A stretch of 64,000 bases of DNA. Origin: Chaetoceros tenuissimus (lineage: Eukaryota; Bacillariophyta; Thalassiosirophyceae; Chaetocerotales; Chaetocerotaceae). Positions 1-64,000 of this stretch are shown here, one piece after another; within the stretch, counting starts at the first letter, position 1; each line of letters starts with the position of its first letter. Below the pieces are notes generated by a model. The model searched no databases, was not told where the DNA came from, and was given only the letters and a program-made list of their open reading frames with translations. The translations under genes were made by a program, and so were the position numbers. Location: contig BLLK01000022.1 in assembly GCA_021927905.1 (NCBI GenBank), forward strand, positions 1,364,001 through 1,428,000, read 5' to 3'.

Positions 1-1
1 C

Positions 2-2828
2 GATGAAAGCCAAATTGCTCCAATAAAGAAAAACAAACCTGTACCACGTTCACCAAAAAAGACTCCTAAAAGACAGTCCGCCAAGAAGCATGACGAAGAT
101 GACATTGTAAGTTACGAGGAAAGTGCAAAACCTGTGGAAGAAGAAGATGACTTCTCAATCGATAATTTTCAGGAAGACTCTCCCCCTTCTAGAATCAATC
201 TACTTCCACCGAAACCTGTAGCTAAAAGCGACGAGAAGAACAAGTCATCCAGACGAAAGGAAAGACCATCACATTTTCATTTTGAAGAGGGATATGGAAG
301 TGATAGTAGCTGGTCATCTCATGATCAAGTGTTTGATCAATATCCAAATCCTTTTCATGAACATCGAATGCAAAATGAGTCAATGTTACAGCATCACGAT
401 CATAATCAACAACAGAGAGATTCAGAGATAATTCTAGAGCCGCAATTTGCGACTACAGAAGAAGAAAGAAACGTTCGTGACATTATTTTTTCTGGAGCCT
501 ACGAAGATTTGCTTCCAAGATCGACCAACAGACTACTTGTACGGGTTTGCGAACCAACATTACCCAGCAGTTTGATAACGCAAAAAGTGCCTTCAACACC
601 ACAAGCTCAAAGACAAACTTCGGACACTAATAATGTTCAAGCTAGTAGTCTCTTTACAGCAAACAATGATAACTCTGCAAGCACGATGAAGGTACAACAA
701 GCAAATAGAGATATACTGTCAGGCAACTTAGATCCAGTCTTTAGTAGTCGAGATGGACCAAGCAACGAACAAAATGGTCCTAATTTTGTTGAAAAGTCTC
801 CCGAAAGAAAGGCTTCAAATGACAATGGTCAACATACCTTTTCTCTTTCTAACTCCGGAGAAAATTACTATTCTCCTCCTCATAATCTTGTCGATGGTAT
901 ATCAAAGGAGGACTTAATTGCAAGACATTTATCCACATCAGATGAGATTGGGGAGCCACCTCAACACGAAGAGGATTCTCTCCTTGACTCTACATTAATT
1001 GGCCAAGATCATGTAAGCTCAAATGAGGATGATAAAGGCGCTGTTGCGGAATGGTGGGATAAATCATATGCCCATTCCCAATCTGATAATGTGAACACAA
1101 GCATCAGAGATACTTTGTCAAACAGTCAGGATACTGCCAGCCCTACCAAGATGAATAATTACGAGTCTGACGACGATGTCTTCTTTGGCTTGGATGACGA
1201 AAGTCCCACGAAGGCTTCATCGCCAATCTCTAAAAAGGGGTTGAATAAAGTCGATGGTCATAGGAAAAACTCTTTTAGCTCTGCTCCTAGTGAAGACGAC
1301 TCCGATTTTGACAAAATCATGAAAGGAAGCCCTTCACCAGAAAAGAAGATGAAACGAAATATACCTCCACCACCCCCACCACCTGCATCAACCCCTCCCA
1401 ATAGGGCTCGTCAAATGCACGCAAGGAGAGCTGGAGACAAGTACACTATTGATGGAATGTCGACAAATGATCAAAGTACTCTACGAGAAGCAAGCACTGG
1501 AACTGGTACCTATGATGAAGACACTTACGCTGATAGTCGCTACGAGTCAGGAACTCTGGATGATAATACAGATAGTCGTTACGAGTCTGGGACATTGGAT
1601 GATAATAATACATACGATGAGAAGTCTTACTCGAGTACTAGTTCAAGAAGCGATGGTAGTTACACTTATGGTTCTGCTACTCTTGAAAGTATGGCTCTCA
1701 ACAAGAGGGAAAGGAAGAGATGGAATGATTGGGATCGTAAAGACCAAGATGCATATTCTGAATACACCGATGATTACACTGATGACGATACTTATGATAG
1801 TAGAGAAATGGAGCGAGTTATGGAGCGAAGAGCTCGAGCTCATGAACAGCTTTTGATGCATGCCTATAATGCTCTTTCAAAACCTCCTCCAACTCTTTCA
1901 AAGGATCAAATTGAAATAAAGCAATCTACAAGTGAAAGTAATCAATCTGACCGAGAGAACCAGAATCCAAGTAGTATCACATCCCATCACTTCAAGCAAA
2001 GACAATTACTTGAAAAATTTTGCATGTAAGTAATTCTGTCGTGATTATTGGGAGCTCATTCTACTAATTGTGCAAATCTAACATTTTCATTTCTCGTCTA
2101 TTTGAAGGAAAATTAAAAATTCTCCTTTTGAAGTTTTGAAGCTCAACAGAGAGAATAAGTGGCAAACCAGATTCTTGACCGTATCTAAGGAGGGTACATG
2201 GTTGAGGAATGGAAAGGATATGTCCAATGGAGATGCTTGCTTCTGTCCTCTAGCTCTTCTATGGGTGAAAAAGTTAACTCGAAGCAACGATTTCAGCGTC
2301 ACAACCATTGACAAGCAAGGCAAAGGAGGCATCATCTTTGCTCATTTAGCCGAAGTTAAAGTTGACAATGAATGGACAAATCAGTTTCCACTACCAAAGA
2401 AGATATCACAGAAATACTCTGACTCTGTTACTATTAGAATATTTTCCGATGGGGATGGACATAAAAATGTAACAACGTTACGGTGCAGTAGAGGAGCTGC
2501 TGATAACATTCTGTTGGGATGTTCTGCAATTATCGAAGTTTTGAGAGGCGGATCAAGGATGAAGAGTCGATCACAAAAAGTTGCAACAGACATGCAAAAA
2601 AGCAGTAGTGAGCAATATGTAAATCAGCAGAGTATGCAACGAACTGGGGGTATACAAGGCAATTCAGTTGCAAGTAGTGTTGGATCTTCACATCAATTGA
2701 GTATCGAGAGCAGCAAGAATGGAAGTCAGAGGTCTGGTCGAGTCATGACAAAACAGTCAGATGCAAACCGACCAGTAGTCGCGAGAAATTATGCTGAGCA
2801 AGGTGCTCCTCATTTATGGGAAGCGTAA
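2..2828 (+). CDS. Disordered acidic protein with C-terminal PH-like domain (5' partial)
   Basis: The frame is already open at the window edge, so the gene begins upstream; 914 residues are visible. Exon 1 runs to 2025, an 82-bp intron (2026-2107, GTAAGT...AG) follows, and joining the exons keeps the frame. The first 670 or so residues are low-complexity, rich in Ser, Asp and Glu, with basic patches, a proline run near residue 460 (IPPPPPPPASTPP) and a short tandem repeat of SRYESGTLDDN. After the intron comes a compact fold beginning VLKLNRENKWQTRFLTVS and containing GTWLRNGK, which is the usual look of a PH or PH-like strand pattern. This suggests a cytoplasmic scaffold or lipid- or protein-binding adaptor, but the substrate is unknown. 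The tail is again Ser-rich. It is convergent with the next gene, with only 64 bp between the stops. The PH call is moderate; the rest is descriptive. Confidence 0.7.
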
Positions 2829-2892
2829 TTATAAGACTTAATGAAATAATTACGCATGTATTTTTCTGAAAAGTTGCACACGAATGTTTATT

Positions 2893-5800
2893 TTATCTTT
2901 GTTTTGCTGCATAGTACTTAGACACAAAATCAGTTCTAACTTTCTTCAAATGCGCGTTGAGATCTGAGTCTCTATCCCATTGGTGAGCAACAGGTGAAAT
3001 AGTCTTGTCGTAGTTCAAAACTTGCATATTCTCGTCCAAAATGCCACGCTGTTTCAATGGAATCGTCCTCAAAACTCCAAGATTGTTTATGATTCCTTTT
3101 CCTTGTTCGAATACCACGACCTTTTCGATACCTCGTACATTCTTCAGACCACCTGAATAGTACAAATAGTTATGAAATCCTTGATCGCACCCCTTCATTT
3201 TACATTTTGTGTTTGCAAATTGTGCAACCATACCTCTTAGGTAGCTTTCGATTGCCATCTGTTCTCCCATTGTTGAACCGGAACATATAATTGTCTTTTC
3301 AAAGAACGGCTGCACCTTTTCCATTCCATACGCACTTTTCAACCATCTACTATTGAAGCTGGAAGCTCCAATGTTACTGGCTTCACCATTTTCCTGTTAA
3401 AGAAAGAAGAGATCAGTCAAGTCCACAACATCTTGAGTGACAACAATTCTAAATGATACTTACCTCAAAGAAATACAGCAATCCCTCTGTTTTACTTTCA
3501 TCATCTCTCTGTAAATCTGCGAATGGATTTGTCTGGAAATAAGCATCTCTAGAATCAATCAACATTATCCAATTGTTTGAACCATAGTGAAGACTCCATG
3601 CCCAGTACAGCTCGTAACGAGCAGTTGCCACTGGTCTTGCGTCGTATGGATCATCAACTATATTGCCCTCGCTGTCGGCATACATGCCATTGAGCTTGCA
3701 CTTTCTTTGACCTTCATTAGCTCCCTTGGCAACAGTCTGTTCATCTCCCTCAAAACAGGTCCACGAGACTGTATATGCAACTATATTGATACCTTCCTCT
3801 CCTTCGGCTGTTGAAAACGAGCGCAAGTAATCTTCTACGCCTTGCTTGAGCTGATCAAGTGAACTAACACTCAACACAATATCACCGGTGAAACCAGTTC
3901 GTCTCAGCGACTCAATGAAGAGTACATAGATTTTCAATTCATAGCCCTCTGCCAATGCAAAGACAGCATCGACATGTGGTCTATGAGATCCAAAAGTTGG
4001 TTTGATAATAGGTTTGATAGTCTCGTCAAGTGATGGATATGGATAACTCATTTTGATTTCAGACCCAGTTGATGCTCCATCGTCACCTTTGTCTTCTTTA
4101 AACTCTTTTTCCCATTCCTTGCGAATTGCTTTCAAATGATTGTTCAGATCTGTGTCTCTGTCAAACTGATGCGCAACAGGCGAGATTGACTCATCCCAAT
4201 TCAAAACATTCATTTTGTCATCCAATAAATCCCACTCTTTCAAGGGCTTGGTCCTTAGAACACCGAGGTTATTAATGATCCCTTCGCCCTGTGGAAATAC
4301 TTGAAGTTTACGAATTCCTTCTACGTTATTCAATCCACCAGAGTAATACAGGTAATTATGAAAGCCTTGATCACATCCCTTCAATTTACATTTCGTGTCA
4401 TCAAATTGTTGTACTACTGCACGAAGATAGCTTTCAATGGCAACCTTTTCACCCATGGTGGATCCAGAACAAATGATGGCTTTCTCTGCCATGGATGCAA
4501 GTGCTTTTTCACCATATGCATTTTTGATCCAGTTACTGTTGAAAGATGACTGTCCAATGTTGCTTGCTTTTGCATTTTCCTGTCATGGAAAGAGTATTAG
4601 CTTCTACCCTCATAGTCTCAATAGTACAAAAAGATATTGCAGGGATAACAATGACTTACCTCGAAAAAGTATAAAAGTCCATCATTTCTATTATCATCTT
4701 CTTCTCTCTCCAAAGTATCAAATGGATTCAATTGGAAATAAGTATCTCTCGAATCAATCAACATGATCCAACTATGCTTTGCATAATGCAAACTCCAAGC
4801 CCAGTACAATTCGAATCTTGCAGTAGCAACAGGCCTAGGCTCTCTCGAATCTTTCACAGGCAAAGCATCATCTTCATTACCATACATGTGTACCAATTCA
4901 CATTTCCGAATGCCCTCTTTAGCCCCAGTCGCAACAGTCACACCATCGCCTTCATAACAAGTCCAAGAAACAGTATACGCCACTACATTAAGCCCAACTT
5001 CTCCATCTTGTGCCTGATAATTCTTGAGATAATCTTCAACACCAGGCTTAAGCTGATCCAATGCCGAAACACTCAAGACTAAATCACCAGTAAACCCAGT
5101 CTTTCGCAAAGATTCAATAAACAATATATATATTTTCAAATCATACCCTTCCGCCAATGCAAAAATCGCATCAACATCTGATCGATGCGATCCAAAAGTT
5201 GGTACAATGATGGGATGCGTACCAGGTGGAGCAGGCGATGTATAACTTTTGACAGAACCTTGATCTGAATGTTCATCTCCATTTTCATTCAAATCCATGG
5301 GATCGAAAGGATGTTCCTCTTCCGATAAACGTTTGGTACGTTTCAAACCATGTAATTCCGGATACAATTCTTTATCCTTGGCTCTGAATTCATCCTTTAA
5401 TGCTTCCACTTTCTCTTTCCATTGTTTGATATCATTTTGAGGAGTGCTACTGATGGGCAACCAATGGGGTAAATCTGCCCCTAGCCATCTAGTCACAATC
5501 GGGGATGAATCTTCAGTATTTGATTTTTGTTGCAGGTTGTACAATTTTTGTAATTTCAGTTTGAGTTGTTGTTCTCCTTCTATGCCTTGATTTGGTTGGG
5601 AGTTCATGTACGCATTTGCTTCCGCTGTGGTCCGACGTCTTTTCACATTGACGCTTTCATCAGTGACAGGATTGATTGGCTCTGGCTTTGAAATTTCAGA
5701 TACGACAGGAGCAGCCTTTGTCACTGCTGGTTTATATTCTGTTTTGGAATCCATCTTTGTGTTGGTATAGGTGCCGCTACCGTTCTCCACTGTAGTTGTG

Positions 5801-6093
5801 TTCTGTGGCGTATTGGGCGAGACCTTTTTGTAAATGACAGTGATGGACGATACGAATAGAAACACAATGAGGAATTGAATCACAGTTTTGATGGAACTCG
5901 ACATTCGTGATCCTCCCCTCGATGGTACAACTCCTCTTCTACGTCCAATGGGATGATGACGAGGCAATGATTGAGGAGATGCCGGAATCGACTTTTTGGT
6001 TCCTCTTCTTTGCATCTTTTTCTTTTGGGGTGATTTTATGTGTTTAGATTCTACCTTTTTCTTTGACGTTTTATTGACTCCTGTTTTATACAA
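2893..6093 (-). CDS. Type II membrane protein with two tandem glycosyltransferase-like domains
   Basis: Three exons (6093-4660, 4579-3464, 3393-2893) give 1016 residues in one frame; the introns are 80 and 70 bp with GTAAGT donors. A basic N-terminus precedes one membrane segment at about residues 68-90 (VIQFLIVFLFVSSITVIY), as expected for a Golgi type II enzyme. Two copies of a domain of about 330 residues follow. Each has PTFGSHR near its start, an aspartate-bearing LIDSRD.YFQ.NPF motif like the metal-binding DxD of GT-A enzymes, then ICSGSTMGE and GCDQGFHNYLYYSGG. These motifs match a widespread eukaryotic nucleotide-sugar transferase-like family whose acceptor I cannot name. Each copy is split by an intron at the same place, just after the residues LLYFFE, so the duplication took the intron with it. 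It is divergent from the gene at 6547. Two separate genes are less likely because exon 2 runs continuously across the domain junction. Confidence 0.75.
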
Positions 6094-6546
6094 TTATGGC
6101 TATATGCTAATTGCACTCAGTTCATGTATGTTATGATATCCAGTAGAAGGATATTGATTCCATAGAGGTAATGATGGTCAAACATTCACGTGATTCATAA
6201 TGTGAAAATCCAAAGTCCAATACGAAATACGAAGGTAACCGTTATGTGTAAAGGAATCGTGTCATCGGAAGAAATTAGATCTTCGAGATCGGACATCCGA
6301 CTTAGTCGGGTCGGTCCCAAGTACCTACCTCATCTTTAAGGTACACTTGGGGTTCGTAGTTCATATTCAACACCATCGTTCTGATGTGATGAGTGATGAA
6401 GCTATGAATATAATATCTTCACTTCATCACAAATCAATCATCAACTACACTTCGGATATATTGTATAAAGTGATCAGTTACCTTTCCGTTTAGCCTCTTT
6501 TGAATACCAGCCATTAATTGCTCACTACAGTAGTCAACGACATATC
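6094..6546. other. Intergenic region between divergent genes
   Basis: This 453-bp spacer separates two divergently oriented genes and presumably holds both promoters. I see a short perfect inverted repeat at about 6297-6309 (CCGACTTAGTCGG) and no open frame or repeat family that I can name. Confidence 0.5.
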
Positions 6547-7203
6547 ATGATATCGTTCCTATCCTCCACACCAATACCGACAACACTGCTGCTATTTCTA
6601 CTGCTACTCATCATACCAACCGCTATCCTCACCTATAGAGTACTCTTTCCAAAAATATTGAAATATCCATGGCCAACCAATACACCTCCAAAACAAGATA
6701 CAGTCGTCATTGCAGGAAGTTTCAACCCACCACACAATGGACATGTTAGCATGATACAACACCTCTCGAAAAATTACAAACAAGTCATTGTCGTTATTGG
6801 AATGAATCCCAATAAAGTATACAAAGTATCACCTCAAAAAAGATTGGAAATACTAGAACAAATATTAGTAGAAAAGAATGTCAAAGTTGCAATTGTACAG
6901 GGATACATTTGGAGATATGCCATGTTACATAATGCATCGACTTTTATCAGAGGGATTAGGACTTGGGAAAAGGATGGGAGGGAGGAACGTTCGCTTCATA
7001 TTTTGAATTCGTGGGGTCCTCTTGTTTTTGGACCTTTGAAGTGGCCACTCAAGACGGTTTTTATGGAGGGGGATACTAGGTATTTGCATTTGAGTAGTAC
7101 GATTGTTCGAAATGCTTGTGAAAAGAAGGATAATTCTAGTGATTGTCTTCGAGGTATGGTTCCGAAACATGTCGAAAAGCAAGTCTTTGAAGCGTATCGG
7201 TGA
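6547..7203 (+). CDS. Membrane-anchored phosphopantetheine adenylyltransferase-like protein
   Basis: The gene is a single exon encoding 218 residues. The N-terminus is a hydrophobic segment (residues about 12-33, LLLFLLLLIIPTAILTYRVL), followed by a nucleotidyltransferase domain. Signatures of the cytidylyltransferase-like superfamily are complete: VIAGSFNPPHNGH carries the HxGH motif, FIRGIRTWEKD matches the RGxR region of bacterial CoaD, and HLSSTIVR is the SSTxxR motif. By homology it would transfer AMP from ATP to 4'-phosphopantetheine in coenzyme A synthesis, or do a related adenylyl or cytidylyl transfer. CoaD itself is about 160 residues and soluble, so the membrane anchor is an addition. 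The ATG at 6547 is supported because the hydrophobic segment starts at once. The substrate is inferred only. Confidence 0.75.
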   Translation: MISFLSSTPIPTTLLLFLLLLIIPTAILTYRVLFPKILKYPWPTNTPPKQDTVVIAGSFNPPHNGHVSMIQHLSKNYKQVIVVIGMNPNKVYKVSPQKRLEILEQILVEKNVKVAIVQGYIWRYAMLHNASTFIRGIRTWEKDGREERSLHILNSWGPLVFGPLKWPLKTVFMEGDTRYLHLSSTIVRNACEKKDNSSDCLRGMVPKHVEKQVFEAYR

Positions 7204-7328
7204 TTTGATAGAGCTAGCTAGAATAGAATAGTTACTATTCAATGTGGTGATTGCTATTTGCTATTAACCTTATAAAAACTTTTTAAGATGATCAAATCGT
7301 TCTTTTTTAAAAGGTGATCGATTTGATT

Positions 7329-8420
7329 TTACTTCCTGAACAACGATTCATAAAATGCTTTCTGCTTTTTTCTCCACTTTTCGACTGTCTCTGGTTCATC
7401 AAGTGGGAAATCTTCCAAATAGCGATTCAGAATCTCAGCAAAAGGTCCATCCTTTGCATGGGTTACTCCTTCTTCAAGAAAAGGAAGATTTTTCAACGTC
7501 TTTTGAACAAAGATGGCAGGGATTGCACCACATCCAAAATGGTCGCCAGGTTTCGCACGCCCGAAAAAAAGATTGATCAATGAAGGATCATCATATGAAC
7601 CTTCCTCATAGCTGCAGGTTTCAGCTAATTGGTCCAATGTCTTTTTTTCCCTGGAACCTTCCACTTCGAAAATTCCTGTCATAATTAAACATTCCAACTC
7701 ATGAATAAACTCTTCCAAATCTACAATACTGTCGTAGCACTTCGGGGTAACTTTTGCACCAAGTTCGATGAACTCATATAGCACATCACGCCTATGTGCA
7801 TTATTATCTTGACAACACAACCACTCCGTGAGAATCTGACCATTGTGCTTCACATTGAGAATAGATGGATATTCGTCAATAATCTTTTTCAATGGACCTT
7901 CAGACCAATCTTCCCTCTCTTCCAACTCATTTTCAAATATTTCGTAGAAATTAGCCACAACTTCTTCACTAGGGATTGGAGTTGAATCATCAACTTTAAG
8001 TGCTGGGTCTTCAATCTCTTGCTTTTCCAGTTCTTCGAGAGCAGCAGCTCTCATGTCTTTCTGCTTTTGTACAATTTCAGCAGGTGTAAGTAGACAAGGT
8101 TTCTTTTGTTTCTTCTCGACTTGAAATCTTGCAGCTAAAGCCTTTGGCATTTCTGCCTTTTTCTTTCCATCAGCTTGTTTAGGCTTTGGTCGTTGCATCT
8201 CATTCACACATGCTATGCATTTATGAGCATTGTCTTTGAATTTTTTAAGTTGTTTTTTACTATATTTCTCTCTATCCTTCATCTCCTTGCATATAGTGCA
8301 TTCAATAGTGGCAGGGATTTCCACCACCTGATTAGCCTTTGCATGTTGCCCAGGCTTTTCGAGAGAAGGTTTCGCCTTGGTTGACTTTTTCTTCCTCGCT
8401 TGTGCTTTTGACCTAGCCAT
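7329..8420 (-). CDS. Stc1-like zinc-finger protein
   Basis: The frame stays open to 8501, but the ATG at 8420 (MARSKAQARKKK) begins a typical Lys-rich N-terminus, so I chose it; the protein is 363 residues. Near residues 38-75 are two CxxC pairs (CTICKEMKDREKYSKKQLKK, then CIAC) with an F/Y-S-x-x-Q-L core between them. That spacing resembles the Stc1 domain, which in fission yeast links RNA-silencing and histone methylation machinery; the role here is unknown. The C-terminal two thirds are mostly acidic helices, with one stretch that looks weakly like an ankyrin repeat (LYEFIELGAKVTP). A retroelement end lies only about 140 bp upstream of the chosen start, so the original promoter region has been replaced or displaced. 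Confidence 0.6.
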   Translation of the reverse strand: MARSKAQARKKKSTKAKPSLEKPGQHAKANQVVEIPATIECTICKEMKDREKYSKKQLKKFKDNAHKCIACVNEMQRPKPKQADGKKKAEMPKALAARFQVEKKQKKPCLLTPAEIVQKQKDMRAAALEELEKQEIEDPALKVDDSTPIPSEEVVANFYEIFENELEEREDWSEGPLKKIIDEYPSILNVKHNGQILTEWLCCQDNNAHRRDVLYEFIELGAKVTPKCYDSIVDLEEFIHELECLIMTGIFEVEGSREKKTLDQLAETCSYEEGSYDDPSLINLFFGRAKPGDHFGCGAIPAIFVQKTLKNLPFLEEGVTHAKDGPFAEILNRYLEDFPLDEPETVEKWRKKQKAFYESLFRK

Positions 8421-8556
8421 GATGCAGTTTATGTGAGATGAGAGTAGAAAGCGATAGAAGAAGTTGCGGAATGCAGTTTTTGTAGTGAAGCTCGTCCACA
8501 CTATTGTATGCTAGGATGGCATCCAGAACTGAGTCTTGAATAATCTGAACGGAAAT

Positions 8557-9051
8557 GTGGTTACCACCACTGCCATTCGTCACTTTCTCTTCTAGTGTCT
8601 ATAGCTAATTTATAAGAGCATTGGCGAAAATTGATGTTTACTAGGAAACCTCAACCATGCCGCCAAGGTAAGATGCATTTGAGAATCATCTTGCCAAGGC
8701 GGGGGTGGGTGGGAGAGGCTTTTTAATTTTTCTATCTTATCTACTAAGCGTGAATTAAGAAACAACTGAGAACAACCATTAGGTAGTTGTTTCCTTTCAA
8801 CATTCAAGTGTTGCTGGTGATGAAGAATATCTCGTTGAGGGGTACACGTGGATGTACATTGAAGGATGATAACCTGGTGTCTAACCCCTCTACGAGACGT
8901 TCCACATTTGCCGTGGTTACCACCACTGCCATTCGTCACTTTCTCTTCTAGTGTCTATAGCTAATTTATAAGAGCATTGGCGAAAATTGATGTTTACTAG
9001 GAAACCTCAACCATGCCGCCAAGGTAAGATGCATTTGAGAATCATCTTGCC
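8557..9051 (-). repeat. Split direct repeats, downstream block of the DIRS-like element
   Basis: The block is A (8557-8695), a G-rich spacer, B (8719-8918) and A again (8913-9051); A and B overlap by GTGGTT. B recurs at the other end of the element (14469-14668). In this class the internal block serves as template for completing the ends through a circular intermediate. Confidence 0.85.
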
Positions 9052-9079
9052 TGCCACCAAAGCCATAGACGGGTGGGGT

Positions 9080-10249
9080 TTAAAAGAGAGGGACTTCTTG
9101 GTTTGGAATTAAGGTGAAATTGCCACCAGTCAGCATGCGTTGACTGAAGTGTTGCATAAGTTGAGAATTTTGCAGATGTAGGTATCGTAGCATTTCATCA
9201 GATCTCCAGCGTCCAAGAAGACGGATGACATCAGAATCGACATTTGCGCACAGCAGAGCATTTGCACCAGCAGCTCGCAAGCAGCGTGCGCTAACATCGG
9301 ATGGAAGGAAACCAAGGGCGGGACCAAGAGCAGCAACATTTGTGCGAAGAGTGTTTGTTATATCAGATGGACAAACATGCACAAGACGTTGTCGTTCTTG
9401 GCAAAAATATGTACACAGTGGTGTATTTGGTGCAGCGTTATGCTGTTTCAAATGAATGACTCTACGTGCCAGCGCTTTGACTGGACAGAGGTAGAATTCT
9501 CCACTGCATGAGAGTCCAATGACTTCTCCACGAACTCCATTCTTTTGCGTAGTGAATGTTAATGAAACAAAAGTGGCTTGACGGAGTTGTGTGGGTGTAG
9601 CTGTCATTGTATTGAGTCGCTGATGGCCAATCCAAAATTGAACATCAGCAAGAAGAAAGGGATCACTATCGGTGTTGGAGTAAGAATATTCTCCAGGACG
9701 AAGAAGAAAGAAGAAAGCAATGATTATCATGTCGGCTGTGGCATGTTGATTGAAGCTGTTGCCAGAGAAAGCAATTTGTGCAATTCGACGGATGACTGAA
9801 AGAGGAACTGGCTTCACTCTATTTGGAGGCGGGTCCTTTTTCTTGTAAGACTTGATCATCCTTGCCAAACGAAAATCAATGTTATCATGACAATTTAGTC
9901 TTGGGTCCTGTTCACCCAATTCAAGGTACGTCTGTCCAATGCTCCGTAGGTAATCTTCAGCTGATCGAGCGCGTATTGGATTCTTGTTGGCTGCATAGAA
10001 TCCGTGTCGTACTCTGTGGAGGAAGACTTGTAGGTACGGTACTTTGTCCTCGACGGTTTGGAGTAAGGGATCTTGGCCCAGGACACTTGTGAACTCAATC
10101 CACTTTTCCCAGTGTGTGTCAGAGGCGGCGGAACGTCCAGTAGTAACTCCTTGTCGAACTTCTTGTTCCGCAAAGCCGAGATCACGCCAGAAATCAGCTT
10201 TTGTGTCGGGTGCACAATTTTGAAGGTGTATTTCTGTTTGAATTTGGAA
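9080..10249 (-). CDS. Tyrosine recombinase of the DIRS-like element
   Basis: The frame is open from about 10249 and overlaps the end of the reverse-transcriptase ORF by about 350 bp in another frame, an overlap known in DIRS elements. The N-terminal part resembles a SAM-like core-binding domain (SDTHWEKWIEFTSVLG) and the C-terminal part carries the catalytic region, with CLRAAGANALLCANV and LLGRWRSDEMLRYLH holding candidate Arg and Tyr residues. It would integrate the cDNA circle. The true start is uncertain because the upstream part has no clear ATG. Confidence 0.8.
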   Translation of the reverse strand, partial: FQIQTEIHLQNCAPDTKADFWRDLGFAEQEVRQGVTTGRSAASDTHWEKWIEFTSVLGQDPLLQTVEDKVPYLQVFLHRVRHGFYAANKNPIRARSAEDYLRSIGQTYLELGEQDPRLNCHDNIDFRLARMIKSYKKKDPPPNRVKPVPLSVIRRIAQIAFSGNSFNQHATADMIIIAFFFLLRPGEYSYSNTDSDPFLLADVQFWIGHQRLNTMTATPTQLRQATFVSLTFTTQKNGVRGEVIGLSCSGEFYLCPVKALARRVIHLKQHNAAPNTPLCTYFCQERQRLVHVCPSDITNTLRTNVAALGPALGFLPSDVSARCLRAAGANALLCANVDSDVIRLLGRWRSDEMLRYLHLQNSQLMQHFSQRMLTGGNFTLIPNQEVPLF

Positions 10250-12369
10250 TTAAAGTGAGTGAGAAGTTCGCAATTGGATAAATGGAATAAACGAGAAGAG
10301 TCATCAGCAAGAGGATTGGATGGTCCGGAGATGTAATCATGCCTAGGAACGTATCTATGAAAGCGCTGATGAATTCCAAAGAGTCTCAAGAGTTGATGTG
10401 TTACTGCTGCATTTGTTGCACTTCCTTTCCTTTCCCAGAAGAGAGTAGCCAGATTATCCGTCTTGCTGACCAGTGTCCTTTCTCGAACATCCAAACAATG
10501 TGCTATCACATCCAAGTGTAGTAATCCTCCAGCTAATTCTAAATCGGAATTTGTAATCTTTCCTTGAGGATTGTCTTCAGTGACCAAGTCATCAATGATG
10601 TCTTGAGGCCACTTGTATCTCCACAGTAACGGATGCAATGTGTTTTTGTTTTTCATACGACTTCCAATTGTGTGAGAAGGGAACCAAACACCGCCTGCTC
10701 CTTCACCTGACGCATCATGAAAGCCTAAAGCTGATGGTAAAAGTGGCACTAGCTCGGCAATACGAGTTGGTCTCTTTGAAATGTCTTTGAGCATCCATTG
10801 AAAATCTGCAATCGATTGATGTACACCCTTCCGCAAAGAAATTCGACTTCTCTTATCCAACGATCGCAACGCTTCTTGCATCATTCCAAACATACATCTT
10901 GCACCAGGTAGTGCTAAAGCCATAGACCGCAATTCACCAAGAAGCTTATGCCATTTCTTGACACCTATGCGTTTCTGTGTTGAGGGAATACTCGATAGAA
11001 TGGCGCCAAGTCTTTCCTGACGATGCTGTGGAAGCTCAATGGTCATTGCTACTGTATTTATGATCCACCCAAGCACTAGCTTGATTGTGCTCCAAGAGCA
11101 ATCTCCCTTTCTCAACTTTTTGAGTGACACTGGTTCGCGTCTGTGTTCACTGTCATAGAAGTCATTGGGACGGAACACTGTATCAATTGCGTGTAACAAT
11201 GTGTCTCGGACGTAATTTCGATTACCAGTTTGTGCAAGGGCAATGAAGTCATCAACAAATACGTCGATATACTGTAGTAATGTCATAGGGAAGGGTAGAG
11301 ACGGATCTCTAACAGTAGGAATATCAGTTTGTGATAGTGATGAATTCAGCGTGGTAGCTGAAACAAATGGGGGCTGCAGCGCAGTAGCTGTAGCAGTTGG
11401 GGGTGATATTGGGCCATCCATAGGTGCAGCATGTTTAGAAAGTGGATGAGCTGCAGAAGGACTTCCAGCTTGTAGTGAACGATTGGCTAGGTCAGCAATT
11501 GTTTCAGTGGCAGTACAGAACGCTGGAGGAGAATTCTTCCAGCCCATTGGCAATACTAGTGGAAAGGCTACAAGGTTGTTGTGTGTTGCAGAAGGGAAGG
11601 TCACTCCCAGCTTGGGTATATCGTCAATGTTGAGGCACAACCGATAAAAGCCATCGGATAAGTCTACCTTCATAAGCTGGACTGGTCCATGATTGGGATT
11701 GGAAAGCAATATTTCGCGAAGTATTCTATCCAAAGCATGACCAAATTGCATGGAATCCAAGACCAGTGGCAACGTGTCTTCATTTATATTGTAGAAGCTA
11801 TAATCGACAATCCATCTAGGTCTTCTCTCGCGTTGTGGAACAACTCCAGGTGGTGATAGGCGTAGGTTTGGCAATGACTGAACGTCTTCGAATGGCAGGA
11901 TGATCCACTGCCCTTTCTGCATCATATCCACAAACTCTTCCTCCAGAAAATCAAGATACTCGAAGCAAGACCGATGACTGCCTCTTTGCAGCGCTTCATC
12001 AATACGTTCTTTGCTCCACGGCTTGGTTTTGAAACGAACTGGAACTCCTCTCTTTCTGTACTGGTTCAGTACATGACCAGCAGGATGATTTATATTTGTA
12101 GTTGCTAAGTCGACTCTGCCTCTTTTAATCTGTATGAACTTTCTCCAACCCACTTTCCTAAACAAATCAGCATCCGATTCAATTAACTTACCAATATCAC
12201 GGTGATGTGGAAGTTTAGTGTTTTTTACACTAGTTTCCACATTCACCTTGATGCGTTTTGCATCGTTATTTGATGGGGGTTTTGTTTGAAGGGGGTTGGT
12301 TGGCGAGACCGAAGGAATAGGAATAGAAGTAAGGGTAACTGGGCTTAAATTAGGCGCTACACTATTCAA
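9895..12369 (-). CDS. Reverse transcriptase / RNase H of the DIRS-like element
   Basis: An 824-residue ORF. The polymerase palm motifs include KVDLSDGFYRLCL and the YxDD-type YIDVFVDDFIAL. An RNase H-like region follows (LGFHDASGEGAGGVW and TLVSKTDNLATL). No integrase or protease domain is visible. It lies 18 bp downstream of the gag ORF in element order, and its C-terminal end overlaps the recombinase frame. Confidence 0.85.
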   Translation of the reverse strand: MNSVAPNLSPVTLTSIPIPSVSPTNPLQTKPPSNNDAKRIKVNVETSVKNTKLPHHRDIGKLIESDADLFRKVGWRKFIQIKRGRVDLATTNINHPAGHVLNQYRKRGVPVRFKTKPWSKERIDEALQRGSHRSCFEYLDFLEEEFVDMMQKGQWIILPFEDVQSLPNLRLSPPGVVPQRERRPRWIVDYSFYNINEDTLPLVLDSMQFGHALDRILREILLSNPNHGPVQLMKVDLSDGFYRLCLNIDDIPKLGVTFPSATHNNLVAFPLVLPMGWKNSPPAFCTATETIADLANRSLQAGSPSAAHPLSKHAAPMDGPISPPTATATALQPPFVSATTLNSSLSQTDIPTVRDPSLPFPMTLLQYIDVFVDDFIALAQTGNRNYVRDTLLHAIDTVFRPNDFYDSEHRREPVSLKKLRKGDCSWSTIKLVLGWIINTVAMTIELPQHRQERLGAILSSIPSTQKRIGVKKWHKLLGELRSMALALPGARCMFGMMQEALRSLDKRSRISLRKGVHQSIADFQWMLKDISKRPTRIAELVPLLPSALGFHDASGEGAGGVWFPSHTIGSRMKNKNTLHPLLWRYKWPQDIIDDLVTEDNPQGKITNSDLELAGGLLHLDVIAHCLDVRERTLVSKTDNLATLFWERKGSATNAAVTHQLLRLFGIHQRFHRYVPRHDYISGPSNPLADDSSRLFHLSNCELLTHFNSKFKQKYTFKIVHPTQKLISGVISALRNKKFDKELLLDVPPPLTHTGKSGLSSQVSWAKIPYSKPSRTKYRTYKSSSTEYDTDSMQPTRIQYALDQLKITYGALDRRTLNWVNRTQD

Positions 12370-12387
12370 TTCCTTCCAGCCAAGTTT

Positions 12388-14430
12388 TCACTGGTGAGGC
12401 CAGTGCTCCGAGCACAACTGCACCATCGGTGCATATTGGCTGGCAGAATAAGGGACATGATCATAAGAAGAGTTGCAACCTTCATTGCAGGTACCCTTCA
12501 CATGGTAAGCAAGGCACATCGTCTTGTTGGAGTCTACACGGGATTTGGGCAACTCTAATCCTGCTGCTAACCATCTAGATCTTACATCTCTAGCTCGCAT
12601 GGATCTATCCTCTCTGTATTGGTTGAATAGGTCGGCATTGAAGGTAGGATTTGTGATAGTACGGTTTCCTCCAGGTGTGGCTCTGCTATCACTGTCATCA
12701 CGTCCTTGCAATCCTCCAGTAGTAAGTGAAGGTGATGGATTTACATTGGTTAATCCCAACTGCTCCAGAAAATGAGATCCCATGACTGGCTCCCATTGCT
12801 GATGCAGACGAATGGATTGGAAAACTCCATGTGTATTCAGAGTGGGAAGATCTGCAGGCTGAACATTTGGGTAAGAAGCCATATCGAACCAATAATCTAT
12901 CTCCGTCTGCAGTTTGAACTGAAGCCGAGGCCAAAAGAGGAGTCTGCCATTCAATTCACAACCCGCTTGATACATCTGAAGCTCTACCTGCTTCTGGTTT
13001 AACATACGATAATAAGTAGCAAGATTGGTTGTTACCGGATGTGCACCTCCCCAGAGGCACTGATGATAGATGAGATATTTCTGAATCAGGTGCAAATAGC
13101 TGACAGTATCCGTGGAGGCCTTGATGTCCAAACCTGAGATGAGCTGAAGGTCCGCAGCCGAAGGTGCTGCTCCACCCGAGTGTAACGTTTCGTACAAAGT
13201 AGCTTGCTGTACTACGCTGGAATTGCTGGTATCAAGAAGGAAGGAATTAAAATATTCCTTAAAGTCACCTGCAGCGGAGGCTGAGTGGAATTGCAGATTC
13301 AAGATTTTCTCCAAGATCCCTGGAGTGGTATCAACTTTCACATAGGTGAGATGCAACTGCTGTTTGGCGAGTTCCAAGTGCTGGCTGAGGATTCTGATCC
13401 GATCCCCCTTTTTAGACCTAGCCAACTGGTTCCAAACAGGTTGCAATAAGTTTCCATTTTGGACTTGTGCATAAGTAAGAAGTTTGTCATACGACGCTGG
13501 ATACTCCGACTGGAAAGTCTTGTTCCTTGCCCTATCCCTTTCCTGTTGACTCTCGATTCTTCCCAAATGTACCTCTTGTGTCAAGGCATGAATGCCTTGG
13601 CTCACTAGCGTAGCTTGTGCGTGTCCAACCGCGTTGTTAAAATGGGGAAAATCCTCATACAGAAGTCTTCTACGATGTGCAATCAAATCCGGATCCAAGG
13701 CTACTACAGTAGGTAGATCTTCAGAGTCTAGAGCCAGATGTGATAAATCATTAGGTGTAGGACGACTCATGCATGCTCTCAGATAATTAATCAGTGGTTC
13801 ACATTGCTGTTCCAATTGATCAGTGACGATGGCTCCTCTCAGAGTAGTCCAGAGTTCCTTAGGTGTGTGTGGACGATCTATTACCAATGGTACATATGCA
13901 TGTGGCACTAAGCAGCAATACCTTGTACGGATAAGCTCAACATTAGGGTCATTGGCTTGAAATGGGCCGAAAAGTTCGTCATCGGGATCCGCCGCGATCA
14001 AGTTGTCCAGTTGAGCCGCAGTTGGCACCAACATGTTATTGGACTGATGATACATGGAACGAGGCCAAATCGCTAATGAGAACTGTTGCTCCATCAAATC
14101 TCCAATTTGAATAAAAATTTCACCGTCATGAGGAGTAGCTCTAATGGGAGAAGCAGTGTAGGTTGCTGGGTTGATGTAGGCATGAATCTTCTCTGAATCT
14201 TCATGGTATACTATGAAGCAGTGTGTCACGGCTGGTTGGCCTTGTCTACCAGATAACGCAGTTTCTTCTACTTGGACAGGTGTAAAGTTATTGAAGTCAG
14301 TGTACGGAGCAAGTAGGGTCTGAACATGTCCATCCATAGTGTTGTTCGTAGCATCGCTGAAAAGGTCGAAGTAAGTTGTTGTTGGCGCAGCGGGCGCTGC
14401 CGGAATGGCTCCTTGTCCAGCATGAGCCAT
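12388..14430 (-). CDS. Gag-like ORF of the DIRS-like element
   Basis: A 680-residue ORF, first in element order. Most of it has no motif I recognise, but it ends with a CCCH-like zinc-binding stretch (CLAYHVKGTCNEGC, then H), a position typical of nucleic-acid-binding gag tails. A closely related fragment occurs in the ORF at 25205. The start ATG at 14430 lies just inside the left terminal repeat. Confidence 0.75.
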   Translation of the reverse strand: MAHAGQGAIPAAPAAPTTTYFDLFSDATNNTMDGHVQTLLAPYTDFNNFTPVQVEETALSGRQGQPAVTHCFIVYHEDSEKIHAYINPATYTASPIRATPHDGEIFIQIGDLMEQQFSLAIWPRSMYHQSNNMLVPTAAQLDNLIAADPDDELFGPFQANDPNVELIRTRYCCLVPHAYVPLVIDRPHTPKELWTTLRGAIVTDQLEQQCEPLINYLRACMSRPTPNDLSHLALDSEDLPTVVALDPDLIAHRRRLLYEDFPHFNNAVGHAQATLVSQGIHALTQEVHLGRIESQQERDRARNKTFQSEYPASYDKLLTYAQVQNGNLLQPVWNQLARSKKGDRIRILSQHLELAKQQLHLTYVKVDTTPGILEKILNLQFHSASAAGDFKEYFNSFLLDTSNSSVVQQATLYETLHSGGAAPSAADLQLISGLDIKASTDTVSYLHLIQKYLIYHQCLWGGAHPVTTNLATYYRMLNQKQVELQMYQAGCELNGRLLFWPRLQFKLQTEIDYWFDMASYPNVQPADLPTLNTHGVFQSIRLHQQWEPVMGSHFLEQLGLTNVNPSPSLTTGGLQGRDDSDSRATPGGNRTITNPTFNADLFNQYREDRSMRARDVRSRWLAAGLELPKSRVDSNKTMCLAYHVKGTCNEGCNSSYDHVPYSASQYAPMVQLCSEHWPHQ

Positions 14431-14468
14431 GGTAGAAGTGTGAGCTGCGGTGATGAACAGGTATTCAC

Positions 14469-14668
14469 CTTTTTAATTTTTCTATCTTATCTACTAAGCG
14501 TGAATTAAGAAACAACTGAGAACAACCATTAGGTAGTTGTTTCCTTTCAACATTCAAGTGTTGCTGGTGATGAAGAATATCTCGTTGAGGGGTACACGTG
14601 GATGTACATTGAAGGATGATAACCTGGTGTCTAACCCCTCTACGAGACGTTCCACATTTGCCGTGGTT
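14469..14668 (-). repeat. Left terminal repeat of the DIRS-like element
   Basis: These 200 bp look identical by eye to 8719-8918, including the terminal GTGGTT. The identity points to a recent insertion. Confidence 0.85.
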
Positions 14669-14776
14669 CATCCGTTAATTAAGAGGTCTGACCTCAACGC
14701 ACCAACACTAGTTTACAAGAAGACAAACAGAATATCGAATATGAGACTTGTCTTTGAAAGGCCAAAATTCGTGACG

Positions 14777-15589
14777 ACAAGTCAGGTTGAAATCGGTTTG
14801 TTTGTTTTTTCTCATCGAAACTAAAAGTAAATGATAGTACATAGTAGGTTCACCCTATTTTGTAAGAAGTAAAGAGGTACAGCACTGTGTTATAGAATGC
14901 CTGTACAATAGAAGAATGGTCCTAGGTAGAGTGTCTACTTTACTGCAGACAGTCTGACCTTCTATCCGTCAATCATGTCAAGTAGGTAGTTACTAATTGT
15001 GAGAATGAACGAATCATCTTCACCCATTCAGAGTCAACAGTTAGTAGTGCGACGCGAACAATAGAACGGAGCGAATCATTTCACCCCGTTGGGGTCATCT
15101 GTTAGTAGTGTGACAAGAACGAACGCACGCACGCACGGAAAAACAAGTCAGGTTGAAATCGGTTTGTTTGTTTTTTCTCATCGAAACTAAAAGTAAATGA
15201 TAGTACATAGTAGGTTCACCCTATTTTGTAAGAAGTAAAGAGGTACAGCACTGTGTTATAGAATGCCTGTACAATAGAAGAATGGTCCTAGGTAGAGTGT
15301 CTACTTTACTGCAGACAGTCTGACCTTCTATCCGTCAATCATGTCAAGTAGGTAGTTACTAATTGTGAGAATGAACGAATCATCTTCACCCATTCAGAGT
15401 CAACAGTTAGTAGTGCGACGCGAACAATAGAACGGAGCGAATCATTTCACCCCGTTGGGGTCATCTGTTAGTAGTGTGACACGAACGAACGCACGCACGC
15501 ACGAACGGAAAAATAAACGGGGTAAGGAATCGGTTCCCTGACAAACCGATAATAAACGGGGTAAGGAATCGGTTCCCTGACAAACCGAT
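14777..15589. repeat. Tandem duplication (366 bp x2) plus 39-bp tandem pair
   Basis: A 366-bp segment at 14777-15142 is repeated almost unchanged from 15143. Within each copy two related parts of about 55 bp are recognisable, each ending near GTTAGTAGTGYGAC. The second copy runs into two copies of a 39-bp unit (15512-15550 and 15551-15589) containing GGGGTAAGGAATCGGTTCCC. No coding frame is conserved. The block sits directly between the retroelement and the exon array, and I cannot assign it to a family. The 186 bp from 15590 to 15775 hold nothing I recognise. Confidence 0.8.
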
Positions 15590-15775
15590 AATAAATGTAT
15601 TTGAGAGTGTTAGTATTTGAATTGGTATTTATCAAATATTTTTATAAAAGAAAAATCCCGTCCCAAATCTAACTCTAGGTAAGTATACGTGAGACAAACA
15701 TACTTTTCCGAACTACGAATGATGACGATACCTATAGTAAAAATATAATGTTTCTGTTTCCATATTATCATCTAT

Positions 15776-17425
15776 CTAGCTAAGGTCATCGGTGAAAGAC
15801 TCTTCTGCAATACTATGTAATCTAAAGCTCAAATCTTGTTGCTCTCCACTTTCGCTAGATGAAGAGTAATCACCATTAGAGATTTGTCTTCTTGATTTCA
15901 TCGTAGAATCGAACCTCGTTTTGCGGAAGTGAACTTGCTAGACTCTCCCCTTGTGATAAATGAAATTTGTCTCTACCCCTGTCTAACTAAGGTCATCGGT
16001 GAAAGTCTCTTCTGCAATACTATGTAATCTAAAGCTCAAATCTTGTTGCTCTCCACTTTCGCTAGATGAAGAGTAATCACCATTAGAGATTTGTCTTCTG
16101 ATTTCATTGTAGAATCGAACCTCGTTTTGCGGAAGTGAGCTTGCTAGACTCTCCCCTTATGATAAATGAAATTTGTCTCTACCCCTGTCTAACTAAGGTC
16201 ATCGGTGCAAGTCTCTTCTGCAACACTATGTAATCTAAAGCTCAAATCTTGTTGCTCTCCACTTTCGCTAGAAGAAGAGAAATCACCATTAGAGATTTGT
16301 CTTCTGATTTCATCGTAGAATCGAACCTCGTTTAGCGGAAGTGAACTTGCTAGACTCTCCCCTTATGATAAATGAAATTTGTCTCTACCCCTGCCTAACT
16401 AAGGTCATCGGTGCAAGTCTCTTCTGCAACACTATGTAATCTGAAGTTCAAATCTTGTTGCTCTCCACTTTCGCTAGATGAAGAGTAATCACCATTAGAG
16501 ATTTGTCTTCTGATTTCATCGTAGAATCGAACCTCGCTTTGCTGAAATGAGCTTGCTAGACTCTCCCCTTGTGATAAATGAAACTTGTCTCTACCCCTGC
16601 CTAACTAAGGTCATCGGTGAAAGTCTCTTCTGCAATACTATGTAATCTAAAGCTCAAATCTTGTTGCTCTCCACTTTCGCTAGATGAAGAGTAATCACCA
16701 TTAGAGATTTGTCTTCTGATTTCATCGTAGAATCGAACTTTGCTTTGCTGAAATGAGCTTGCTAGACTCTCCCCTTGTGATAAATGAAACTTGTCTCTAC
16801 CCCTGCCTAACTAAGGTCATCGGTGAAAGTCTCTTCTGCAACACTATGTAATCTAAAGTTCAAATCATGTTGCTCTCCACTTTCGCTAGATGAAGAGTAA
16901 TCACCATTAGAGATTTGTCTTCTGATTTCATCGTAGAATCGAACCTCGCTTTGCTGAAATGAGCTTGCTAGACTCTCCCCTTGTGATAAATGAAACTTGT
17001 CTCTACCCCTGCCTAACTAAGGTCATCGGTGAAAGTCTCTTCTGCAACACTATGTAATCTAAAGCTCAAATCTTGTTGCTCTCCACTTTCGCTAGATGAA
17101 GAGTAATCACCATTAGAGATTTGTCTTCTGATTTCATCGTAGAATCGAACTTTGCTTTGCTGAAATGAGCTTGCTAGACTCTCCCCTTGTGATAAATGAA
17201 ACTTGTCTCTACCCCTGCCTAACTAAGGTCATCGGTGAAAGTCTCTTCTGCAACACTATGTAATCTAAAGTTCAAATCATGTTGCTCTCCACTTTCGCTA
17301 GATGAAGAGAAATCACCATTAGAGATTTGTCTTCTGATTTCATCGTAGAATCGAACCTCGTTTTGCGGAAGTGAACTTGCTAGACTCTCCCCTTGTGATA
17401 AATGAAAGCCACCCTTGCTTGCTTC
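15776..17425 (-). repeat. Eight tandem copies of the terminal receptor exon (period 206-207 bp)
   Basis: Stop codons of the unit fall at about 15776, 15983, 16189 and then every 206 bp to 17219, giving eight copies. Each unit on the minus strand reads as a 57- to 62-residue tail (GESLASSLPQNEVRFYDEI, ending EETFTDDLS and a TAG) preceded by TTTATCACAAG, which could act as a splice acceptor. The copy at 17219-17425 is the real last exon of the 7TM receptor; the other seven lie downstream of it. The frame is kept in all but the most distal copy, which has one extra base. Some copies differ by coherent amino-acid changes (LPQNE versus FQQSK). This is a coding repeat, not a CRISPR array or anonymous satellite. 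Confidence 0.85.
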
Positions 17426-18697
17426 CTGAGAACTTTCAACATCTTAATATAAGTTCAAATTTTGAGAGGGTGGATCTTCTACAGATTTCAAACTTGCTTG
17501 CTTTTTCCTTGTGGAATCAGAAATGGATATACTAGATACCTCCAGCATTGGAAGATTTGAAATCACCATTCTCTTCTCTTCCAACGCTTCCCCTGGATGC
17601 AAAACTACCAACTTGAATCTCGCTCTCATAGATAGACTCTGATTCTCATCTTTTCCTTTCAAGATCTCCATTTTGTGATAAAAGAATATCAACATATTCC
17701 AGAATCCTTGCAATGGCTGAAAGAAGAGACGCAAGGCAGCGAGTACTGGAATATCCTTGATGCCATCTTCTCTATCAGATAGCATACCATAAACAACAGG
17801 GAATATCCAAATAACAAAGAAAGAAGCAATATACATCAAGGCTTCTTTTGTGATTCTTCTCTTGTCTCTTCTGGTCTCGCTTAATTCGCCGTCCGTAAAT
17901 TCATCTCTGTCAGCCACAGCAGTGGTGTCATGTTCTTCCTTTAGTTCTTTCAACTTCCGCTCCGCACGATAGAAGGAGAAGATAATTAGGCACATGTCAA
18001 CAATTAGAACTGCAAAAGTTGCTAGCGTTAATGAAATCCAAACGACGGCAAAGCTTTTATGCAGTCCACCTTTTCCCTCGCTACAATCAGGATCTGTGTC
18101 CTTTGTACATTTATCTGGATAATCTCTTCTGGTGCACCAAACAATAGATGGACTAGGATTGAGGCTCTCTCTATTATAATAGAAAATAGGAGAAATTGAA
18201 AGAAGCACGATTAAAAAAAGTGTTGGTGTTTCAATCCATTTACGGAATGTAACATCTTTCATATGAAACACTAATGAGCAGCCGTAATAAATGTACAAAA
18301 CCAAGCTCATCCCCAGTGCAATCCCGCATCCGCCTATAAATGCATATGCTTGTGCATTGCATGTACGAATGTTTCCATAGGAACTCTGTGCGAATGGATA
18401 TATCACATCTCTCGGCATCGGAATCGTTGTCAAAGCTATTGCAAGTGACATGAAGCAGTCACCTATGCTCATACCGAACATGATCCGATGATAAGGTGTG
18501 GAAAAAACTAGCTTTGGACTCTTGAGGATGACATATATAATCAGCATCGACGAAATGAATGATATGGAGCCAGATACTGTAGGGATAATGATTGCCGGCT
18601 TTGTGAAGTTAAAGTTGGTATTGGAGTCCATCTTGTTCCTTGTTTTTAGTACGGACGTGAAAAGAGCTATCTTGCTTGGAATAAAAATTGAATTCAA
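17219..18697 (-). CDS. GPCR-like seven-transmembrane receptor
   Basis: Exon 1 (18697-17483) and exon 2 (17425-17219) are joined by a 57-bp GT-AG intron, giving 473 residues. Without splicing the frame ends just after the donor, whereas splicing leads in frame into the Ser-rich tail repeated downstream. Seven hydrophobic segments are visible, starting with IIIPTVSGSISFISSMLIIY and including YAFIGGCGIALGMSLVLYIY and MYIASFFVIWIFPVVYGML. Two cysteines between TM4 and TM5 and a Lys/Glu-rich loop between TM5 and TM6 fit a plasma-membrane receptor of the cAMP-receptor or secretin-like type common in diatoms; the ligand is unknown. The start may instead be the ATG at 18631 (MDSNTNFNF), which puts TM1 nearer the N-terminus. 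Confidence 0.8.
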
Positions 18698-18824
18698 GTC
18701 AAAGTACCTCTAGGCATTCGCACACGGTTCCACGAGAACCACTCGTTGCTGCTGGTCTAGCCTGATGTGATAACATCAGCTGGAGACAGCTGGCAGACAG
18801 CACACTATCGCATCGACGAAATTA

Positions 18825-18849
18825 CGGCAACCGGCCTGCTGGTGTGGAC
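18825..18849 (+). repeat. Left terminal inverted repeat of the DNA transposon
   Basis: It begins CGGCAACCGGCC and continues to GGTGTGGA, followed by CCTTTTAAAAATATG. It is flanked on the left by AAATTA. The reverse complement of the right end matches it at 20 of 25 positions. Confidence 0.8.
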
Positions 18850-18876
18850 CCTTTTAAAAATATGTAAATAATGTCA

Positions 18877-18924
18877 AAATAGCTATTAAAAAGCTTGTAG
18901 ACACCTGCTTTTTAATAGCTATTT
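18877..18924. other. 18-bp perfect hairpin in the transposon leader
   Basis: The arms AAATAGCTATTAAAAAGC (18877-18894) and its exact complement (18907-18924) are separated by 12 bases. It lies between the left TIR and the transposase ORF. It could be a subterminal binding site or an RNA structure. Confidence 0.7.
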
Positions 18925-19077
18925 CAGTGTTATTTTAATTCAACGTGTAGGTACTAATATAGTATGTACTAAAAGGTGCTGCACCTTGAGCCACGACGAG
19001 ATGAACACTGAACTTGACTGAACCTAATTAACACCTGATACCTTTAGTGCATTTCACTTGTCTTTATTTACTATAAC

Positions 19078-22000
19078 ATGGCAAAATCCAAACGTAAATA
19101 TGTTTCTAAAACCCTAAACTCAAACAAGGGCAAAACTACGTCAGCAGCAAAGGCAGCAAAAACCTATAAGAAAGCGACTGAGACAAGAGTACTTGCTAGA
19201 GGTCTAGCTAATTTTGTTCAGCATGGAACCATTAGGAATATTATTGAATCACCTCGAGTGATGATAGAGAGAATGTGGAATGAGTTCCGTAGACGTGATG
19301 CAAACTATGAAGTCCGTAGACCAACTCATACAAATAATGATGACTACTACGATGTGAAAGAAAGCACTAGAACTGAAGACGAATTAAATCAAGATGATGG
19401 TGATGACGATGGTGATGGCTCTTCTTTTGAAGAAGATTCAAGCTACTTCGATGATATCAAAATTAGTGTCATGCATAAATATGCAAAAAGCATAGTTGAA
19501 AGACTCGCTGTTGAATGCAATACAGCTGATCCTATCAAAAGCGAAGAAAAGTGGTTACTTTCCTATTTAAAAATGCATAATTTCTGGATTCGTAAAGATA
19601 CAGCTGAATACATATGCCAAAATTTAGGGATTGAATTCAACCTAGTTGGATATTATAGAGACATTCTTATGTGGCTCCCAGATGAACAGTATGGAATCGA
19701 CCCCATATGTCCAACGTGCAAGAGCAACAAGCGTATTGGTGTGCATGGATATCTAGATCTTGAGAAGACACCATGTAGGAAAGTTATTGACATTGCGGAT
19801 TGGTATTGCATAGCTGGACGTAGATATAAATGTCATGAGTGCATGCAAGAAAAGCGGGAACCATATACATTCATGTCCTATGATAAAGACTCCGTGAAGC
19901 AATTGCCACGGCGACTTTCTTTTTCGTTCCCAGCATTTCTAACAAAAGGATGCGCTTTTGATATGAAGATTGTAGATCTAATGAGACCAATACGAGATGC
20001 AAATGTTTCATTTACAAGGTTCCGTGACATTATTGAAGAAATGCATGCAGTAGAACATTGCAAAAGAGCAATTTTACATGAGCATAGTCGTGATGATAGA
20101 GCTGACTTGAGCGAGAGACATCTCCGCAAATTTTCACATTTTCGTGATAAGACAGAATATGATGGATATGTACCTGGTAGAAGAGTATTCAGGAGTACTT
20201 ATCTTGAAATGCACAATGAGATTCGCTCTCACTTAGATGCTGAAACAAAGAAGCATGGAATAAAAGTTGGCTATGCAGATGCCACTTATAGAGCCATGAA
20301 ACGACTTGGATGTTTTAATGGACAGAAGCTTGTAGATTGTCTTGTTACTATTAAGAATGAATATGGTGTGGCACGCGCTCAATTTGCTTCACCAAGTGAT
20401 GCTAAGGATAATTACGCAAGACCACTTGAAAATATGGTGGACACGTTTAATCAGTACGGTTTTAGTGGACCGTCGTGGATATATGTAGATAATCCACTTC
20501 AAAGCGGATGGCTGATAGAACTGTTTCCATCGCTAGGAAAGAAGCAAAAAGAGTATGACAAATTGTATGAGACTGAACAAGGCAAAGCTAATGACTATAA
20601 TAATGATAATAGTGAATGCGTTGAAAGTATCATACAAAATGAAGATGATGAATTTTTCGATGCAGACATGGACAATGTTGCAGACGACAATGCTGATGAC
20701 GATGGATTCTATGACGCAAACGATGGAGAGGATGATTGTGACTTCAATTTTGATCATTGGTTTCAAGAGTCTTGTCATTACTCAAACACAATAGGAGATA
20801 TAAACCAACGTGCAGAAAAAGTCATTGGTCATCTTGGGTTGAATAGTGACAATACTGATCCGATAGTCATAGGTCTTGACGGCGAATGGTTTGTACCGAC
20901 AAATAGGGAAGGAAAGCCTTGTGGGAAGCCATGGAAAATTAGTCTTATCCAAATAGCTTATTTGTATGATCATCGAAACGAAAATAGAATTGAATATAAA
21001 AATGTCCGATGTGAATTATTTCATTTGAATCATAGTTGGAAGGTTCTACCAGAGAAGTTAAATGAATTGTTGATGAACAAACGGATACAATTTGCTGGAT
21101 GCCAAGTTAGCGGTGATATTTCGAAGATAAACAAAGACTTTCGCAGTAACATTGAGTGTAGCGAAAGAACGATACGTAACTTAGCACCAATGGCACAGGC
21201 ACGTGGAATACAATTATGTGGAAAGGGTTTGGATTCTCTTGCTCCAGTTGTACTACAAAAAGAATGTACAAAAGAATTGCAATTATCTGACTGGAAATGG
21301 AGACAAGATAAAATATTATCTATTGAGTTGCAAAAGTATGCCGCAAGGGATGCATTGTACTCAAAGATGTGCGATGTGGAATTAGAAAAATATGAAGATC
21401 TTACAATCCCCTTGAAACCAGAAATGATTGTTCCAGACATGGTTGTTGATTTGGCGCCATATTATACATCAAACTTATCAGTTCGTGACCAAGCTTCAGT
21501 AGGTGCGATTGCCAAAATAGTTCCTAACCAAGAATCTTGGGTGGTGCCATCGATTCTACATACAAGCAGTAATGTTGCAAGGGGTCTAGAACCAGGACGA
21601 TTCCTGATTGAGCTTACTGATATCAAAGCACCAGCTTTGAAAGTAAAAGATATGCTGGTCAAAGGTACCAATAGATTTGTGACACTTGGAGAAATTGGAG
21701 TTGGGAAGCACGTGATGGTACCCATCGAAATGATACGTGAGCATAATCCAAATCGAAATGCCATTGCATTGAATACAAAGGATCAGTCAAGAATAGCAAA
21801 ACGCAAAGTTACCAAGAAAGCGGGATCAAGACATGTCACGAAAAGACGCCGGAATAGGAAGAATACTACAGCTGATATCTTTGATGTTGATAGAGCTATG
21901 GATAGAAATGATCAAGTTGTAGAAGAAGGAGATCCTCTACATACATTTGAAGAGTCAGATTTCGACTGGGATTCTTTAAGACTTGAAGATATTGACACAA

Positions 22001-23727
22001 TCGAGAAATGTTTGGAATTGGCAAAAGATCATAAGATGGCTTTGCCAGGTCGAGATAGTGCCAATTGTCAAAACGAAAGTTATCTGGATGTTCCGCCAGA
22101 CAAAATATTTGATCGATTCAGTTCATTATTGGGATCTCCTTTTCATGCAATACATCGTTTTAAGTTGATGATGAAGCATTCACATCGGAAAGCGTTCTAC
22201 GTAGCCTTATCCGAAGCTTTCTTCCAATGGAGTGAGCAAGATTTGGCGTTTCTTGAAGCAAAGCTAGCAGAAAAAAAGGGCATGGACAGGAAAGCAATAT
22301 ATCTTTGTAGATATTTCAAACGTAAATACTTTTCAAAAAGATGTCGAAGGATTTGTCTACCCCCATCACGGTTGTATTGGAGAATTCGAAATGTCTTTGA
22401 AATATTTGGCTCAAAGTGTGATGTAGATACAGGAAAACCATTGTTTAGTGATGGTGATTGGGTAAAAGCAAATACTATTTTGAAGGAAGTGTTACATGGA
22501 TATTACTCTGATCCCCCTGGATTGAATCTTTATCAATTTGAGTTGACAAATAAAGGTGAAATCAAGTATGATTTGCTCCTACAAGTTCCGCTATTGAGAT
22601 GTAAACGAGATACAAATGCTCTAGAGGGATCACATTCACATATTAATAATGCATTTGGACCGTCGGCATGTGGGCCAGAAATAGCTGATGCAATATTAGC
22701 AGAACATCGACATCGCTCAAATTTGCGTGCATGTCAAAAGAATCTTTCGAACTTTCCTAAGATTGGACATTATAATACATGGATGATAGATGCCCATGTT
22801 AAGGTGTATGAACGGAATCATAATGAGCTTTTGTATCCAACGTGGATTTGTGCTTCTGACTTTGCACCTACAGAAGAAAAGTTTGGTTTCGTATCACTCG
22901 TTGGTAAAGAACTCGAAAAAGAAATAAATGACACTGTCAAGGTTAGAGATGATAAAATGACACCTACGGCAAAATACTTATCTAAAGCATGTGGAATGGT
23001 AGTACACCCAAGACCATGGTCGACAGAGTACGAATGTAAGTGCTTGTATCAAAAGTTGTTTACCGAAGCAACCAAGATTCATAAGAACATGGACAAAGTT
23101 GATGAGCTAATGACTCGGCTTATTTTAAAACATGTCGATGGCGTGAAGGTCTTTCCCAAGACTAAAGCGTACAATCGCATCTATCGCAAGCGTCGTAAAC
23201 ATTATGAAACATTGCAAAAAGCTTCAAGATTGATGGCTAGGGACGAGACGCTCTTACATTCGGTTAATATACTTACTGCTCATCAAAAACAAGGATATGA
23301 AAAGCCAACAGCAGAAGCGTCTTCTGATGTAGACATGAATACAGAGGATGTTAATGCCGAAGAATCTACTCTGGATAAGTTTGTTACGGATAACTTTGGA
23401 ACGATCCAGAAACAGGATGCACCTAAAGAGCGACAGACAATGAAAAGAGTAAATCATCTCAATTTTGTTCATCCAGCATTTCCGCAATTTGCTGGTTTAT
23501 ATCAAGTGAATATGATTCAAGCAGCGAATCATATTTCATATCAAGCACCTCGGCATGAAAGAAATTTGGTGCTACCAGTACGTGGACCAGATAAGATTTG
23601 TGTTCGTCAAGAAAGGAAATGTAAGAATTGTAAGAAAGGTAAATCGGATGGATGTAGAGGCGGTTCTACAAGAAGACCGAGAAACCAACCACAGCGGTAT
23701 TGTGACACTCACCAGTGCTATTTTTAA
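19078..23727 (+). CDS. Large transposase-like protein with internal DEDDy 3'-5' exonuclease domain
   Basis: A single 1549-residue ORF. The basic N-terminus is followed by a Cys cluster at about 210-258 (CPTCKSNKRIGVHGY, CHEC). A probable RNase H-like DDE core follows: D401 in VGYADATYRAMK, D471 in WIYVDNP and E1183 in NALEGSHSHINNAFG. Between the second Asp and the Glu sits a complete exonuclease domain at about 585-790. It has D601 and E603 in VIGLDGEW, D680 in QVSGDISKINKDF, and Y754 and D758 in KYAARDALYS, which is the DEDDy set of RNase D and WRN-type exonucleases, with the family LSDWKW motif. The C-terminus holds a second Cys-rich basic cluster (CKNCKKGKSDGC). Acidic spacers occur at about 95-125 and 520-560. 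By context it moves the surrounding transposon. The exonuclease is well supported; the DDE assignment is inferred from motif order. Confidence 0.8.
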   Translation: MAKSKRKYVSKTLNSNKGKTTSAAKAAKTYKKATETRVLARGLANFVQHGTIRNIIESPRVMIERMWNEFRRRDANYEVRRPTHTNNDDYYDVKESTRTEDELNQDDGDDDGDGSSFEEDSSYFDDIKISVMHKYAKSIVERLAVECNTADPIKSEEKWLLSYLKMHNFWIRKDTAEYICQNLGIEFNLVGYYRDILMWLPDEQYGIDPICPTCKSNKRIGVHGYLDLEKTPCRKVIDIADWYCIAGRRYKCHECMQEKREPYTFMSYDKDSVKQLPRRLSFSFPAFLTKGCAFDMKIVDLMRPIRDANVSFTRFRDIIEEMHAVEHCKRAILHEHSRDDRADLSERHLRKFSHFRDKTEYDGYVPGRRVFRSTYLEMHNEIRSHLDAETKKHGIKVGYADATYRAMKRLGCFNGQKLVDCLVTIKNEYGVARAQFASPSDAKDNYARPLENMVDTFNQYGFSGPSWIYVDNPLQSGWLIELFPSLGKKQKEYDKLYETEQGKANDYNNDNSECVESIIQNEDDEFFDADMDNVADDNADDDGFYDANDGEDDCDFNFDHWFQESCHYSNTIGDINQRAEKVIGHLGLNSDNTDPIVIGLDGEWFVPTNREGKPCGKPWKISLIQIAYLYDHRNENRIEYKNVRCELFHLNHSWKVLPEKLNELLMNKRIQFAGCQVSGDISKINKDFRSNIECSERTIRNLAPMAQARGIQLCGKGLDSLAPVVLQKECTKELQLSDWKWRQDKILSIELQKYAARDALYSKMCDVELEKYEDLTIPLKPEMIVPDMVVDLAPYYTSNLSVRDQASVGAIAKIVPNQESWVVPSILHTSSNVARGLEPGRFLIELTDIKAPALKVKDMLVKGTNRFVTLGEIGVGKHVMVPIEMIREHNPNRNAIALNTKDQSRIAKRKVTKKAGSRHVTKRRRNRKNTTADIFDVDRAMDRNDQVVEEGDPLHTFEESDFDWDSLRLEDIDTIEKCLELAKDHKMALPGRDSANCQNESYLDVPPDKIFDRFSSLLGSPFHAIHRFKLMMKHSHRKAFYVALSEAFFQWSEQDLAFLEAKLAEKKGMDRKAIYLCRYFKRKYFSKRCRRICLPPSRLYWRIRNVFEIFGSKCDVDTGKPLFSDGDWVKANTILKEVLHGYYSDPPGLNLYQFELTNKGEIKYDLLLQVPLLRCKRDTNALEGSHSHINNAFGPSACGPEIADAILAEHRHRSNLRACQKNLSNFPKIGHYNTWMIDAHVKVYERNHNELLYPTWICASDFAPTEEKFGFVSLVGKELEKEINDTVKVRDDKMTPTAKYLSKACGMVVHPRPWSTEYECKCLYQKLFTEATKIHKNMDKVDELMTRLILKHVDGVKVFPKTKAYNRIYRKRRKHYETLQKASRLMARDETLLHSVNILTAHQKQGYEKPTAEASSDVDMNTEDVNAEESTLDKFVTDNFGTIQKQDAPKERQTMKRVNHLNFVHPAFPQFAGLYQVNMIQAANHISYQAPRHERNLVLPVRGPDKICVRQERKCKNCKKGKSDGCRGGSTRRPRNQPQRYCDTHQCYF

Positions 23728-24470
23728 ATCAAATAATAAGAGCATGTAATCATGAAACACTCATTATTTCTTTTCCTTCATTTTTTTCCGCTTCTAGGCC
23801 TATTCCAGAGATTTTTATGAGAAGTACAGCAACGGTCAAAAATTGAAATGCCATTGAACAACAGCGAGTACATGAACATAACGAACTTCTCACTCATTGC
23901 ATAATCCAAGTCGCTTTTTCCGACTCTCTTCCGCTATGCAATGCATAACATTCATGAACAGTTACTGAATATGCTCCTAAAATGATTTCGTCGTGTCCAT
24001 ATTTCAGAGACCTAGAAGGATACGAGATGCTAGCATGAAGATATGACCTCTGATCCTAGTTGCACAAGGAAAGATACGGAGGAAAGATATGGACTCTATC
24101 AGGAACCTTTCTGCTTAAAAGCCACTGCTGTCTACTACTGATTCTCTCTATTGGTGTTGGTGGATACAAAAAGCTAGACTCACTTGTCGTCATGTGTGGC
24201 ATTGTCAGATTGTTTCTCGAGGAGATTGTGAATACCGACAGCCCAGTCAAGTCATTTTGAGGAGAAAAGATTTGTGCATAATATAGATATATCGTAAAAT
24301 AAAATGCATTGGCTCATGGTATCTTGTTGATTGAATCAACATCGAAGAAAGATTCCATGAGTTCAATTGTTTTTGTCATGGCCTCCCTCCCGTACGTTGA
24401 AATATTTTTCAGTGACAATTTTCGACGACTCGTGTCATAAAGCTAAAATCATATTTATATTTTAAAAAAA
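23728..24470. other. Non-coding right arm of the DNA transposon
   Basis: About 740 bp between the transposase stop and the right TIR. Only short frames without recognisable content are present (for example around 24060-24260). I see no tandem repeat or second gene. Confidence 0.6.
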
Positions 24471-24495
24471 CTCCACACCTGTGGGTCGGTTGCCG
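24471..24495 (-). repeat. Right terminal inverted repeat of the DNA transposon
   Basis: It ends ...GGTCGGTTGCCG, the inverted counterpart of the left end, and is followed by the AAATTA duplication at 24496-24501. Confidence 0.8.
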
Positions 24496-24501
24496 AAATT
24501 A

Positions 24502-25204
24502 CTTATGGCTGATTGGCTATCTCTCTCGACGACTGAAGCGACTGGCTTGCTTTGTGCAATTAGACGGCTGCACTACATGGTGCTCTAACAACGAAGAATG
24601 CTTGCAAATAAATAAAACTTGGACCACATAGATTGATAGTTATCAATTTTTGGACCAAAAGCTCTAAGTTGAAAGTGTTGTTCTGCCTGAGAAAGATTGA
24701 GTAGTAGTCCTAAGATTACCGTGCTCTACAGTAAAGCTTGTACTCGTACATAAGCTTTTGAGTAATCATTTTGTGACCAAACAGCAAGAACGACATTATA
24801 TGTAACGGTTGATACTGGTAATTGATCGTATCATATTTTACATTTTGAAGTTGCTAATCATTTGTTTGTTCTATTCAAGTTGATTCAAGCTACTCAAAGT
24901 ATTATCTCAATAAGTAAAAAACTTTTATATTGATTTTAAAAAGATGATAAAGTTCAAAATAAATGAAATCGCTTTGATTCGCGAGCGTCATACATGTATC
25001 AGATACGAGTAAGGTAAAGGCCATTTCAAGATGTCACAACATCACGAACTCAACAAACTCGTTTGTTCCAAGTGGTTCCAAGAATTCGCGAGAAGAAAAA
25101 GTCTCTTGCGAACAACATATCAAACACAAAGAAATATTCTTTTTGCTTCATAAATTAAATATATTGTAAAGACAACATACTAGTTCTCAAGAAATAAGAA
25201 AATC
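24502..25204. other. Intergenic region, nothing recognised
   Basis: Seven hundred AT-rich bases between the transposon and the ORF at 25205, which presumably include that ORF's promoter. No repeat, RNA gene or sizeable frame was recognised. Confidence 0.5.
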
Positions 25205-27007
25205 ATGGCGATTACAAAGAACGACAGTACAAGCAAAGAAGGACTCGATGATGAATACGATACTTGTGATTATGTAAACATTGCATCTGCAATACCAGTC
25301 CCCAACCCAAATACGAGCGAAGTATCTGGAACGACTGGTGATAATTATTCATTCACGCCTTCTGAAACTGGTGTCGACTACAACCAATATCCTCAGCATG
25401 ATTCAACCAAAGAAGATTCTACAAAATATCAAAACTCCAATCAAATTGGTGCGGGAGTAGTGGCAGCTGTGATTGCGATGCCTCTATTGGGACCAGTCTT
25501 CGCTACGGCAGCGGGAGTTGCTGCTGCCTATGGCACTACTCAGGATGGACCAGCTGGTGATGCTTGTAGAGCAGCGGGCGATGTAGCTCTCATTGCGATA
25601 GATCGCCCACACACACCAAAGGAACTTTGGACTACTTTGAGAGGAGCAATTGTCAATGATGGAGTAGAGCAAGCATGTGAACCGCTCACAAATTACCTAC
25701 AAGCATGTATGAGTCGCCCTGCTCCCCATGATTTATCCCATCTTGCATTGGATTCTGATGATTTACCAACAGTTGTGGCCCTTGACCCAGACTTAATTGC
25801 CCATCGCAGACGACTCTTGTACGAAGACTTTCCACACTTTAATAATTCCGTCGGACATACACAGGCGACATTGGTGAGCCAAGGCATTCATGCCTTGACT
25901 CAGGAGGTGCATTTAGGGAGAATCCAAACTCAGCAGGAAAGAGATAGAGCCAGAAATAAAACATATCAATCGGAATACCCTGCATCTTATCAGAGACTTC
26001 TTAGTTACGCCCAAGTCCAAAACGGAAACTTGTTGCAACCAGTGTGGAATCAGTTGGCACGTGCCAAAAAGGGTGATCGGATCAGGATCCTCCACCAGCA
26101 CTTGGAATTAGCCAAGCAACAATTACAGCTAACTTATGTCAAGGTAGATACTACCCCAGGTATATTGGAGAAGTTCTTCAACTTACAATACCACTCTGCT
26201 TCAGCTACTGGAAATTTCAAGGAGTATTTCAATTCTTTCCTGCTAGACACCAGTAACTCCAGTGTGGTGCAACAAGCAACCTTGTATGAAACTCTACACT
26301 CTGGAGGAGCAGCACCTTCAGCTGCGGATCTACAGTTGATATCCGACCTGGATATAAAAGCCTCCACTGATACTGTTAGCTACTTGTACCTCATACAAAA
26401 GTACCTGATCTACCATCAATGCCTCTGGGGAGGTGCGCATCCAGTGACCACAAGTCTTGCTACTTATTATCGCATGCTGAATCAAAAACAGGTGGAACTC
26501 CAAATGTATCAGTCTGGCTGCAAAATGAATGATAGACTACTCTTTTGGCCTCGCCTCCAGTTCAATTTGCAGACTGAAATTGACTATTGGTTCGACATGG
26601 CTTCCTATCCTAATGTTCAGCCTGCTGACCTTCCAACATTGAATACACATGGAGTCTTCCAAGCCATTCGTCTACACAACCAGTGGGAGCCAATCATGGG
26701 ATCGCACTATCTAGAGCAGTTGGGGTTGAAAACTGTCTACCCATCACCTGCTCCTGCTGTGGGGGGATTGCAAGGACGTGACGACAGTGACAGCAGAGAT
26801 CAACCTGCAGAGAACCGTACCATCACCAATCCCACTTTCAATGCTGACCTATTTAATCAATACAGAGAGGATAGAACCATGCCAGCTCGCGAGTTGAAAC
26901 ATTTCAACCTCATGCTTCGGGCTTGGGACAATGCCTCACAACAAGCGAAGGAGAAAGCTCTGAAAGATGGCACCCTCAGCACCAAGGAAGGAAAGCGTTG
27001 GGAATAA
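25205..27007 (+). CDS. Chimeric ORF: host-like N-terminus fused to a gag fossil
   Basis: A 600-residue uninterrupted ORF. Residues 1-130 have no counterpart in the retroelement: an acidic stretch, then a Gly/Ala-rich hydrophobic segment (GAGVVAAVIAMPLLGPVFAT, then AAYGTTQDGPAGDACRAAGD) of a kind common in diatom proteins of unknown role. From about residue 132 to 565 the protein follows the gag-like ORF of the element at 12388-14430 closely, beginning at RPHTPKELWTTLRGAI and ending near FNQYREDRTM. The last 35 residues (AWDNASQQAKEKALKDGT) are again non-element and look host-like. No element ends are seen. It is a fossil segment carried in frame inside a host-like ORF; whether it is expressed is unknown. 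Confidence 0.55.
   Translation: MAITKNDSTSKEGLDDEYDTCDYVNIASAIPVPNPNTSEVSGTTGDNYSFTPSETGVDYNQYPQHDSTKEDSTKYQNSNQIGAGVVAAVIAMPLLGPVFATAAGVAAAYGTTQDGPAGDACRAAGDVALIAIDRPHTPKELWTTLRGAIVNDGVEQACEPLTNYLQACMSRPAPHDLSHLALDSDDLPTVVALDPDLIAHRRRLLYEDFPHFNNSVGHTQATLVSQGIHALTQEVHLGRIQTQQERDRARNKTYQSEYPASYQRLLSYAQVQNGNLLQPVWNQLARAKKGDRIRILHQHLELAKQQLQLTYVKVDTTPGILEKFFNLQYHSASATGNFKEYFNSFLLDTSNSSVVQQATLYETLHSGGAAPSAADLQLISDLDIKASTDTVSYLYLIQKYLIYHQCLWGGAHPVTTSLATYYRMLNQKQVELQMYQSGCKMNDRLLFWPRLQFNLQTEIDYWFDMASYPNVQPADLPTLNTHGVFQAIRLHNQWEPIMGSHYLEQLGLKTVYPSPAPAVGGLQGRDDSDSRDQPAENRTITNPTFNADLFNQYREDRTMPARELKHFNLMLRAWDNASQQAKEKALKDGTLSTKEGKRWE
25597..26893 (+). mobile_element. Gag fragment of a DIRS-order element (fossil)
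   Basis: This segment is collinear with about 13893-12600 (minus) of the whole element. Base differences are many but mostly silent. It is a partial copy without repeats or ends, and clearly older or from a sister lineage. Confidence 0.75.
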
Positions 27008-27327
27008 GCAAAAAGACGTACGGAATGACATTGGTAAGGTTGACAAGTCTGTGATGTCACAGGCATTGAGGATCGCTGAAAGTTAATGTTCCACATATGC
27101 AGTGGCTGTGAAGAAACATAACATGAACTTCATGAAAGGTATCAATGAGCACATCTCATTAAAAAGAAACAACCCGTTTCTAAAACATCTAAATAGACTA
27201 ATCTAAGAAGACCGAAGCACTCTACACTACAACTCTATAATGCTTCAATAGCATTCTTGTAGTCAGCCAGGAGTTGTTTTATAACGTTGTTTCTTTTTAA
27301 AACCATAGTCAACAACCCCAAAGGCAT

Positions 27328-28332
27328 ATGGCCAGAATCAACTTTAAAAGTTCAACAGAGAAAGAACACCATGAGTTGGTGTCAGAACTAAAGGCACTAA
27401 AGGATACCGTCAAGGAGTTGTTGGAGAAAATAGATAAAGTACCGTACCTACAAGTCTTCCTCCACAGAGTACGACACGGATTCTATGCAGCAAACAAGAA
27501 TCCAATAAGCGCTCGATCAGCTGAAGATTACATACGGAGCATTGGACAGACGTACCTTGAATTGGGTGAGCAAGACCCAAGGTTAAACTTTCATGATAAC
27601 CTTGACTTTCGTTTGGCAAGGATGATCAAGTCTTACAAAAAAAAGGACCCTCCTCCTAATAGAGTAAAGCATGTTCCTCTTTCAGTAATCCGTCGCATCG
27701 TGCAAATTGCTTTCTCTGGCAACAGCTTCAATCAACATGCCACAGCCGACATGATAATCATTGCCTTTTTCTTTCTTCTTCATCCTGGAGAATATTCTTT
27801 CTCCAACACCGATAGTGACCGGACTCTTTTCGAAAAGAAAGTTGTTGTTTCAAGTGATGAAACTACTCTGGACCTGACAGAAGTACCTCTCCGTCGTAAA
27901 TCAAAAGCTAGAAAATACATGAGAGGTAAAGTCCTTCAAAAGGTGTCCGTTTACTCTATTCGAAAGTTGGTATGGTTGAAAAAGTGTTTCAAAAAGAGAA
28001 AGAACCTCAAGAGACTGTACGAGGTTGTAGATGATGCATATACTACTGACCTGTGCGAGTCCACCATTTCCAATGAGAATGAGAATGTCATGGAATCCTC
28101 TCAAGAATGCAAGTCTACAAAAGAGATTCTTGAGCTTCTTGGAGATGCATATCAGGTAAACCATGACCATATCCTCAAAGCTCATGCGTGCATCATTGAT
28201 CAAGCAAATACAATCAAGAATCTACGCATGGAAGTAGCAAATATCTCGAATGCAAATGTATGTACCACTTCTTCTTCCAATGGAGATTCATTCTTTTCAG
28301 CTTTTGACGATGGTTTTTCCATTGATGCATGA
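27328..28332 (+). CDS. Chimeric ORF: host-like coiled protein carrying a recombinase fossil
   Basis: A 334-residue ORF. Residues 1-40 are charged and helical (EHHELVSELKALKDTVKELL). Residues 41-165 match the N-terminal half of the recombinase of the element at 9080-10249 (YLQVFLHRVRHGFYAANKNP ... FFFLLHPGEYSFSNTDSD). The remaining 170 residues do not resemble the element: a Lys/Arg-rich block (RRKSKARKYMRGKV, KKCFKKRKNLKRLY), then an acidic and helical C-terminus. The catalytic half of the recombinase is absent, so no integration function is expected. The two non-element ends may derive from one host gene. An upstream exon is possible. Confidence 0.5.
   Translation: MARINFKSSTEKEHHELVSELKALKDTVKELLEKIDKVPYLQVFLHRVRHGFYAANKNPISARSAEDYIRSIGQTYLELGEQDPRLNFHDNLDFRLARMIKSYKKKDPPPNRVKHVPLSVIRRIVQIAFSGNSFNQHATADMIIIAFFFLLHPGEYSFSNTDSDRTLFEKKVVVSSDETTLDLTEVPLRRKSKARKYMRGKVLQKVSVYSIRKLVWLKKCFKKRKNLKRLYEVVDDAYTTDLCESTISNENENVMESSQECKSTKEILELLGDAYQVNHDHILKAHACIIDQANTIKNLRMEVANISNANVCTTSSSNGDSFFSAFDDGFSIDA
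27440..27817 (+). mobile_element. Recombinase fragment of a DIRS-order element (fossil)
   Basis: Collinear with about 10045-9665 (minus) of the whole element, up to AACACCGATAGTGA, where similarity stops abruptly. It is a partial copy in the same orientation as the gag fragment 550 bp upstream, so both may stem from one insertion that has lost its middle and ends. Confidence 0.7.
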
Positions 28333-28427
28333 GGATTGAGTTGATCAAGTGGTATTCACGAAAATAAATGAAATGTAGGATTAAGTTTATAACATACATA
28401 GTTTTCTCCTCAGAATGAGTGTTTTCC

Positions 28428-29563
28428 TTAGGAAGAAAGTAATCTTACAAGAGCAGTAACAGTAAGAACATATACCAAAGTGAGTTTGAGTAAAAAAGGT
28501 GAATGTAGCCCAACACCAGTGAGGAAACCAATGAACATGATGAGAAACGAGGATCCATTAGTCAACACCAATCGAGGCAAATACGGCCCACCTATTCGAA
28601 GAAGAGGGGCAGATAAAGCCCAACCTATTTCAAATCCTGTATAATCATCTGCAATCAATGTGGGTAAGTATCTTCTCCAGACATGTACAAATCCGCCTAT
28701 CGTCGTATCTTCATTCGTTTGCCATGCAATGAGTGGATGAATCGCAACAATTTCCAGTTGTTTCTTTCCCAAAGCAACTACATCTACATGAAAGGAAGCC
28801 TTTGGACATGACTCCAGTAATCGCTTTGCTCCTCGAGGATGTAGCACATATGCATGACAACCATAGGGACACAAGGGTACATGTATAAATGAATCATCAT
28901 CATTCTCCAAGTCCAAATCAAGAATCCGCCTAGGTCTTCTCCACTTCCCTCCCACCAAACTTGCAATAATATTCAAACCAAATTTCAATTGCGGATGTAC
29001 ACATCCAAGAGCACCTAACAAAAGTATATCCCACTCTTGCTTCTTATCCAAGTCATAAATCACCTTGGAAGCAATTTCCCAAAAGTTATCTTTTAGTACA
29101 ACATCATCTTCCAATACCAATAGTGGTTCATTCAACTCTACACAAGTTTGCCAACATTTTCTACCATCACACATCTTGTCAGTACTTTTGACTATCAATT
29201 GGAATGTGGAATGTGGCAAGTGACGCACCTATGAGATAAAAAACATCCAATCATTCCATCCGTCATGAAATACCTTCCCAAAGCCGTCGCATTCTTTTGT
29301 AAATCTTGTTTGGAGAGTAAAGATCCATCTACAGCTTCACACCAATCATAATTTTGATTTTGAAGAATTTCCTTCATTCGTTCTCGTCGTTTGACATGTT
29401 TGGGTAGATTAATTACAGATACCCTTGGAACTCTTTGATATTTAGCTGCTGATACGAAAGATGTACATCCCCATGTTGTGATAATGAGTATGAATGTATA
29501 CGTACAGTACGAGAATACAATTGTGAACCACATACTCAGCAGTATAGAAGCTATTCGATGCAT
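28428..29563 (-). CDS. GT25-family glycosyltransferase
   Basis: Two exons (29563-29229, 29160-28428) with a 68-bp intron give 355 residues; splicing restores GCFLSHRKCWQTCVE across the junction. An N-terminal membrane anchor (residues about 5-33) places it in the ER or Golgi as a type II protein. The GT25 pattern is clear: VINLPKHVKRRERM at the start of the domain, EAVDGS, IGCFLSHR, then LLVLEDDVVL with the acidic ExD motif, and CHAYVLHPRGAKRLL near the end. Members transfer galactose or glucose to collagen-like or lipopolysaccharide acceptors; the acceptor here is unknown. The C-terminus ends in further hydrophobic stretches (SSFLIMFIGFLTGVGLH and LTLVYVLTVTALVRLL), which is unusual. It is convergent with the ORF ending at 28332. 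Confidence 0.85.
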
Positions 29564-30060
29564 CTTAAATGTGACTGATGGAAGAAGCTAGTATTCTAGA
29601 GACACGAAAGGATGGAATACTTTGAGTGAGTGATGGGTGTGATGAAACTTCTTGGACTTGTCTCGTTTCCAAAGCTACAAATCTTGAAATTTTCTACAAT
29701 TCTATTCTCCCTTATCTAAAGAACACTTTATAATCTAAAGAAAAGATTACTGCTCTCGTAGAATAGAAGGTTTAAGGGTATGAATGGAATGGATGTTATC
29801 TTCTTGATGTTTGATGATCGATCTCTGTTGAAAGGAAGGCGAGAACATGACTTCAAGGAAAACATGTGAATTTGTCTTTGAGAACTCTAACGTGAAGATA
29901 CAACCCAAGCCAAGAGGATAATGATGAATCATCATCTCTAGACAAAGAACTGCCACCAACACATCACAAACGAAGAGAAAAGATATTCCATCGACCAACG
30001 AAATGTGAAGTAGAATCACATGAGGTATTCATTATTCACAATCTCAACTCCATCACCATC
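29564..30060. other. Divergent intergenic region
   Basis: Nearly 500 bp between two divergent genes, presumably holding both promoters. A 90-residue frame on the minus strand (29747-30019) has no support. Nothing else was recognised. Confidence 0.5.
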
Positions 30061-30768
30061 ATGAAGGTATCTGCAACTAACATCATTGCTCTTGTAGCAC
30101 TCACTCTTGCATCTTCTGCAAACGCATTCGTGGCTCCACAAAGCAACTCATTTGTAGCGAGAAAGCCACTCGTTCCTTCTAAAAATGCATTCCAGACAAC
30201 TTCATCTTCTTCCCCTCGTCTAGGAGCAACTGCTATGCAAATGTCAATCTTTGATGGAGTCAAGGCTCCTATCCAATCCTATGTAGATATCTGGACACCA
30301 ATGTTTAAATCAGCACAAGCATCAGGATTAGCACCTGACTTTCTCCTTCATTGGGGACATGGAGCAGCCATGGCTTCCGTTCTTCTATCCATGGGAGTCA
30401 TTGGTGCATACATGGGATGGCAAATTCGTCTTGGGAATGGTGAAGAAGTCAATCAACTGACACTAGGTGATACTATCCGTGAAGCACATCCGAAAATTAT
30501 TGGAGGAGCATTCTTTTTCTTTTTGTTGGGTGGACAAGGTGGTTTGGTGCTTTTGGATACACAGGGACAGAGTATTTTGGAGAGTCCGCATGCCATGACT
30601 GCTTTGTTGAGTGTGGTACTTTTGACTTGTCAGGCTTTGCTTCCGAAATTGTTTAGTAGTGAGAATGGACAGACTGCGAGAGATGTACATGCTTACCTTG
30701 GAAGTGCGACTATGGTGGCTCTTTTTGCGCATTTGGCGACTGGTGTCAATCTTGGATTGTCTTTTTAA
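30061..30768 (+). CDS. DUF4079 plastid membrane protein
   Basis: A single exon encoding 235 residues. The N-terminus is a classic diatom bipartite plastid signal: a signal peptide (MKVSATNIIALVALTLASSA) followed directly by NAFVAP, with the conserved Phe at the cleavage site, and then a Ser-rich transit peptide to about residue 60. The mature part has four hydrophobic segments, the first with HWGHGAAMASVLLSMGVIGA and later FFFFLLGGQGGLVLL, ALLSVVLLTCQALL and TMVALFAHLATG, with conserved histidines (LLHWGHG, DVHAYLG, LFAHLATG). This is the DUF4079 family of cyanobacteria and plastids, whose role is not established; paired histidines in membrane helices suggest haem or cofactor binding, which is inference. 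Confidence 0.9.
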   Translation: MKVSATNIIALVALTLASSANAFVAPQSNSFVARKPLVPSKNAFQTTSSSSPRLGATAMQMSIFDGVKAPIQSYVDIWTPMFKSAQASGLAPDFLLHWGHGAAMASVLLSMGVIGAYMGWQIRLGNGEEVNQLTLGDTIREAHPKIIGGAFFFFLLGGQGGLVLLDTQGQSILESPHAMTALLSVVLLTCQALLPKLFSSENGQTARDVHAYLGSATMVALFAHLATGVNLGLSF

Positions 30769-30962
30769 TTTATAAGTGGAGTTTTGTTGGAAATGAAATA
30801 CTATATTTGATGCTTGTATCAATGTATTATTATGCATTTATTGAATCTTTATATCAACATACTCAATATAAAGCTAAAGTTCCATCTCTCTTTTAGATAT
30901 CCTTGTTTGGACCTCATATTCTGACAAAGCTAATGGGAATGCTAAGGTTTGGAGCTTGCTCT

Positions 30963-31713
30963 CTAATGTTTCCAGCGAGGGTCTAAAGTATGTGATAGTG
31001 TTTTTTGTCTTTCAGCAGTGACTTTTTGAATACATGCATCTTTGTCATTCATGCTTCTTAGACAGGAGTGAAATTTTCCTTCATACAGGTCATTTAGTGC
31101 CTTATTGTAGTCATCAGTGTTTCTTTGCATTTCGGCAGTAATTTGTTGAACGCACATTTCAATGCTGTGCATACTTCTAAGACACGAACGAATATTTGCT
31201 TCGTAAAGGTTGAAATATAGTGCACTTTCAAATGATAGGCGAAGGTTTACAACATCATTTCTTCGGATTACGGCAATCATTTTCTCAAGACATGTCTCAA
31301 AACTGTTGTTTATACTGAGACAGGATCGAATTTTATCTTCGTAGAAACTTGCAACTGAAGTCTCAACTTCTTGTTGTAGAATTGCATTCCTTTGCATGTC
31401 GTGGTATTTCTTTTTTACAAAATATGGCAGTCCCCTCATGCGGGAATCTTTTTGAACCCTCATTTCCATCACAAATGGTGGGCGATGCTAGAACACATTA
31501 GATGAGTCACATAGTTACAAAACTTAAAAATGGTGCTCGTTTGAATCTTACCTCAGCACTCCAGTGTCTTTCTTTGTTGCCCATGCTTACGAGGAGTATT
31601 GCAGCACAAACTGTAATTGCATAAGACACGAGAGTAGAACATTTTGTCTTCTTGCACCATTTGAAGCTCAGTGGTACCAATACTATTTTGATCAAGAGTA
31701 ATAAAAAGTTCAT
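30963..31713 (-). CDS. Membrane protein with three CX9C repeats (possibly truncated copy)
   Basis: Exons 31713-31552 and 31487-30963 with a 64-bp intron (GTAAGA...TTCTAG) give 228 residues in frame. Two hydrophobic segments open the protein (NFLLLLIKIVLVPLSF and YAITVCAAILLVSM). After HRPPF come three repeats of about 43 residues, each with a CX9C motif: SCLSINNSFETC, SCLRSMHSIEMC and SCLRSMNDKDAC, ending DPRWKH. Related copies lie just upstream (31723-32464) and at 34945-35723. Those copies carry an extra cytosolic N-terminus (ENCR motif) that is missing here, so this one may be 5'-truncated. The function is unknown; CX9C motifs occur in mitochondrial intermembrane-space proteins, but paired within one hairpin, which is not the case here. 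Confidence 0.5.
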
Positions 31714-31722
31714 GAAATAGCC

Positions 31723-32464
31723 TTAGAACTTTAAGGGCATCTCCAACAGAAAGGTAGAAGTAGAAGTGAAGTAATTCAGTAATTGCAAATTCCTCAGACA
31801 TTTCAGGTAATTTTCTACAATCTTGTTTTCTACCAAACCTAAAAATGGTTTTTGCTGTTGTGAATAGAAGAAGTCTTGCGTAACATAAAATGGAATTCCT
31901 TGAATTTTTGCGTTTCTGGAGGTTGTCATCTCGTATAGAAAGGGTGGATGTCGCTATAATTTTTGAATGTAAGCCACATAAATAAACAGTTAGCACATGT
32001 TGCAATAAATTTGTGCATTATGGCACTTACAACATTACTGCAACAAGCTTCGAAAATGTAGGTCTTATTTACAGATTTCTCCACATTAAAAAATACAGCA
32101 CATCCAGTCACCACCCAACCGAAGAATATGAAGATATTTTGTCGACAGTAATTCTTTAGATATTCTCCTACAAAATAACACGACAAAAGCATTGATATCA
32201 TTTCAACCTTCAGCAAAAAGTAGAAAATTCACGCTCAGAAAACTGCGATGCTTTTTTGAGCAGGATTACGCATGTGGAACGAAGTTCAAAAAGTGCTTTT
32301 CGGTAAGAAGGAGTTCGGCAATTTTCTATGGAACCAACATCATCCTTCTTGTCAGAAGTGTTTTGTTTTTCATTTCTTTCTATAATATTATCGGCGGCTG
32401 GAGTGCAACAATTGTTGTTTTTATCATCCTTATCGATAGAAGTGGATTTACTCTTATCATCCAT
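31723..32464 (-). pseudogene. Decayed copy of the CX9C membrane-protein family
   Basis: It starts MDDKSKSTSIDKDDKNN and reads to SEREFSTFC, where the frame stops. Compared with the copy at 35.5 kb, about 28 bp have been lost here, removing part of the first membrane segment and shifting the frame. The next part (32216-32031, LKVEMISMLLSCYFVGEYL) continues in another frame. It reaches a good donor, and after a 77-bp intron (31954-32030) the sequence RHPPFLYEMTTSRNAKIQG matches HRPPFVMEMRVQKDSRMRG of the neighbour. The CX9C repeats are missing, as the protein ends early at 31723. Splicing of the deleted region is an alternative, but no good sites are seen. Confidence 0.6.
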
Positions 32465-32639
32465 CTTAGATGCTTTACTCAGTCCTAATTTATGGTGCGA
32501 TCATCACAAGGTAGTCATATTTTTTAAGATCACTCTGCCACCACTCCAAGTAGGAGGAAAAATGAGAAGCGTCGGCATCATGTCTCTGTCATCAGCTAGT
32601 TTAGCTCATTGACTTCAACTTCTTCTTTTCTTTCTTTTA

Positions 32640-32735
32640 GACAAGGTCAGTTTTCTTCTTTGATTCACAACATCCAACCGCGAAGGAAAATGTAGATGAG
32701 ATGCAAAAGAAAAAAATCCCTGTTTTAAAGAGATC
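32640..32735 (-). pseudogene. Fragment of the secreted-protein gene found at 42143
   Basis: On the minus strand these 95 bp read FCISSTFSFAVGCCESKKKT, matching the signal-peptide region of the gene at 42143-42592 (FRIPSTFSFAVGCCESKKKT) at DNA and protein level. No further homology continues on either side, so it is an orphan fragment. Confidence 0.6.
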
Positions 32736-32952
32736 AAAGATTGAATGTTAGGGTATAATAATTTACTACTGATAACGTCTACTCAGTAGGCTTCATGTTG
32801 TGAGTGTACGTATGTAACATCGGTCAGTAGAATGCTTGTTATGTCGTCTACGACTCTGGTTGTCACATGCGATCGGTCATTCCAACTTCCTTCGAAAAAG
32901 CGTATCTTTTTTCAAATCTTTGTTCTCATAAAAAGACCTAAACCTTGTAATT

Positions 32953-34554
32953 ATGAAAGCTTCATCAGTAGCTCTTCAAACTCTCCTTCTTCCTCGCGTA
33001 CCAATCCTTTCTTCTGCACTAAAGTGTGGAATCAAGGGAATCACAGAGCCTTGTCTCGCTGACACCGATCCTCATTACGATGAAAGTATCGGGTATGCAT
33101 TCAAAGATCAAGATGCATTCTGGGCAGCTTTGGAAGGTCTCTATGTGATCGAGTCTGCGACCGAGTATGATGCTGTGACTAGTGAAAAGATTACTAGTTG
33201 GACTCCAGGATTGTTTCCACAGGATGGTTACTTGGGCACTTATGATCGATCCAATAACAAAGGTTTTGTGAATAACACCATAGTAGGGTCAAGATTCTAC
33301 AACCGCCAGTAGAGATTTGCAACTCATAATGGTGACCAAAGTGTTCCAATCCCAACAATGCCTGGCATGATTCTTCCTGTAGATGCTTTCTGTAAGTACA
33401 TCAGCCGCCGTGCAATCTTCTCAATCTTTTCTTTTTCAACTTGACTCATTGAGCCCATTTGAACTTCCTTTGATTTTTCTGTATAGATACTTCAACCTTT
33501 GAGAAAGATGGTAGTGCTAGATTATTAGGAACAAACTCAGGATATCAGACCAACTTCACTGCAAAGACAGAAGATAATTTAGTCGCTCCTGTATCTGGCA
33601 ATACTTTGCTTGGAACTGAGAGACTTGTTTCAAATGTAGATGGAGTTGAAATTGTGAAAGACGTATACCATACTGTGTATTGTTTCGATGAGAAATGCAG
33701 TAGAACTAACGGTTACCGTGAGACATTCGAGATCAATCCAGTGACTGGGGTGAAAGCCTCTACTGGATTCTCCAAAGCATCAATGAGAAATGTTAAAAAG
33801 CAAGAGTGGTTTGAAACCATGGACCAGGTGTTCACCGAGACAAATCTATCAGGCACAGCTCTCATACCTGCACTGGACTTCCCGAACTTTAAAAAACCTT
33901 TCGATCCAACTGCTACTAATCCCAAGGCACCAGAGTGTTTCAGAGACCGTTGAACCTTCCCCATACGTTGAGCCTCCAGGTGTTCTAACCGGTGGATTCA
34001 TTACTATTGTGTCAGTAGCATCCATCGTTCTTGCAACTGCAATCTTCTTTCTCATTTACAAACAATTATCGAAAAAAAGAGAGAAACATCTTAAATATTT
34101 CTTTGCAACTCACTTTGCTGAAAATATTGAGCTTGAGGGATCTCCACAAATGATCCTTACTGCAGATGCTCTACAATTGGAGTTCGAACGCATCGACGCA
34201 AATATCAACAAGGATGGTTCGATCTATAAAGAAGAGCTTTGGACCTTTATGACCAGTGGCAAGATTGGAACTATTAGCGATAACGACTTTGATATGCTAT
34301 TCCGTGCAATTGATTTGGACAAATCTGGAACCATCGACTTTCTTGAGTTTTGCAGTTTCATTTCAATCTGCGGTACAGAGATGCAGCATGCTGTATCACA
34401 AATGGAGAATGCATCTAAGGAATCCAAAGATGCAAAAATTAGCCGAGCTTCGGCCATCATTGCTCACAATAATTTCAGAAAGAGCCAGATGGTAAAGGTT
34501 CATCCAGCTATGTTTGAAGATGATCTGTCTCTTGTCACTGAGGACAAGGCTTAG
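32953..34554 (+). pseudogene. EF-hand single-pass membrane protein, apparently disrupted
   Basis: Reading starts with a signal-like MKASSVALQTLLLPRVP. A 95-bp intron (33392-33486) joins DAF to YTSTFEKDG in frame. The ectodomain of about 300 residues is followed by one membrane segment (FITIVSVASIVLATAIFFLI) and a cytosolic tail with two EF-hands, DANINKDGSIYKEE and DLDKSGTIDFLEF, with canonical Asp/Asn and Gly positions. Two defects are visible: an in-frame TAG at 33310 inside an otherwise continuous ectodomain, and a frame change near 33945, after which the membrane and EF-hand parts continue. Either a pseudogene or two sequence errors would explain this. An intact version would be a secretory-pathway or surface calcium-sensing protein; the ectodomain family is unknown to me. 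Confidence 0.65.
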
Positions 34555-34944
34555 AGTGGAATTTCCTACCGTGATCTCACTAATTTATCGAACAAATATG
34601 CCTATGATGCCAGTCTTTTGTTGATGAAATACTCGTGTTTACTTCGTTTCTTTGTATATAAAGGGTACAAATTCAAAAATATTTGCACAGAAAGCAATAC
34701 ATAATCTACAATTTTGAATTCATTTAATACAATCCTTTTTGATAGTGGCTTGATGTATCTTTTTGATACATTAGGGGATGGTTGGGTCAAAGTATTATTA
34801 TGCTTATTGGAACTTAATATCAAGATACTCAATTTAAACCTAAAGTTTCACCTCTCTTATGGTAGTGACGTAACATAGATATCCTTGTTTGGACCTCATA
34901 GTCTGCAAAAGCTATTGGGGTTGCAAAGTAATAGAGCTTACTTT
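34555..34944. other. Intergenic, left edge of a segmental duplicate
   Basis: From about 34803 the sequence resembles 30838-30960 (shared TATCCTTGTTTGGACCTCAT), marking the start of a duplicated block. Otherwise nothing was recognised. Confidence 0.5.
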
Positions 34945-35723
34945 TCAATGTTTCCATTGAGGGTCTATAATATGTAATACTGTTTCTTTGTCTTTCAGCA
35001 GTGACTTTTTGAATACAGACAACTTTGTCATTAGACAGGAGTGAACATCGTACTTATCAACAAGTGCCTTTTTATGGCAGTCATCAGTATTTCTTTGCAT
35101 TTCGACAATGATTTGATCAATGCACATTTCAATGCTGTGCATACTTCCAAGACATGATCGAATATTGCCTCTGTAAAGATTGAAATAAAGTACACTTTCC
35201 AATGATAGTTGGAGGTTTACAATATCATTTCTCTGGAATTCCCCGAATGTTTGTGTTTCTGGAAGTTGTCATCTCGTATAGAAAGGGTGGATGTCGCTAT
35301 AAAGTTTGAATGTAAGCAACATAAATAAACAATTACTACAGCATTCTTCGAAAATATAGGTCTTCTTTACAGAATTCCAAAAGACAGCACATCCAGTCAT
35401 CACCCAACCAAACTATATGAAGATATTTTGTCGAGCATATTTCTTTTTATATTCTCCTAGGTACAAAATAAAACGACAAAAGCATTGATATCATTTCAAC
35501 CTTCAGCAAAAAGTAGAAAATCAATAGGATCAAAACCATTGTGAGCAATTCACGCTCAGTTAATTTCGATGCTGTTGTAAGAAGTAGTACACATAGGGGA
35601 ATGAAAATTTAAAGTGACTCGGCAATTTTCTGTGCAACCAATATCATCCCTGTGAGCGCAGTTGTTCTGAGAATTGTCTTCATTATCCTGTTCGATCGAA
35701 ATGTGTTTAATCTTATCTTTCAT
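34945..35723 (-). pseudogene. Second decayed copy of the CX9C membrane-protein family
   Basis: Pieces of the family lie in order on the minus strand. MKDKIKHISIEQDN and DDIGCTENC form the N-terminus (from 35723). LTERELLTMVLILLIFYFLL is the complete first membrane segment missing from the copy at 32 kb. HPPFLYEMTTSRNTN-like sequence lies around 35270, and the C-terminal repeats end DPQWKH at 34945. Frames are broken several times and the central part is deleted. The flanks also match those of 30.8-32.6 kb, so this is part of a segmental duplication rather than a single-gene copy. Confidence 0.6.
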
Positions 35724-37922
35724 AGTAGCAGTTCCATATAATCATGATTTTATGGTAGCGCACATCAAGCTAGTTATATTATTTACAATCAAACTCGTAT
35801 CTCAAGAGGAATGTGGAATGTGTGGTGAGGTGAGGTGAAGTGAAAAAATGAGAACTATCGGCCGCATGTCTCTGTCATCAGCAATATTAGCGCATTGACT
35901 TCAACGTCTTCTTTTCTATCTTTGAGGGCTTTGGCGTCATAACGGGAGTTGATATTAAACTAGAAGCGAAAAAAAGGAGGAAAAAAGAGGGAGATTTTTC
36001 ATTTCCAATGACCGCAAGTCATTTTTAGTTCTCTTTTCTTATTTTGCGTACGGAATGGAAAACATGGCAAAAATGCTCAGCCCTAACAAATAAATCAATC
36101 AAAGTATTACAAAGATACTACATAGACTCATCCTGAAGAAGATCTATTTGTGGAATCTTTCTGCTGTAGCAAAATTTTGTATTTTTGAAGGTTTTTTTTG
36201 AGTTCGAGGAAGAACTAAAGCGTAATCAACAATCCTTTCATCTTATCGATTGGAATTAATTATTTTATAAAATGAATATTTGTAAAGTGCTTTTATTGTA
36301 TTATATGGTGAATAGGAATTGCGCAATTCTCTTCATTGACATCGTATAGTATGGAAGCATGAATGACGATTTGAAAATAATTTCAGTTGATCCTATTGTA
36401 GTCGTCAAAAACATCAAAACGTATAATCTGTACCATTTTGTGCCGTGATATGATAGCCAGTTGATTGTTGAGCTTTGTATTTTATTTTTCAGTCAATCCT
36501 TTTCCCAAGATGGATACACGCACTCGTCTTGAATTTTTATACCCCTGACATTCGCACAAAGCACTGAAATATATATCAGATTAAGAAAGATCCAACAGCA
36601 AACGATTCGCGCATCAATGAATTCTTTTTGTGCCTTCTATGGTAAGTGGTAGCATCAACTAAGCCCTACATAATCGGCCAAATTTAAGCTGCTCGATCAA
36701 TATGTCTCATTTGGAAAAGACTTATCTACAGACTCACTTTCATATTCCTGAAAGACCCATACAATAAACAACTTGAAATAGGCATGCATAACCGTAATCA
36801 TGAAAGAGAAAAGCGTATTCCTCCCAAAGATATAATGATGCACCTTCTTGAACCTATCTTCAAATTCCATAGCAGTTGCTCATATTTCCTCTTTCTTCTG
36901 TATCATTTCCATATAATTCACATCTTTCACTCCACAGATCAGCAGCTACGCCATTTTTAGTGTATACTGAATTGCTATTTGATTGAAATGTAGCGAAATG
37001 AATTCACAATAGCATTTCGAATGAATGAATATATGAGTTTCAATGTATCTTGATAATGACCGCGGAAAAATGAGGTCATAGCACATTTAGTTCGAGTAAG
37101 TACGGCAGTTAAATCAAGCTTAAAAAAGTTCTCGTTAGCAATAATAAAGCTCTCTTTAGCAATAATAAGGAGCGATGTGATTGGCTCAGAGCACAATAGC
37201 AATAATAAATGCATAGAGTTAGCTCTGTCAACGAATTGACAGCGACGTACTTGTGTACCAACACTATCAACTGAACTTTATTATTGCTTCCTCCCGTTAT
37301 GGCGCTATAGCCTCTTTGAGACAAGGTCCAGACGATTTCTTTTATTTACAACATCTGTATAGAAAAGTATTATACAAAAAGACCGCGAATGTAGATCTGA
37401 TAATTGGTTGACAGAATGGGCCTAGGCTTATTGGAGTGTCAAACTGAGGGAATTCAGCGAGACCCTGCATACAAGGTCCAATGAGACGATATTTTTATTT
37501 ACAATTTCTTTTTTATATTTAACTTTTTACATTTCATATTATCTGATCGGAAAAATTCAAATCCTGGAAATGACATAGACTCAATGGTTGCATTCATGCA
37601 TTATTATACTAACAATCTATGCTATACTATACGAGGACTAATATAAGGTACTAATGCATACAATGTAGAGGTCATTGTCAATTGTGGACCAAAATGACAA
37701 CCAAGGACTTGATTGTTGTCTTTGCAATTATTATGAAAGAAGCACTCTATCTTACATACGAGGAGGAATATACTAATGCTTTTTGCATTCGACAAGATTA
37801 TTTTATTGAAATTATATGAAATAAAATATGTATGGTTCAATGCGAGAACTACGTAAGCTTCTCTTATGAAGAAATTGAATATTGAAAAGGACTGTTTGCA
37901 TAGACCGTAGGATATCGACTGC
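35724..37922. other. Long AT-rich intergenic stretch
   Basis: About 2.2 kb with no convincing gene. The first 200 bp still belong to the duplicated block (GTCTCTGTCATCAGC at 35.87 kb and 32.58 kb). AGCAATAATAA recurs three times near 37137-37205. ACAAGGTCCA occurs at about 37.32 and 37.48 kb next to T-rich runs. Small frames (for example 36975-37214) have no support. Confidence 0.5.
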
Positions 37923-39563
37923 TTATTCAACTGATGGTTCATTTCTGTTTTGATCATAACGCCAAACAAATATCCAAACAAACACCAACGCAATAGCAGA
38001 AATGATAGCTGCAGCAAATACCGCTTTCAGTGCAATTCTTATAACCTTACCATCTCTCGGCTTGGTCATTCCATTACTTTGTTCAAAGAATTGACGTTTA
38101 ATTCTTTCATTGATAGCTAGATGCTTATCAATGATGCCAATCCTTTTTCCAAGATCAAAGACTTCACTCAACGTCACGTCTCGCAAACCAACTTTCGTCA
38201 TTGGATGAGGCAAAATCGTCATTGGAAAAATATTGGCTAAGATTGATCGTACAAAGATATGAACGATTTCCAACAGCTGAGTGGTAGGATCCAAACAATA
38301 CAAATTGGACGATAGTGAAGTCAAGGAGTTTCCTTCTTTCACTCTGGCTCTGGAAAATTCTTCAAGGACTATGTCAAGATTATCCTCGTGCTCATTCAAT
38401 AGTTGATGCAAGACTTGGGCATCTCTCAAAGCGGTGTTCATTCCCATTGCTAATGATGGAGAAGTAGCATGTGCAGCATCTCCCATGATAATGACACTCA
38501 TTGCTTTTGAATGGTATCTATTACAGTGCACTACTCCTGTTTGATTCCACCTTTGTCCTACCCACTGCTTTGCAAAGTCATTGTAATCAACCAATTCAAA
38601 CGCCTTGAAATTTTCTCGAAGATATTTCGCTACAACCTTGTAGTCATCATTTTTGAGTTCCTCATCCAAATCTTGAAATTTATTACGTGGACATCCTACA
38701 GCAATATTCAGCATACTTTCTGTCTCCGAGAAAAGCATTCCTTGGCAATGTTTGAAAACATTAGGAAGAAAGGTTATTCCTCCTTTTGACGAGAGTGTTG
38801 CTGGCTTTTCTACATGTACGGCTTTAAAGTCTAGTATAAATGGCAATTCATGATATCCATGGAGTGAGAGAAAAATTTACAAATACCCAGAAGAAAAGAG
38901 AGTGGCGTTTGTATTGTACATACCTTCGAAGGTATCAGAAACTTTACAGTGAAAATCATTATGCCTGCGAATGAGTGTTTCTCTTACGATAGACCTAAGC
39001 CCATCACAGCCAATTAGTAAGTCATAGGGTACATATTTTTCCTCCTTTGTATACATATTATTGCTACCACACTTTCTGACTAATACCTGTCGATTGTCAT
39101 AATCAACATATTGACACGAACTATGATACATAGGAGTGTAGCAATCATCATGCTCGTACTTGTCTTTGAGGTATCTGGCTAAAGCCGCAACAATAAAGTT
39201 ACGATCGACCATATAATTTTCCGTTCTATTCTGTTTCATACGTTTCATATCTTTGGCGGTGATCTCATAAGTGAACTTTTTCGCCCCAAAGAAAATATTA
39301 TATTCTTCCATTAAGACCCCTTCGCCTTTCACATAATGCTCAAATAATTCAGGCAATTCGCGAATAGCATCTAGTCCATGAGTTGACAAACCGATCATCC
39401 AGCTACGGAAAGATCTGGAAAGAAGATTTTTAGGCATTGATCCGAAGTCTTGAAACTTGTCTATGAGCGTAACTTCGTATTGAATTGGAGGAGAACCATA
39501 TTTTGCAGCCTTCTTGTTACGGGATAAAATCAGTGCAGCACAGAGCAAACCTGCAGGCCCGGG
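37923..39563 (-). CDS. KMO-like FAD monooxygenase lacking its extreme N-terminus
   Basis: Exons 39563-38924 and 38830-37923 with a 93-bp intron (GTATGT...ACTAG) join in frame to about 515 residues. The fold is a class A flavoprotein monooxygenase: GPAGLLCAALIL is the last part of the GxGxxG FAD motif, DLLIGCDGLRSIVR is the DG motif, and IIMGDAAHATSP with MGMNTALRDAQVL is the FAD-ribose region. A C-terminal membrane anchor (AAAIISAIALVFVWIFVW) fits kynurenine 3-monooxygenase, a mitochondrial outer-membrane enzyme of tryptophan breakdown; another substrate is possible. In front of GPAGLL there is no start codon or first glycine, but an in-frame TAA within a telomere-like repeat. The gene therefore looks 5'-truncated by a rearrangement unless an upstream exon exists. 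Confidence 0.65.
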
Positions 39564-39575
39564 TTAGGGTTAGGG
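39561..39575 (+). repeat. Interstitial telomere-like repeat
   Basis: GGGTTAGGGTTAGGG, two and a half TTAGGG units, lies exactly between the broken start of the KMO-like gene and the end of the DUF1769 gene. It may be the scar of a healed or joined break. Confidence 0.6.
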
Positions 39576-39592
39576 ATCTAGCTGCAGCAATG

Positions 39593-40721
39593 TCAATCAA
39601 TTTCCCAGTAGTTTGCCTTGCTCAAGTCATATTTGATGAAACGTTTTCGTTTTTCAAGGAACTTTTCTTTTCTTTCACTATTTGCCTTGCTCAAGTCATG
39701 TTTCGATAACATGTCACCAATCAAACGCTCATGCCACACGGGAAATTTGTAAATACACCTTTTGTCTCGAGTGAAGAGAGCAACGGCCAAAGCTTGACCA
39801 TTCATAGACATAACCATATCAATTTTTCTACCTCCTAAAATATGCTGATAGTATGTTCCAAAATCCATCGAATGATCATAGAGTTCAAAACTATAGACGT
39901 GATTTGGATTAACTGTATACTTCGATGCCTTATCAGGATTTGAAAGATACTTTCGTCGCTTTTGTATATTTCCAGAAAATTTTGTACCTAGAAGCAAGCT
40001 AGTATCTTCCTTGATATTTCCCAAGGCACCTGTAAGTTTTGGCTCCTCTCCAAGCCTATCAACTCGCATTGTTTGTACACCACCAAAGGAGGTTAGGATT
40101 TTCGGCTTAGGAGAAACGAGGTCAATCACTATCCCAGGTGATAAAACTTCCATGAAGCGTTCACTAAAACACGTTAATCTGTTTATTACCTAGACATATT
40201 TGCAGGAATAGACAGTCAATAGAAATCAAGCATACTTACTACATCTTCATGAAAGCAGAACCTATCCTTCCTCTTGGAATATTTGCCATAGGTTTCGAGT
40301 AATAATCGCCAATCATAATATCATTCATGTTTAATTCTTCTTTGAATTGACCTTGTACAATGACTTGATAAAACCTCTTTCTCCCTTTAAAGTATTGAGA
40401 ATGCAGCTTGTCCTCTTTTGATGGGGCCTCTTTCATACGAAAGAATACGGCTCCTTTGAATAGATCGGTTTCGAAAGGAATTGGTTTTGCAAGTGGAAGT
40501 GACTGATTCTCGTCTAAGTCTAGGAGGCTAACGCAAGGATGGGCCGAGATGTATATAGGGTGATTCCATTTTGATGTATCTAAAGGAGGTAAAGGTCCAG
40601 GAGTATCCAATTCTAGATTAGCGTGCTTGATCTCATCCTCAAGAAGTATCACATTTTCACTGTCATCATCGTCATTCTCATACCATTTGTTTATTACATC
40701 GTAGATACAGGAGCAAAACAT
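39593..40721 (-). CDS. DUF1769-like protein (copy 1)
   Basis: Exons 40721-40240 and 40163-39593 with a 76-bp intron (GTAAGT...TTTTAG) give 350 residues; the join reads FMKMYERFMEVLSPG. The family pattern is LFKGAVFFRMK, YFKGRKRFYQVIVQGQFK and the D-x-MIGDYYSKPM region, which I recognise from DUF1769, a fungal and algal family of unknown function. No signal peptide is present, unlike its paralogue at 41061. The C-terminus is odd: after the conserved YKFPVWHERL it runs into a Lys-rich tail in which DLSKAN occurs twice, produced by a small duplication of about 69-bp spacing. This unusual end adjoins the telomere-like repeat, so it may also have been altered by the rearrangement. Confidence 0.7.
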
Positions 40722-41060
40722 ATTGTAACTTCATAAGAGATTGATATTTATTGATATGTTTAGCTGCTCGGGAAAGAAACAGGTGTCAAAGAAAAGCGAG
40801 GAATAACTCAATTCTTCTTCCCTTCAACCTTCAACTCCTCTTTGAGGTAAAGGAGTAAAAGACAGTTGTACGACAAAAGACAAAAGTAGAGATGCTCACA
40901 CGATTGAAGACTGACGTACTTTCCAGCTCCCCTCATAATAAAACTGAAGCACGTTGCGACAAGGAGCTTTTCTATCCTAGACTTTTCTTTCGAAATATGT
41001 ATGAAACATTTTGTGCAGTACAAGGAAGCGACAGCTCAAATATATTAATGATTAATAATA
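40722..41060. other. Divergent intergenic region between DUF1769 paralogues
   Basis: About 340 bp that must hold both promoters. Minus-strand small frames here have no support, and no repeat is seen. Confidence 0.5.
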
Positions 41061-41978
41061 TTGATATCCATCATGGGAACCAAGTTGCAGTGTATTCTCC
41101 TCTTGCTTTCTTTCTCCGTGCTATTTCCTTCTGGAGCTTTGGGTGCTGGAGAAAGCTCGACAAGCATGCAAGATGTTTCCAATTGGCCCAACAAACCTCT
41201 CTATATTTATGCTGATTTCCCTCATGTCAAAACAGCGAACTACGGTCCATATGAATCTCTTCCTTTAGGGGTTCCAATTGAATTTGAAAGTGACCTATTC
41301 AAAGGCAGAATCCTCATTCGACTGCGAGGAGATGATAGGTCCACTACAAAAGCAAAAAATCTCTTGGAAGATCATGGACATCATCCTTTACAGTGGATGT
41401 ATATAGTCCAAGGTCATTTCAAGAAGCGTATGAAGCTTCAAGATATCATGAGTGGCGACTTTTATAAGCGACCTTTCAAAGGGTTACCAAAAAGTAAGGC
41501 TGGGAGAAGGGCTATGGAGCTATATCAAAAGGGCATGGAGTCAATGTTCCCTGGTTTTGTGATGGACTTTACCTCAGATCGTCCTAAAGTATTGAAACCC
41601 TTTGCGAGCTTCTGCTCTATCCGAGTGGATAGAAAAGGAGAAGAACCTGAGCTTTCAAGTTCTACTATAAGCGTCGAAGAAGATATGTCCCTCATGAAGG
41701 AAATACCAAGAACTTCTAATAAGCGCAAGAAGTTTCTATCTAATCCAAAAGCTTCAACTCGATACTCGGTAGATCCTAGTCATGTCTTCACCTTTGAAAT
41801 GCATGATAAACATCTCGATCTGAAAGAATATACTCAAACATCTATGATGATGAAAACCGACATGTGCAAGCTTTTGGATAAGCAACCACTTTCCTTTGGT
41901 CTATTTGATGTAAAGAATGAACAAGTCATTTTCAAGTTTCCTATTCTACATGAGAAGCTTTTCAAATCCTCTTGTTAA
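41061..41978 (+). CDS. DUF1769-like secreted protein (copy 2)
   Basis: A single exon encoding 305 residues, or 301 if translation starts at the ATG at 41073, which begins a cleaner signal peptide (MGTKLQCILLLLSFSVLFPS, then GALGAG). The family motifs parallel copy 1: LFKGRILIRLRG, WMYIVQGHFKKRMKLQDIMS, GDFYKRPF, VDRKGEEPELS, RKKFLSNP and IFKFPILHEKLF. Unlike copy 1 there is no intron. The signal peptide suggests secretion or entry into an organelle. It is divergent from copy 1, so the pair probably arose by inverted duplication. The function is unknown. Confidence 0.7.
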   Translation: MISIMGTKLQCILLLLSFSVLFPSGALGAGESSTSMQDVSNWPNKPLYIYADFPHVKTANYGPYESLPLGVPIEFESDLFKGRILIRLRGDDRSTTKAKNLLEDHGHHPLQWMYIVQGHFKKRMKLQDIMSGDFYKRPFKGLPKSKAGRRAMELYQKGMESMFPGFVMDFTSDRPKVLKPFASFCSIRVDRKGEEPELSSSTISVEEDMSLMKEIPRTSNKRKKFLSNPKASTRYSVDPSHVFTFEMHDKHLDLKEYTQTSMMMKTDMCKLLDKQPLSFGLFDVKNEQVIFKFPILHEKLFKSSC

Positions 41979-42142
41979 TAAATTAAATGTGTCTCTTTTA
42001 ATAAATTATCTTTTCGATATAAAGTAATCTTGCTTTGCGAGAAAACTACTAGATACAGACAATTTCTCTGGTTTGTATCAACTTATCATAGTAGATGAAG
42101 TAAATTACTGCTCAGCTATCAATCATGATACATACAGTACTC

Positions 42143-42592
42143 TCAATCTCTACAGAAAATTCTCGTCACTATTTTCATTGTCAATACCTTAATTAAAGTA
42201 AAATGTATAGAAACCTCCAAGGCTTGACGATCAGCAAATATATTCTTAATGCATTCAAACCAATGCGTACGATTGTCGACTTGAGTTTTGTCTCCGTTTT
42301 GTTTCTTCTCATGTGCAATTGCTACTTGCGGTGGTGTACTGTACTGAAAGCTTCCGAGTTCGTTTTCTTTCAACGTTAAAGCAGTAGAACGAATGACTAC
42401 TTTTGGCAAACGAGTCATATAATTTTTCCCAAGCAGGAGTGAAGAAGAAGTTTTCTTCTTTGATTCACAACATCCAACCGCAAAGGAAAATGTAGATGGG
42501 ATACGGAAGAGAAAAATCCCAACAAACAGAAAAAAGACCTTTGAAACAATTTGCATGTTTATGATAATATTACGAAATGGAATAGATCTCAA
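42143..42592 (-). CDS. Small secreted protein, unknown
   Basis: A 149-residue frame; the ATG at about 42556 (MQIVSKVFFLFVGIFLFRIP) starts a good signal peptide and is the likelier start. The mature part begins SFAVGCCESKKKT and is basic, without known motifs. The last 22 residues are hydrophobic and may lie beyond an unrecognised splice site. A diverged fragment of the same gene is at 32640-32735, which supports it being a real, mobile or duplicated coding unit. Confidence 0.45.
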   Translation of the reverse strand: MRSIPFRNIIINMQIVSKVFFLFVGIFLFRIPSTFSFAVGCCESKKKTSSSLLLGKNYMTRLPKVVIRSTALTLKENELGSFQYSTPPQVAIAHEKKQNGDKTQVDNRTHWFECIKNIFADRQALEVSIHFTLIKVLTMKIVTRIFCRD

Positions 42593-43111
42593 TTCAGTCT
42601 GATCAGGTAAAAGAAGAAGAATCTAGTCAAGGTGCTTCTCGCTTCAGTTGTTATTGGGGTCACGTCAGACTTCAATCTCGCTTTCAGGTTACGTGGGGAA
42701 CTGGAAGAGTACGTCATGAAAATGAGATGCTAAAAGCTTCGAGGTTGTCAGAATTCAAGACTAAAATTTCAGGATGACCGGTCAACTTTAATACGACTGA
42801 AAAAAGACAATCAGCGTTTGCAAAACTGAATATGTTGATGGAGGAGATAGCTGCGAAAAATAAAATACCTCGCTGTTGATGTATATATTTGCGAAATGCA
42901 TTCTCAGGAGATGATGGCAAGAGTAAAAGAAAAGAAATAAGAGATAGATTAATGAAAAACTTGCATAGCAAAGGATAGTATATAGATCGTCAAATCGAAA
43001 TAAATTTGAATTCACACAAATTAGAAAAGAAAATTGGACATCGTTATAAAAAATAGATATGAGTTGAAAATATGAGAGTCTCTATCTTTTCACCCCTCGG
43101 CATCATGGCAT
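42593..43111. other. Intergenic region, nothing recognised
   Basis: About 520 bp with only weak minus-strand frames (42714-43015) that have no family resemblance. Confidence 0.4.
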
Positions 43112-44572
43112 TTAAGGTAAAATCTGATCCAATTGATCTTCTTGATTGAGCTTCATCTCTCTGCTTCTTTGACGCTTCTTCTGTACTCCAACGTAGATGA
43201 AATATCCAATTACTGTAGCTCCAGCAACTCCAACTCCAAGGAAAACAGGACGGTTGGCAGCCCATGCAATTCCAATCACAAAAAGAGACAGAAAACCTCC
43301 AAGAACAAAAGAAACAATTCCAATAGCAACTTCAACGCTTTCCCCAAGACATGGAATGATATCAGTAGCAACAACCAATGGATTCAATATAGTTGCAATT
43401 CCAGTCATCATCATAAGAGAGCCAACGACTCTAAGACTGTTGGTCAATGCTTTGCTTTCTGCCAAAGCATTCTCAAACATGGTTTGCGGTGATACAATTC
43501 CTAACTCTATTCTGGAAATTGTAGCTCCTGATTTTGCCTCCCATGGAATAAATGTGTTGCCGGATTGTTGAGCAATAACACTGACTGTTCCTCCACTTGC
43601 AGCTTTTTACTTGACAATGGTATCTCCAATTTGTGCATTGCGGGTATTACCAAAATAAAATCCATATCCATAGGTTTGTACAGAACTAGAATAGGAGTTT
43701 TTGTTGCTGTAGGAATTTCGTTGACATTGAAGCTGAGGTCTGGAGTACTACCAATAGGAAAAGTATCAATCATATCTTCTGGGAGATCGAATGCTCCTAA
43801 AGTCACATCAGTAATAAATGTTGCATCATGAAATGGCCATGGTGGGTTGTAATGTCCATAGCTTCTTCTGAATCTAGAAGATCTCACGTAGTAATCAACC
43901 CATCGTTTATGGTACGAGTAAGTTGTAATAGTGGTAGTACCACCATCTGCCGTCTTATTTTTCTTCGTTTTAGAAGTTTCGTACCACTGATAGGATGAAA
44001 TGTCTCTTGACAGTTTAATTTTGAGGAAAGCATTCACTCCAAAATCAGGGTCTCTCAAGATATGAGTTGGTATTGCTTGTCCTGTCGAATAAACAAGCTT
44101 TCCCTCGTTAAAAGGATCAATGGTGGTGGATCGAACTGTCACAACGTTTTCTTTTCCCTCTTGGACTGCATGATAAAAGTTTACAGCACGATACTCGTTC
44201 CAACATAGTAGAGCGAATGCACCAACAAACATGACAAGACCGAAACAAACATTTTCAAATGATTTCCCAATCGAAGAGAAATATCCTTGATGCTTGGTCT
44301 CAGGGAATTCATTATCAAATTTATTGCTTCCATTATCTATATCCTGCTCTTCAGTGTCTTCAGACATACTTGTTCTTTGATACTCGGTCTCAGTGATTTC
44401 ATGGCTAGAGTCATTGTTGTATCCATCGTCGATACTTTCATAGAACACATTCTGTTCTTCGATGTCAGACATGCTTGATCTTTGATGCTCAGTCTCAGTG
44501 TTCATTGTCATACTCATTGGCTCCATTGTCGACACTATCATAGACCACATCCTGCGCTTCTACATCAGACAT
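43112..44572 (-). pseudogene. TMEM43: TMEM43 (LUMA)-family membrane protein, disrupted
   Basis: The family layout is clear: a membrane segment after SFENVCFGLVMFVGAFALLC, the NEYRAV motif, SSYQWYETSKTKK, TYSYHKRWVDYY, NPPWPF, then YFGNTRNAQIGD, GTVSVIAQQSGNTFIPW and three hydrophobic helices to the end. TMEM43 proteins sit in the ER and inner nuclear membrane. Three defects are seen: a frame change near 44500 in the N-terminal repeats, another near 43715-43735 before YFGNT, and an in-frame TAA at 43607-43609 just after IGDTIVK. The N-terminus has three imperfect acidic repeats of about 30 residues (TETEYQRTSMSEDTEEQ). Introns could explain some shifts, but no good sites are visible. Confidence 0.7.
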
Positions 44573-44905
44573 ACTTGTTCGTGACTCTATTTTTGATTAA
44601 AGTGATAATTTAGAATATAGAAAAGATGTACAGTCTAGTGGTATTTATTGGTTGTGACCTTTTGCGATCTCATTTTTGTTTAAAAAGTGATACGAAATGG
44701 AAAAATGAGAAGCCTCGTCGGTCATCAGCTATTCTAGCTATTGACAGATCATCCTTCTTCTCCTCGCCAAAAAAGAACAACCATCTCCACTTATGCTATG
44801 AACCACACTGTGATGATATACCCATTGGCTTCAGTATCAGTAACTCTAGCACATCCAATTACTTTTGCAACTTCGTGATCTATATTTGAATATAAATATA
44901 ATATA
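44573..44905. other. Divergent intergenic region
   Basis: About 330 bp between the TMEM43 copy and the GT8 gene. It contains a short sequence (GAGAAGCCTCGTCGGTCATC) like the ones near 32.57 and 35.86 kb. Promoters are inferred from gene orientation only. Confidence 0.4.
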
Positions 44906-45811
44906 ATGGCTATAGTTCAACCAAAAAAGAAACGGTCGGCAGTGGGATTCAAAACTCTTTTTACTCTAGCCGGCTGTATCTTGTTTCTATTGATGATATC
45001 GACACAAACAATGTATAAGGAAAGTTTATCATCCCTTCGAGGCGCAGTAGGTTCTCATCATTGCGTGAATGAAGACTTTCAGCCTGTGCATAAAGCAGCG
45101 GTATGGACGATGCTCAACGACAACTTGAAATATGTATCTTCGGCAGCCAAGATGGGTAGAGGAGTCAATGCACACACGAAGACGCCTCATGATTTAGTAG
45201 TGATGGAAATTGAGGGAAAGCCACTTGGAGATGACAACTGGAAGATATTGAATGAAGTAGGCTTCAAGCGATGTGTTGTTAAGAGTATCCCGCCACCTCG
45301 AAGGACGAGACATGATCTTGGTGAAAAGTTCGGTGTGTTGCATGTTTGGGCAATGACTGTTTATGATACAGTTTTATTCATTGATGCAGATACATTAGTC
45401 AAAAAGAGTCTTGACCATCTCATCAATATGGACCTACAGGGAAAATCTATAGGGGTGACTAAAGATTTCAGAGAAGGTCATTGGGTCGAGACTTTTAACT
45501 CAGGAGTTTTATTGGTTCATCCTTCCGAGAAGGAGTATGATCGTCTAATGACTCTACTAAGAAGTGGCATCGAATATGAGTACATCATGTCAGATCAAGG
45601 CTTCTTGAATGTAGTATACAAAGACGACTGGCATGAGATTGGTTTCTTGAATAATGCAAACTTGGCAGTATATACAAAAGATCGAAAGACTTGGGATTCG
45701 AACAACATTGATGACATTAACATTATACATTACACAATGAAGAAGCCATGGAAATGTGGTGCAAACGGGCCGTATGGACCAATATGTAAGATATGGCTTG
45801 ATGCGCCATAG
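44906..45811 (+). CDS. GT8-family glycosyltransferase (copy 1)
   Basis: A single exon encoding 301 residues. A short basic N-terminus and one membrane anchor (FTLAGCILFLLMISTQTMY) mark it as a type II Golgi protein. The GT8 (glycogenin/GUX-like) motifs are complete: AAVWTMLNDNLKYVSSA at the nucleotide-binding start, VLFIDADTLV with the DxD metal site, FNSGVLLVHPSEKEYD, SDQGFLNVVYKDDW and IIHYTMKKPWKCG with the final His. It would transfer a sugar from a UDP-sugar to glycan or protein; the exact donor is unknown. It is very similar to the gene at 56242, from the residues VNEDFQPVHKA onwards, while the anchor regions differ. It opens the first copy of a duplicated two-gene module. Confidence 0.85.
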   Translation: MAIVQPKKKRSAVGFKTLFTLAGCILFLLMISTQTMYKESLSSLRGAVGSHHCVNEDFQPVHKAAVWTMLNDNLKYVSSAAKMGRGVNAHTKTPHDLVVMEIEGKPLGDDNWKILNEVGFKRCVVKSIPPPRRTRHDLGEKFGVLHVWAMTVYDTVLFIDADTLVKKSLDHLINMDLQGKSIGVTKDFREGHWVETFNSGVLLVHPSEKEYDRLMTLLRSGIEYEYIMSDQGFLNVVYKDDWHEIGFLNNANLAVYTKDRKTWDSNNIDDINIIHYTMKKPWKCGANGPYGPICKIWLDAP

Positions 45812-46235
45812 ATGAGTGGGTGTACTTTTTGCAATGAGTTTTTTTTTTTAAATCTCGATTCAAATAGAGTTGTGCGTTTGCTACATACCTAACATTCAAA
45901 ATGAAAAAGTTGTGCAAGATATCTTCATTATTTTTATAAATTGAGTGTAGCAAATATACATGAAATTATTAATTATACAATCGACATTCCAGATCTTTGA
46001 GTGAAAGCGTACAAATTTTCTGCTTTCTTTAGTATTAGCTTGCAATATTGGTCGTGGAATATGTGGGGCTCTGTCTATTGAAATCTATGGAGAATATATA
46101 AATTGTAGGATGCACCTTCATTGAATAGCAAGTTTCAGTTGTGTTTTTCGTCTAACCCAAGAACTGTGAAATCAGCAATAGACCATCCTAGAAATGTGAA
46201 GGCTTGTCAAAGAGTTTGTGTGATGTGTATTGAGT
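45812..46235. other. Intergenic region, nothing recognised
   Basis: A T-run at about 45840 follows the GT8 gene. No gene or repeat was recognised. Confidence 0.4.
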
Positions 46236-46655
46236 CTATTGAAACGATTTTGATATGTAGATGAATATCAGGAGCATGGAGGCAAAGTAAATCAATCCTC
46301 CTACTATGAAACCGCTATGTATCAAAAGCACCCGTCCAACTGCTATAGCTGCACTTTGAAGACTCATTTTCTTTCTTATGATATAGTCTATTCTTTTTCC
46401 GTCAATAAGTTTGTATGAAGCAAAGATCCAGATCATTATGAAGATGGAATTATTCAACAGGGATTGAAAATTGAAGGCCATCGTCATGAAGAGCTGAAAA
46501 ACATTCATTAGTCCAATGAAAAGAACCACGTATATGCACATACCGAGACACGTTTGGCAAATCAATTCGAGCGGTAGAGCCTCATTCTCTGGCGTTTGCT
46601 GTGAAGAATCAGGAGATGCAGATTCGCCATTTGCTCTATTTTCCATGTTACTCAT
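46236..46655 (-). CDS. Small multipass membrane protein, unknown
   Basis: 139 residues in one exon. A polar Ser/Glu-rich N-terminus of about 28 residues precedes three or four hydrophobic segments: ICQTCLGMCIYVVLFIGLMN, FIMIWIFASYKL and IVGGLIYFASMLLIFIYI. A basic loop (DGKRIDYIIRKK) lies between the second and third. I recognise no family. It lies between the GT8 gene and the interrupted membrane-protein gene, and it has no counterpart in the second copy of that module. Confidence 0.5.
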   Translation of the reverse strand: MSNMENRANGESASPDSSQQTPENEALPLELICQTCLGMCIYVVLFIGLMNVFQLFMTMAFNFQSLLNNSIFIMIWIFASYKLIDGKRIDYIIRKKMSLQSAAIAVGRVLLIHSGFIVGGLIYFASMLLIFIYISKSFQ

Positions 46656-47031
46656 GCCTTTGAGTATTGGTATTGGTATACGTATAGGCTAACAACGTAT
46701 GGAGGTACGAACTTACTCTAGTGGTAGTGCAAATCTTTTTCATTGCTTCTTTTTTTATTTAACAAGTCTTTGTCGAGAGTGTTCTTATGGAGGTATTCTT
46801 TTAAACAAACAGACACGAATAGAGAAATTTGGCCGAGATGAGAAGACTTGAGAAGGGTGAGAAGGTGAGATAGGCCTTTTCTTTTAGGCCATTAAATGAA
46901 TGACGTGAACACTACTTAGCGAACTCTCCTTAAGGTACACCTCTTACTCAATAAAAGAAGTATTTTATACGAGTAAAGGAACTCTCAATAGTCATCTCCA
47001 CATAAAACGTGTATTCATATAAATTGAATCA
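46656..47031. other. Divergent intergenic region
   Basis: About 375 bp, presumably with promoters for the genes on both sides. Nothing else was recognised. Confidence 0.4.
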
Positions 47032-47816
47032 ATGGAAACCAACGTTTGGGACGAAGAGAGTGGTCTTGCTGCCGGAAAGATTCTTCCACAAGATGATATC
47101 CTAGAGTTTCTTTATAAAAATATTTCTTTTCCGATTATATTATATATAATTGCAAGAATAGCTTTCTTATTCTCTTCATCTTTTGGATTAACAACTAGTT
47201 TGAAAAGAATTACTGTGGGATATGAACCAAGCTACTTACAAATTCTAAGCATTTGGGCTACTTTATATGCTATATTGATTGCATTGCAATTCGCAGCAGA
47301 AGGAAGATTTATCGGTACAAAATGGAATAGAAGTGGTGACATGACTGTCAAAAATATTGAATGCTTATTGCCTTCACTGTTGTTGTCTCTTCTAGTCGGA
47401 TTGATATTCGAGGGTATGTACATGCTGCTTTTGTACAAACAACAACCATTCTACAATGAAATCATTCAGGACATGGACAGCGACGATGGAGAAGAGGAGC
47501 AATTTTTAGTAAAGATACCAAGGAAAAGGTTTCAAGGAAAGCATTTGCTCTGTTCATGGCCTTTCTTCTGGTATCTACTACTTTTTGGAACAGATTCATT
47601 CCTAAAATCCATCAGTAAGTCGGCTTTAGAGAATCAGTATGAGTATGTAGGTCCCATGAGATTGACAAAGATGCCGTCTTTGTATTACTCGAATGTAACT
47701 TATGATTCGGGAGGAGATATGCTTAAATTATTCCCATGTATGCATGACACTCGCATAAGGAAATATGTCTATGATCAGCCCTCTGTTCAAGTAACACTCG
47801 AGATAGGTTGGGGCTA

Positions 47817-47956
47817 TTTTTGATTCTGTAATGAAATTCGATTTGAGTCCCGTGCAGACTTTGAAAACCAAGTTTTTCTCTCTCTCTCCTGTCATTGTTT
47901 TTCAAAGTTGACGTTCAATCGCTTTGTTGATCATGATGTGGTTGTACTTAATTTCA
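47817..47956 (+). repeat. Left terminal repeat of the second DIRS-like element
   Basis: It begins TTTTTGATTCTGTAATG and matches 54832-54971 over its whole 140 bp. Confidence 0.85.
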
Positions 47957-48079
47957 ATCCTCTAAAATCAATGAATCAATGAATTAATCATTACATTACT
48001 CTTTAGTCAAGCGATGTTGATGAAACAACGAAGGTAAGGAAACAAGATACAACAGATTGAATCGATTGAATTCAAAAGA

Positions 48080-48480
48080 GAGAAAACTCTTCACGCCAAA
48101 CCAGAGATGCGAAACTCTGCCTTTAAAGCCCAAATAAGAGATCAACTTTTGAAATCCAGAGAGGAAAAACTCTGTCCACCAAAAGCCAGAGATGCGAAAC
48201 TCTGCCTTTAAAGCCCAAAATAAGAGACCAACTTTTGAAATCCAGAGACGCTAATTCTGAAATAAAGCAAAAAGAGACCAACTTTCAAAATCCAGAGACG
48301 CTAATTCTGAAATAAAGCAAAAAGAGACCAACTTTTGAAATCCAGAGACGCTAATTCTGAAATAAAGCAAAAAGAGACCAACTTTCAAAATCCAGAGACG
48401 CTAACTCTGAAATAAAGCAAAACAAGACCAACTTTTGAAATCCAGAGACATTATTTCTGAAAGAAAGCAGCTCCTTGACG
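48080..48480 (+). repeat. 50-bp tandem repeats in the leader of the second DIRS-like element
   Basis: Copies of a 50-bp unit built on CCAGAGACGCTAATTCTG and AAAGAGACCAACTTT follow one another about five times at full length, with diverged copies on the left. They lie between the left repeat and the gag ORF and have no reading frame of their own. Confidence 0.75.
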
Positions 48481-48844
48481 CCAGAGAAGTAAACTCTGTA
48501 CCCGATGTGTACATCAAAACCGGAGGTGAAATCTGATACTCTGTTATCAAGGATCAGACTTTGCAGTTTGCTCCTCTCACTAAAAAAGGTGGTGAGAATT
48601 TCAGATCCCATTCTACCCCACTTGGAAGGAACCAAATCCTTCGAGTTTCGTGGGACATTTCGCATTTTCATTTCATGGAAAAGTCGCAGAATAGTTTCTG
48701 TCAGAAAGGAAGGCAGGAAAAACAGATGGTCATTTCGCGCGCGAATAAATCCCGCCAAAGAAATGGCCTGATATTCTGAAGAGGGAAAAAGAACTCTGCC
48801 GAAGCCGACCACTCCTCTCATAATTCATGAAACTGCAAAATTGA

Positions 48845-51085
48845 ATGCAAGTCTCGCCTCAAAATACTCTATCTATACACTCTATCTGTATTGATTCTCA
48901 GTCCACCATGTCGTCTCTAGAGAACTACTATTCAGCTGAAGGTTTATCCACACCTTTTGAATACAAGAGGGAACACATCAGCTTCGGGAAGGAGACTTTG
49001 ATCTCCAATGGCTTGTTGGACATTAGCTCTGACGGTGGCATCCTAAGAGCCAGACCTTTCTTCGAGATTGCCTCAGCACTAGCTCGATCCCCAATGTTCC
49101 CAGTAGGTGATGCCCCAGCTCTCTCTCTCTGTCTGATAGATGACCAGCTAAGGATCATGTTCACCTCGGCGCATCTTCGTTTCATTCCAGATGAGAATAG
49201 CATCAGTTGTGAGGAACAGTTTCTAGTGGCGGCTACAAGCCCAAGATCTGATCAAGCCTTGCTCCTCTCCCTTGTTCCACAGTCGGCTCCTCAGCTTTAC
49301 CTTGATGGTTTTGATGTCAAGCTGTTGACAAAGAGAAGAGACGATGAGGTGATTGCGAATCTAGAGAGAATGTCCATTGCATCCACGTCGAAAGATAACA
49401 GCCTCCCGGTTCAGAATTGTGTAGCGATTCCGCCGGCTCTATTCAAGTTTCTGCTCTCTCAGGACGTTGGTACTCCTTTGGAATGCCTTTTAGCTGTGCT
49501 ACATTGGCTACTTCAGCAGAACTTGTCATCCTTCGTTCCAACGACTGGAGGAGATAGAATTAGGAAGCCTTTGAGCCCTTCTCTCCGTGATCTATTATCT
49601 TTCTTGGTGTTAGGTTGCAGAGTCCCTGACAACCTGAAAAGTGCAGCGTCCACAACCTTTGAGCCATTTCCAATTGGAGAAGTTTACTCCAAGTCTCGCG
49701 CGCTAGTTCTCAAGTGGACCATAGTAGTGGAAGAAGAAGAGCTAGAAGGTGAAGGAGAAGCGAATGGCATTCCAGTGAATGTACATGTTGAGCAACCTCC
49801 TCCTCTATCTGTGCAGAATGTACCTGGACGTGGAATGGAGGCTGCAGACCGTCTGTCAAGACCACAGGAACCACAGCAGCATCAGCAAACACAGCAAATG
49901 CATCAGCCTCAGCAAACTCAACAGCTTCAACAAGGCAACATTTCGGCAAATGATATATTGGTATCTCTTCTGGAGAACATAGGTGGGATGAAGAAGAGGT
50001 CTAGTTCCTCCTTCTTTGAGGTCGAAGGTCATGAGAGGTTGGAAAGAGCTTGGCGCCTACTTGGCTCCATCGACGGCTCTCTTCTGGATGAACTTCCCGC
50101 TGGAGTAGTGGCTCTCTACAAGCAAAAGGATGGAGCAGCTATGGCAAGAACTCTGAACGCGGTAGCTGGTGATCTTGTCACTGTATCTTCGGCTGTCATG
50201 GCAACTTTGAGAAATAGTGTGTCCACTAATGGTCTTTACAGTCAACAGCCGCAAGGTCTCTCAATCCTAATGTGCAAGCCCAAGGATGATAGTGTGGATA
50301 TTGCCGATATTATGGGAACAGCGGATGGTATTGCTCCTTCTATGCTACCCAGCCTTCTGAAAGGTCAGAACTTTGAAGACTTGCTTCATGCGAAGGTAAC
50401 CCCTCCTAAGTCGATTGTTGAATTGGAGTTTGTACTTCAAGGTTACCTGGAGATTCTAAAATTCTTGATTCAAGGCAGCCTGCTTCATGAAAAGTTTTCT
50501 CAGCTAGTCACTTCCTTCAATATCAAGAAAGCAACCTTCAACAGCTTCTTCAAGCTTCAGGGAAAAGATTTCTTGATGACCTTCCTCCATGGAGTGAATT
50601 CAAACATTGCGAGATTCGTCAATTCCTGTTGGGATGGGAATCCATCGCCAGCCCTCTTGAAGTTCGATGATCTAATCTCGGAAGTAGAATGTGGGAACCT
50701 CATGAATGTCTGGAGGATTGCCTCTGCGGCAGCTCAGTCTGTCCCAACTAGTTCTGGCAATGAGACCAAGAATGAAACTAAGTCTGAAAAGCCAGAGAAG
50801 AAGCCAAAGAACAAGAAGCAGAAGCTTTCGGAGGAAAGAAACTGCGACTGCCCAGACCTCTTGATTGAAAATTGGGGAGACAAAGCGAATAAAGGTGCTC
50901 GCAAAGCTTTGGAGGAATCCAAAGGTATTTGTACTCCTATCATCCGGGGGTCAGAGATGTGCTGCAGATTTTACTTCAGTGGCAAGTGTAACTTCCCAAA
51001 TTGCAAATCCCGTGCTCACTTTGTGAATCTCACACCTGGTGAGAAGGACCAGATTGCAAAGTACAGAGCTGCGCTACTAGGTTAG
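48845..51085 (+). CDS. Gag-like ORF of the second DIRS-like element
   Basis: 746 residues, or 725 from the second ATG at 48908. A Gln/His-rich segment at about 335-360 is followed by helices and a Lys-rich stretch. The C-terminus has a CCCH-like zinc-binding motif (CCRFYFSGKCNFPNC, then H), in the same place as in the first element. It is probably the nucleocapsid-like protein. Confidence 0.7.
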   Translation: MQVSPQNTLSIHSICIDSQSTMSSLENYYSAEGLSTPFEYKREHISFGKETLISNGLLDISSDGGILRARPFFEIASALARSPMFPVGDAPALSLCLIDDQLRIMFTSAHLRFIPDENSISCEEQFLVAATSPRSDQALLLSLVPQSAPQLYLDGFDVKLLTKRRDDEVIANLERMSIASTSKDNSLPVQNCVAIPPALFKFLLSQDVGTPLECLLAVLHWLLQQNLSSFVPTTGGDRIRKPLSPSLRDLLSFLVLGCRVPDNLKSAASTTFEPFPIGEVYSKSRALVLKWTIVVEEEELEGEGEANGIPVNVHVEQPPPLSVQNVPGRGMEAADRLSRPQEPQQHQQTQQMHQPQQTQQLQQGNISANDILVSLLENIGGMKKRSSSSFFEVEGHERLERAWRLLGSIDGSLLDELPAGVVALYKQKDGAAMARTLNAVAGDLVTVSSAVMATLRNSVSTNGLYSQQPQGLSILMCKPKDDSVDIADIMGTADGIAPSMLPSLLKGQNFEDLLHAKVTPPKSIVELEFVLQGYLEILKFLIQGSLLHEKFSQLVTSFNIKKATFNSFFKLQGKDFLMTFLHGVNSNIARFVNSCWDGNPSPALLKFDDLISEVECGNLMNVWRIASAAAQSVPTSSGNETKNETKSEKPEKKPKNKKQKLSEERNCDCPDLLIENWGDKANKGARKALEESKGICTPIIRGSEMCCRFYFSGKCNFPNCKSRAHFVNLTPGEKDQIAKYRAALLG

Positions 51086-51189
51086 TTTCTTTCTGTGACT
51101 CACAAGCCACAACTTTGATTGTGGAATAACAATAAATATATTTTATTGTTTACTCATTTATTTTATTATTATTATTATTAGATTCTGGA

Positions 51190-53766
51190 ATGGTCATTAT
51201 TGACGCACCCGAGGGTAAGTCACTCGCGATGGACATTGATTCGTCTGACTCAGTCCTCCTGTCGGAACAAGACTCCCAATCCCCTCCTCCTCCCAAATCT
51301 TCTCCAACAATTGAAGTGATGAAAAGGGACTTCGTTTCTAACATTGCAAGGATTCTGAATTCCCCAGCCTTGGAACTTCCTCCCCCTCCCTTCAAGTTTG
51401 AAAACACAGAAGAAGCGAAAGTATTCAATTCAAAATTGATAGAGGAATTCGACTACGATTTGGACCGTCTTTTCGATGCACATCTTTACTCCGCAGTCCA
51501 TCCTGGAGCAGAGTTTCGGAGTTCGGATGAAGTTGGATGCCTTCTAAGCGTTCATAAAGATTGGGAAAAGCTGAAGAGGATTATGGACGAAGGTGTGGAT
51601 CTTGGAGTTTCCGATGTGAGAACGGAAGAAGAGAAAATCTCTGACTTTCAAGAAGCCTTTAGGAAAGGAAACAGTGGCACGATGAAAGATCCGGAAGCGA
51701 AGAAATCAGTCAGGGAAAACCAATTCAAAGAGGTAGATCACGGAAGAGCAATTCCGATTACTCTTGAATGTGCTTCCAATCTCAAGGATGCTGGAATTAC
51801 TCCCCTCGGCTGTGCAGTCCAATGGACTATTGATGAGCTGGGTAATCCTCAAATTAAGAGAAGAACGACCCACAACTTGTCATTTCAGTGGGGCTCGGGA
51901 AAATCTCTGAACGAAATGGTTGAAGAGGACAAGTTGGAGGAGATCTACTATGGCCCTTGCCTGAAGAGATGTTCTTTTCAGATTCATCAGATGAGACTGA
52001 ATAATCCTCTGATACCAATCCTCCTTGCAAAATTCGACATTGATGCTGCTTTCAGAAGGATGAGTGTTCTTCTAAGATATTCTCCGATGTTCCTCTCAGT
52101 GTTGGATGATACAGCTTATTTAGATTTGAGAATGCCCTTCGGTAGCAATCAAGGACCAGGAAAGTTTGGTTTAGTTAGTGAAACTGTGGCTGATGTCGCA
52201 AATCACTTAATGGACAATGAGTTCTTTGATCCCAAGCAACTCAAATCCTCTTTCTCGGATTCTGTCCCAAGAACTGAGGTATTATCAGAAGATATAGAAT
52301 TCGGTTTCGCAATTCCTTTACTCCATGGAACCGAAGAGAGACGATCCTATTGGGATGTCTTTGTGGACGACTTGATCAATGTCCTGTTGAAAGATGCAGA
52401 ACTGGAAGCAAAGGCAAGAGAAGCAGCTGCAATCGCCTTGGAGCTTCTGTTTCGACCTCTAGCTAAGAATGAGCATATAAAGAGAAATACGATTTTAAAG
52501 ATCACCAAACTTAGAGCCGAAGGCAGATTGGAAGAATTAAAGATTGTCCTTGGTTGGCTCTTCAATACAAGACTCTTCAGGATCTATATTCCTGATGAAA
52601 AAGGTCGTCGTTGGTTATATGATTTGTCCTCCATCATTGAGAAAGGCTATTCAAAAGATTGGGTGACTAAACAGGAGCTGGAATCTCTGATTGGAAAATT
52701 GAATGAAGCAGCTCATATCTGCAATGAAGGGAGATTCTTTCTATCTCGAATCAGAAACTGTGCATCAAGAGCTGAGAAATTTGCAAGAGCGAAACTTCAT
52801 ACAGGTGAAATTCTGGATCTTGAGTTATGGACGGTTCTTCTCAGGAAACTAATGGTGGATGGTAGATCTCTGAATCATGTCAACCCAACGATTCCTAGTC
52901 TTTTTCTCAAGCAAGATGCTAGCAGTGAAGAAGGTATAGGAGGCTTCAACGATCTAGGCTTTGCCTGGAGATACATCTTTGACACCGCCATCAAAGGCAA
53001 TGACTTCATCCATATTAATACTTGGGAACAACTTGCTGGTGTTGTGAATATCTGGTATGCAATTCTCCTGTTGGATATTGATAATGGTCAAGGCATGAAA
53101 TTCTTAGATCAGTCTGACAACATGACAGCCCTCAAGTGGATGTTGACCTCGAAGTACTACGACTCCAAAGAACATGTTCAATCTATCCTTCGTGAGAAGA
53201 TTTCTAGAAAACTTGCTGAGATTCTTCTGTCGCATGATGTCTCAATATACACTCAACATACTCCTGGTGTAGAAAATGAAATTGCAGATGCTCTTTCCAG
53301 AAATAAGAACTTATCTAACATTGCTGTCATTTCAAAAATTAAACAGATGAACAAACCGAACCCGGTCAAAGAGGGGAAGATGGACCTAATAGTGACAGAC
53401 TTACCGGAGGAGATTATCTTATGGATAGAATCGATCGTGCTAGAAGCGACGCAATTAATGGAGTTACCAAAGGAACTTGTGACAAAGATAAAGCTAGGTT
53501 TGGAAAATGGGAGAAATTCACAACCAAAGCCGATATTGACACTTTCCTCCTTACAGCAGACAGAAAGGAAAGAAATGCAATCCTCTGTGCTTTCGCGTAC
53601 GCGATCAGAAATAATGAATTTGGCTTCACTTCACAAAATAAACTTCGAAGAGACACCGTTCAAGTTACCGTCGACACAGTTTGTAAGACATTCAGAGCGA
53701 ATGGACTTCCTGACCCATCATTGGACCAGTCAAGTGAGAAGTGCATCCAACTTAAGCGACAATTGA
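51190..53766 (+). CDS. Reverse transcriptase / RNase H of the second DIRS-like element
   Basis: 858 residues. Palm motifs AKFDIDAAFRRMSVLL and WDVFVDDLINVLL (VDD) mark the polymerase. The RNase H-like part has KQDASSEEGIGGF, FLDQSDNMTALKW and TPGVENEIADALSR. Its 3' end overlaps the recombinase ORF in another frame, as in the first element. Confidence 0.85.
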   Translation: MVIIDAPEGKSLAMDIDSSDSVLLSEQDSQSPPPPKSSPTIEVMKRDFVSNIARILNSPALELPPPPFKFENTEEAKVFNSKLIEEFDYDLDRLFDAHLYSAVHPGAEFRSSDEVGCLLSVHKDWEKLKRIMDEGVDLGVSDVRTEEEKISDFQEAFRKGNSGTMKDPEAKKSVRENQFKEVDHGRAIPITLECASNLKDAGITPLGCAVQWTIDELGNPQIKRRTTHNLSFQWGSGKSLNEMVEEDKLEEIYYGPCLKRCSFQIHQMRLNNPLIPILLAKFDIDAAFRRMSVLLRYSPMFLSVLDDTAYLDLRMPFGSNQGPGKFGLVSETVADVANHLMDNEFFDPKQLKSSFSDSVPRTEVLSEDIEFGFAIPLLHGTEERRSYWDVFVDDLINVLLKDAELEAKAREAAAIALELLFRPLAKNEHIKRNTILKITKLRAEGRLEELKIVLGWLFNTRLFRIYIPDEKGRRWLYDLSSIIEKGYSKDWVTKQELESLIGKLNEAAHICNEGRFFLSRIRNCASRAEKFARAKLHTGEILDLELWTVLLRKLMVDGRSLNHVNPTIPSLFLKQDASSEEGIGGFNDLGFAWRYIFDTAIKGNDFIHINTWEQLAGVVNIWYAILLLDIDNGQGMKFLDQSDNMTALKWMLTSKYYDSKEHVQSILREKISRKLAEILLSHDVSIYTQHTPGVENEIADALSRNKNLSNIAVISKIKQMNKPNPVKEGKMDLIVTDLPEEIILWIESIVLEATQLMELPKELVTKIKLGLENGRNSQPKPILTLSSLQQTERKEMQSSVLSRTRSEIMNLASLHKINFEETPFKLPSTQFVRHSERMDFLTHHWTSQVRSASNLSDN

Positions 53767-54527
53767 AGTTTTATGAAAATCAGGATGGGCCGGTTAAAAG
53801 ACAACCAGCTCTTCCGCTATCATTCTTTTGGTACATTGTGAGGAATCTCTCAGGACTCAATGAGCACGACAGAGCGATTTATCAATTAATAATCCTGGCC
53901 TTCTTCTGCATGGCTAGATCATGTGAATATTCGGATACTCCAAACTCTCAAGATAAGAAGACGAAGAAATTATGTCTCAAGGATTTCATCTTTTTCGTTG
54001 ATGGATCTCAAGTTGGATGGGACCATGAGAATATTGGAAACGCCTCTGCGGTAGCTATCACTTTCAATGCAAAGAACGGACTCAAGAATGATACCGTAAC
54101 TAATGCAAAAACAGGAAACGACCTTTGTCCATGCCTCACAGCAGCAAAGATTGTGAAGAGAATTAGAGACTACCCTAACACCAACGGTGACACTGAGATT
54201 GATGTATATCTTCAAGATGGGAAGTTGAAACATGTAAAAAGTTCGCAGATAGCACAGAGACTTCAAACAGTGGCAAGAACAATGGGCCAACAAACACTTG
54301 GATTGGACCCTAACTCAATTGGTACACATTCTTTACGATGCTCTTTAGCTTTAATGTTACATCTCGCTGGTAAAAGTGACTCTTACATCAAACTTCATGG
54401 TCGTTGGTTGTCTTTAGCCTTCATGGATTACATCAAGCGTCAAATTGCTCAACTTGATGATGATACTCTACAGAAGATCACAAACTCTTCGGTTTTGGAC
54501 TTCCTCCAAATTTCAATTAACAATTAA
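53421..54527 (+). CDS. Tyrosine recombinase of the second DIRS-like element
   Basis: 368 residues with a helical N-terminal core-binding region (KARFGKWEKFTTKADIDTFL) and a catalytic region with GTHSLRCSLALMLH and LHGRWLSLAFMDYI, giving the expected H-x-x-R and downstream Tyr. It overlaps the reverse-transcriptase ORF by about 345 bp. It integrates without making a target duplication, matching the clean insertion seen here. Confidence 0.85.
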   Translation: MDRIDRARSDAINGVTKGTCDKDKARFGKWEKFTTKADIDTFLLTADRKERNAILCAFAYAIRNNEFGFTSQNKLRRDTVQVTVDTVCKTFRANGLPDPSLDQSSEKCIQLKRQLKFYENQDGPVKRQPALPLSFFWYIVRNLSGLNEHDRAIYQLIILAFFCMARSCEYSDTPNSQDKKTKKLCLKDFIFFVDGSQVGWDHENIGNASAVAITFNAKNGLKNDTVTNAKTGNDLCPCLTAAKIVKRIRDYPNTNGDTEIDVYLQDGKLKHVKSSQIAQRLQTVARTMGQQTLGLDPNSIGTHSLRCSLALMLHLAGKSDSYIKLHGRWLSLAFMDYIKRQIAQLDDDTLQKITNSSVLDFLQISINN

Positions 54528-54613
54528 GAAATAAGTAAGATCCATACACTCCAAAAATGGTTCAATCAAATATCGTGTATTCGGAGTCTACATTCTCCGC
54601 TCTCACTTCATTC

Positions 54614-55193
54614 CTGGTTTGAGTATGATTCTCACCTTTCTTGTAGGTATTCACCTTCCTGCCATAACAACTTGGTATGATTTGTCATTGCAATAAGGTT
54701 GAGACTTCTTTCTCGTAGCTAGGGAGTAGAGCTTTGGGCTCCTTCATTCCACATAGGCCTGCCTATGATTAGTACTGCACATTCTGATCAACATCGACAA
54801 TTGAAAGTTAGAATTATAGTGGCTATAGTCATTTTTGATTCTGTAATGAAATTCGATTTGAGTCCCGTGCAGACTTTGAAAACCAAGTTTTTCTCTCTCT
54901 CTCCTGTCATTGTTTTTCAAAGTTGACGTTCAATCGCTTTGTTGATCATGATGTGGTTGTACTTAATTTCACCCACCCTCCGCCCTCTGGTTTGAGTATG
55001 ATTCTCACCTTTCTTGTAGGTATTCACCTTCCTGCCATAACAACTTGGTATGATTTGTCATTGCAATAAGGTTGAGACTTCTTTCTCGTAGAGCTTTGGG
55101 CTCCTTCATTCCACATAGGCCTGCCTATGATTAGTACTGCACATTCTGATCAACATCGACAATTGAAAGTTAGAATTATAGTGGCTATAGTCA
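54614..55193 (+). repeat. Right repeat block (B-A-B) of the second DIRS-like element
   Basis: B (54614-54831), A (54832-54971), a GC-richer spacer, then B again (54987-55193). The internal B-A junction reads GTCATTTTTGATTC, the sequence expected if the two outer ends were joined in a circle. Confidence 0.85.
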
Positions 55194-55659
55194 CTCATGG
55201 GGTTGCAGATCAAATGAAGATTCAAAGCGATGGAACACGAATTGGCCAAATTGGGAAGAGTGTATATCATTTATTTGTAAAAATGATAGTATGAGCAGTT
55301 GTCTCTGTTATAGAGATGAAGCTAGTGCACGCAATGCTAGTTTCAGCTGTATCAACAATGTTTTTAATTTGACTCTACTCGAAAAAGGAGCCACTTTTGA
55401 TAAGGAACTGCCGCCTTGGGAAGATAAATTAGGTTGGCCGTCATTAGTGAGATATGGCAAATGTGAGGGCAATGTTGGGTCTTCGATGGACACTGAGTTT
55501 GTTGATGAATACAAAAGGAAATTTCATCTATATCGCAATTTTGGAGCATGCTCAATATTAGTTTGTACAATCTTAACATTTGATGGATGTAGACGTCGAA
55601 GAAATCGATACCTACCCGAACAAGTAGTAACCGCCACTAATGCTATTGAGATGAGATAA

Positions 55660-56241
55660 GTACAAAAAGGGATTAAAGTGAATGAGAATTCTGTTCATAC
55701 CATAAAACTAGAATTATGCAAGGATTGGCAGCTTGCAATGTAATAAATTTTTACATAGTATATCTGACTTCATGATTAATGATATGTAGTACAATTCATG
55801 TACATTCAATTGCTTCTGTTTTATTCACTGGAATCAACTAGACCTCTGCTTCGTTTGCTTCTTTTTCAGCCTATTTGAGAATCCTTTTTGTTTGAACGAC
55901 ATTTTTGCAATCTACTGGTAAATGTTCATGGAGAATTGGAAATGGATTGCAAACAGCATTTTTGTTTGGATGGCAAAGAAGATCGTAGATGCAATTGGAA
56001 ATATAGTGATTTGAGATTTGAAGAGGAAAGTTGAAACACACCTAGAAAAATGAGAACATATTCTCATGTACTATTTTAGCTTTTGACAGTTTCAAGCCTC
56101 TCGCCAAAAGATCCAACAAAACAGAAATACGTTTTTCACACCTCCGACCTCTTTTTATTTCCGAGATGATGCAATTCTGAACAAGATGAAGTCAACTCAA
56201 TACCAACGTAGAAACACAAAGCAAAGTAGTATATTTATAAA
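55660..56241. other. Intergenic region, nothing recognised
   Basis: About 580 bp between the interrupted gene and the second GT8 gene. No repeat or sizeable frame was recognised; the promoter of the GT8 gene is presumably near its right end. Confidence 0.4.
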
Positions 56242-57186
56242 ATGACTACAATGAAAGGGAAAAGAAAAAGGCCCCGACTAAGTTTCAAAATAGTCTTCTA
56301 TTTAGCCGTTATCCTTCTTTTACTCATTCTCATATCGACACAAGGCTTGTTGTTACTGAATATGCTATCAATGCCAAGTACTGTCATCTCTATACCTTCT
56401 GTATCCGATGAAAGTAAAGCATCTCATTATTGCCTGAATGAAGACTTTCAACCGGTTCATAAGGCGTCGGTATGGACAATGCTGAATGACAACTTGAAAT
56501 ATGTACCATCGGCAGCCAAGATGGGAAGAGGTGTAGAAGCTCATACAAAAACGCCTCATGATCTTGTAGTGATGGAGATTGAAGGAAAGCCACTTGGTGA
56601 TGATAACTGGAAAATATTGAAAGAAGTTGGCTTCAAGCGATGTGTAGTCAAAAGTATTCCAGCTCCACAAAAGACGAGATTTAATCTGGTTGAAAAGTTC
56701 GCTGTGTTGCATGTATGGGCAATGACTGTTTATGATACAGTTTTATTCATTGATGCAGATACATTAGTCAAAAAGAGTCTTGACCGTCTAATTAATATGG
56801 ATCTGAAAGGAAAGACGATTGGTGTTACACAAGATTTCATGTACAGAAGTGGAAAGTGGGTCGAGACTTTTAACTCAGGAGTACTCTTGCTTCATCCCTC
56901 TGAGAAAGAATACGACCGCTTGATGAAACTGTTACGAAGTGGCATCGAATATGAATATTCAAGTTCAGATCAAGGCTTCTTGAATGTAGTATACAAAGAC
57001 GACTGGCATGAGATAGGTTTCTTGAACAATGCTAATCTGGCAGTGTATGTCAAAGATCGAAAGACTTGGGACTCATACAATGTTGATGATATTAACATCA
57101 TACACTATACAATGAAGAAACCTTGGAAGTGTGGTTTTAATGGACGGTATGGACCAATATGTAAGATATGGCTTGATGCTCCGTGA
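56242..57186 (+). CDS. GT8-family glycosyltransferase (copy 2)
   Basis: A single exon encoding 314 residues. The anchor (FYLAVILLLLILISTQGLLL) and short stem differ from copy 1, but from LNEDFQPVHKASVWTMLNDN to the end the two proteins are nearly the same. All GT8 features are kept: LFIDADTLV, FNSGVLLLHPSEKEYD, SDQGFLNVVYKDDW and HYTMKKPWKCG. Conserved catalytic residues in both copies with free change in the stem suggest both are under selection. Copy 2 is followed by a TMEM43 remnant and then by the intact membrane-protein paralogue, so it belongs to the second copy of the duplicated module. Confidence 0.85.
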   Translation: MTTMKGKRKRPRLSFKIVFYLAVILLLLILISTQGLLLLNMLSMPSTVISIPSVSDESKASHYCLNEDFQPVHKASVWTMLNDNLKYVPSAAKMGRGVEAHTKTPHDLVVMEIEGKPLGDDNWKILKEVGFKRCVVKSIPAPQKTRFNLVEKFAVLHVWAMTVYDTVLFIDADTLVKKSLDRLINMDLKGKTIGVTQDFMYRSGKWVETFNSGVLLLHPSEKEYDRLMKLLRSGIEYEYSSSDQGFLNVVYKDDWHEIGFLNNANLAVYVKDRKTWDSYNVDDINIIHYTMKKPWKCGFNGRYGPICKIWLDAP

Positions 57187-57260
57187 AAAAGTCCTTGGAC
57201 TTGTATTAGAGGAATGAAAAAGTAGTGTTTTGGTTCAACTTCGACTTTCTACTTTGTTAT

Positions 57261-57400
57261 AGAGGCTTCTTGTCTCTTCTGTGATCGGAATTGTATAGGC
57301 TGCCAACTGTCCTTTTTTCTTTGAAGTTGTAGTTTCTATCTACGTTGGAGCACAGGTGAAGTTTACAAGAATCAAAAAGATGAAGCTCAATCGAGAGGAA
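57261..57400 (+). pseudogene. Remnant of the TMEM43 C-terminus
   Basis: The reverse strand is similar to 43133-43285 on the plus strand (shared CTCCAACGTAGAT and CAGCC-ATTCC blocks), so a TMEM43-like C-terminal coding piece lies here on the plus strand. It has no usable frame. It shows that the duplicated block once included part of the TMEM43 neighbour, though now in another order. Confidence 0.5.
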
Positions 57401-57641
57401 GCATTGCATCTGAAATATGATGTTGAGCAATCGTTCTTGTGTATCTCCTGCGGGGTAAATGTGCACATTTCCAAATCTTTCAAAGTATTTTAAAATATAA
57501 AATATGAAATTAAATAAAGTTAAAGAACATTTACTCCTGTCGATATGATTGTTTTTAAGACTTTTTGATTACTTCAATCGACATGAATATAGCGTCGAGT
57601 CAATTCAAATTCATCAATGTTCAATCACCTGCTTGTGCCAT

Positions 57642-57851
57642 TTAATTCCCTCCACGTCCTGGGCGCCCTGGACGTCTTCCTCTGCAGCGTAGTCTTCTGC
57701 AGGGTGGAGTTTCATGTTCATTTCCTTCATCTGAATCAGATGAAGATCCGCAGTCCACAGGATTACGACGTGTGCAGACGGCGCTTGTTTGTGCCACCAA
57801 GAAAAGTAACATCATCGCAAAGACGATGAGGACTTGTCTTTTTGAACGCAT
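57642..57851 (-). CDS. Small secreted Cys-rich cationic peptide
   Basis: A 69-residue ORF with a textbook signal peptide (MRSKRQVLIVFAMMLLFLVA, cleavage after QTSA). The mature 45 residues contain four cysteines, an acidic Ser/Asp/Glu stretch in the middle (SSSDSDEGNEHE) and a very basic end (RRLRCRGRRPGRPGRG). Such an acidic-then-basic layout resembles propeptides of cationic defence or silica-interacting peptides, but there is no family match. It lies between the second GT8 gene and the membrane-protein paralogue and has no counterpart in the first module copy. The frame is short, so it needs transcript support. Confidence 0.45.
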   Translation of the reverse strand: MRSKRQVLIVFAMMLLFLVAQTSAVCTRRNPVDCGSSSDSDEGNEHETPPCRRLRCRGRRPGRPGRGGN

Positions 57852-58247
57852 CCAAACATGTTCAGAGTTTCTAATATTATGTCAAGTATGGTGACTGGAT
57901 TGTTATGATATCAGCGAACCGAAGACCTCTTAGTCAAGTAGAGGAATATTTTTGTCACATTCCATCTTCCTCTATTCTCTTTTGATCAGAAATAATCGTA
58001 AAATATTAAATTCCAATGCTGATGAATCACTCTTGATTATCCGGTTAAAGAACCGTTTCTATACCACGACGTTGTGACATTCCCTCTTCTCTTTCGATCG
58101 GATGTAATCGTGAAGTAGTATTATTACTTTACAATAGCTTTTGAAATGTACTTTCACTTTTATCATGAACATGAATGATACACAGCTGGAAGATTTCTTC
58201 CGCACTCTTTCCTAACAGATGTTCTACGAAAACATGAGAATGAATTA
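57852..58247. other. Divergent intergenic region
   Basis: About 400 bp between the peptide gene and the membrane-protein gene. CATTCC-CTTCTCT-like blocks occur twice (57.96 and 58.08 kb), followed by TCGTGAA/TCGTAAA and AGTAATTAT-like sequence, which looks like an old short duplication. Confidence 0.4.
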
Positions 58248-59378
58248 ATGTGGATTGCCGACCATTCAAACTTTATCTTCATTCTATCTATGATGGCAAG
58301 ATTCTTTTTCTGCATGTGGGACACCTATAGATTGAACTACCTCCGAAAGTATAGTAGAGAACCGCCTTCTTCATATTTAGTAGTGGCTTTGATAGGATAT
58401 TGTATTTTTGATTTGGCTGTAGGTTTCGCTCTCGATGGCAATTTCTTCTATATTACTCTTGACGGACAGTTATTCTTGAGCGAATTGAATCGAGTTACAT
58501 ATGACGATGGCACGCAAAATCCTATGCCTCCTAAATATTTATTGCCTTCTCTGTGCTTATCTCTGTTAATGGTTATTATCTTGGAAGTTGTATTTCGTAT
58601 GTGTGATAATTTTCTCCAAAGACATGGACAAATCTATCATTCACTTCCAAGTTCAGCAGCTGATAATGAAGATGAAGTTGATGAAGAATGTGAGACGAAA
58701 CCAATGATTTCATGGCCATGCGTTTTGTACCTTTTCGCCTTTGGAACGCAGTGCTTGAACAAATCAATCCTCGTACCTGAAGTAGAAACTCAAATAGAAT
58801 ACTTGGGTCCCATGCGAGTTACAAAGTTGCCAACACTTCATTATTCAACCAAAGCTCATATTTACGATAAGGACGATCCTTGTCTGGAAGGAACCCCCAA
58901 AAGAGGGAAATATAGTTCATTTAATTTTCAACCCAATATCCAAGCAAGTGTTGAAGTCGGCTGGGGCTACTCATGGGGCTGTAGATCAAAAGCAAACTCC
59001 AAGAAATGGATGACATCTATGGCAACAATCGATAAATGTACTTTTTTCATTTGTGATATTTTTCATGCAAGTTCCTGCCCCTGTTACCCGGATGAGGAGA
59101 GCGCTTGGAATGCAAGCCTTGAATGTGTCAACAATTCTTTCAATCTCACTTTACTCGAGCAAAATGCAACCTTTGATAAAGAACAGCCTCCATGGGAAGA
59201 CGAATCTGGATGGCCGACATTGACCAAGTATGGATCATGTGACGATGACAGTGGATATTTACGCATCGTAGATATTCAATATTTTGCTCCAAGAGAAAAG
59301 AGATTATCTTTGTATCGCTACTTTGGCTTATTTTCCCTCATTGTTTCCCTCATTGTTGCAATAGATAAATGTTCATAA
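58248..59378 (+). CDS. Multipass membrane protein with Cys-rich loop (intact paralogue)
   Basis: 376 residues in one exon. Hydrophobic segments lie near residues 8-22, 44-66 and 104-122, with another near 155-170 and a last one near 352-368 (YFGLFSLIVSLIVAI). Between the last two is an ectodomain of about 180 residues, which includes GWGYSWGCRS, a Cys-rich part (CTFFICDIFHASSCPC) and several N-glycosylation sites, NAS, NNS and NLT. The motif EYLGPMRVTKLPTLHYS is shared with the interrupted copy (EYVGPMRLTKMPSLYYS). I recognise no named family. Its value here is as the reference for the empty insertion site of the element at 47817. Confidence 0.65.
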   Translation: MWIADHSNFIFILSMMARFFFCMWDTYRLNYLRKYSREPPSSYLVVALIGYCIFDLAVGFALDGNFFYITLDGQLFLSELNRVTYDDGTQNPMPPKYLLPSLCLSLLMVIILEVVFRMCDNFLQRHGQIYHSLPSSAADNEDEVDEECETKPMISWPCVLYLFAFGTQCLNKSILVPEVETQIEYLGPMRVTKLPTLHYSTKAHIYDKDDPCLEGTPKRGKYSSFNFQPNIQASVEVGWGYSWGCRSKANSKKWMTSMATIDKCTFFICDIFHASSCPCYPDEESAWNASLECVNNSFNLTLLEQNATFDKEQPPWEDESGWPTLTKYGSCDDDSGYLRIVDIQYFAPREKRLSLYRYFGLFSLIVSLIVAIDKCS

Positions 59379-59416
59379 ATTGGAAAACGAATCCTCGTTG
59401 TTGAAGAGTCGACGAC

Positions 59417-60442
59417 CTACGTTTTGCGTCTGGACATGGCAAGCGATACTGTATAGCCGAATATAAACCCATATACCAAGTTCTTTGATACATGCTTCTT
59501 CATTGCATCTATAATGTATAATTTTGATCTTTTCACGATACTCTTTTCGTCTTCTGATAATTCATTGTCTTTCTTTTTGTGCGCCTTGCCATAGGCAAGT
59601 TCCAATCGAGCATGTGCTTTCGCAATTGCGTCTTTTTCACTACTTTCTATTCCTCGATCCATACCTTTACACAGAATAAGTCTATTTTGCGGAGTAATCT
59701 TGGAATCAATAAATTTCAAACGCACTTGATATTCTACGCCGACATCAATTCCATTTCTCCAAGACATAACTTTCCCACACGTGAGTAAATCCATGATTGG
59801 TGCAATGCCTAAATTCACATTTGAATCTGGCAGTATATTTTTTCCAACAGCTTTCCATGCTCCGCCAGTATGATCTTTTTGACAACAAGACATGACAGCT
59901 AGATGAACTCCATACGAACATGCAATTTCAAGAGTTTCGTCAGTTAAATGCTGACATGCATGACACGCTACAATCAATATTCTGGAAGAATGTATATGTT
60001 TCTCATGTATAGCTTGATTCAATTCTACTGCCAATCCAGTTCTTAAACATTCATATCTATACTGCAGTTCTTTTCCATGACATTTATAAAAGTCTCCCCA
60101 GGCCTTTTCCACTCCATTGTTTCCAACTTGAGCAGGATCGACTACAACGGCACGCTTGACACTGGGTATTAAAATCAACAATAAAGCAGCTAAAGCTCCA
60201 TGACCGCCAGCTACATCTATGACAAGATCAAATGGATACTGCTTTTGTTTCCAGTGGGATCTGACCGTCTTTGCGAATGCCCAACATTCATTAAATTCTT
60301 TTATATTCGGACTATTGATTTCTTTTCGATGCAATTCATGAAATAACTGTTTCTCGATGGACAGTTTCTTGCAAATGGACTCTTCTTTCTCGAGAGTGCT
60401 TTCTATATTCATATCGAACTTTGTAAATACATGTCTAGTCAA
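59417..60442 (-). CDS. METTL25/Methyltransf_32-like methyltransferase
   Basis: 341 residues in one exon. A helical N-terminus precedes a Rossmann methyltransferase domain: FDLVIDVAGGHGALAALLL (residues about 71-90) is the SAM-binding motif I, AVVVDPAQVGN follows, and ILIVACHACQHLTDETL with HLAVMSCCQKDH are the two signatures I know from the Methyltransf_32 family (METTL25, RRNAD1). The Cys-Cys pair replaces the usual PxxH-type catalytic motif, as in that family. Members of this group include a tRNA/rRNA-related or protein-histidine methyltransferase; the substrate here is not known. A weak C-terminal hydrophobic stretch (NLVYGFIFGYTVSLAM) is present. Confidence 0.75.
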   Translation of the reverse strand: MTRHVFTKFDMNIESTLEKEESICKKLSIEKQLFHELHRKEINSPNIKEFNECWAFAKTVRSHWKQKQYPFDLVIDVAGGHGALAALLLILIPSVKRAVVVDPAQVGNNGVEKAWGDFYKCHGKELQYRYECLRTGLAVELNQAIHEKHIHSSRILIVACHACQHLTDETLEIACSYGVHLAVMSCCQKDHTGGAWKAVGKNILPDSNVNLGIAPIMDLLTCGKVMSWRNGIDVGVEYQVRLKFIDSKITPQNRLILCKGMDRGIESSEKDAIAKAHARLELAYGKAHKKKDNELSEDEKSIVKRSKLYIIDAMKKHVSKNLVYGFIFGYTVSLAMSRRKT

Positions 60443-60946
60443 ATGAAATGCACTACATTGCCGCTGATATATCTTTTTCTGTTTATAGAGGATCTTTCAT
60501 TCTTTAAATGAGTGGCTGTGCGTTGGACGGTTATGAACTCGAAAAACGTCTTTAATATTCTCACAAATTGGTCTGTCTGTTATTTTTCAATTTTTCATGC
60601 GTTGAGAACCACTCAAAACTCAAAAGTCTCGACATGAAATCTTTAAGGTTCATTCTTTATGAAAAGAATCACATTCGTCAATTGCTGAAGTCTAAAGATG
60701 CACTGTGTAATAATCTTGAAAAATTAGGAATGACACGCGATACATTCATGCTGTAACTGTTTGCTTCAGCTTCTTCCTCCAACCGGCAAAAGGCACTTCG
60801 TCGCTGCCATTATTATTGGATCCAAAATGAACAAGACGACAAGAATCTTACTCTATTCCAATCTGAACTTATTAACTTGTTCACTTTTCTTTATCACGCA
60901 ATAATTCCACAATGTTGTGTTGTGTCTTCTTTATACCAGTTAGGCC
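60443..60946. other. Intergenic region, nothing recognised
   Basis: About 500 bp upstream of the methyltransferase and downstream of the hydrolase exon. A 62-residue frame at 60568-60756 has no support. The missing 3' part of the hydrolase gene could lie here but was not recognised. Confidence 0.4.
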
Positions 60947-61704
60947 TTATGCAACGCATCTCCATTGATATCTGCTGCGCGTAAGAAGATATTGAATATT
61001 TTCAAAGTTAAACGATGGATCTGCAAGTTGTCTACAGACGCAGTTGCCCACTGTCAGAAGAAGTAATACAACTATTGAGTCAAAAAGATATCATACAACA
61101 TTGGCAAATAAGATGTGAATATATACTCACTGCTATGGTAAAGGATGGAAGGATTATTATCCCCACCAAACAATTCTTTCATAGGACCTGCCACAGCCTT
61201 CTTTAGAGCAAAGTCCGGAGCTCTATTGTATCCTTCATCTTTAAAATAATCAAAAGGAGTTTTCTTTTCTTCCGATGACCAGCAAATAGGGACAATATGT
61301 ACCTTCTTTGCTTTCTCATTTGCAAATTTACAGTCGAGAAGATGAAAACTGACCGGAGTATTGAATCCATGAATCACAAAGAGAGCTTCTTTACTATTTC
61401 CTGTAAGAAGAGCCTTTGCGTTTTCCACTGTAAGTTTATCTGCCTCATAATAGACTTGCGTTTTCCATTCTTCGCAGGAACGAGCAACTTCACGAATGTT
61501 ATGAAGGAAAACAGCATTGTCGTTTTCGTTTCTACCCTTGGTTGTATCACTGAATGTTACTTTGTTTGGTCGACCTTCTTCAGGAGCATCTATAACATCA
61601 ATATTTGTTAGAATAATATCTTCATAATTGACTTTCATTTTCATAGTTTCAGGAGCCATCATGAATGGAACTGATACTGCATTTTCTGTAACTTCTACTA
61701 TCAT
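60947..61704 (-). CDS. Alpha/beta hydrolase (DUF900-like), probably C-terminally truncated
   Basis: Exon 1 (61704-61131) and exon 2 (61050-60947) with an 80-bp intron (GTGAGT...GACAG) give 225 residues. Exon 1 has the fold's start: EALFVIHGFNTPV (oxyanion region) and VHIVPICWSS. Splicing builds the nucleophile elbow YHSMGN, with the serine in the last full codon of exon 1 and the next codon split. That is the S-x-G-N form typical of DUF900 hydrolases. After CVCRQLADPSFNFENI the frame ends within 17 residues, so the acid and histidine of the triad are absent. Either further exons were missed or the gene is truncated. Function beyond esterase/lipase-like chemistry cannot be stated. Confidence 0.6.
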
Positions 61705-62344
61705 ATTTGATCAGTAAGTAAGATATCTGCTAAGTAAGTAAATGGTTACTATCTACTTCGATAGATAAGTTTGTTTGATGTCTTAGGTCCAATTGAAATT
61801 AAGGAAAGATGTGCCTGATCAGCAGATGCTGCCCTTCCTCTCGATATTGTGACAGCTGCTGAGAAAACTATAAAAGGTCCTTCAACGATAATAGATATTT
61901 AGCTTCAACGATAAGGATATTTTACCCGTTCGGTTCACATGTTTATCTTCAGTATCAAATGAAGTCAGATCTTCATAATTTGGCCTATTTCGATCATGGC
62001 GCGATACTACTTTTGTCCTTTTCGAAAGTAAGCTAGGAAACTGCATACTACTCGAACAAGGAGATGTTAGATCTTCAAATGATTGAGGTATTTTAGACGA
62101 CTGTACTCATATTGCATAGTTATCATTGCTTGAAATTTTATGAAGGTCATAGATAAGGCATTGTTGCGAACTCCAGACTACACTTTCTACTACTTAGACT
62201 TCTTGACAAATTATTCGTTCATATTCACACGCATTTATATTTTATTAAAATCTAAACTAAAAAATCGTAAAGAATCAGTATGCTTTCTCTTTTCTCTGTA
62301 CTGGGGCATACTTTCATTTACTTTCGTTATGAAAGCACTTCCTT
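61705..62344. other. Intergenic region, nothing recognised
   Basis: About 640 AT-rich bases. The plus-strand frame 62140-62373 is hydrophobic, overlaps the end of the next gene and has no family resemblance. Confidence 0.4.
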
Positions 62345-63433
62345 TCATTTTGATAAATGATACCGTGCCTTAGAGAGCTTGGAACTCAAGTATTGAATAT
62401 AAACTGCCAATAAGACTGTCGAAAACAAAAGCAATCCAATAATGAAACTGGCCTCTTTACTCTTTTTCACTCCAGAAATCACTCCATTATTACCAAGATA
62501 CTTGAGCCCTTCGATAAAGTTACAAGCAGATTCATTTGGATATGCTATGGAATACAATTTCGTCTCACATTTACCCGCATTGGAATAAATCTTTCCACAT
62601 TCTTTCCTTGCGTTATTATTTCCATTATTCTCCCATATAGTATTTTGTGTACAGCTCAAGCAGTTATTGGAAATCATGCTTGTAGAAGCATAAGGTAGTG
62701 CGTAGCCGTTCATATTGTAAAAACATGATTCATCGCAACTGCTTGCAACTGTACATTGATCATCTGTGTAAAGCCCTAAATGTACCATAGTTCCGTCTTC
62801 TGAACAGTATGGTGCCATATAGAAATACTGATCAAATTGGTCGCACTGAGCAAATTCAGTTGCATCCAAGTCATATGCATTACCAGAAGTAGAAGCTACC
62901 ATACTGTACCCACCCATGGTGTCAAAACATTTCTCATAGCATGTGTCATAATTGTTATCACCATAGCAACTGTCTTTGCAGTAATCCTTGATGTCATTAT
63001 TTGCATTAGCCTGAGCTTGCATGTAGTAGTAAACAAACGTGGATAAATCAACAACATAATCTCCATACTTTGAATAACATCCCGAGGTAGTCGATGAAGA
63101 ACAAGAATTGAGAGGACACAATCTGAAACGTACAAGATTTCTCGAAATTACTTTTTCATTTCCATTCCATTCTGTTACGCTGTTGCAATTTTGAAACTTG
63201 ATAGCATAGTCACCAATAAATGAGAAGTTCTCTTCAAGCTGACGTGATGCGGATGATGGAGTTGCTGCAGAAAGTAAGTCCCGAGCAGCTTTGGAATCAG
63301 CTCTGAATTCTTGATCGATGTTCATGTCGTTTACCTGCTTTTTGAGAAACGATGGCATAGATGCATTTGCAGCTGCATCTGCTGCTTGTGAAAGAAAACC
63401 TATAATGAGAAATGATATGAATATGTGCTTCAT
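62345..63433 (-). CDS. Diatom-type Cys-rich secreted/single-pass membrane protein
   Basis: The frame opens at 63478, but the ATG at 63433 starts a proper signal peptide (MKHIFISFLIIGFLSQAADA), so the protein is 362 residues. The ectodomain has more than 20 cysteines in pairs: FRLCPLNSC, DYCKDSCYGD, CYEKCFDTM, CTVASSCDESC and NNCLSC. The segments DYAIKFQNCNSVTEWN and YGDYVVDLSTFVYYY belong to a family I know from several diatoms, with no assigned function. One C-terminal membrane helix (FIIGLLLFSTVLLAVYIQYL) and a short basic tail follow. It is likely a surface or endomembrane protein stabilised by disulphides. Confidence 0.7.
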   Translation of the reverse strand: MKHIFISFLIIGFLSQAADAAANASMPSFLKKQVNDMNIDQEFRADSKAARDLLSAATPSSASRQLEENFSFIGDYAIKFQNCNSVTEWNGNEKVISRNLVRFRLCPLNSCSSSTTSGCYSKYGDYVVDLSTFVYYYMQAQANANNDIKDYCKDSCYGDNNYDTCYEKCFDTMGGYSMVASTSGNAYDLDATEFAQCDQFDQYFYMAPYCSEDGTMVHLGLYTDDQCTVASSCDESCFYNMNGYALPYASTSMISNNCLSCTQNTIWENNGNNNARKECGKIYSNAGKCETKLYSIAYPNESACNFIEGLKYLGNNGVISGVKKSKEASFIIGLLLFSTVLLAVYIQYLSSKLSKARYHLSK

Positions 63434-63478
63434 CTTGACAGTGAACATATAATGAGCATTTCTGTTGTAAAGTGACAT

Positions 63479-64000
63479 GTACTGTAGTGAATAAGGGTGG
63501 CCATAAAGAAGAGACCGTCGCCAAAAATTGTGAGGCTGGCTAATTTGCGACTTTTTAAGAAATTTCTTGTGGGACTCAATTCAATTTTCTTCTGGCGGCG
63601 AATACAACTCATTGAAACGAGAGAATTATCGACATAACAATGAGTAATCTCCTTTAAGTAACAAAAAATATTAACGAGACTCTTAAATGGAAATGATAAC
63701 AAAGGAACTAGAAGTCTATCATTGTTAAGGAGCCTCTTCTGTTAATATATTCAGTGATTAAAAACATGGTTTCCTCTTTTTATTATTTATTCTACGTATT
63801 TTATTCTATGTTTATGTTACCTTGATTTTCACACGTCATTCATTTCATTTTTTCATTACTGCTATATATATTGTAATGTATTGACAATTTGCGCAAGAAC
63901 CATGAATTATAGCTCACACACCTGGTCTGTTCAATTTGTTCCATTCAAAAGTTCAAACATTTTGTGATCCAACATCTTCGTTTAGGGGGAGTTCTATGGA
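63479..64000. other. Intergenic region to window end, nothing recognised
   Basis: The upstream region of the Cys-rich gene and 500 AT-rich bases. No gene was recognised before the window ends. Confidence 0.4.

Follow-up and report, generated by a model that had tools for sequence, protein, structure and literature searches.

The window, by which we mean the whole 64,000-nt stretch of DNA analysed here, contains an intact DNA transposon at positions 18826-24494 (5669 bp) with one open reading frame (ORF) of 1549 codons. We consider it probable that this is an autonomous, recently active transposon of the DDE type that stands closest to the exonuclease-carrying members of the Dada superfamily. 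The element is mobile, it has defined ends and an 8-bp target-site duplication, and its single ORF encodes an exonuclease with intact residues that is conserved in five families of this genome.

Ends and target-site duplication

Both terminal inverted repeats (TIRs) were found by an inverted-repeat search, complemented by comparison of ends. The left TIR lies at 18826-18872 (+ strand; first letters GGCAACCGGCCTGCTGGTGTGGA) and the right TIR at 24448-24494 (- strand; last letters CGGTTGCC). The inverted ends extend over 53 nt with 75% complementarity, and 19 of the 24 outer bases pair; the runner-up among 318 flank position pairs with a common exact 8-mer scored 12/24. In the C16, C59 and C36 families, GGCAA occupies bases 1-5 and GTGGA bases 19-23 in all six ends. 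A subterminal inverted repeat just inside the left end (18866-18935, + strand; 29-nt arms, 12-nt loop) was present in each of the 10 left ends that were listed. The TIRs had already been noticed in the first-pass annotation, which began them at CGGCAACCG; the true start, GGCAACCG, lies one base further in. The base preceding GGCAA is C in only two (C16a and C16b) of the seven elements with a perfect 8-bp duplication, and the additional C is therefore part of the duplication and not of the TIR.

The duplication consists of GAAATTAC at 18818-18825 and the same eight letters at 24495-24502 (no strand assigned), and in other copies a different 8-bp duplication occupies the corresponding position next to GGCAA. 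When length was measured outward from GGCAA in the 11 both-ended elements, which were chosen for having GGCAA ends, 8 bp was perfect in seven, none of the other lengths between 4 and 12 bp was perfect in any, and 3 bp was perfect in one (C38). The remaining elements come close to 8 bp: C34d matches at 8/8 with one additional G at its left end, C36 shows a one-base slip, and C38 and C39 match at 7/8 and 6/8, respectively. Terminal GGCAA is intact in 22/22 outer ends of these selected elements, the left end of C34d having the G before it. A 6-bp duplication, AAATTA, had been proposed earlier; it is ruled out, as the bases flanking the six match too and the C before GGCAA varies between copies.

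Copies and families in this genome

A second complete copy, at a different site and with a different 8-bp duplication, differs at 2 of 5669 bases, and at three other places the 1549-aa ORF recurs as an open frame of full length and ~100% identity. The element is thus young and has moved recently. Two further copies with the full ORF (C1 and C29) have lost the terminal 20 nt on the right, which leaves their duplication unscored. Internally deleted units occur at C13, C39, C38 and C58 and would fit gap repair after excision.

The exonuclease occupies the same position in five divergent families of this genome, and uninterrupted ORFs are present in four families. In the families C16, C59 and C36, TIRs, the 8-bp duplication (slipped by one base in C36), the ORF and both domains occur together. 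The expectation that ends, duplication and both domains would co-occur in homologues was thus borne out within this genome for TIRs, ORF and domains, and had to be amended for the duplication, which is 8 bp and not 6 bp. In the C34 family (L017), no ends were found within ~1.8 kb upstream or 1.9 kb downstream. A tblastn search among pattern matches in viral_contigs and genome_contigs gave no relatives outside this genome, which says little because these collections are viral or prokaryotic. None of 14 control genomes matched PF20499 (see below), and a search of NCBIfam gave no match.

Layout of the transposase

The single 1549-residue ORF described in the first-pass annotation was recovered from the ORF listing as an uninterrupted frame at 19078-23727 (+ strand, as are all the coding features below). 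Its N-terminal part contains a DUF6729 domain (residues 192-336; 19651-20085; Pfam PF20499, E 8.9e-18), in which C211, C214, C252 and C255, with C-x2-C spacing, are invariant in all four full-length family proteins. This domain with its four cysteines presumably represents a zinc-binding region; our literature search found no mention of DUF6729. At the C-terminus, C1515, C1518, C1526 and C1542 (23620-23703) form a second cysteine cluster, again invariant in 4/4 full-length proteins.

The complete RNase D/WRN-like exonuclease reported earlier was confirmed. This DEDDy 3'-5' exonuclease spans about residues 594-770 (20857-21387), and its residues D601, E603, D680, Y754 and D758 are invariant in the four full-length family proteins and also present in a fifth, C23. 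Pfam DNA_pol_A_exo1 matches all four full-length proteins. The exonuclease profile matched PDB chain 2fbt with E 7e-24, and a Foldseek search gave 2e6l with E 3.5e-8 and a TM-score by target length of 0.78; the domain is WRN-like, the WRN exonuclease being the best match in both sequence and fold. Weaker profile matches include RRP6/EXOSC10 and MUT-7 homologues, and RRP6 also appeared in the fold search. The exonuclease is followed by a conserved region of mixed helices and strands (residues 771-895; 21388-21762) that is 27-43% identical to the 1549-aa protein in the three other full-length families and in which the structural model is moderately confident.

Judging from conservation, the catalytic site would be formed by D401 (20278-20280), D471 (20488-20490) and E1183 (22624-22626), candidates that are invariant in 4/4 full-length proteins. 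Alignment places the exonuclease between D471 and E1183, as had been claimed, and it lies between the proposed catalytic blocks in all five families seen. The motif around E1183, DTNALEGSH, resembles by eye the TN-x-x-E of IS256. Between the exonuclease and E1183, the alignments identify SPFH (residues 1020-1023; 22135-22146) as the counterpart of the C/DxxH motif. DxxH stands in its place in the C34, C23 and C32 proteins (DPFH in C23 and C32); across the four full-length proteins H1023 is invariant and position 1020 is Ser in three and Asp in one. Identity to the 1549-aa protein is 31-46% in the exonuclease block, 27-43% in the D-D block and 36-48% in the H-E block, and 17-25% in the two linkers between blocks.

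The first-pass annotation had suggested structure prediction as a way to see whether an RNase H fold brings D401, D471 and E1183 together. An AlphaFold model of residues 180-1300 (9 alignment rows) had a mean pLDDT of 48.6 and was confident in the exonuclease and the following region only, and one of residues 180-500 (6 alignment rows) reached 35.7; with pLDDT below 50 around the three residues, the models speak neither for nor against such a meeting. A weak strand-strand-helix order predicted at residues ~421-460 is consistent with an RNase H fold, though it is no proof of one. Alignment by hhalign to five IS256 transposases, a weak test given the thin alignments, gave no match (probabilities 0.8 to 11%). 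The 11% alignment fell on another part of IS256.

A model of transposition and its alternatives

We propose that the transposase binds the GGCAA...GTGGA ends and excises the element, probably by cut-and-paste rather than copying. Integration would follow by joining of the element's 3' ends to positions staggered by 8 bp in the target, for the most part in AT-rich sequence. As the most likely role of the exonuclease, we infer trimming of 3' strands left exposed on the donor flanks (or of misplaced 3' ends), while the complex would shield the element's own 3' ends.

The element may instead represent a different superfamily, one nearer to hAT, P or Mutator, which gained a WRN-like exonuclease independently of Dada and in the same place. 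The 8-bp duplications and TIRs suit those groups more than Dada, and the resemblance to the IS256 motif points the same way. We nevertheless regard this as unlikely, since the Pfam models for hAT, P, MULE and KDZ match neither the 1549-aa protein at E up to 10 nor the four full-length proteins at E up to 1, and the shared place of insertion together with cysteine clusters at both protein ends, as described for Dada (PMC3706591), argues for common descent.

It is similarly doubtful that the exonuclease acts outside transposition intermediates, for example on RNA or on host repair substrates. The DEDDy class includes RNA enzymes, and RRP6/EXOSC10 and MUT-7 are among the weaker matches; however, the best match in sequence and fold is the WRN exonuclease, and the domain sits between the proposed catalytic blocks in five families.

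Somewhat less likely still is transposition by way of a circle or a head-to-tail junction, the route of IS256, in place of simple excision. IS256 is named among the families that use minicircles (PMC3299598), and two loci here carry head-to-tail dimers joined by one and the same 6-nt linker, TTTCTT; at C38 this linker is identical to the 6 nt in which the left flank ends. However, such dimers could arise from recombination between duplications, and one ancestral dimer may have moved later, as the b units of both dimers have a one-base deletion in common; tandem Dada copies with the duplication between them were also noted by Kojima and Jurka (PMC3706591). Simple excision remains our preferred reading.

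Finally, the idea that segmental duplication, not transposition, dispersed these sequences as a family of host genes draws on C1 and C29, whose flanking loci agree at 3250/3250 and 3281/3282 letters so that segmental duplication (or two assembly haplotypes) does occur, but it is refuted by unrelated flanks and by copy-specific 8-bp duplications exactly at matching TIRs.

Comparison with known transposons

A Pfam search of the 1549-aa protein admitted matches to E 10, although HMMER filters discard most of those above 0.1, and gave no transposase model, which rules out hAT, MULE and KDZ (PF18758) as far as Pfam is concerned, and the hAT, P, MULE and KDZ models matched none of the four full-length proteins at E up to 1. 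Duplications of hAT and P are about 8 bp, as here, but the hAT transposase/dimerisation domain had no match in the 1549-aa protein in the same Pfam search, and for Mutator/IS256 we found neither a Pfam match nor profile similarity to IS256. None of hAT, P, Mutator or IS256 is known to carry such an inserted exonuclease. Zisupton/KDZ elements also have a large transposase, and Zisupton an 8-bp duplication, but PF18758 is unmatched here. Kolobok duplications are TTAA (4 bp), and no TTAA duplication occurs here. KolobokD, a eukaryotic DDE transposon, encodes a 3'-5' exonuclease of the DnaQ type with a suggested role on DNA intermediates, but that exonuclease is of the DEDDh type (TREX-like) and not DEDDy (PMC9587614). 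A C/DxxH motif between the second Asp and the Glu is described for hAT, P and Mutator/IS256 (PMC3706591), and the SPFH or DxxH of the present families would be its counterpart.

The element had first been thought to fit no common superfamily, yet an equal layout with the same proposed role has been known since 2013 in Dada. In Dada transposons of Laccaria bicolor and Ectocarpus siliculosus, Kojima and Jurka (2013, PMC3706591) described a DEDDy exonuclease located after the second Asp and before DxxH, and put forward the processing of cleaved 3' ends as its role. Dada-1_LB, Dada-2_LB and Dada-1_ES have the order proposed here of D, D, DEDDy exonuclease, DxxH (S/DxxH here) and E, with intact exonuclease residues and an N-terminal Cys4, and a C-terminal zinc-finger region to which the C-terminal cysteine cluster here may correspond. 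Our placement of the element nearest to Dada draws on this published architecture. The cysteine regions differ in detail: the spacing of the N-terminal CCCC finger is C-x2-C here and C-x4-C in Dada-U6_DR, and the C-terminal finger is CCHC in Dada, whereas here four Cys are invariant, with Cys in the third place for His. Dada elements outside Perkinsus have introns, whereas the present ORF is uninterrupted, a difference that is not decisive because Perkinsus Dada are intronless too.

The accessible part of that study describes no ends or target for the exonuclease-bearing families. Dada elements with definable ends have subterminal inverted repeats only, 6-7 bp duplications and snRNA- or tRNA-gene targets (PMC3706591). 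By contrast, we find TIRs in three families, 8 bp in 7/11 elements with 6 and 7 bp in 0/11, and mostly AT-rich sites with no RNA gene found. In these scans, which left out the flanks of C32d, C34d and C29x, no tRNA gene was detected in the 64-kb window or in 16 stretches covering 10 loci (with a bacterial-type finder, which intron-bearing tRNAs may escape), and none of 16 stretches from 9 loci matched Rfam at the gathering score. One sub-threshold chance hit fell inside the element. A TIR-bearing Dada with 8-bp duplications and an exonuclease is not described in the accessible parts of PMC3706591, PMC8869645 and PMC9587614, Repbase Reports and most subscription journals lying outside the search.

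More speculatively, exonuclease-bearing transposons might constitute a separate lineage, characterised by GGCAA TIRs, duplications of 8 bp and insertion that does not target RNA genes. Animal and Perkinsus Dada could then derive from such a hAT/P-like ancestor through loss of TIRs and gain of RNA-gene specificity. The exonuclease in cis would in that case be a functional component of the excision machinery, which might pass through head-to-tail junctions. An exonuclease-bearing Dada-like transposon is now available with clean ends, target duplications and near-identical copies, which makes the role of the exonuclease within the transposase testable. Overall, the inserted exonuclease was already known from Dada, while the TIRs, the 8-bp duplications and insertion sites in which no RNA gene was found distinguish this element from Dada with definable ends, and they question whether the entire Dada group can be defined by missing TIRs, duplications of 6-7 bp and the targeting of RNA genes.

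Results

An intact DNA transposon of 5669 bp lies at positions 18826-24494, between two identical copies of the target-site duplication GAAATTAC (18818-18825 and 24495-24502). The two ends are imperfect inverted repeats of each other, with matches at 19 of the 24 outer bases, versus 12/24 for the next-best end pair among the 318 compared position pairs with a common exact flanking 8-mer, and a single ORF of 1549 codons takes up most of the element. A GPCR-like ORF (17444-18697, minus strand; Pfam GPR_Gpa2_C, E 1.2e-5) starts 128 bp from the left end of the transposon.

When the assembly containing the window (41 Mb, 68 contigs) was searched with the transposase, at least 32 matches were found, including four full-length copies at ~100% identity. 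The window copy (C16a) and a second complete copy (C16b) both carry both ends and differ at 2 of 5669 bases. Copies C1 and C29 have flanks in common and lack the final 20 nt of the right end, a loss that could be a trimming accident or a later deletion. Six units are internally deleted, with five different main deletions (one unit each at C13 and C39, two each at C38 and C58), and matches at C17 (L051), C57 (L052) and C21 (L053) cover the right-end region only, are 74-90% identical to that region of the element and may be older copies or short non-autonomous relatives. The element is real and recently mobile. Divergent families encode full-length proteins with 38% (C59, L008), 36% (C36, L010) and 30% (C34, L017) identity to the window protein, and the protein of a fifth family (C23, L056) is truncated where the contig stops and is disrupted close to the first Asp. 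The ends of C59 and C36 have the same design as those of the window element; a search for ends of C34 gave none.

The target-site duplication measures 8 bp and not 6 bp, as the first-pass annotation had proposed. Among 11 both-ended elements (a set outside which C17, C57 and C21 fall), scored for duplications of 4 to 12 bp counted from GGCAA, perfect 8-bp duplications flank seven (C16a, C16b, C13, the C58 dimer, C59, C32d and C29x) and perfect duplications of any other length in this range flank none. The C38 dimer matches at 7/8 positions and C39 at 6/8, C36 shows a one-base slip (GAAATTC/GAAAATTC), and C34d, a deleted derivative (L060/L067, C34:151514-153852), has an exact 8/8 duplication with one extra G between it and the left end, which is one imprecise end. 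The first base of the TIR as initially drawn lies outside the repeat, similarity in the other copies beginning at its second base; the over-long TIR and too-short duplication arose because some target sites (those of C16a, C16b and C36) read G-(A/T)6-C. GGCAA is kept at 22/22 outer ends of the 11 elements, which were chosen for such ends (one, in C34d, with the extra G), and in 6/6 ends of three families (C16, C59 and C36) GGCAA occupies bases 1-5 and GTGGA bases 19-23.

Internally deleted units form head-to-tail pairs at two loci, C38 (L006, L007, L015) and C58 (L012, L013, L014, L019), and a genome-wide search for the junction pattern found these two junctions only, with 0 for the reversed control pattern. 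The 6-nt linker TTTCTT is identical at both, and at C38 it equals the final 6 bases of the left flank. The C38 units have seven variants in common, whereas those of C58 carry different deletions, and a one-base deletion is common to both b units and C13. The pairs may derive from a single ancestral dimer that later underwent gene conversion, or they may be separate circle-like junctions. A perfect 8-bp duplication flanks the C58 dimer, which therefore apparently transposed as a whole.

To the left of the transposon, an element of 6.1 kb (8556-14663, minus strand), which contains three ORFs of 680, 824 and 279 aa, has by eye the appearance of a retroelement of the DIRS type, encoding reverse transcriptase and a tyrosine recombinase; its three window ORFs gave no Pfam match. 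A second copy, 99.8% identical (L078, C29:344300-353400, at 1075-7182), is nested within an element whose TIR ends resemble those of C36. Immediately to the right of the transposon, positions 25205-27007 hold an ORF that by eye resembles the first ORF of the 6.1-kb element, and a stretch of 386 bp at 27433-27818 shows 92.7% identity to that element.

The main feature seen in the first-pass annotation, an exonuclease inside the transposase between the proposed catalytic residues, was correctly recognized. All four family proteins contain DUF6729 and DNA_pol_A_exo1 (Pfam), and no Pfam transposase model matched (E up to 10 for the window protein, up to 1 for the four family proteins). Sequence profile (E 7e-24) and fold (E 3.5e-8) both identify the exonuclease as WRN-like. 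Its residues D601, E603, D680, Y754 and D758 are invariant in the four full-length family proteins, as are the proposed DDE residues D401, D471 and E1183. Based on the count of invariant Asp, Glu and Tyr in the window protein, a random residue set of the same composition would be invariant throughout with a chance of ~0.0001 (DEDDy) and ~0.003 (DDE), rough estimates as the residues were motif-picked. Between families, conservation of the exonuclease block is similar to that of the D-D and H-E blocks, which hold the proposed catalytic residues, and exceeds that of the two linkers; a conserved region (residues 771-895) follows the exonuclease.

Discussion

We propose D401, D471 and E1183 as a DDE triad, based on their invariance, the mobility of the element, the Asp-to-Asp spacing (70 residues, versus 68 in Dada-U6_DR, PMC3706591) and a motif that by eye resembles the TN-x-x-E of IS256, whose Asn the C36 and C32 proteins retain and those of C59 and C34 do not. 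In two AlphaFold models the proposed DDE parts have pLDDT < 50, and hhalign against five IS256 transposases gave no match. Most likely, the transposase would cut at GGCAA and transfer strands with an 8-bp stagger, while the exonuclease would trim either the 3' strands of the flanking donor DNA or ends that have strayed. If the exonuclease acts, the retention of GGCAA, in elements chosen for such ends, implies that the element's own 3' ends are shielded.

The main feature is already known. The exonuclease within a transposase and the mechanism suggested in the first-pass annotation were both published in the 2013 Dada paper (PMC3706591), which describes Dada of Laccaria and Ectocarpus that have a DEDDy exonuclease between the second Asp and the DxxH motif and proposes that it processes cleaved 3' ends. 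We add the ends, duplication and target type of an exonuclease-bearing Dada-like transposon, from three families in one genome. In the 2013 text, all Dada with clearly definable termini reside in small RNA genes, and the Laccaria and Ectocarpus family names carry no target, from which we infer that the ends of these families were unsettled. In the portions available, a 2022 fish paper again gives 6-7 bp for the Dada duplication without the word exonuclease, and a paper on Ectocarpus repeats records a single Dada family, with 15 copies, and no exonuclease. The accessible parts of PMC6431247 and PMC5718144 mention DEDDy exonucleases only in rotifer retroelements, and neither term, Dada or exonuclease, occurs in PMC12730594 or PMC9297572. 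KolobokD, as partly available (PMC9587614), carries an exonuclease of the DEDDh type, so exonucleases recur in such transposons; that of the window element is DEDDy. As far as the 2013 text goes, exonuclease-bearing Dada have the same layout as the window element, with Cys clusters at both protein ends; Dada with definable ends, however, lack TIRs, produce duplications of 6-7 bp and target RNA genes, whereas the window element and its relatives, for which searches at insertion loci gave no tRNA (16 stretches, 10 loci) and no Rfam match at gathering score (16 stretches, 9 loci), have TIRs and 8-bp duplications.
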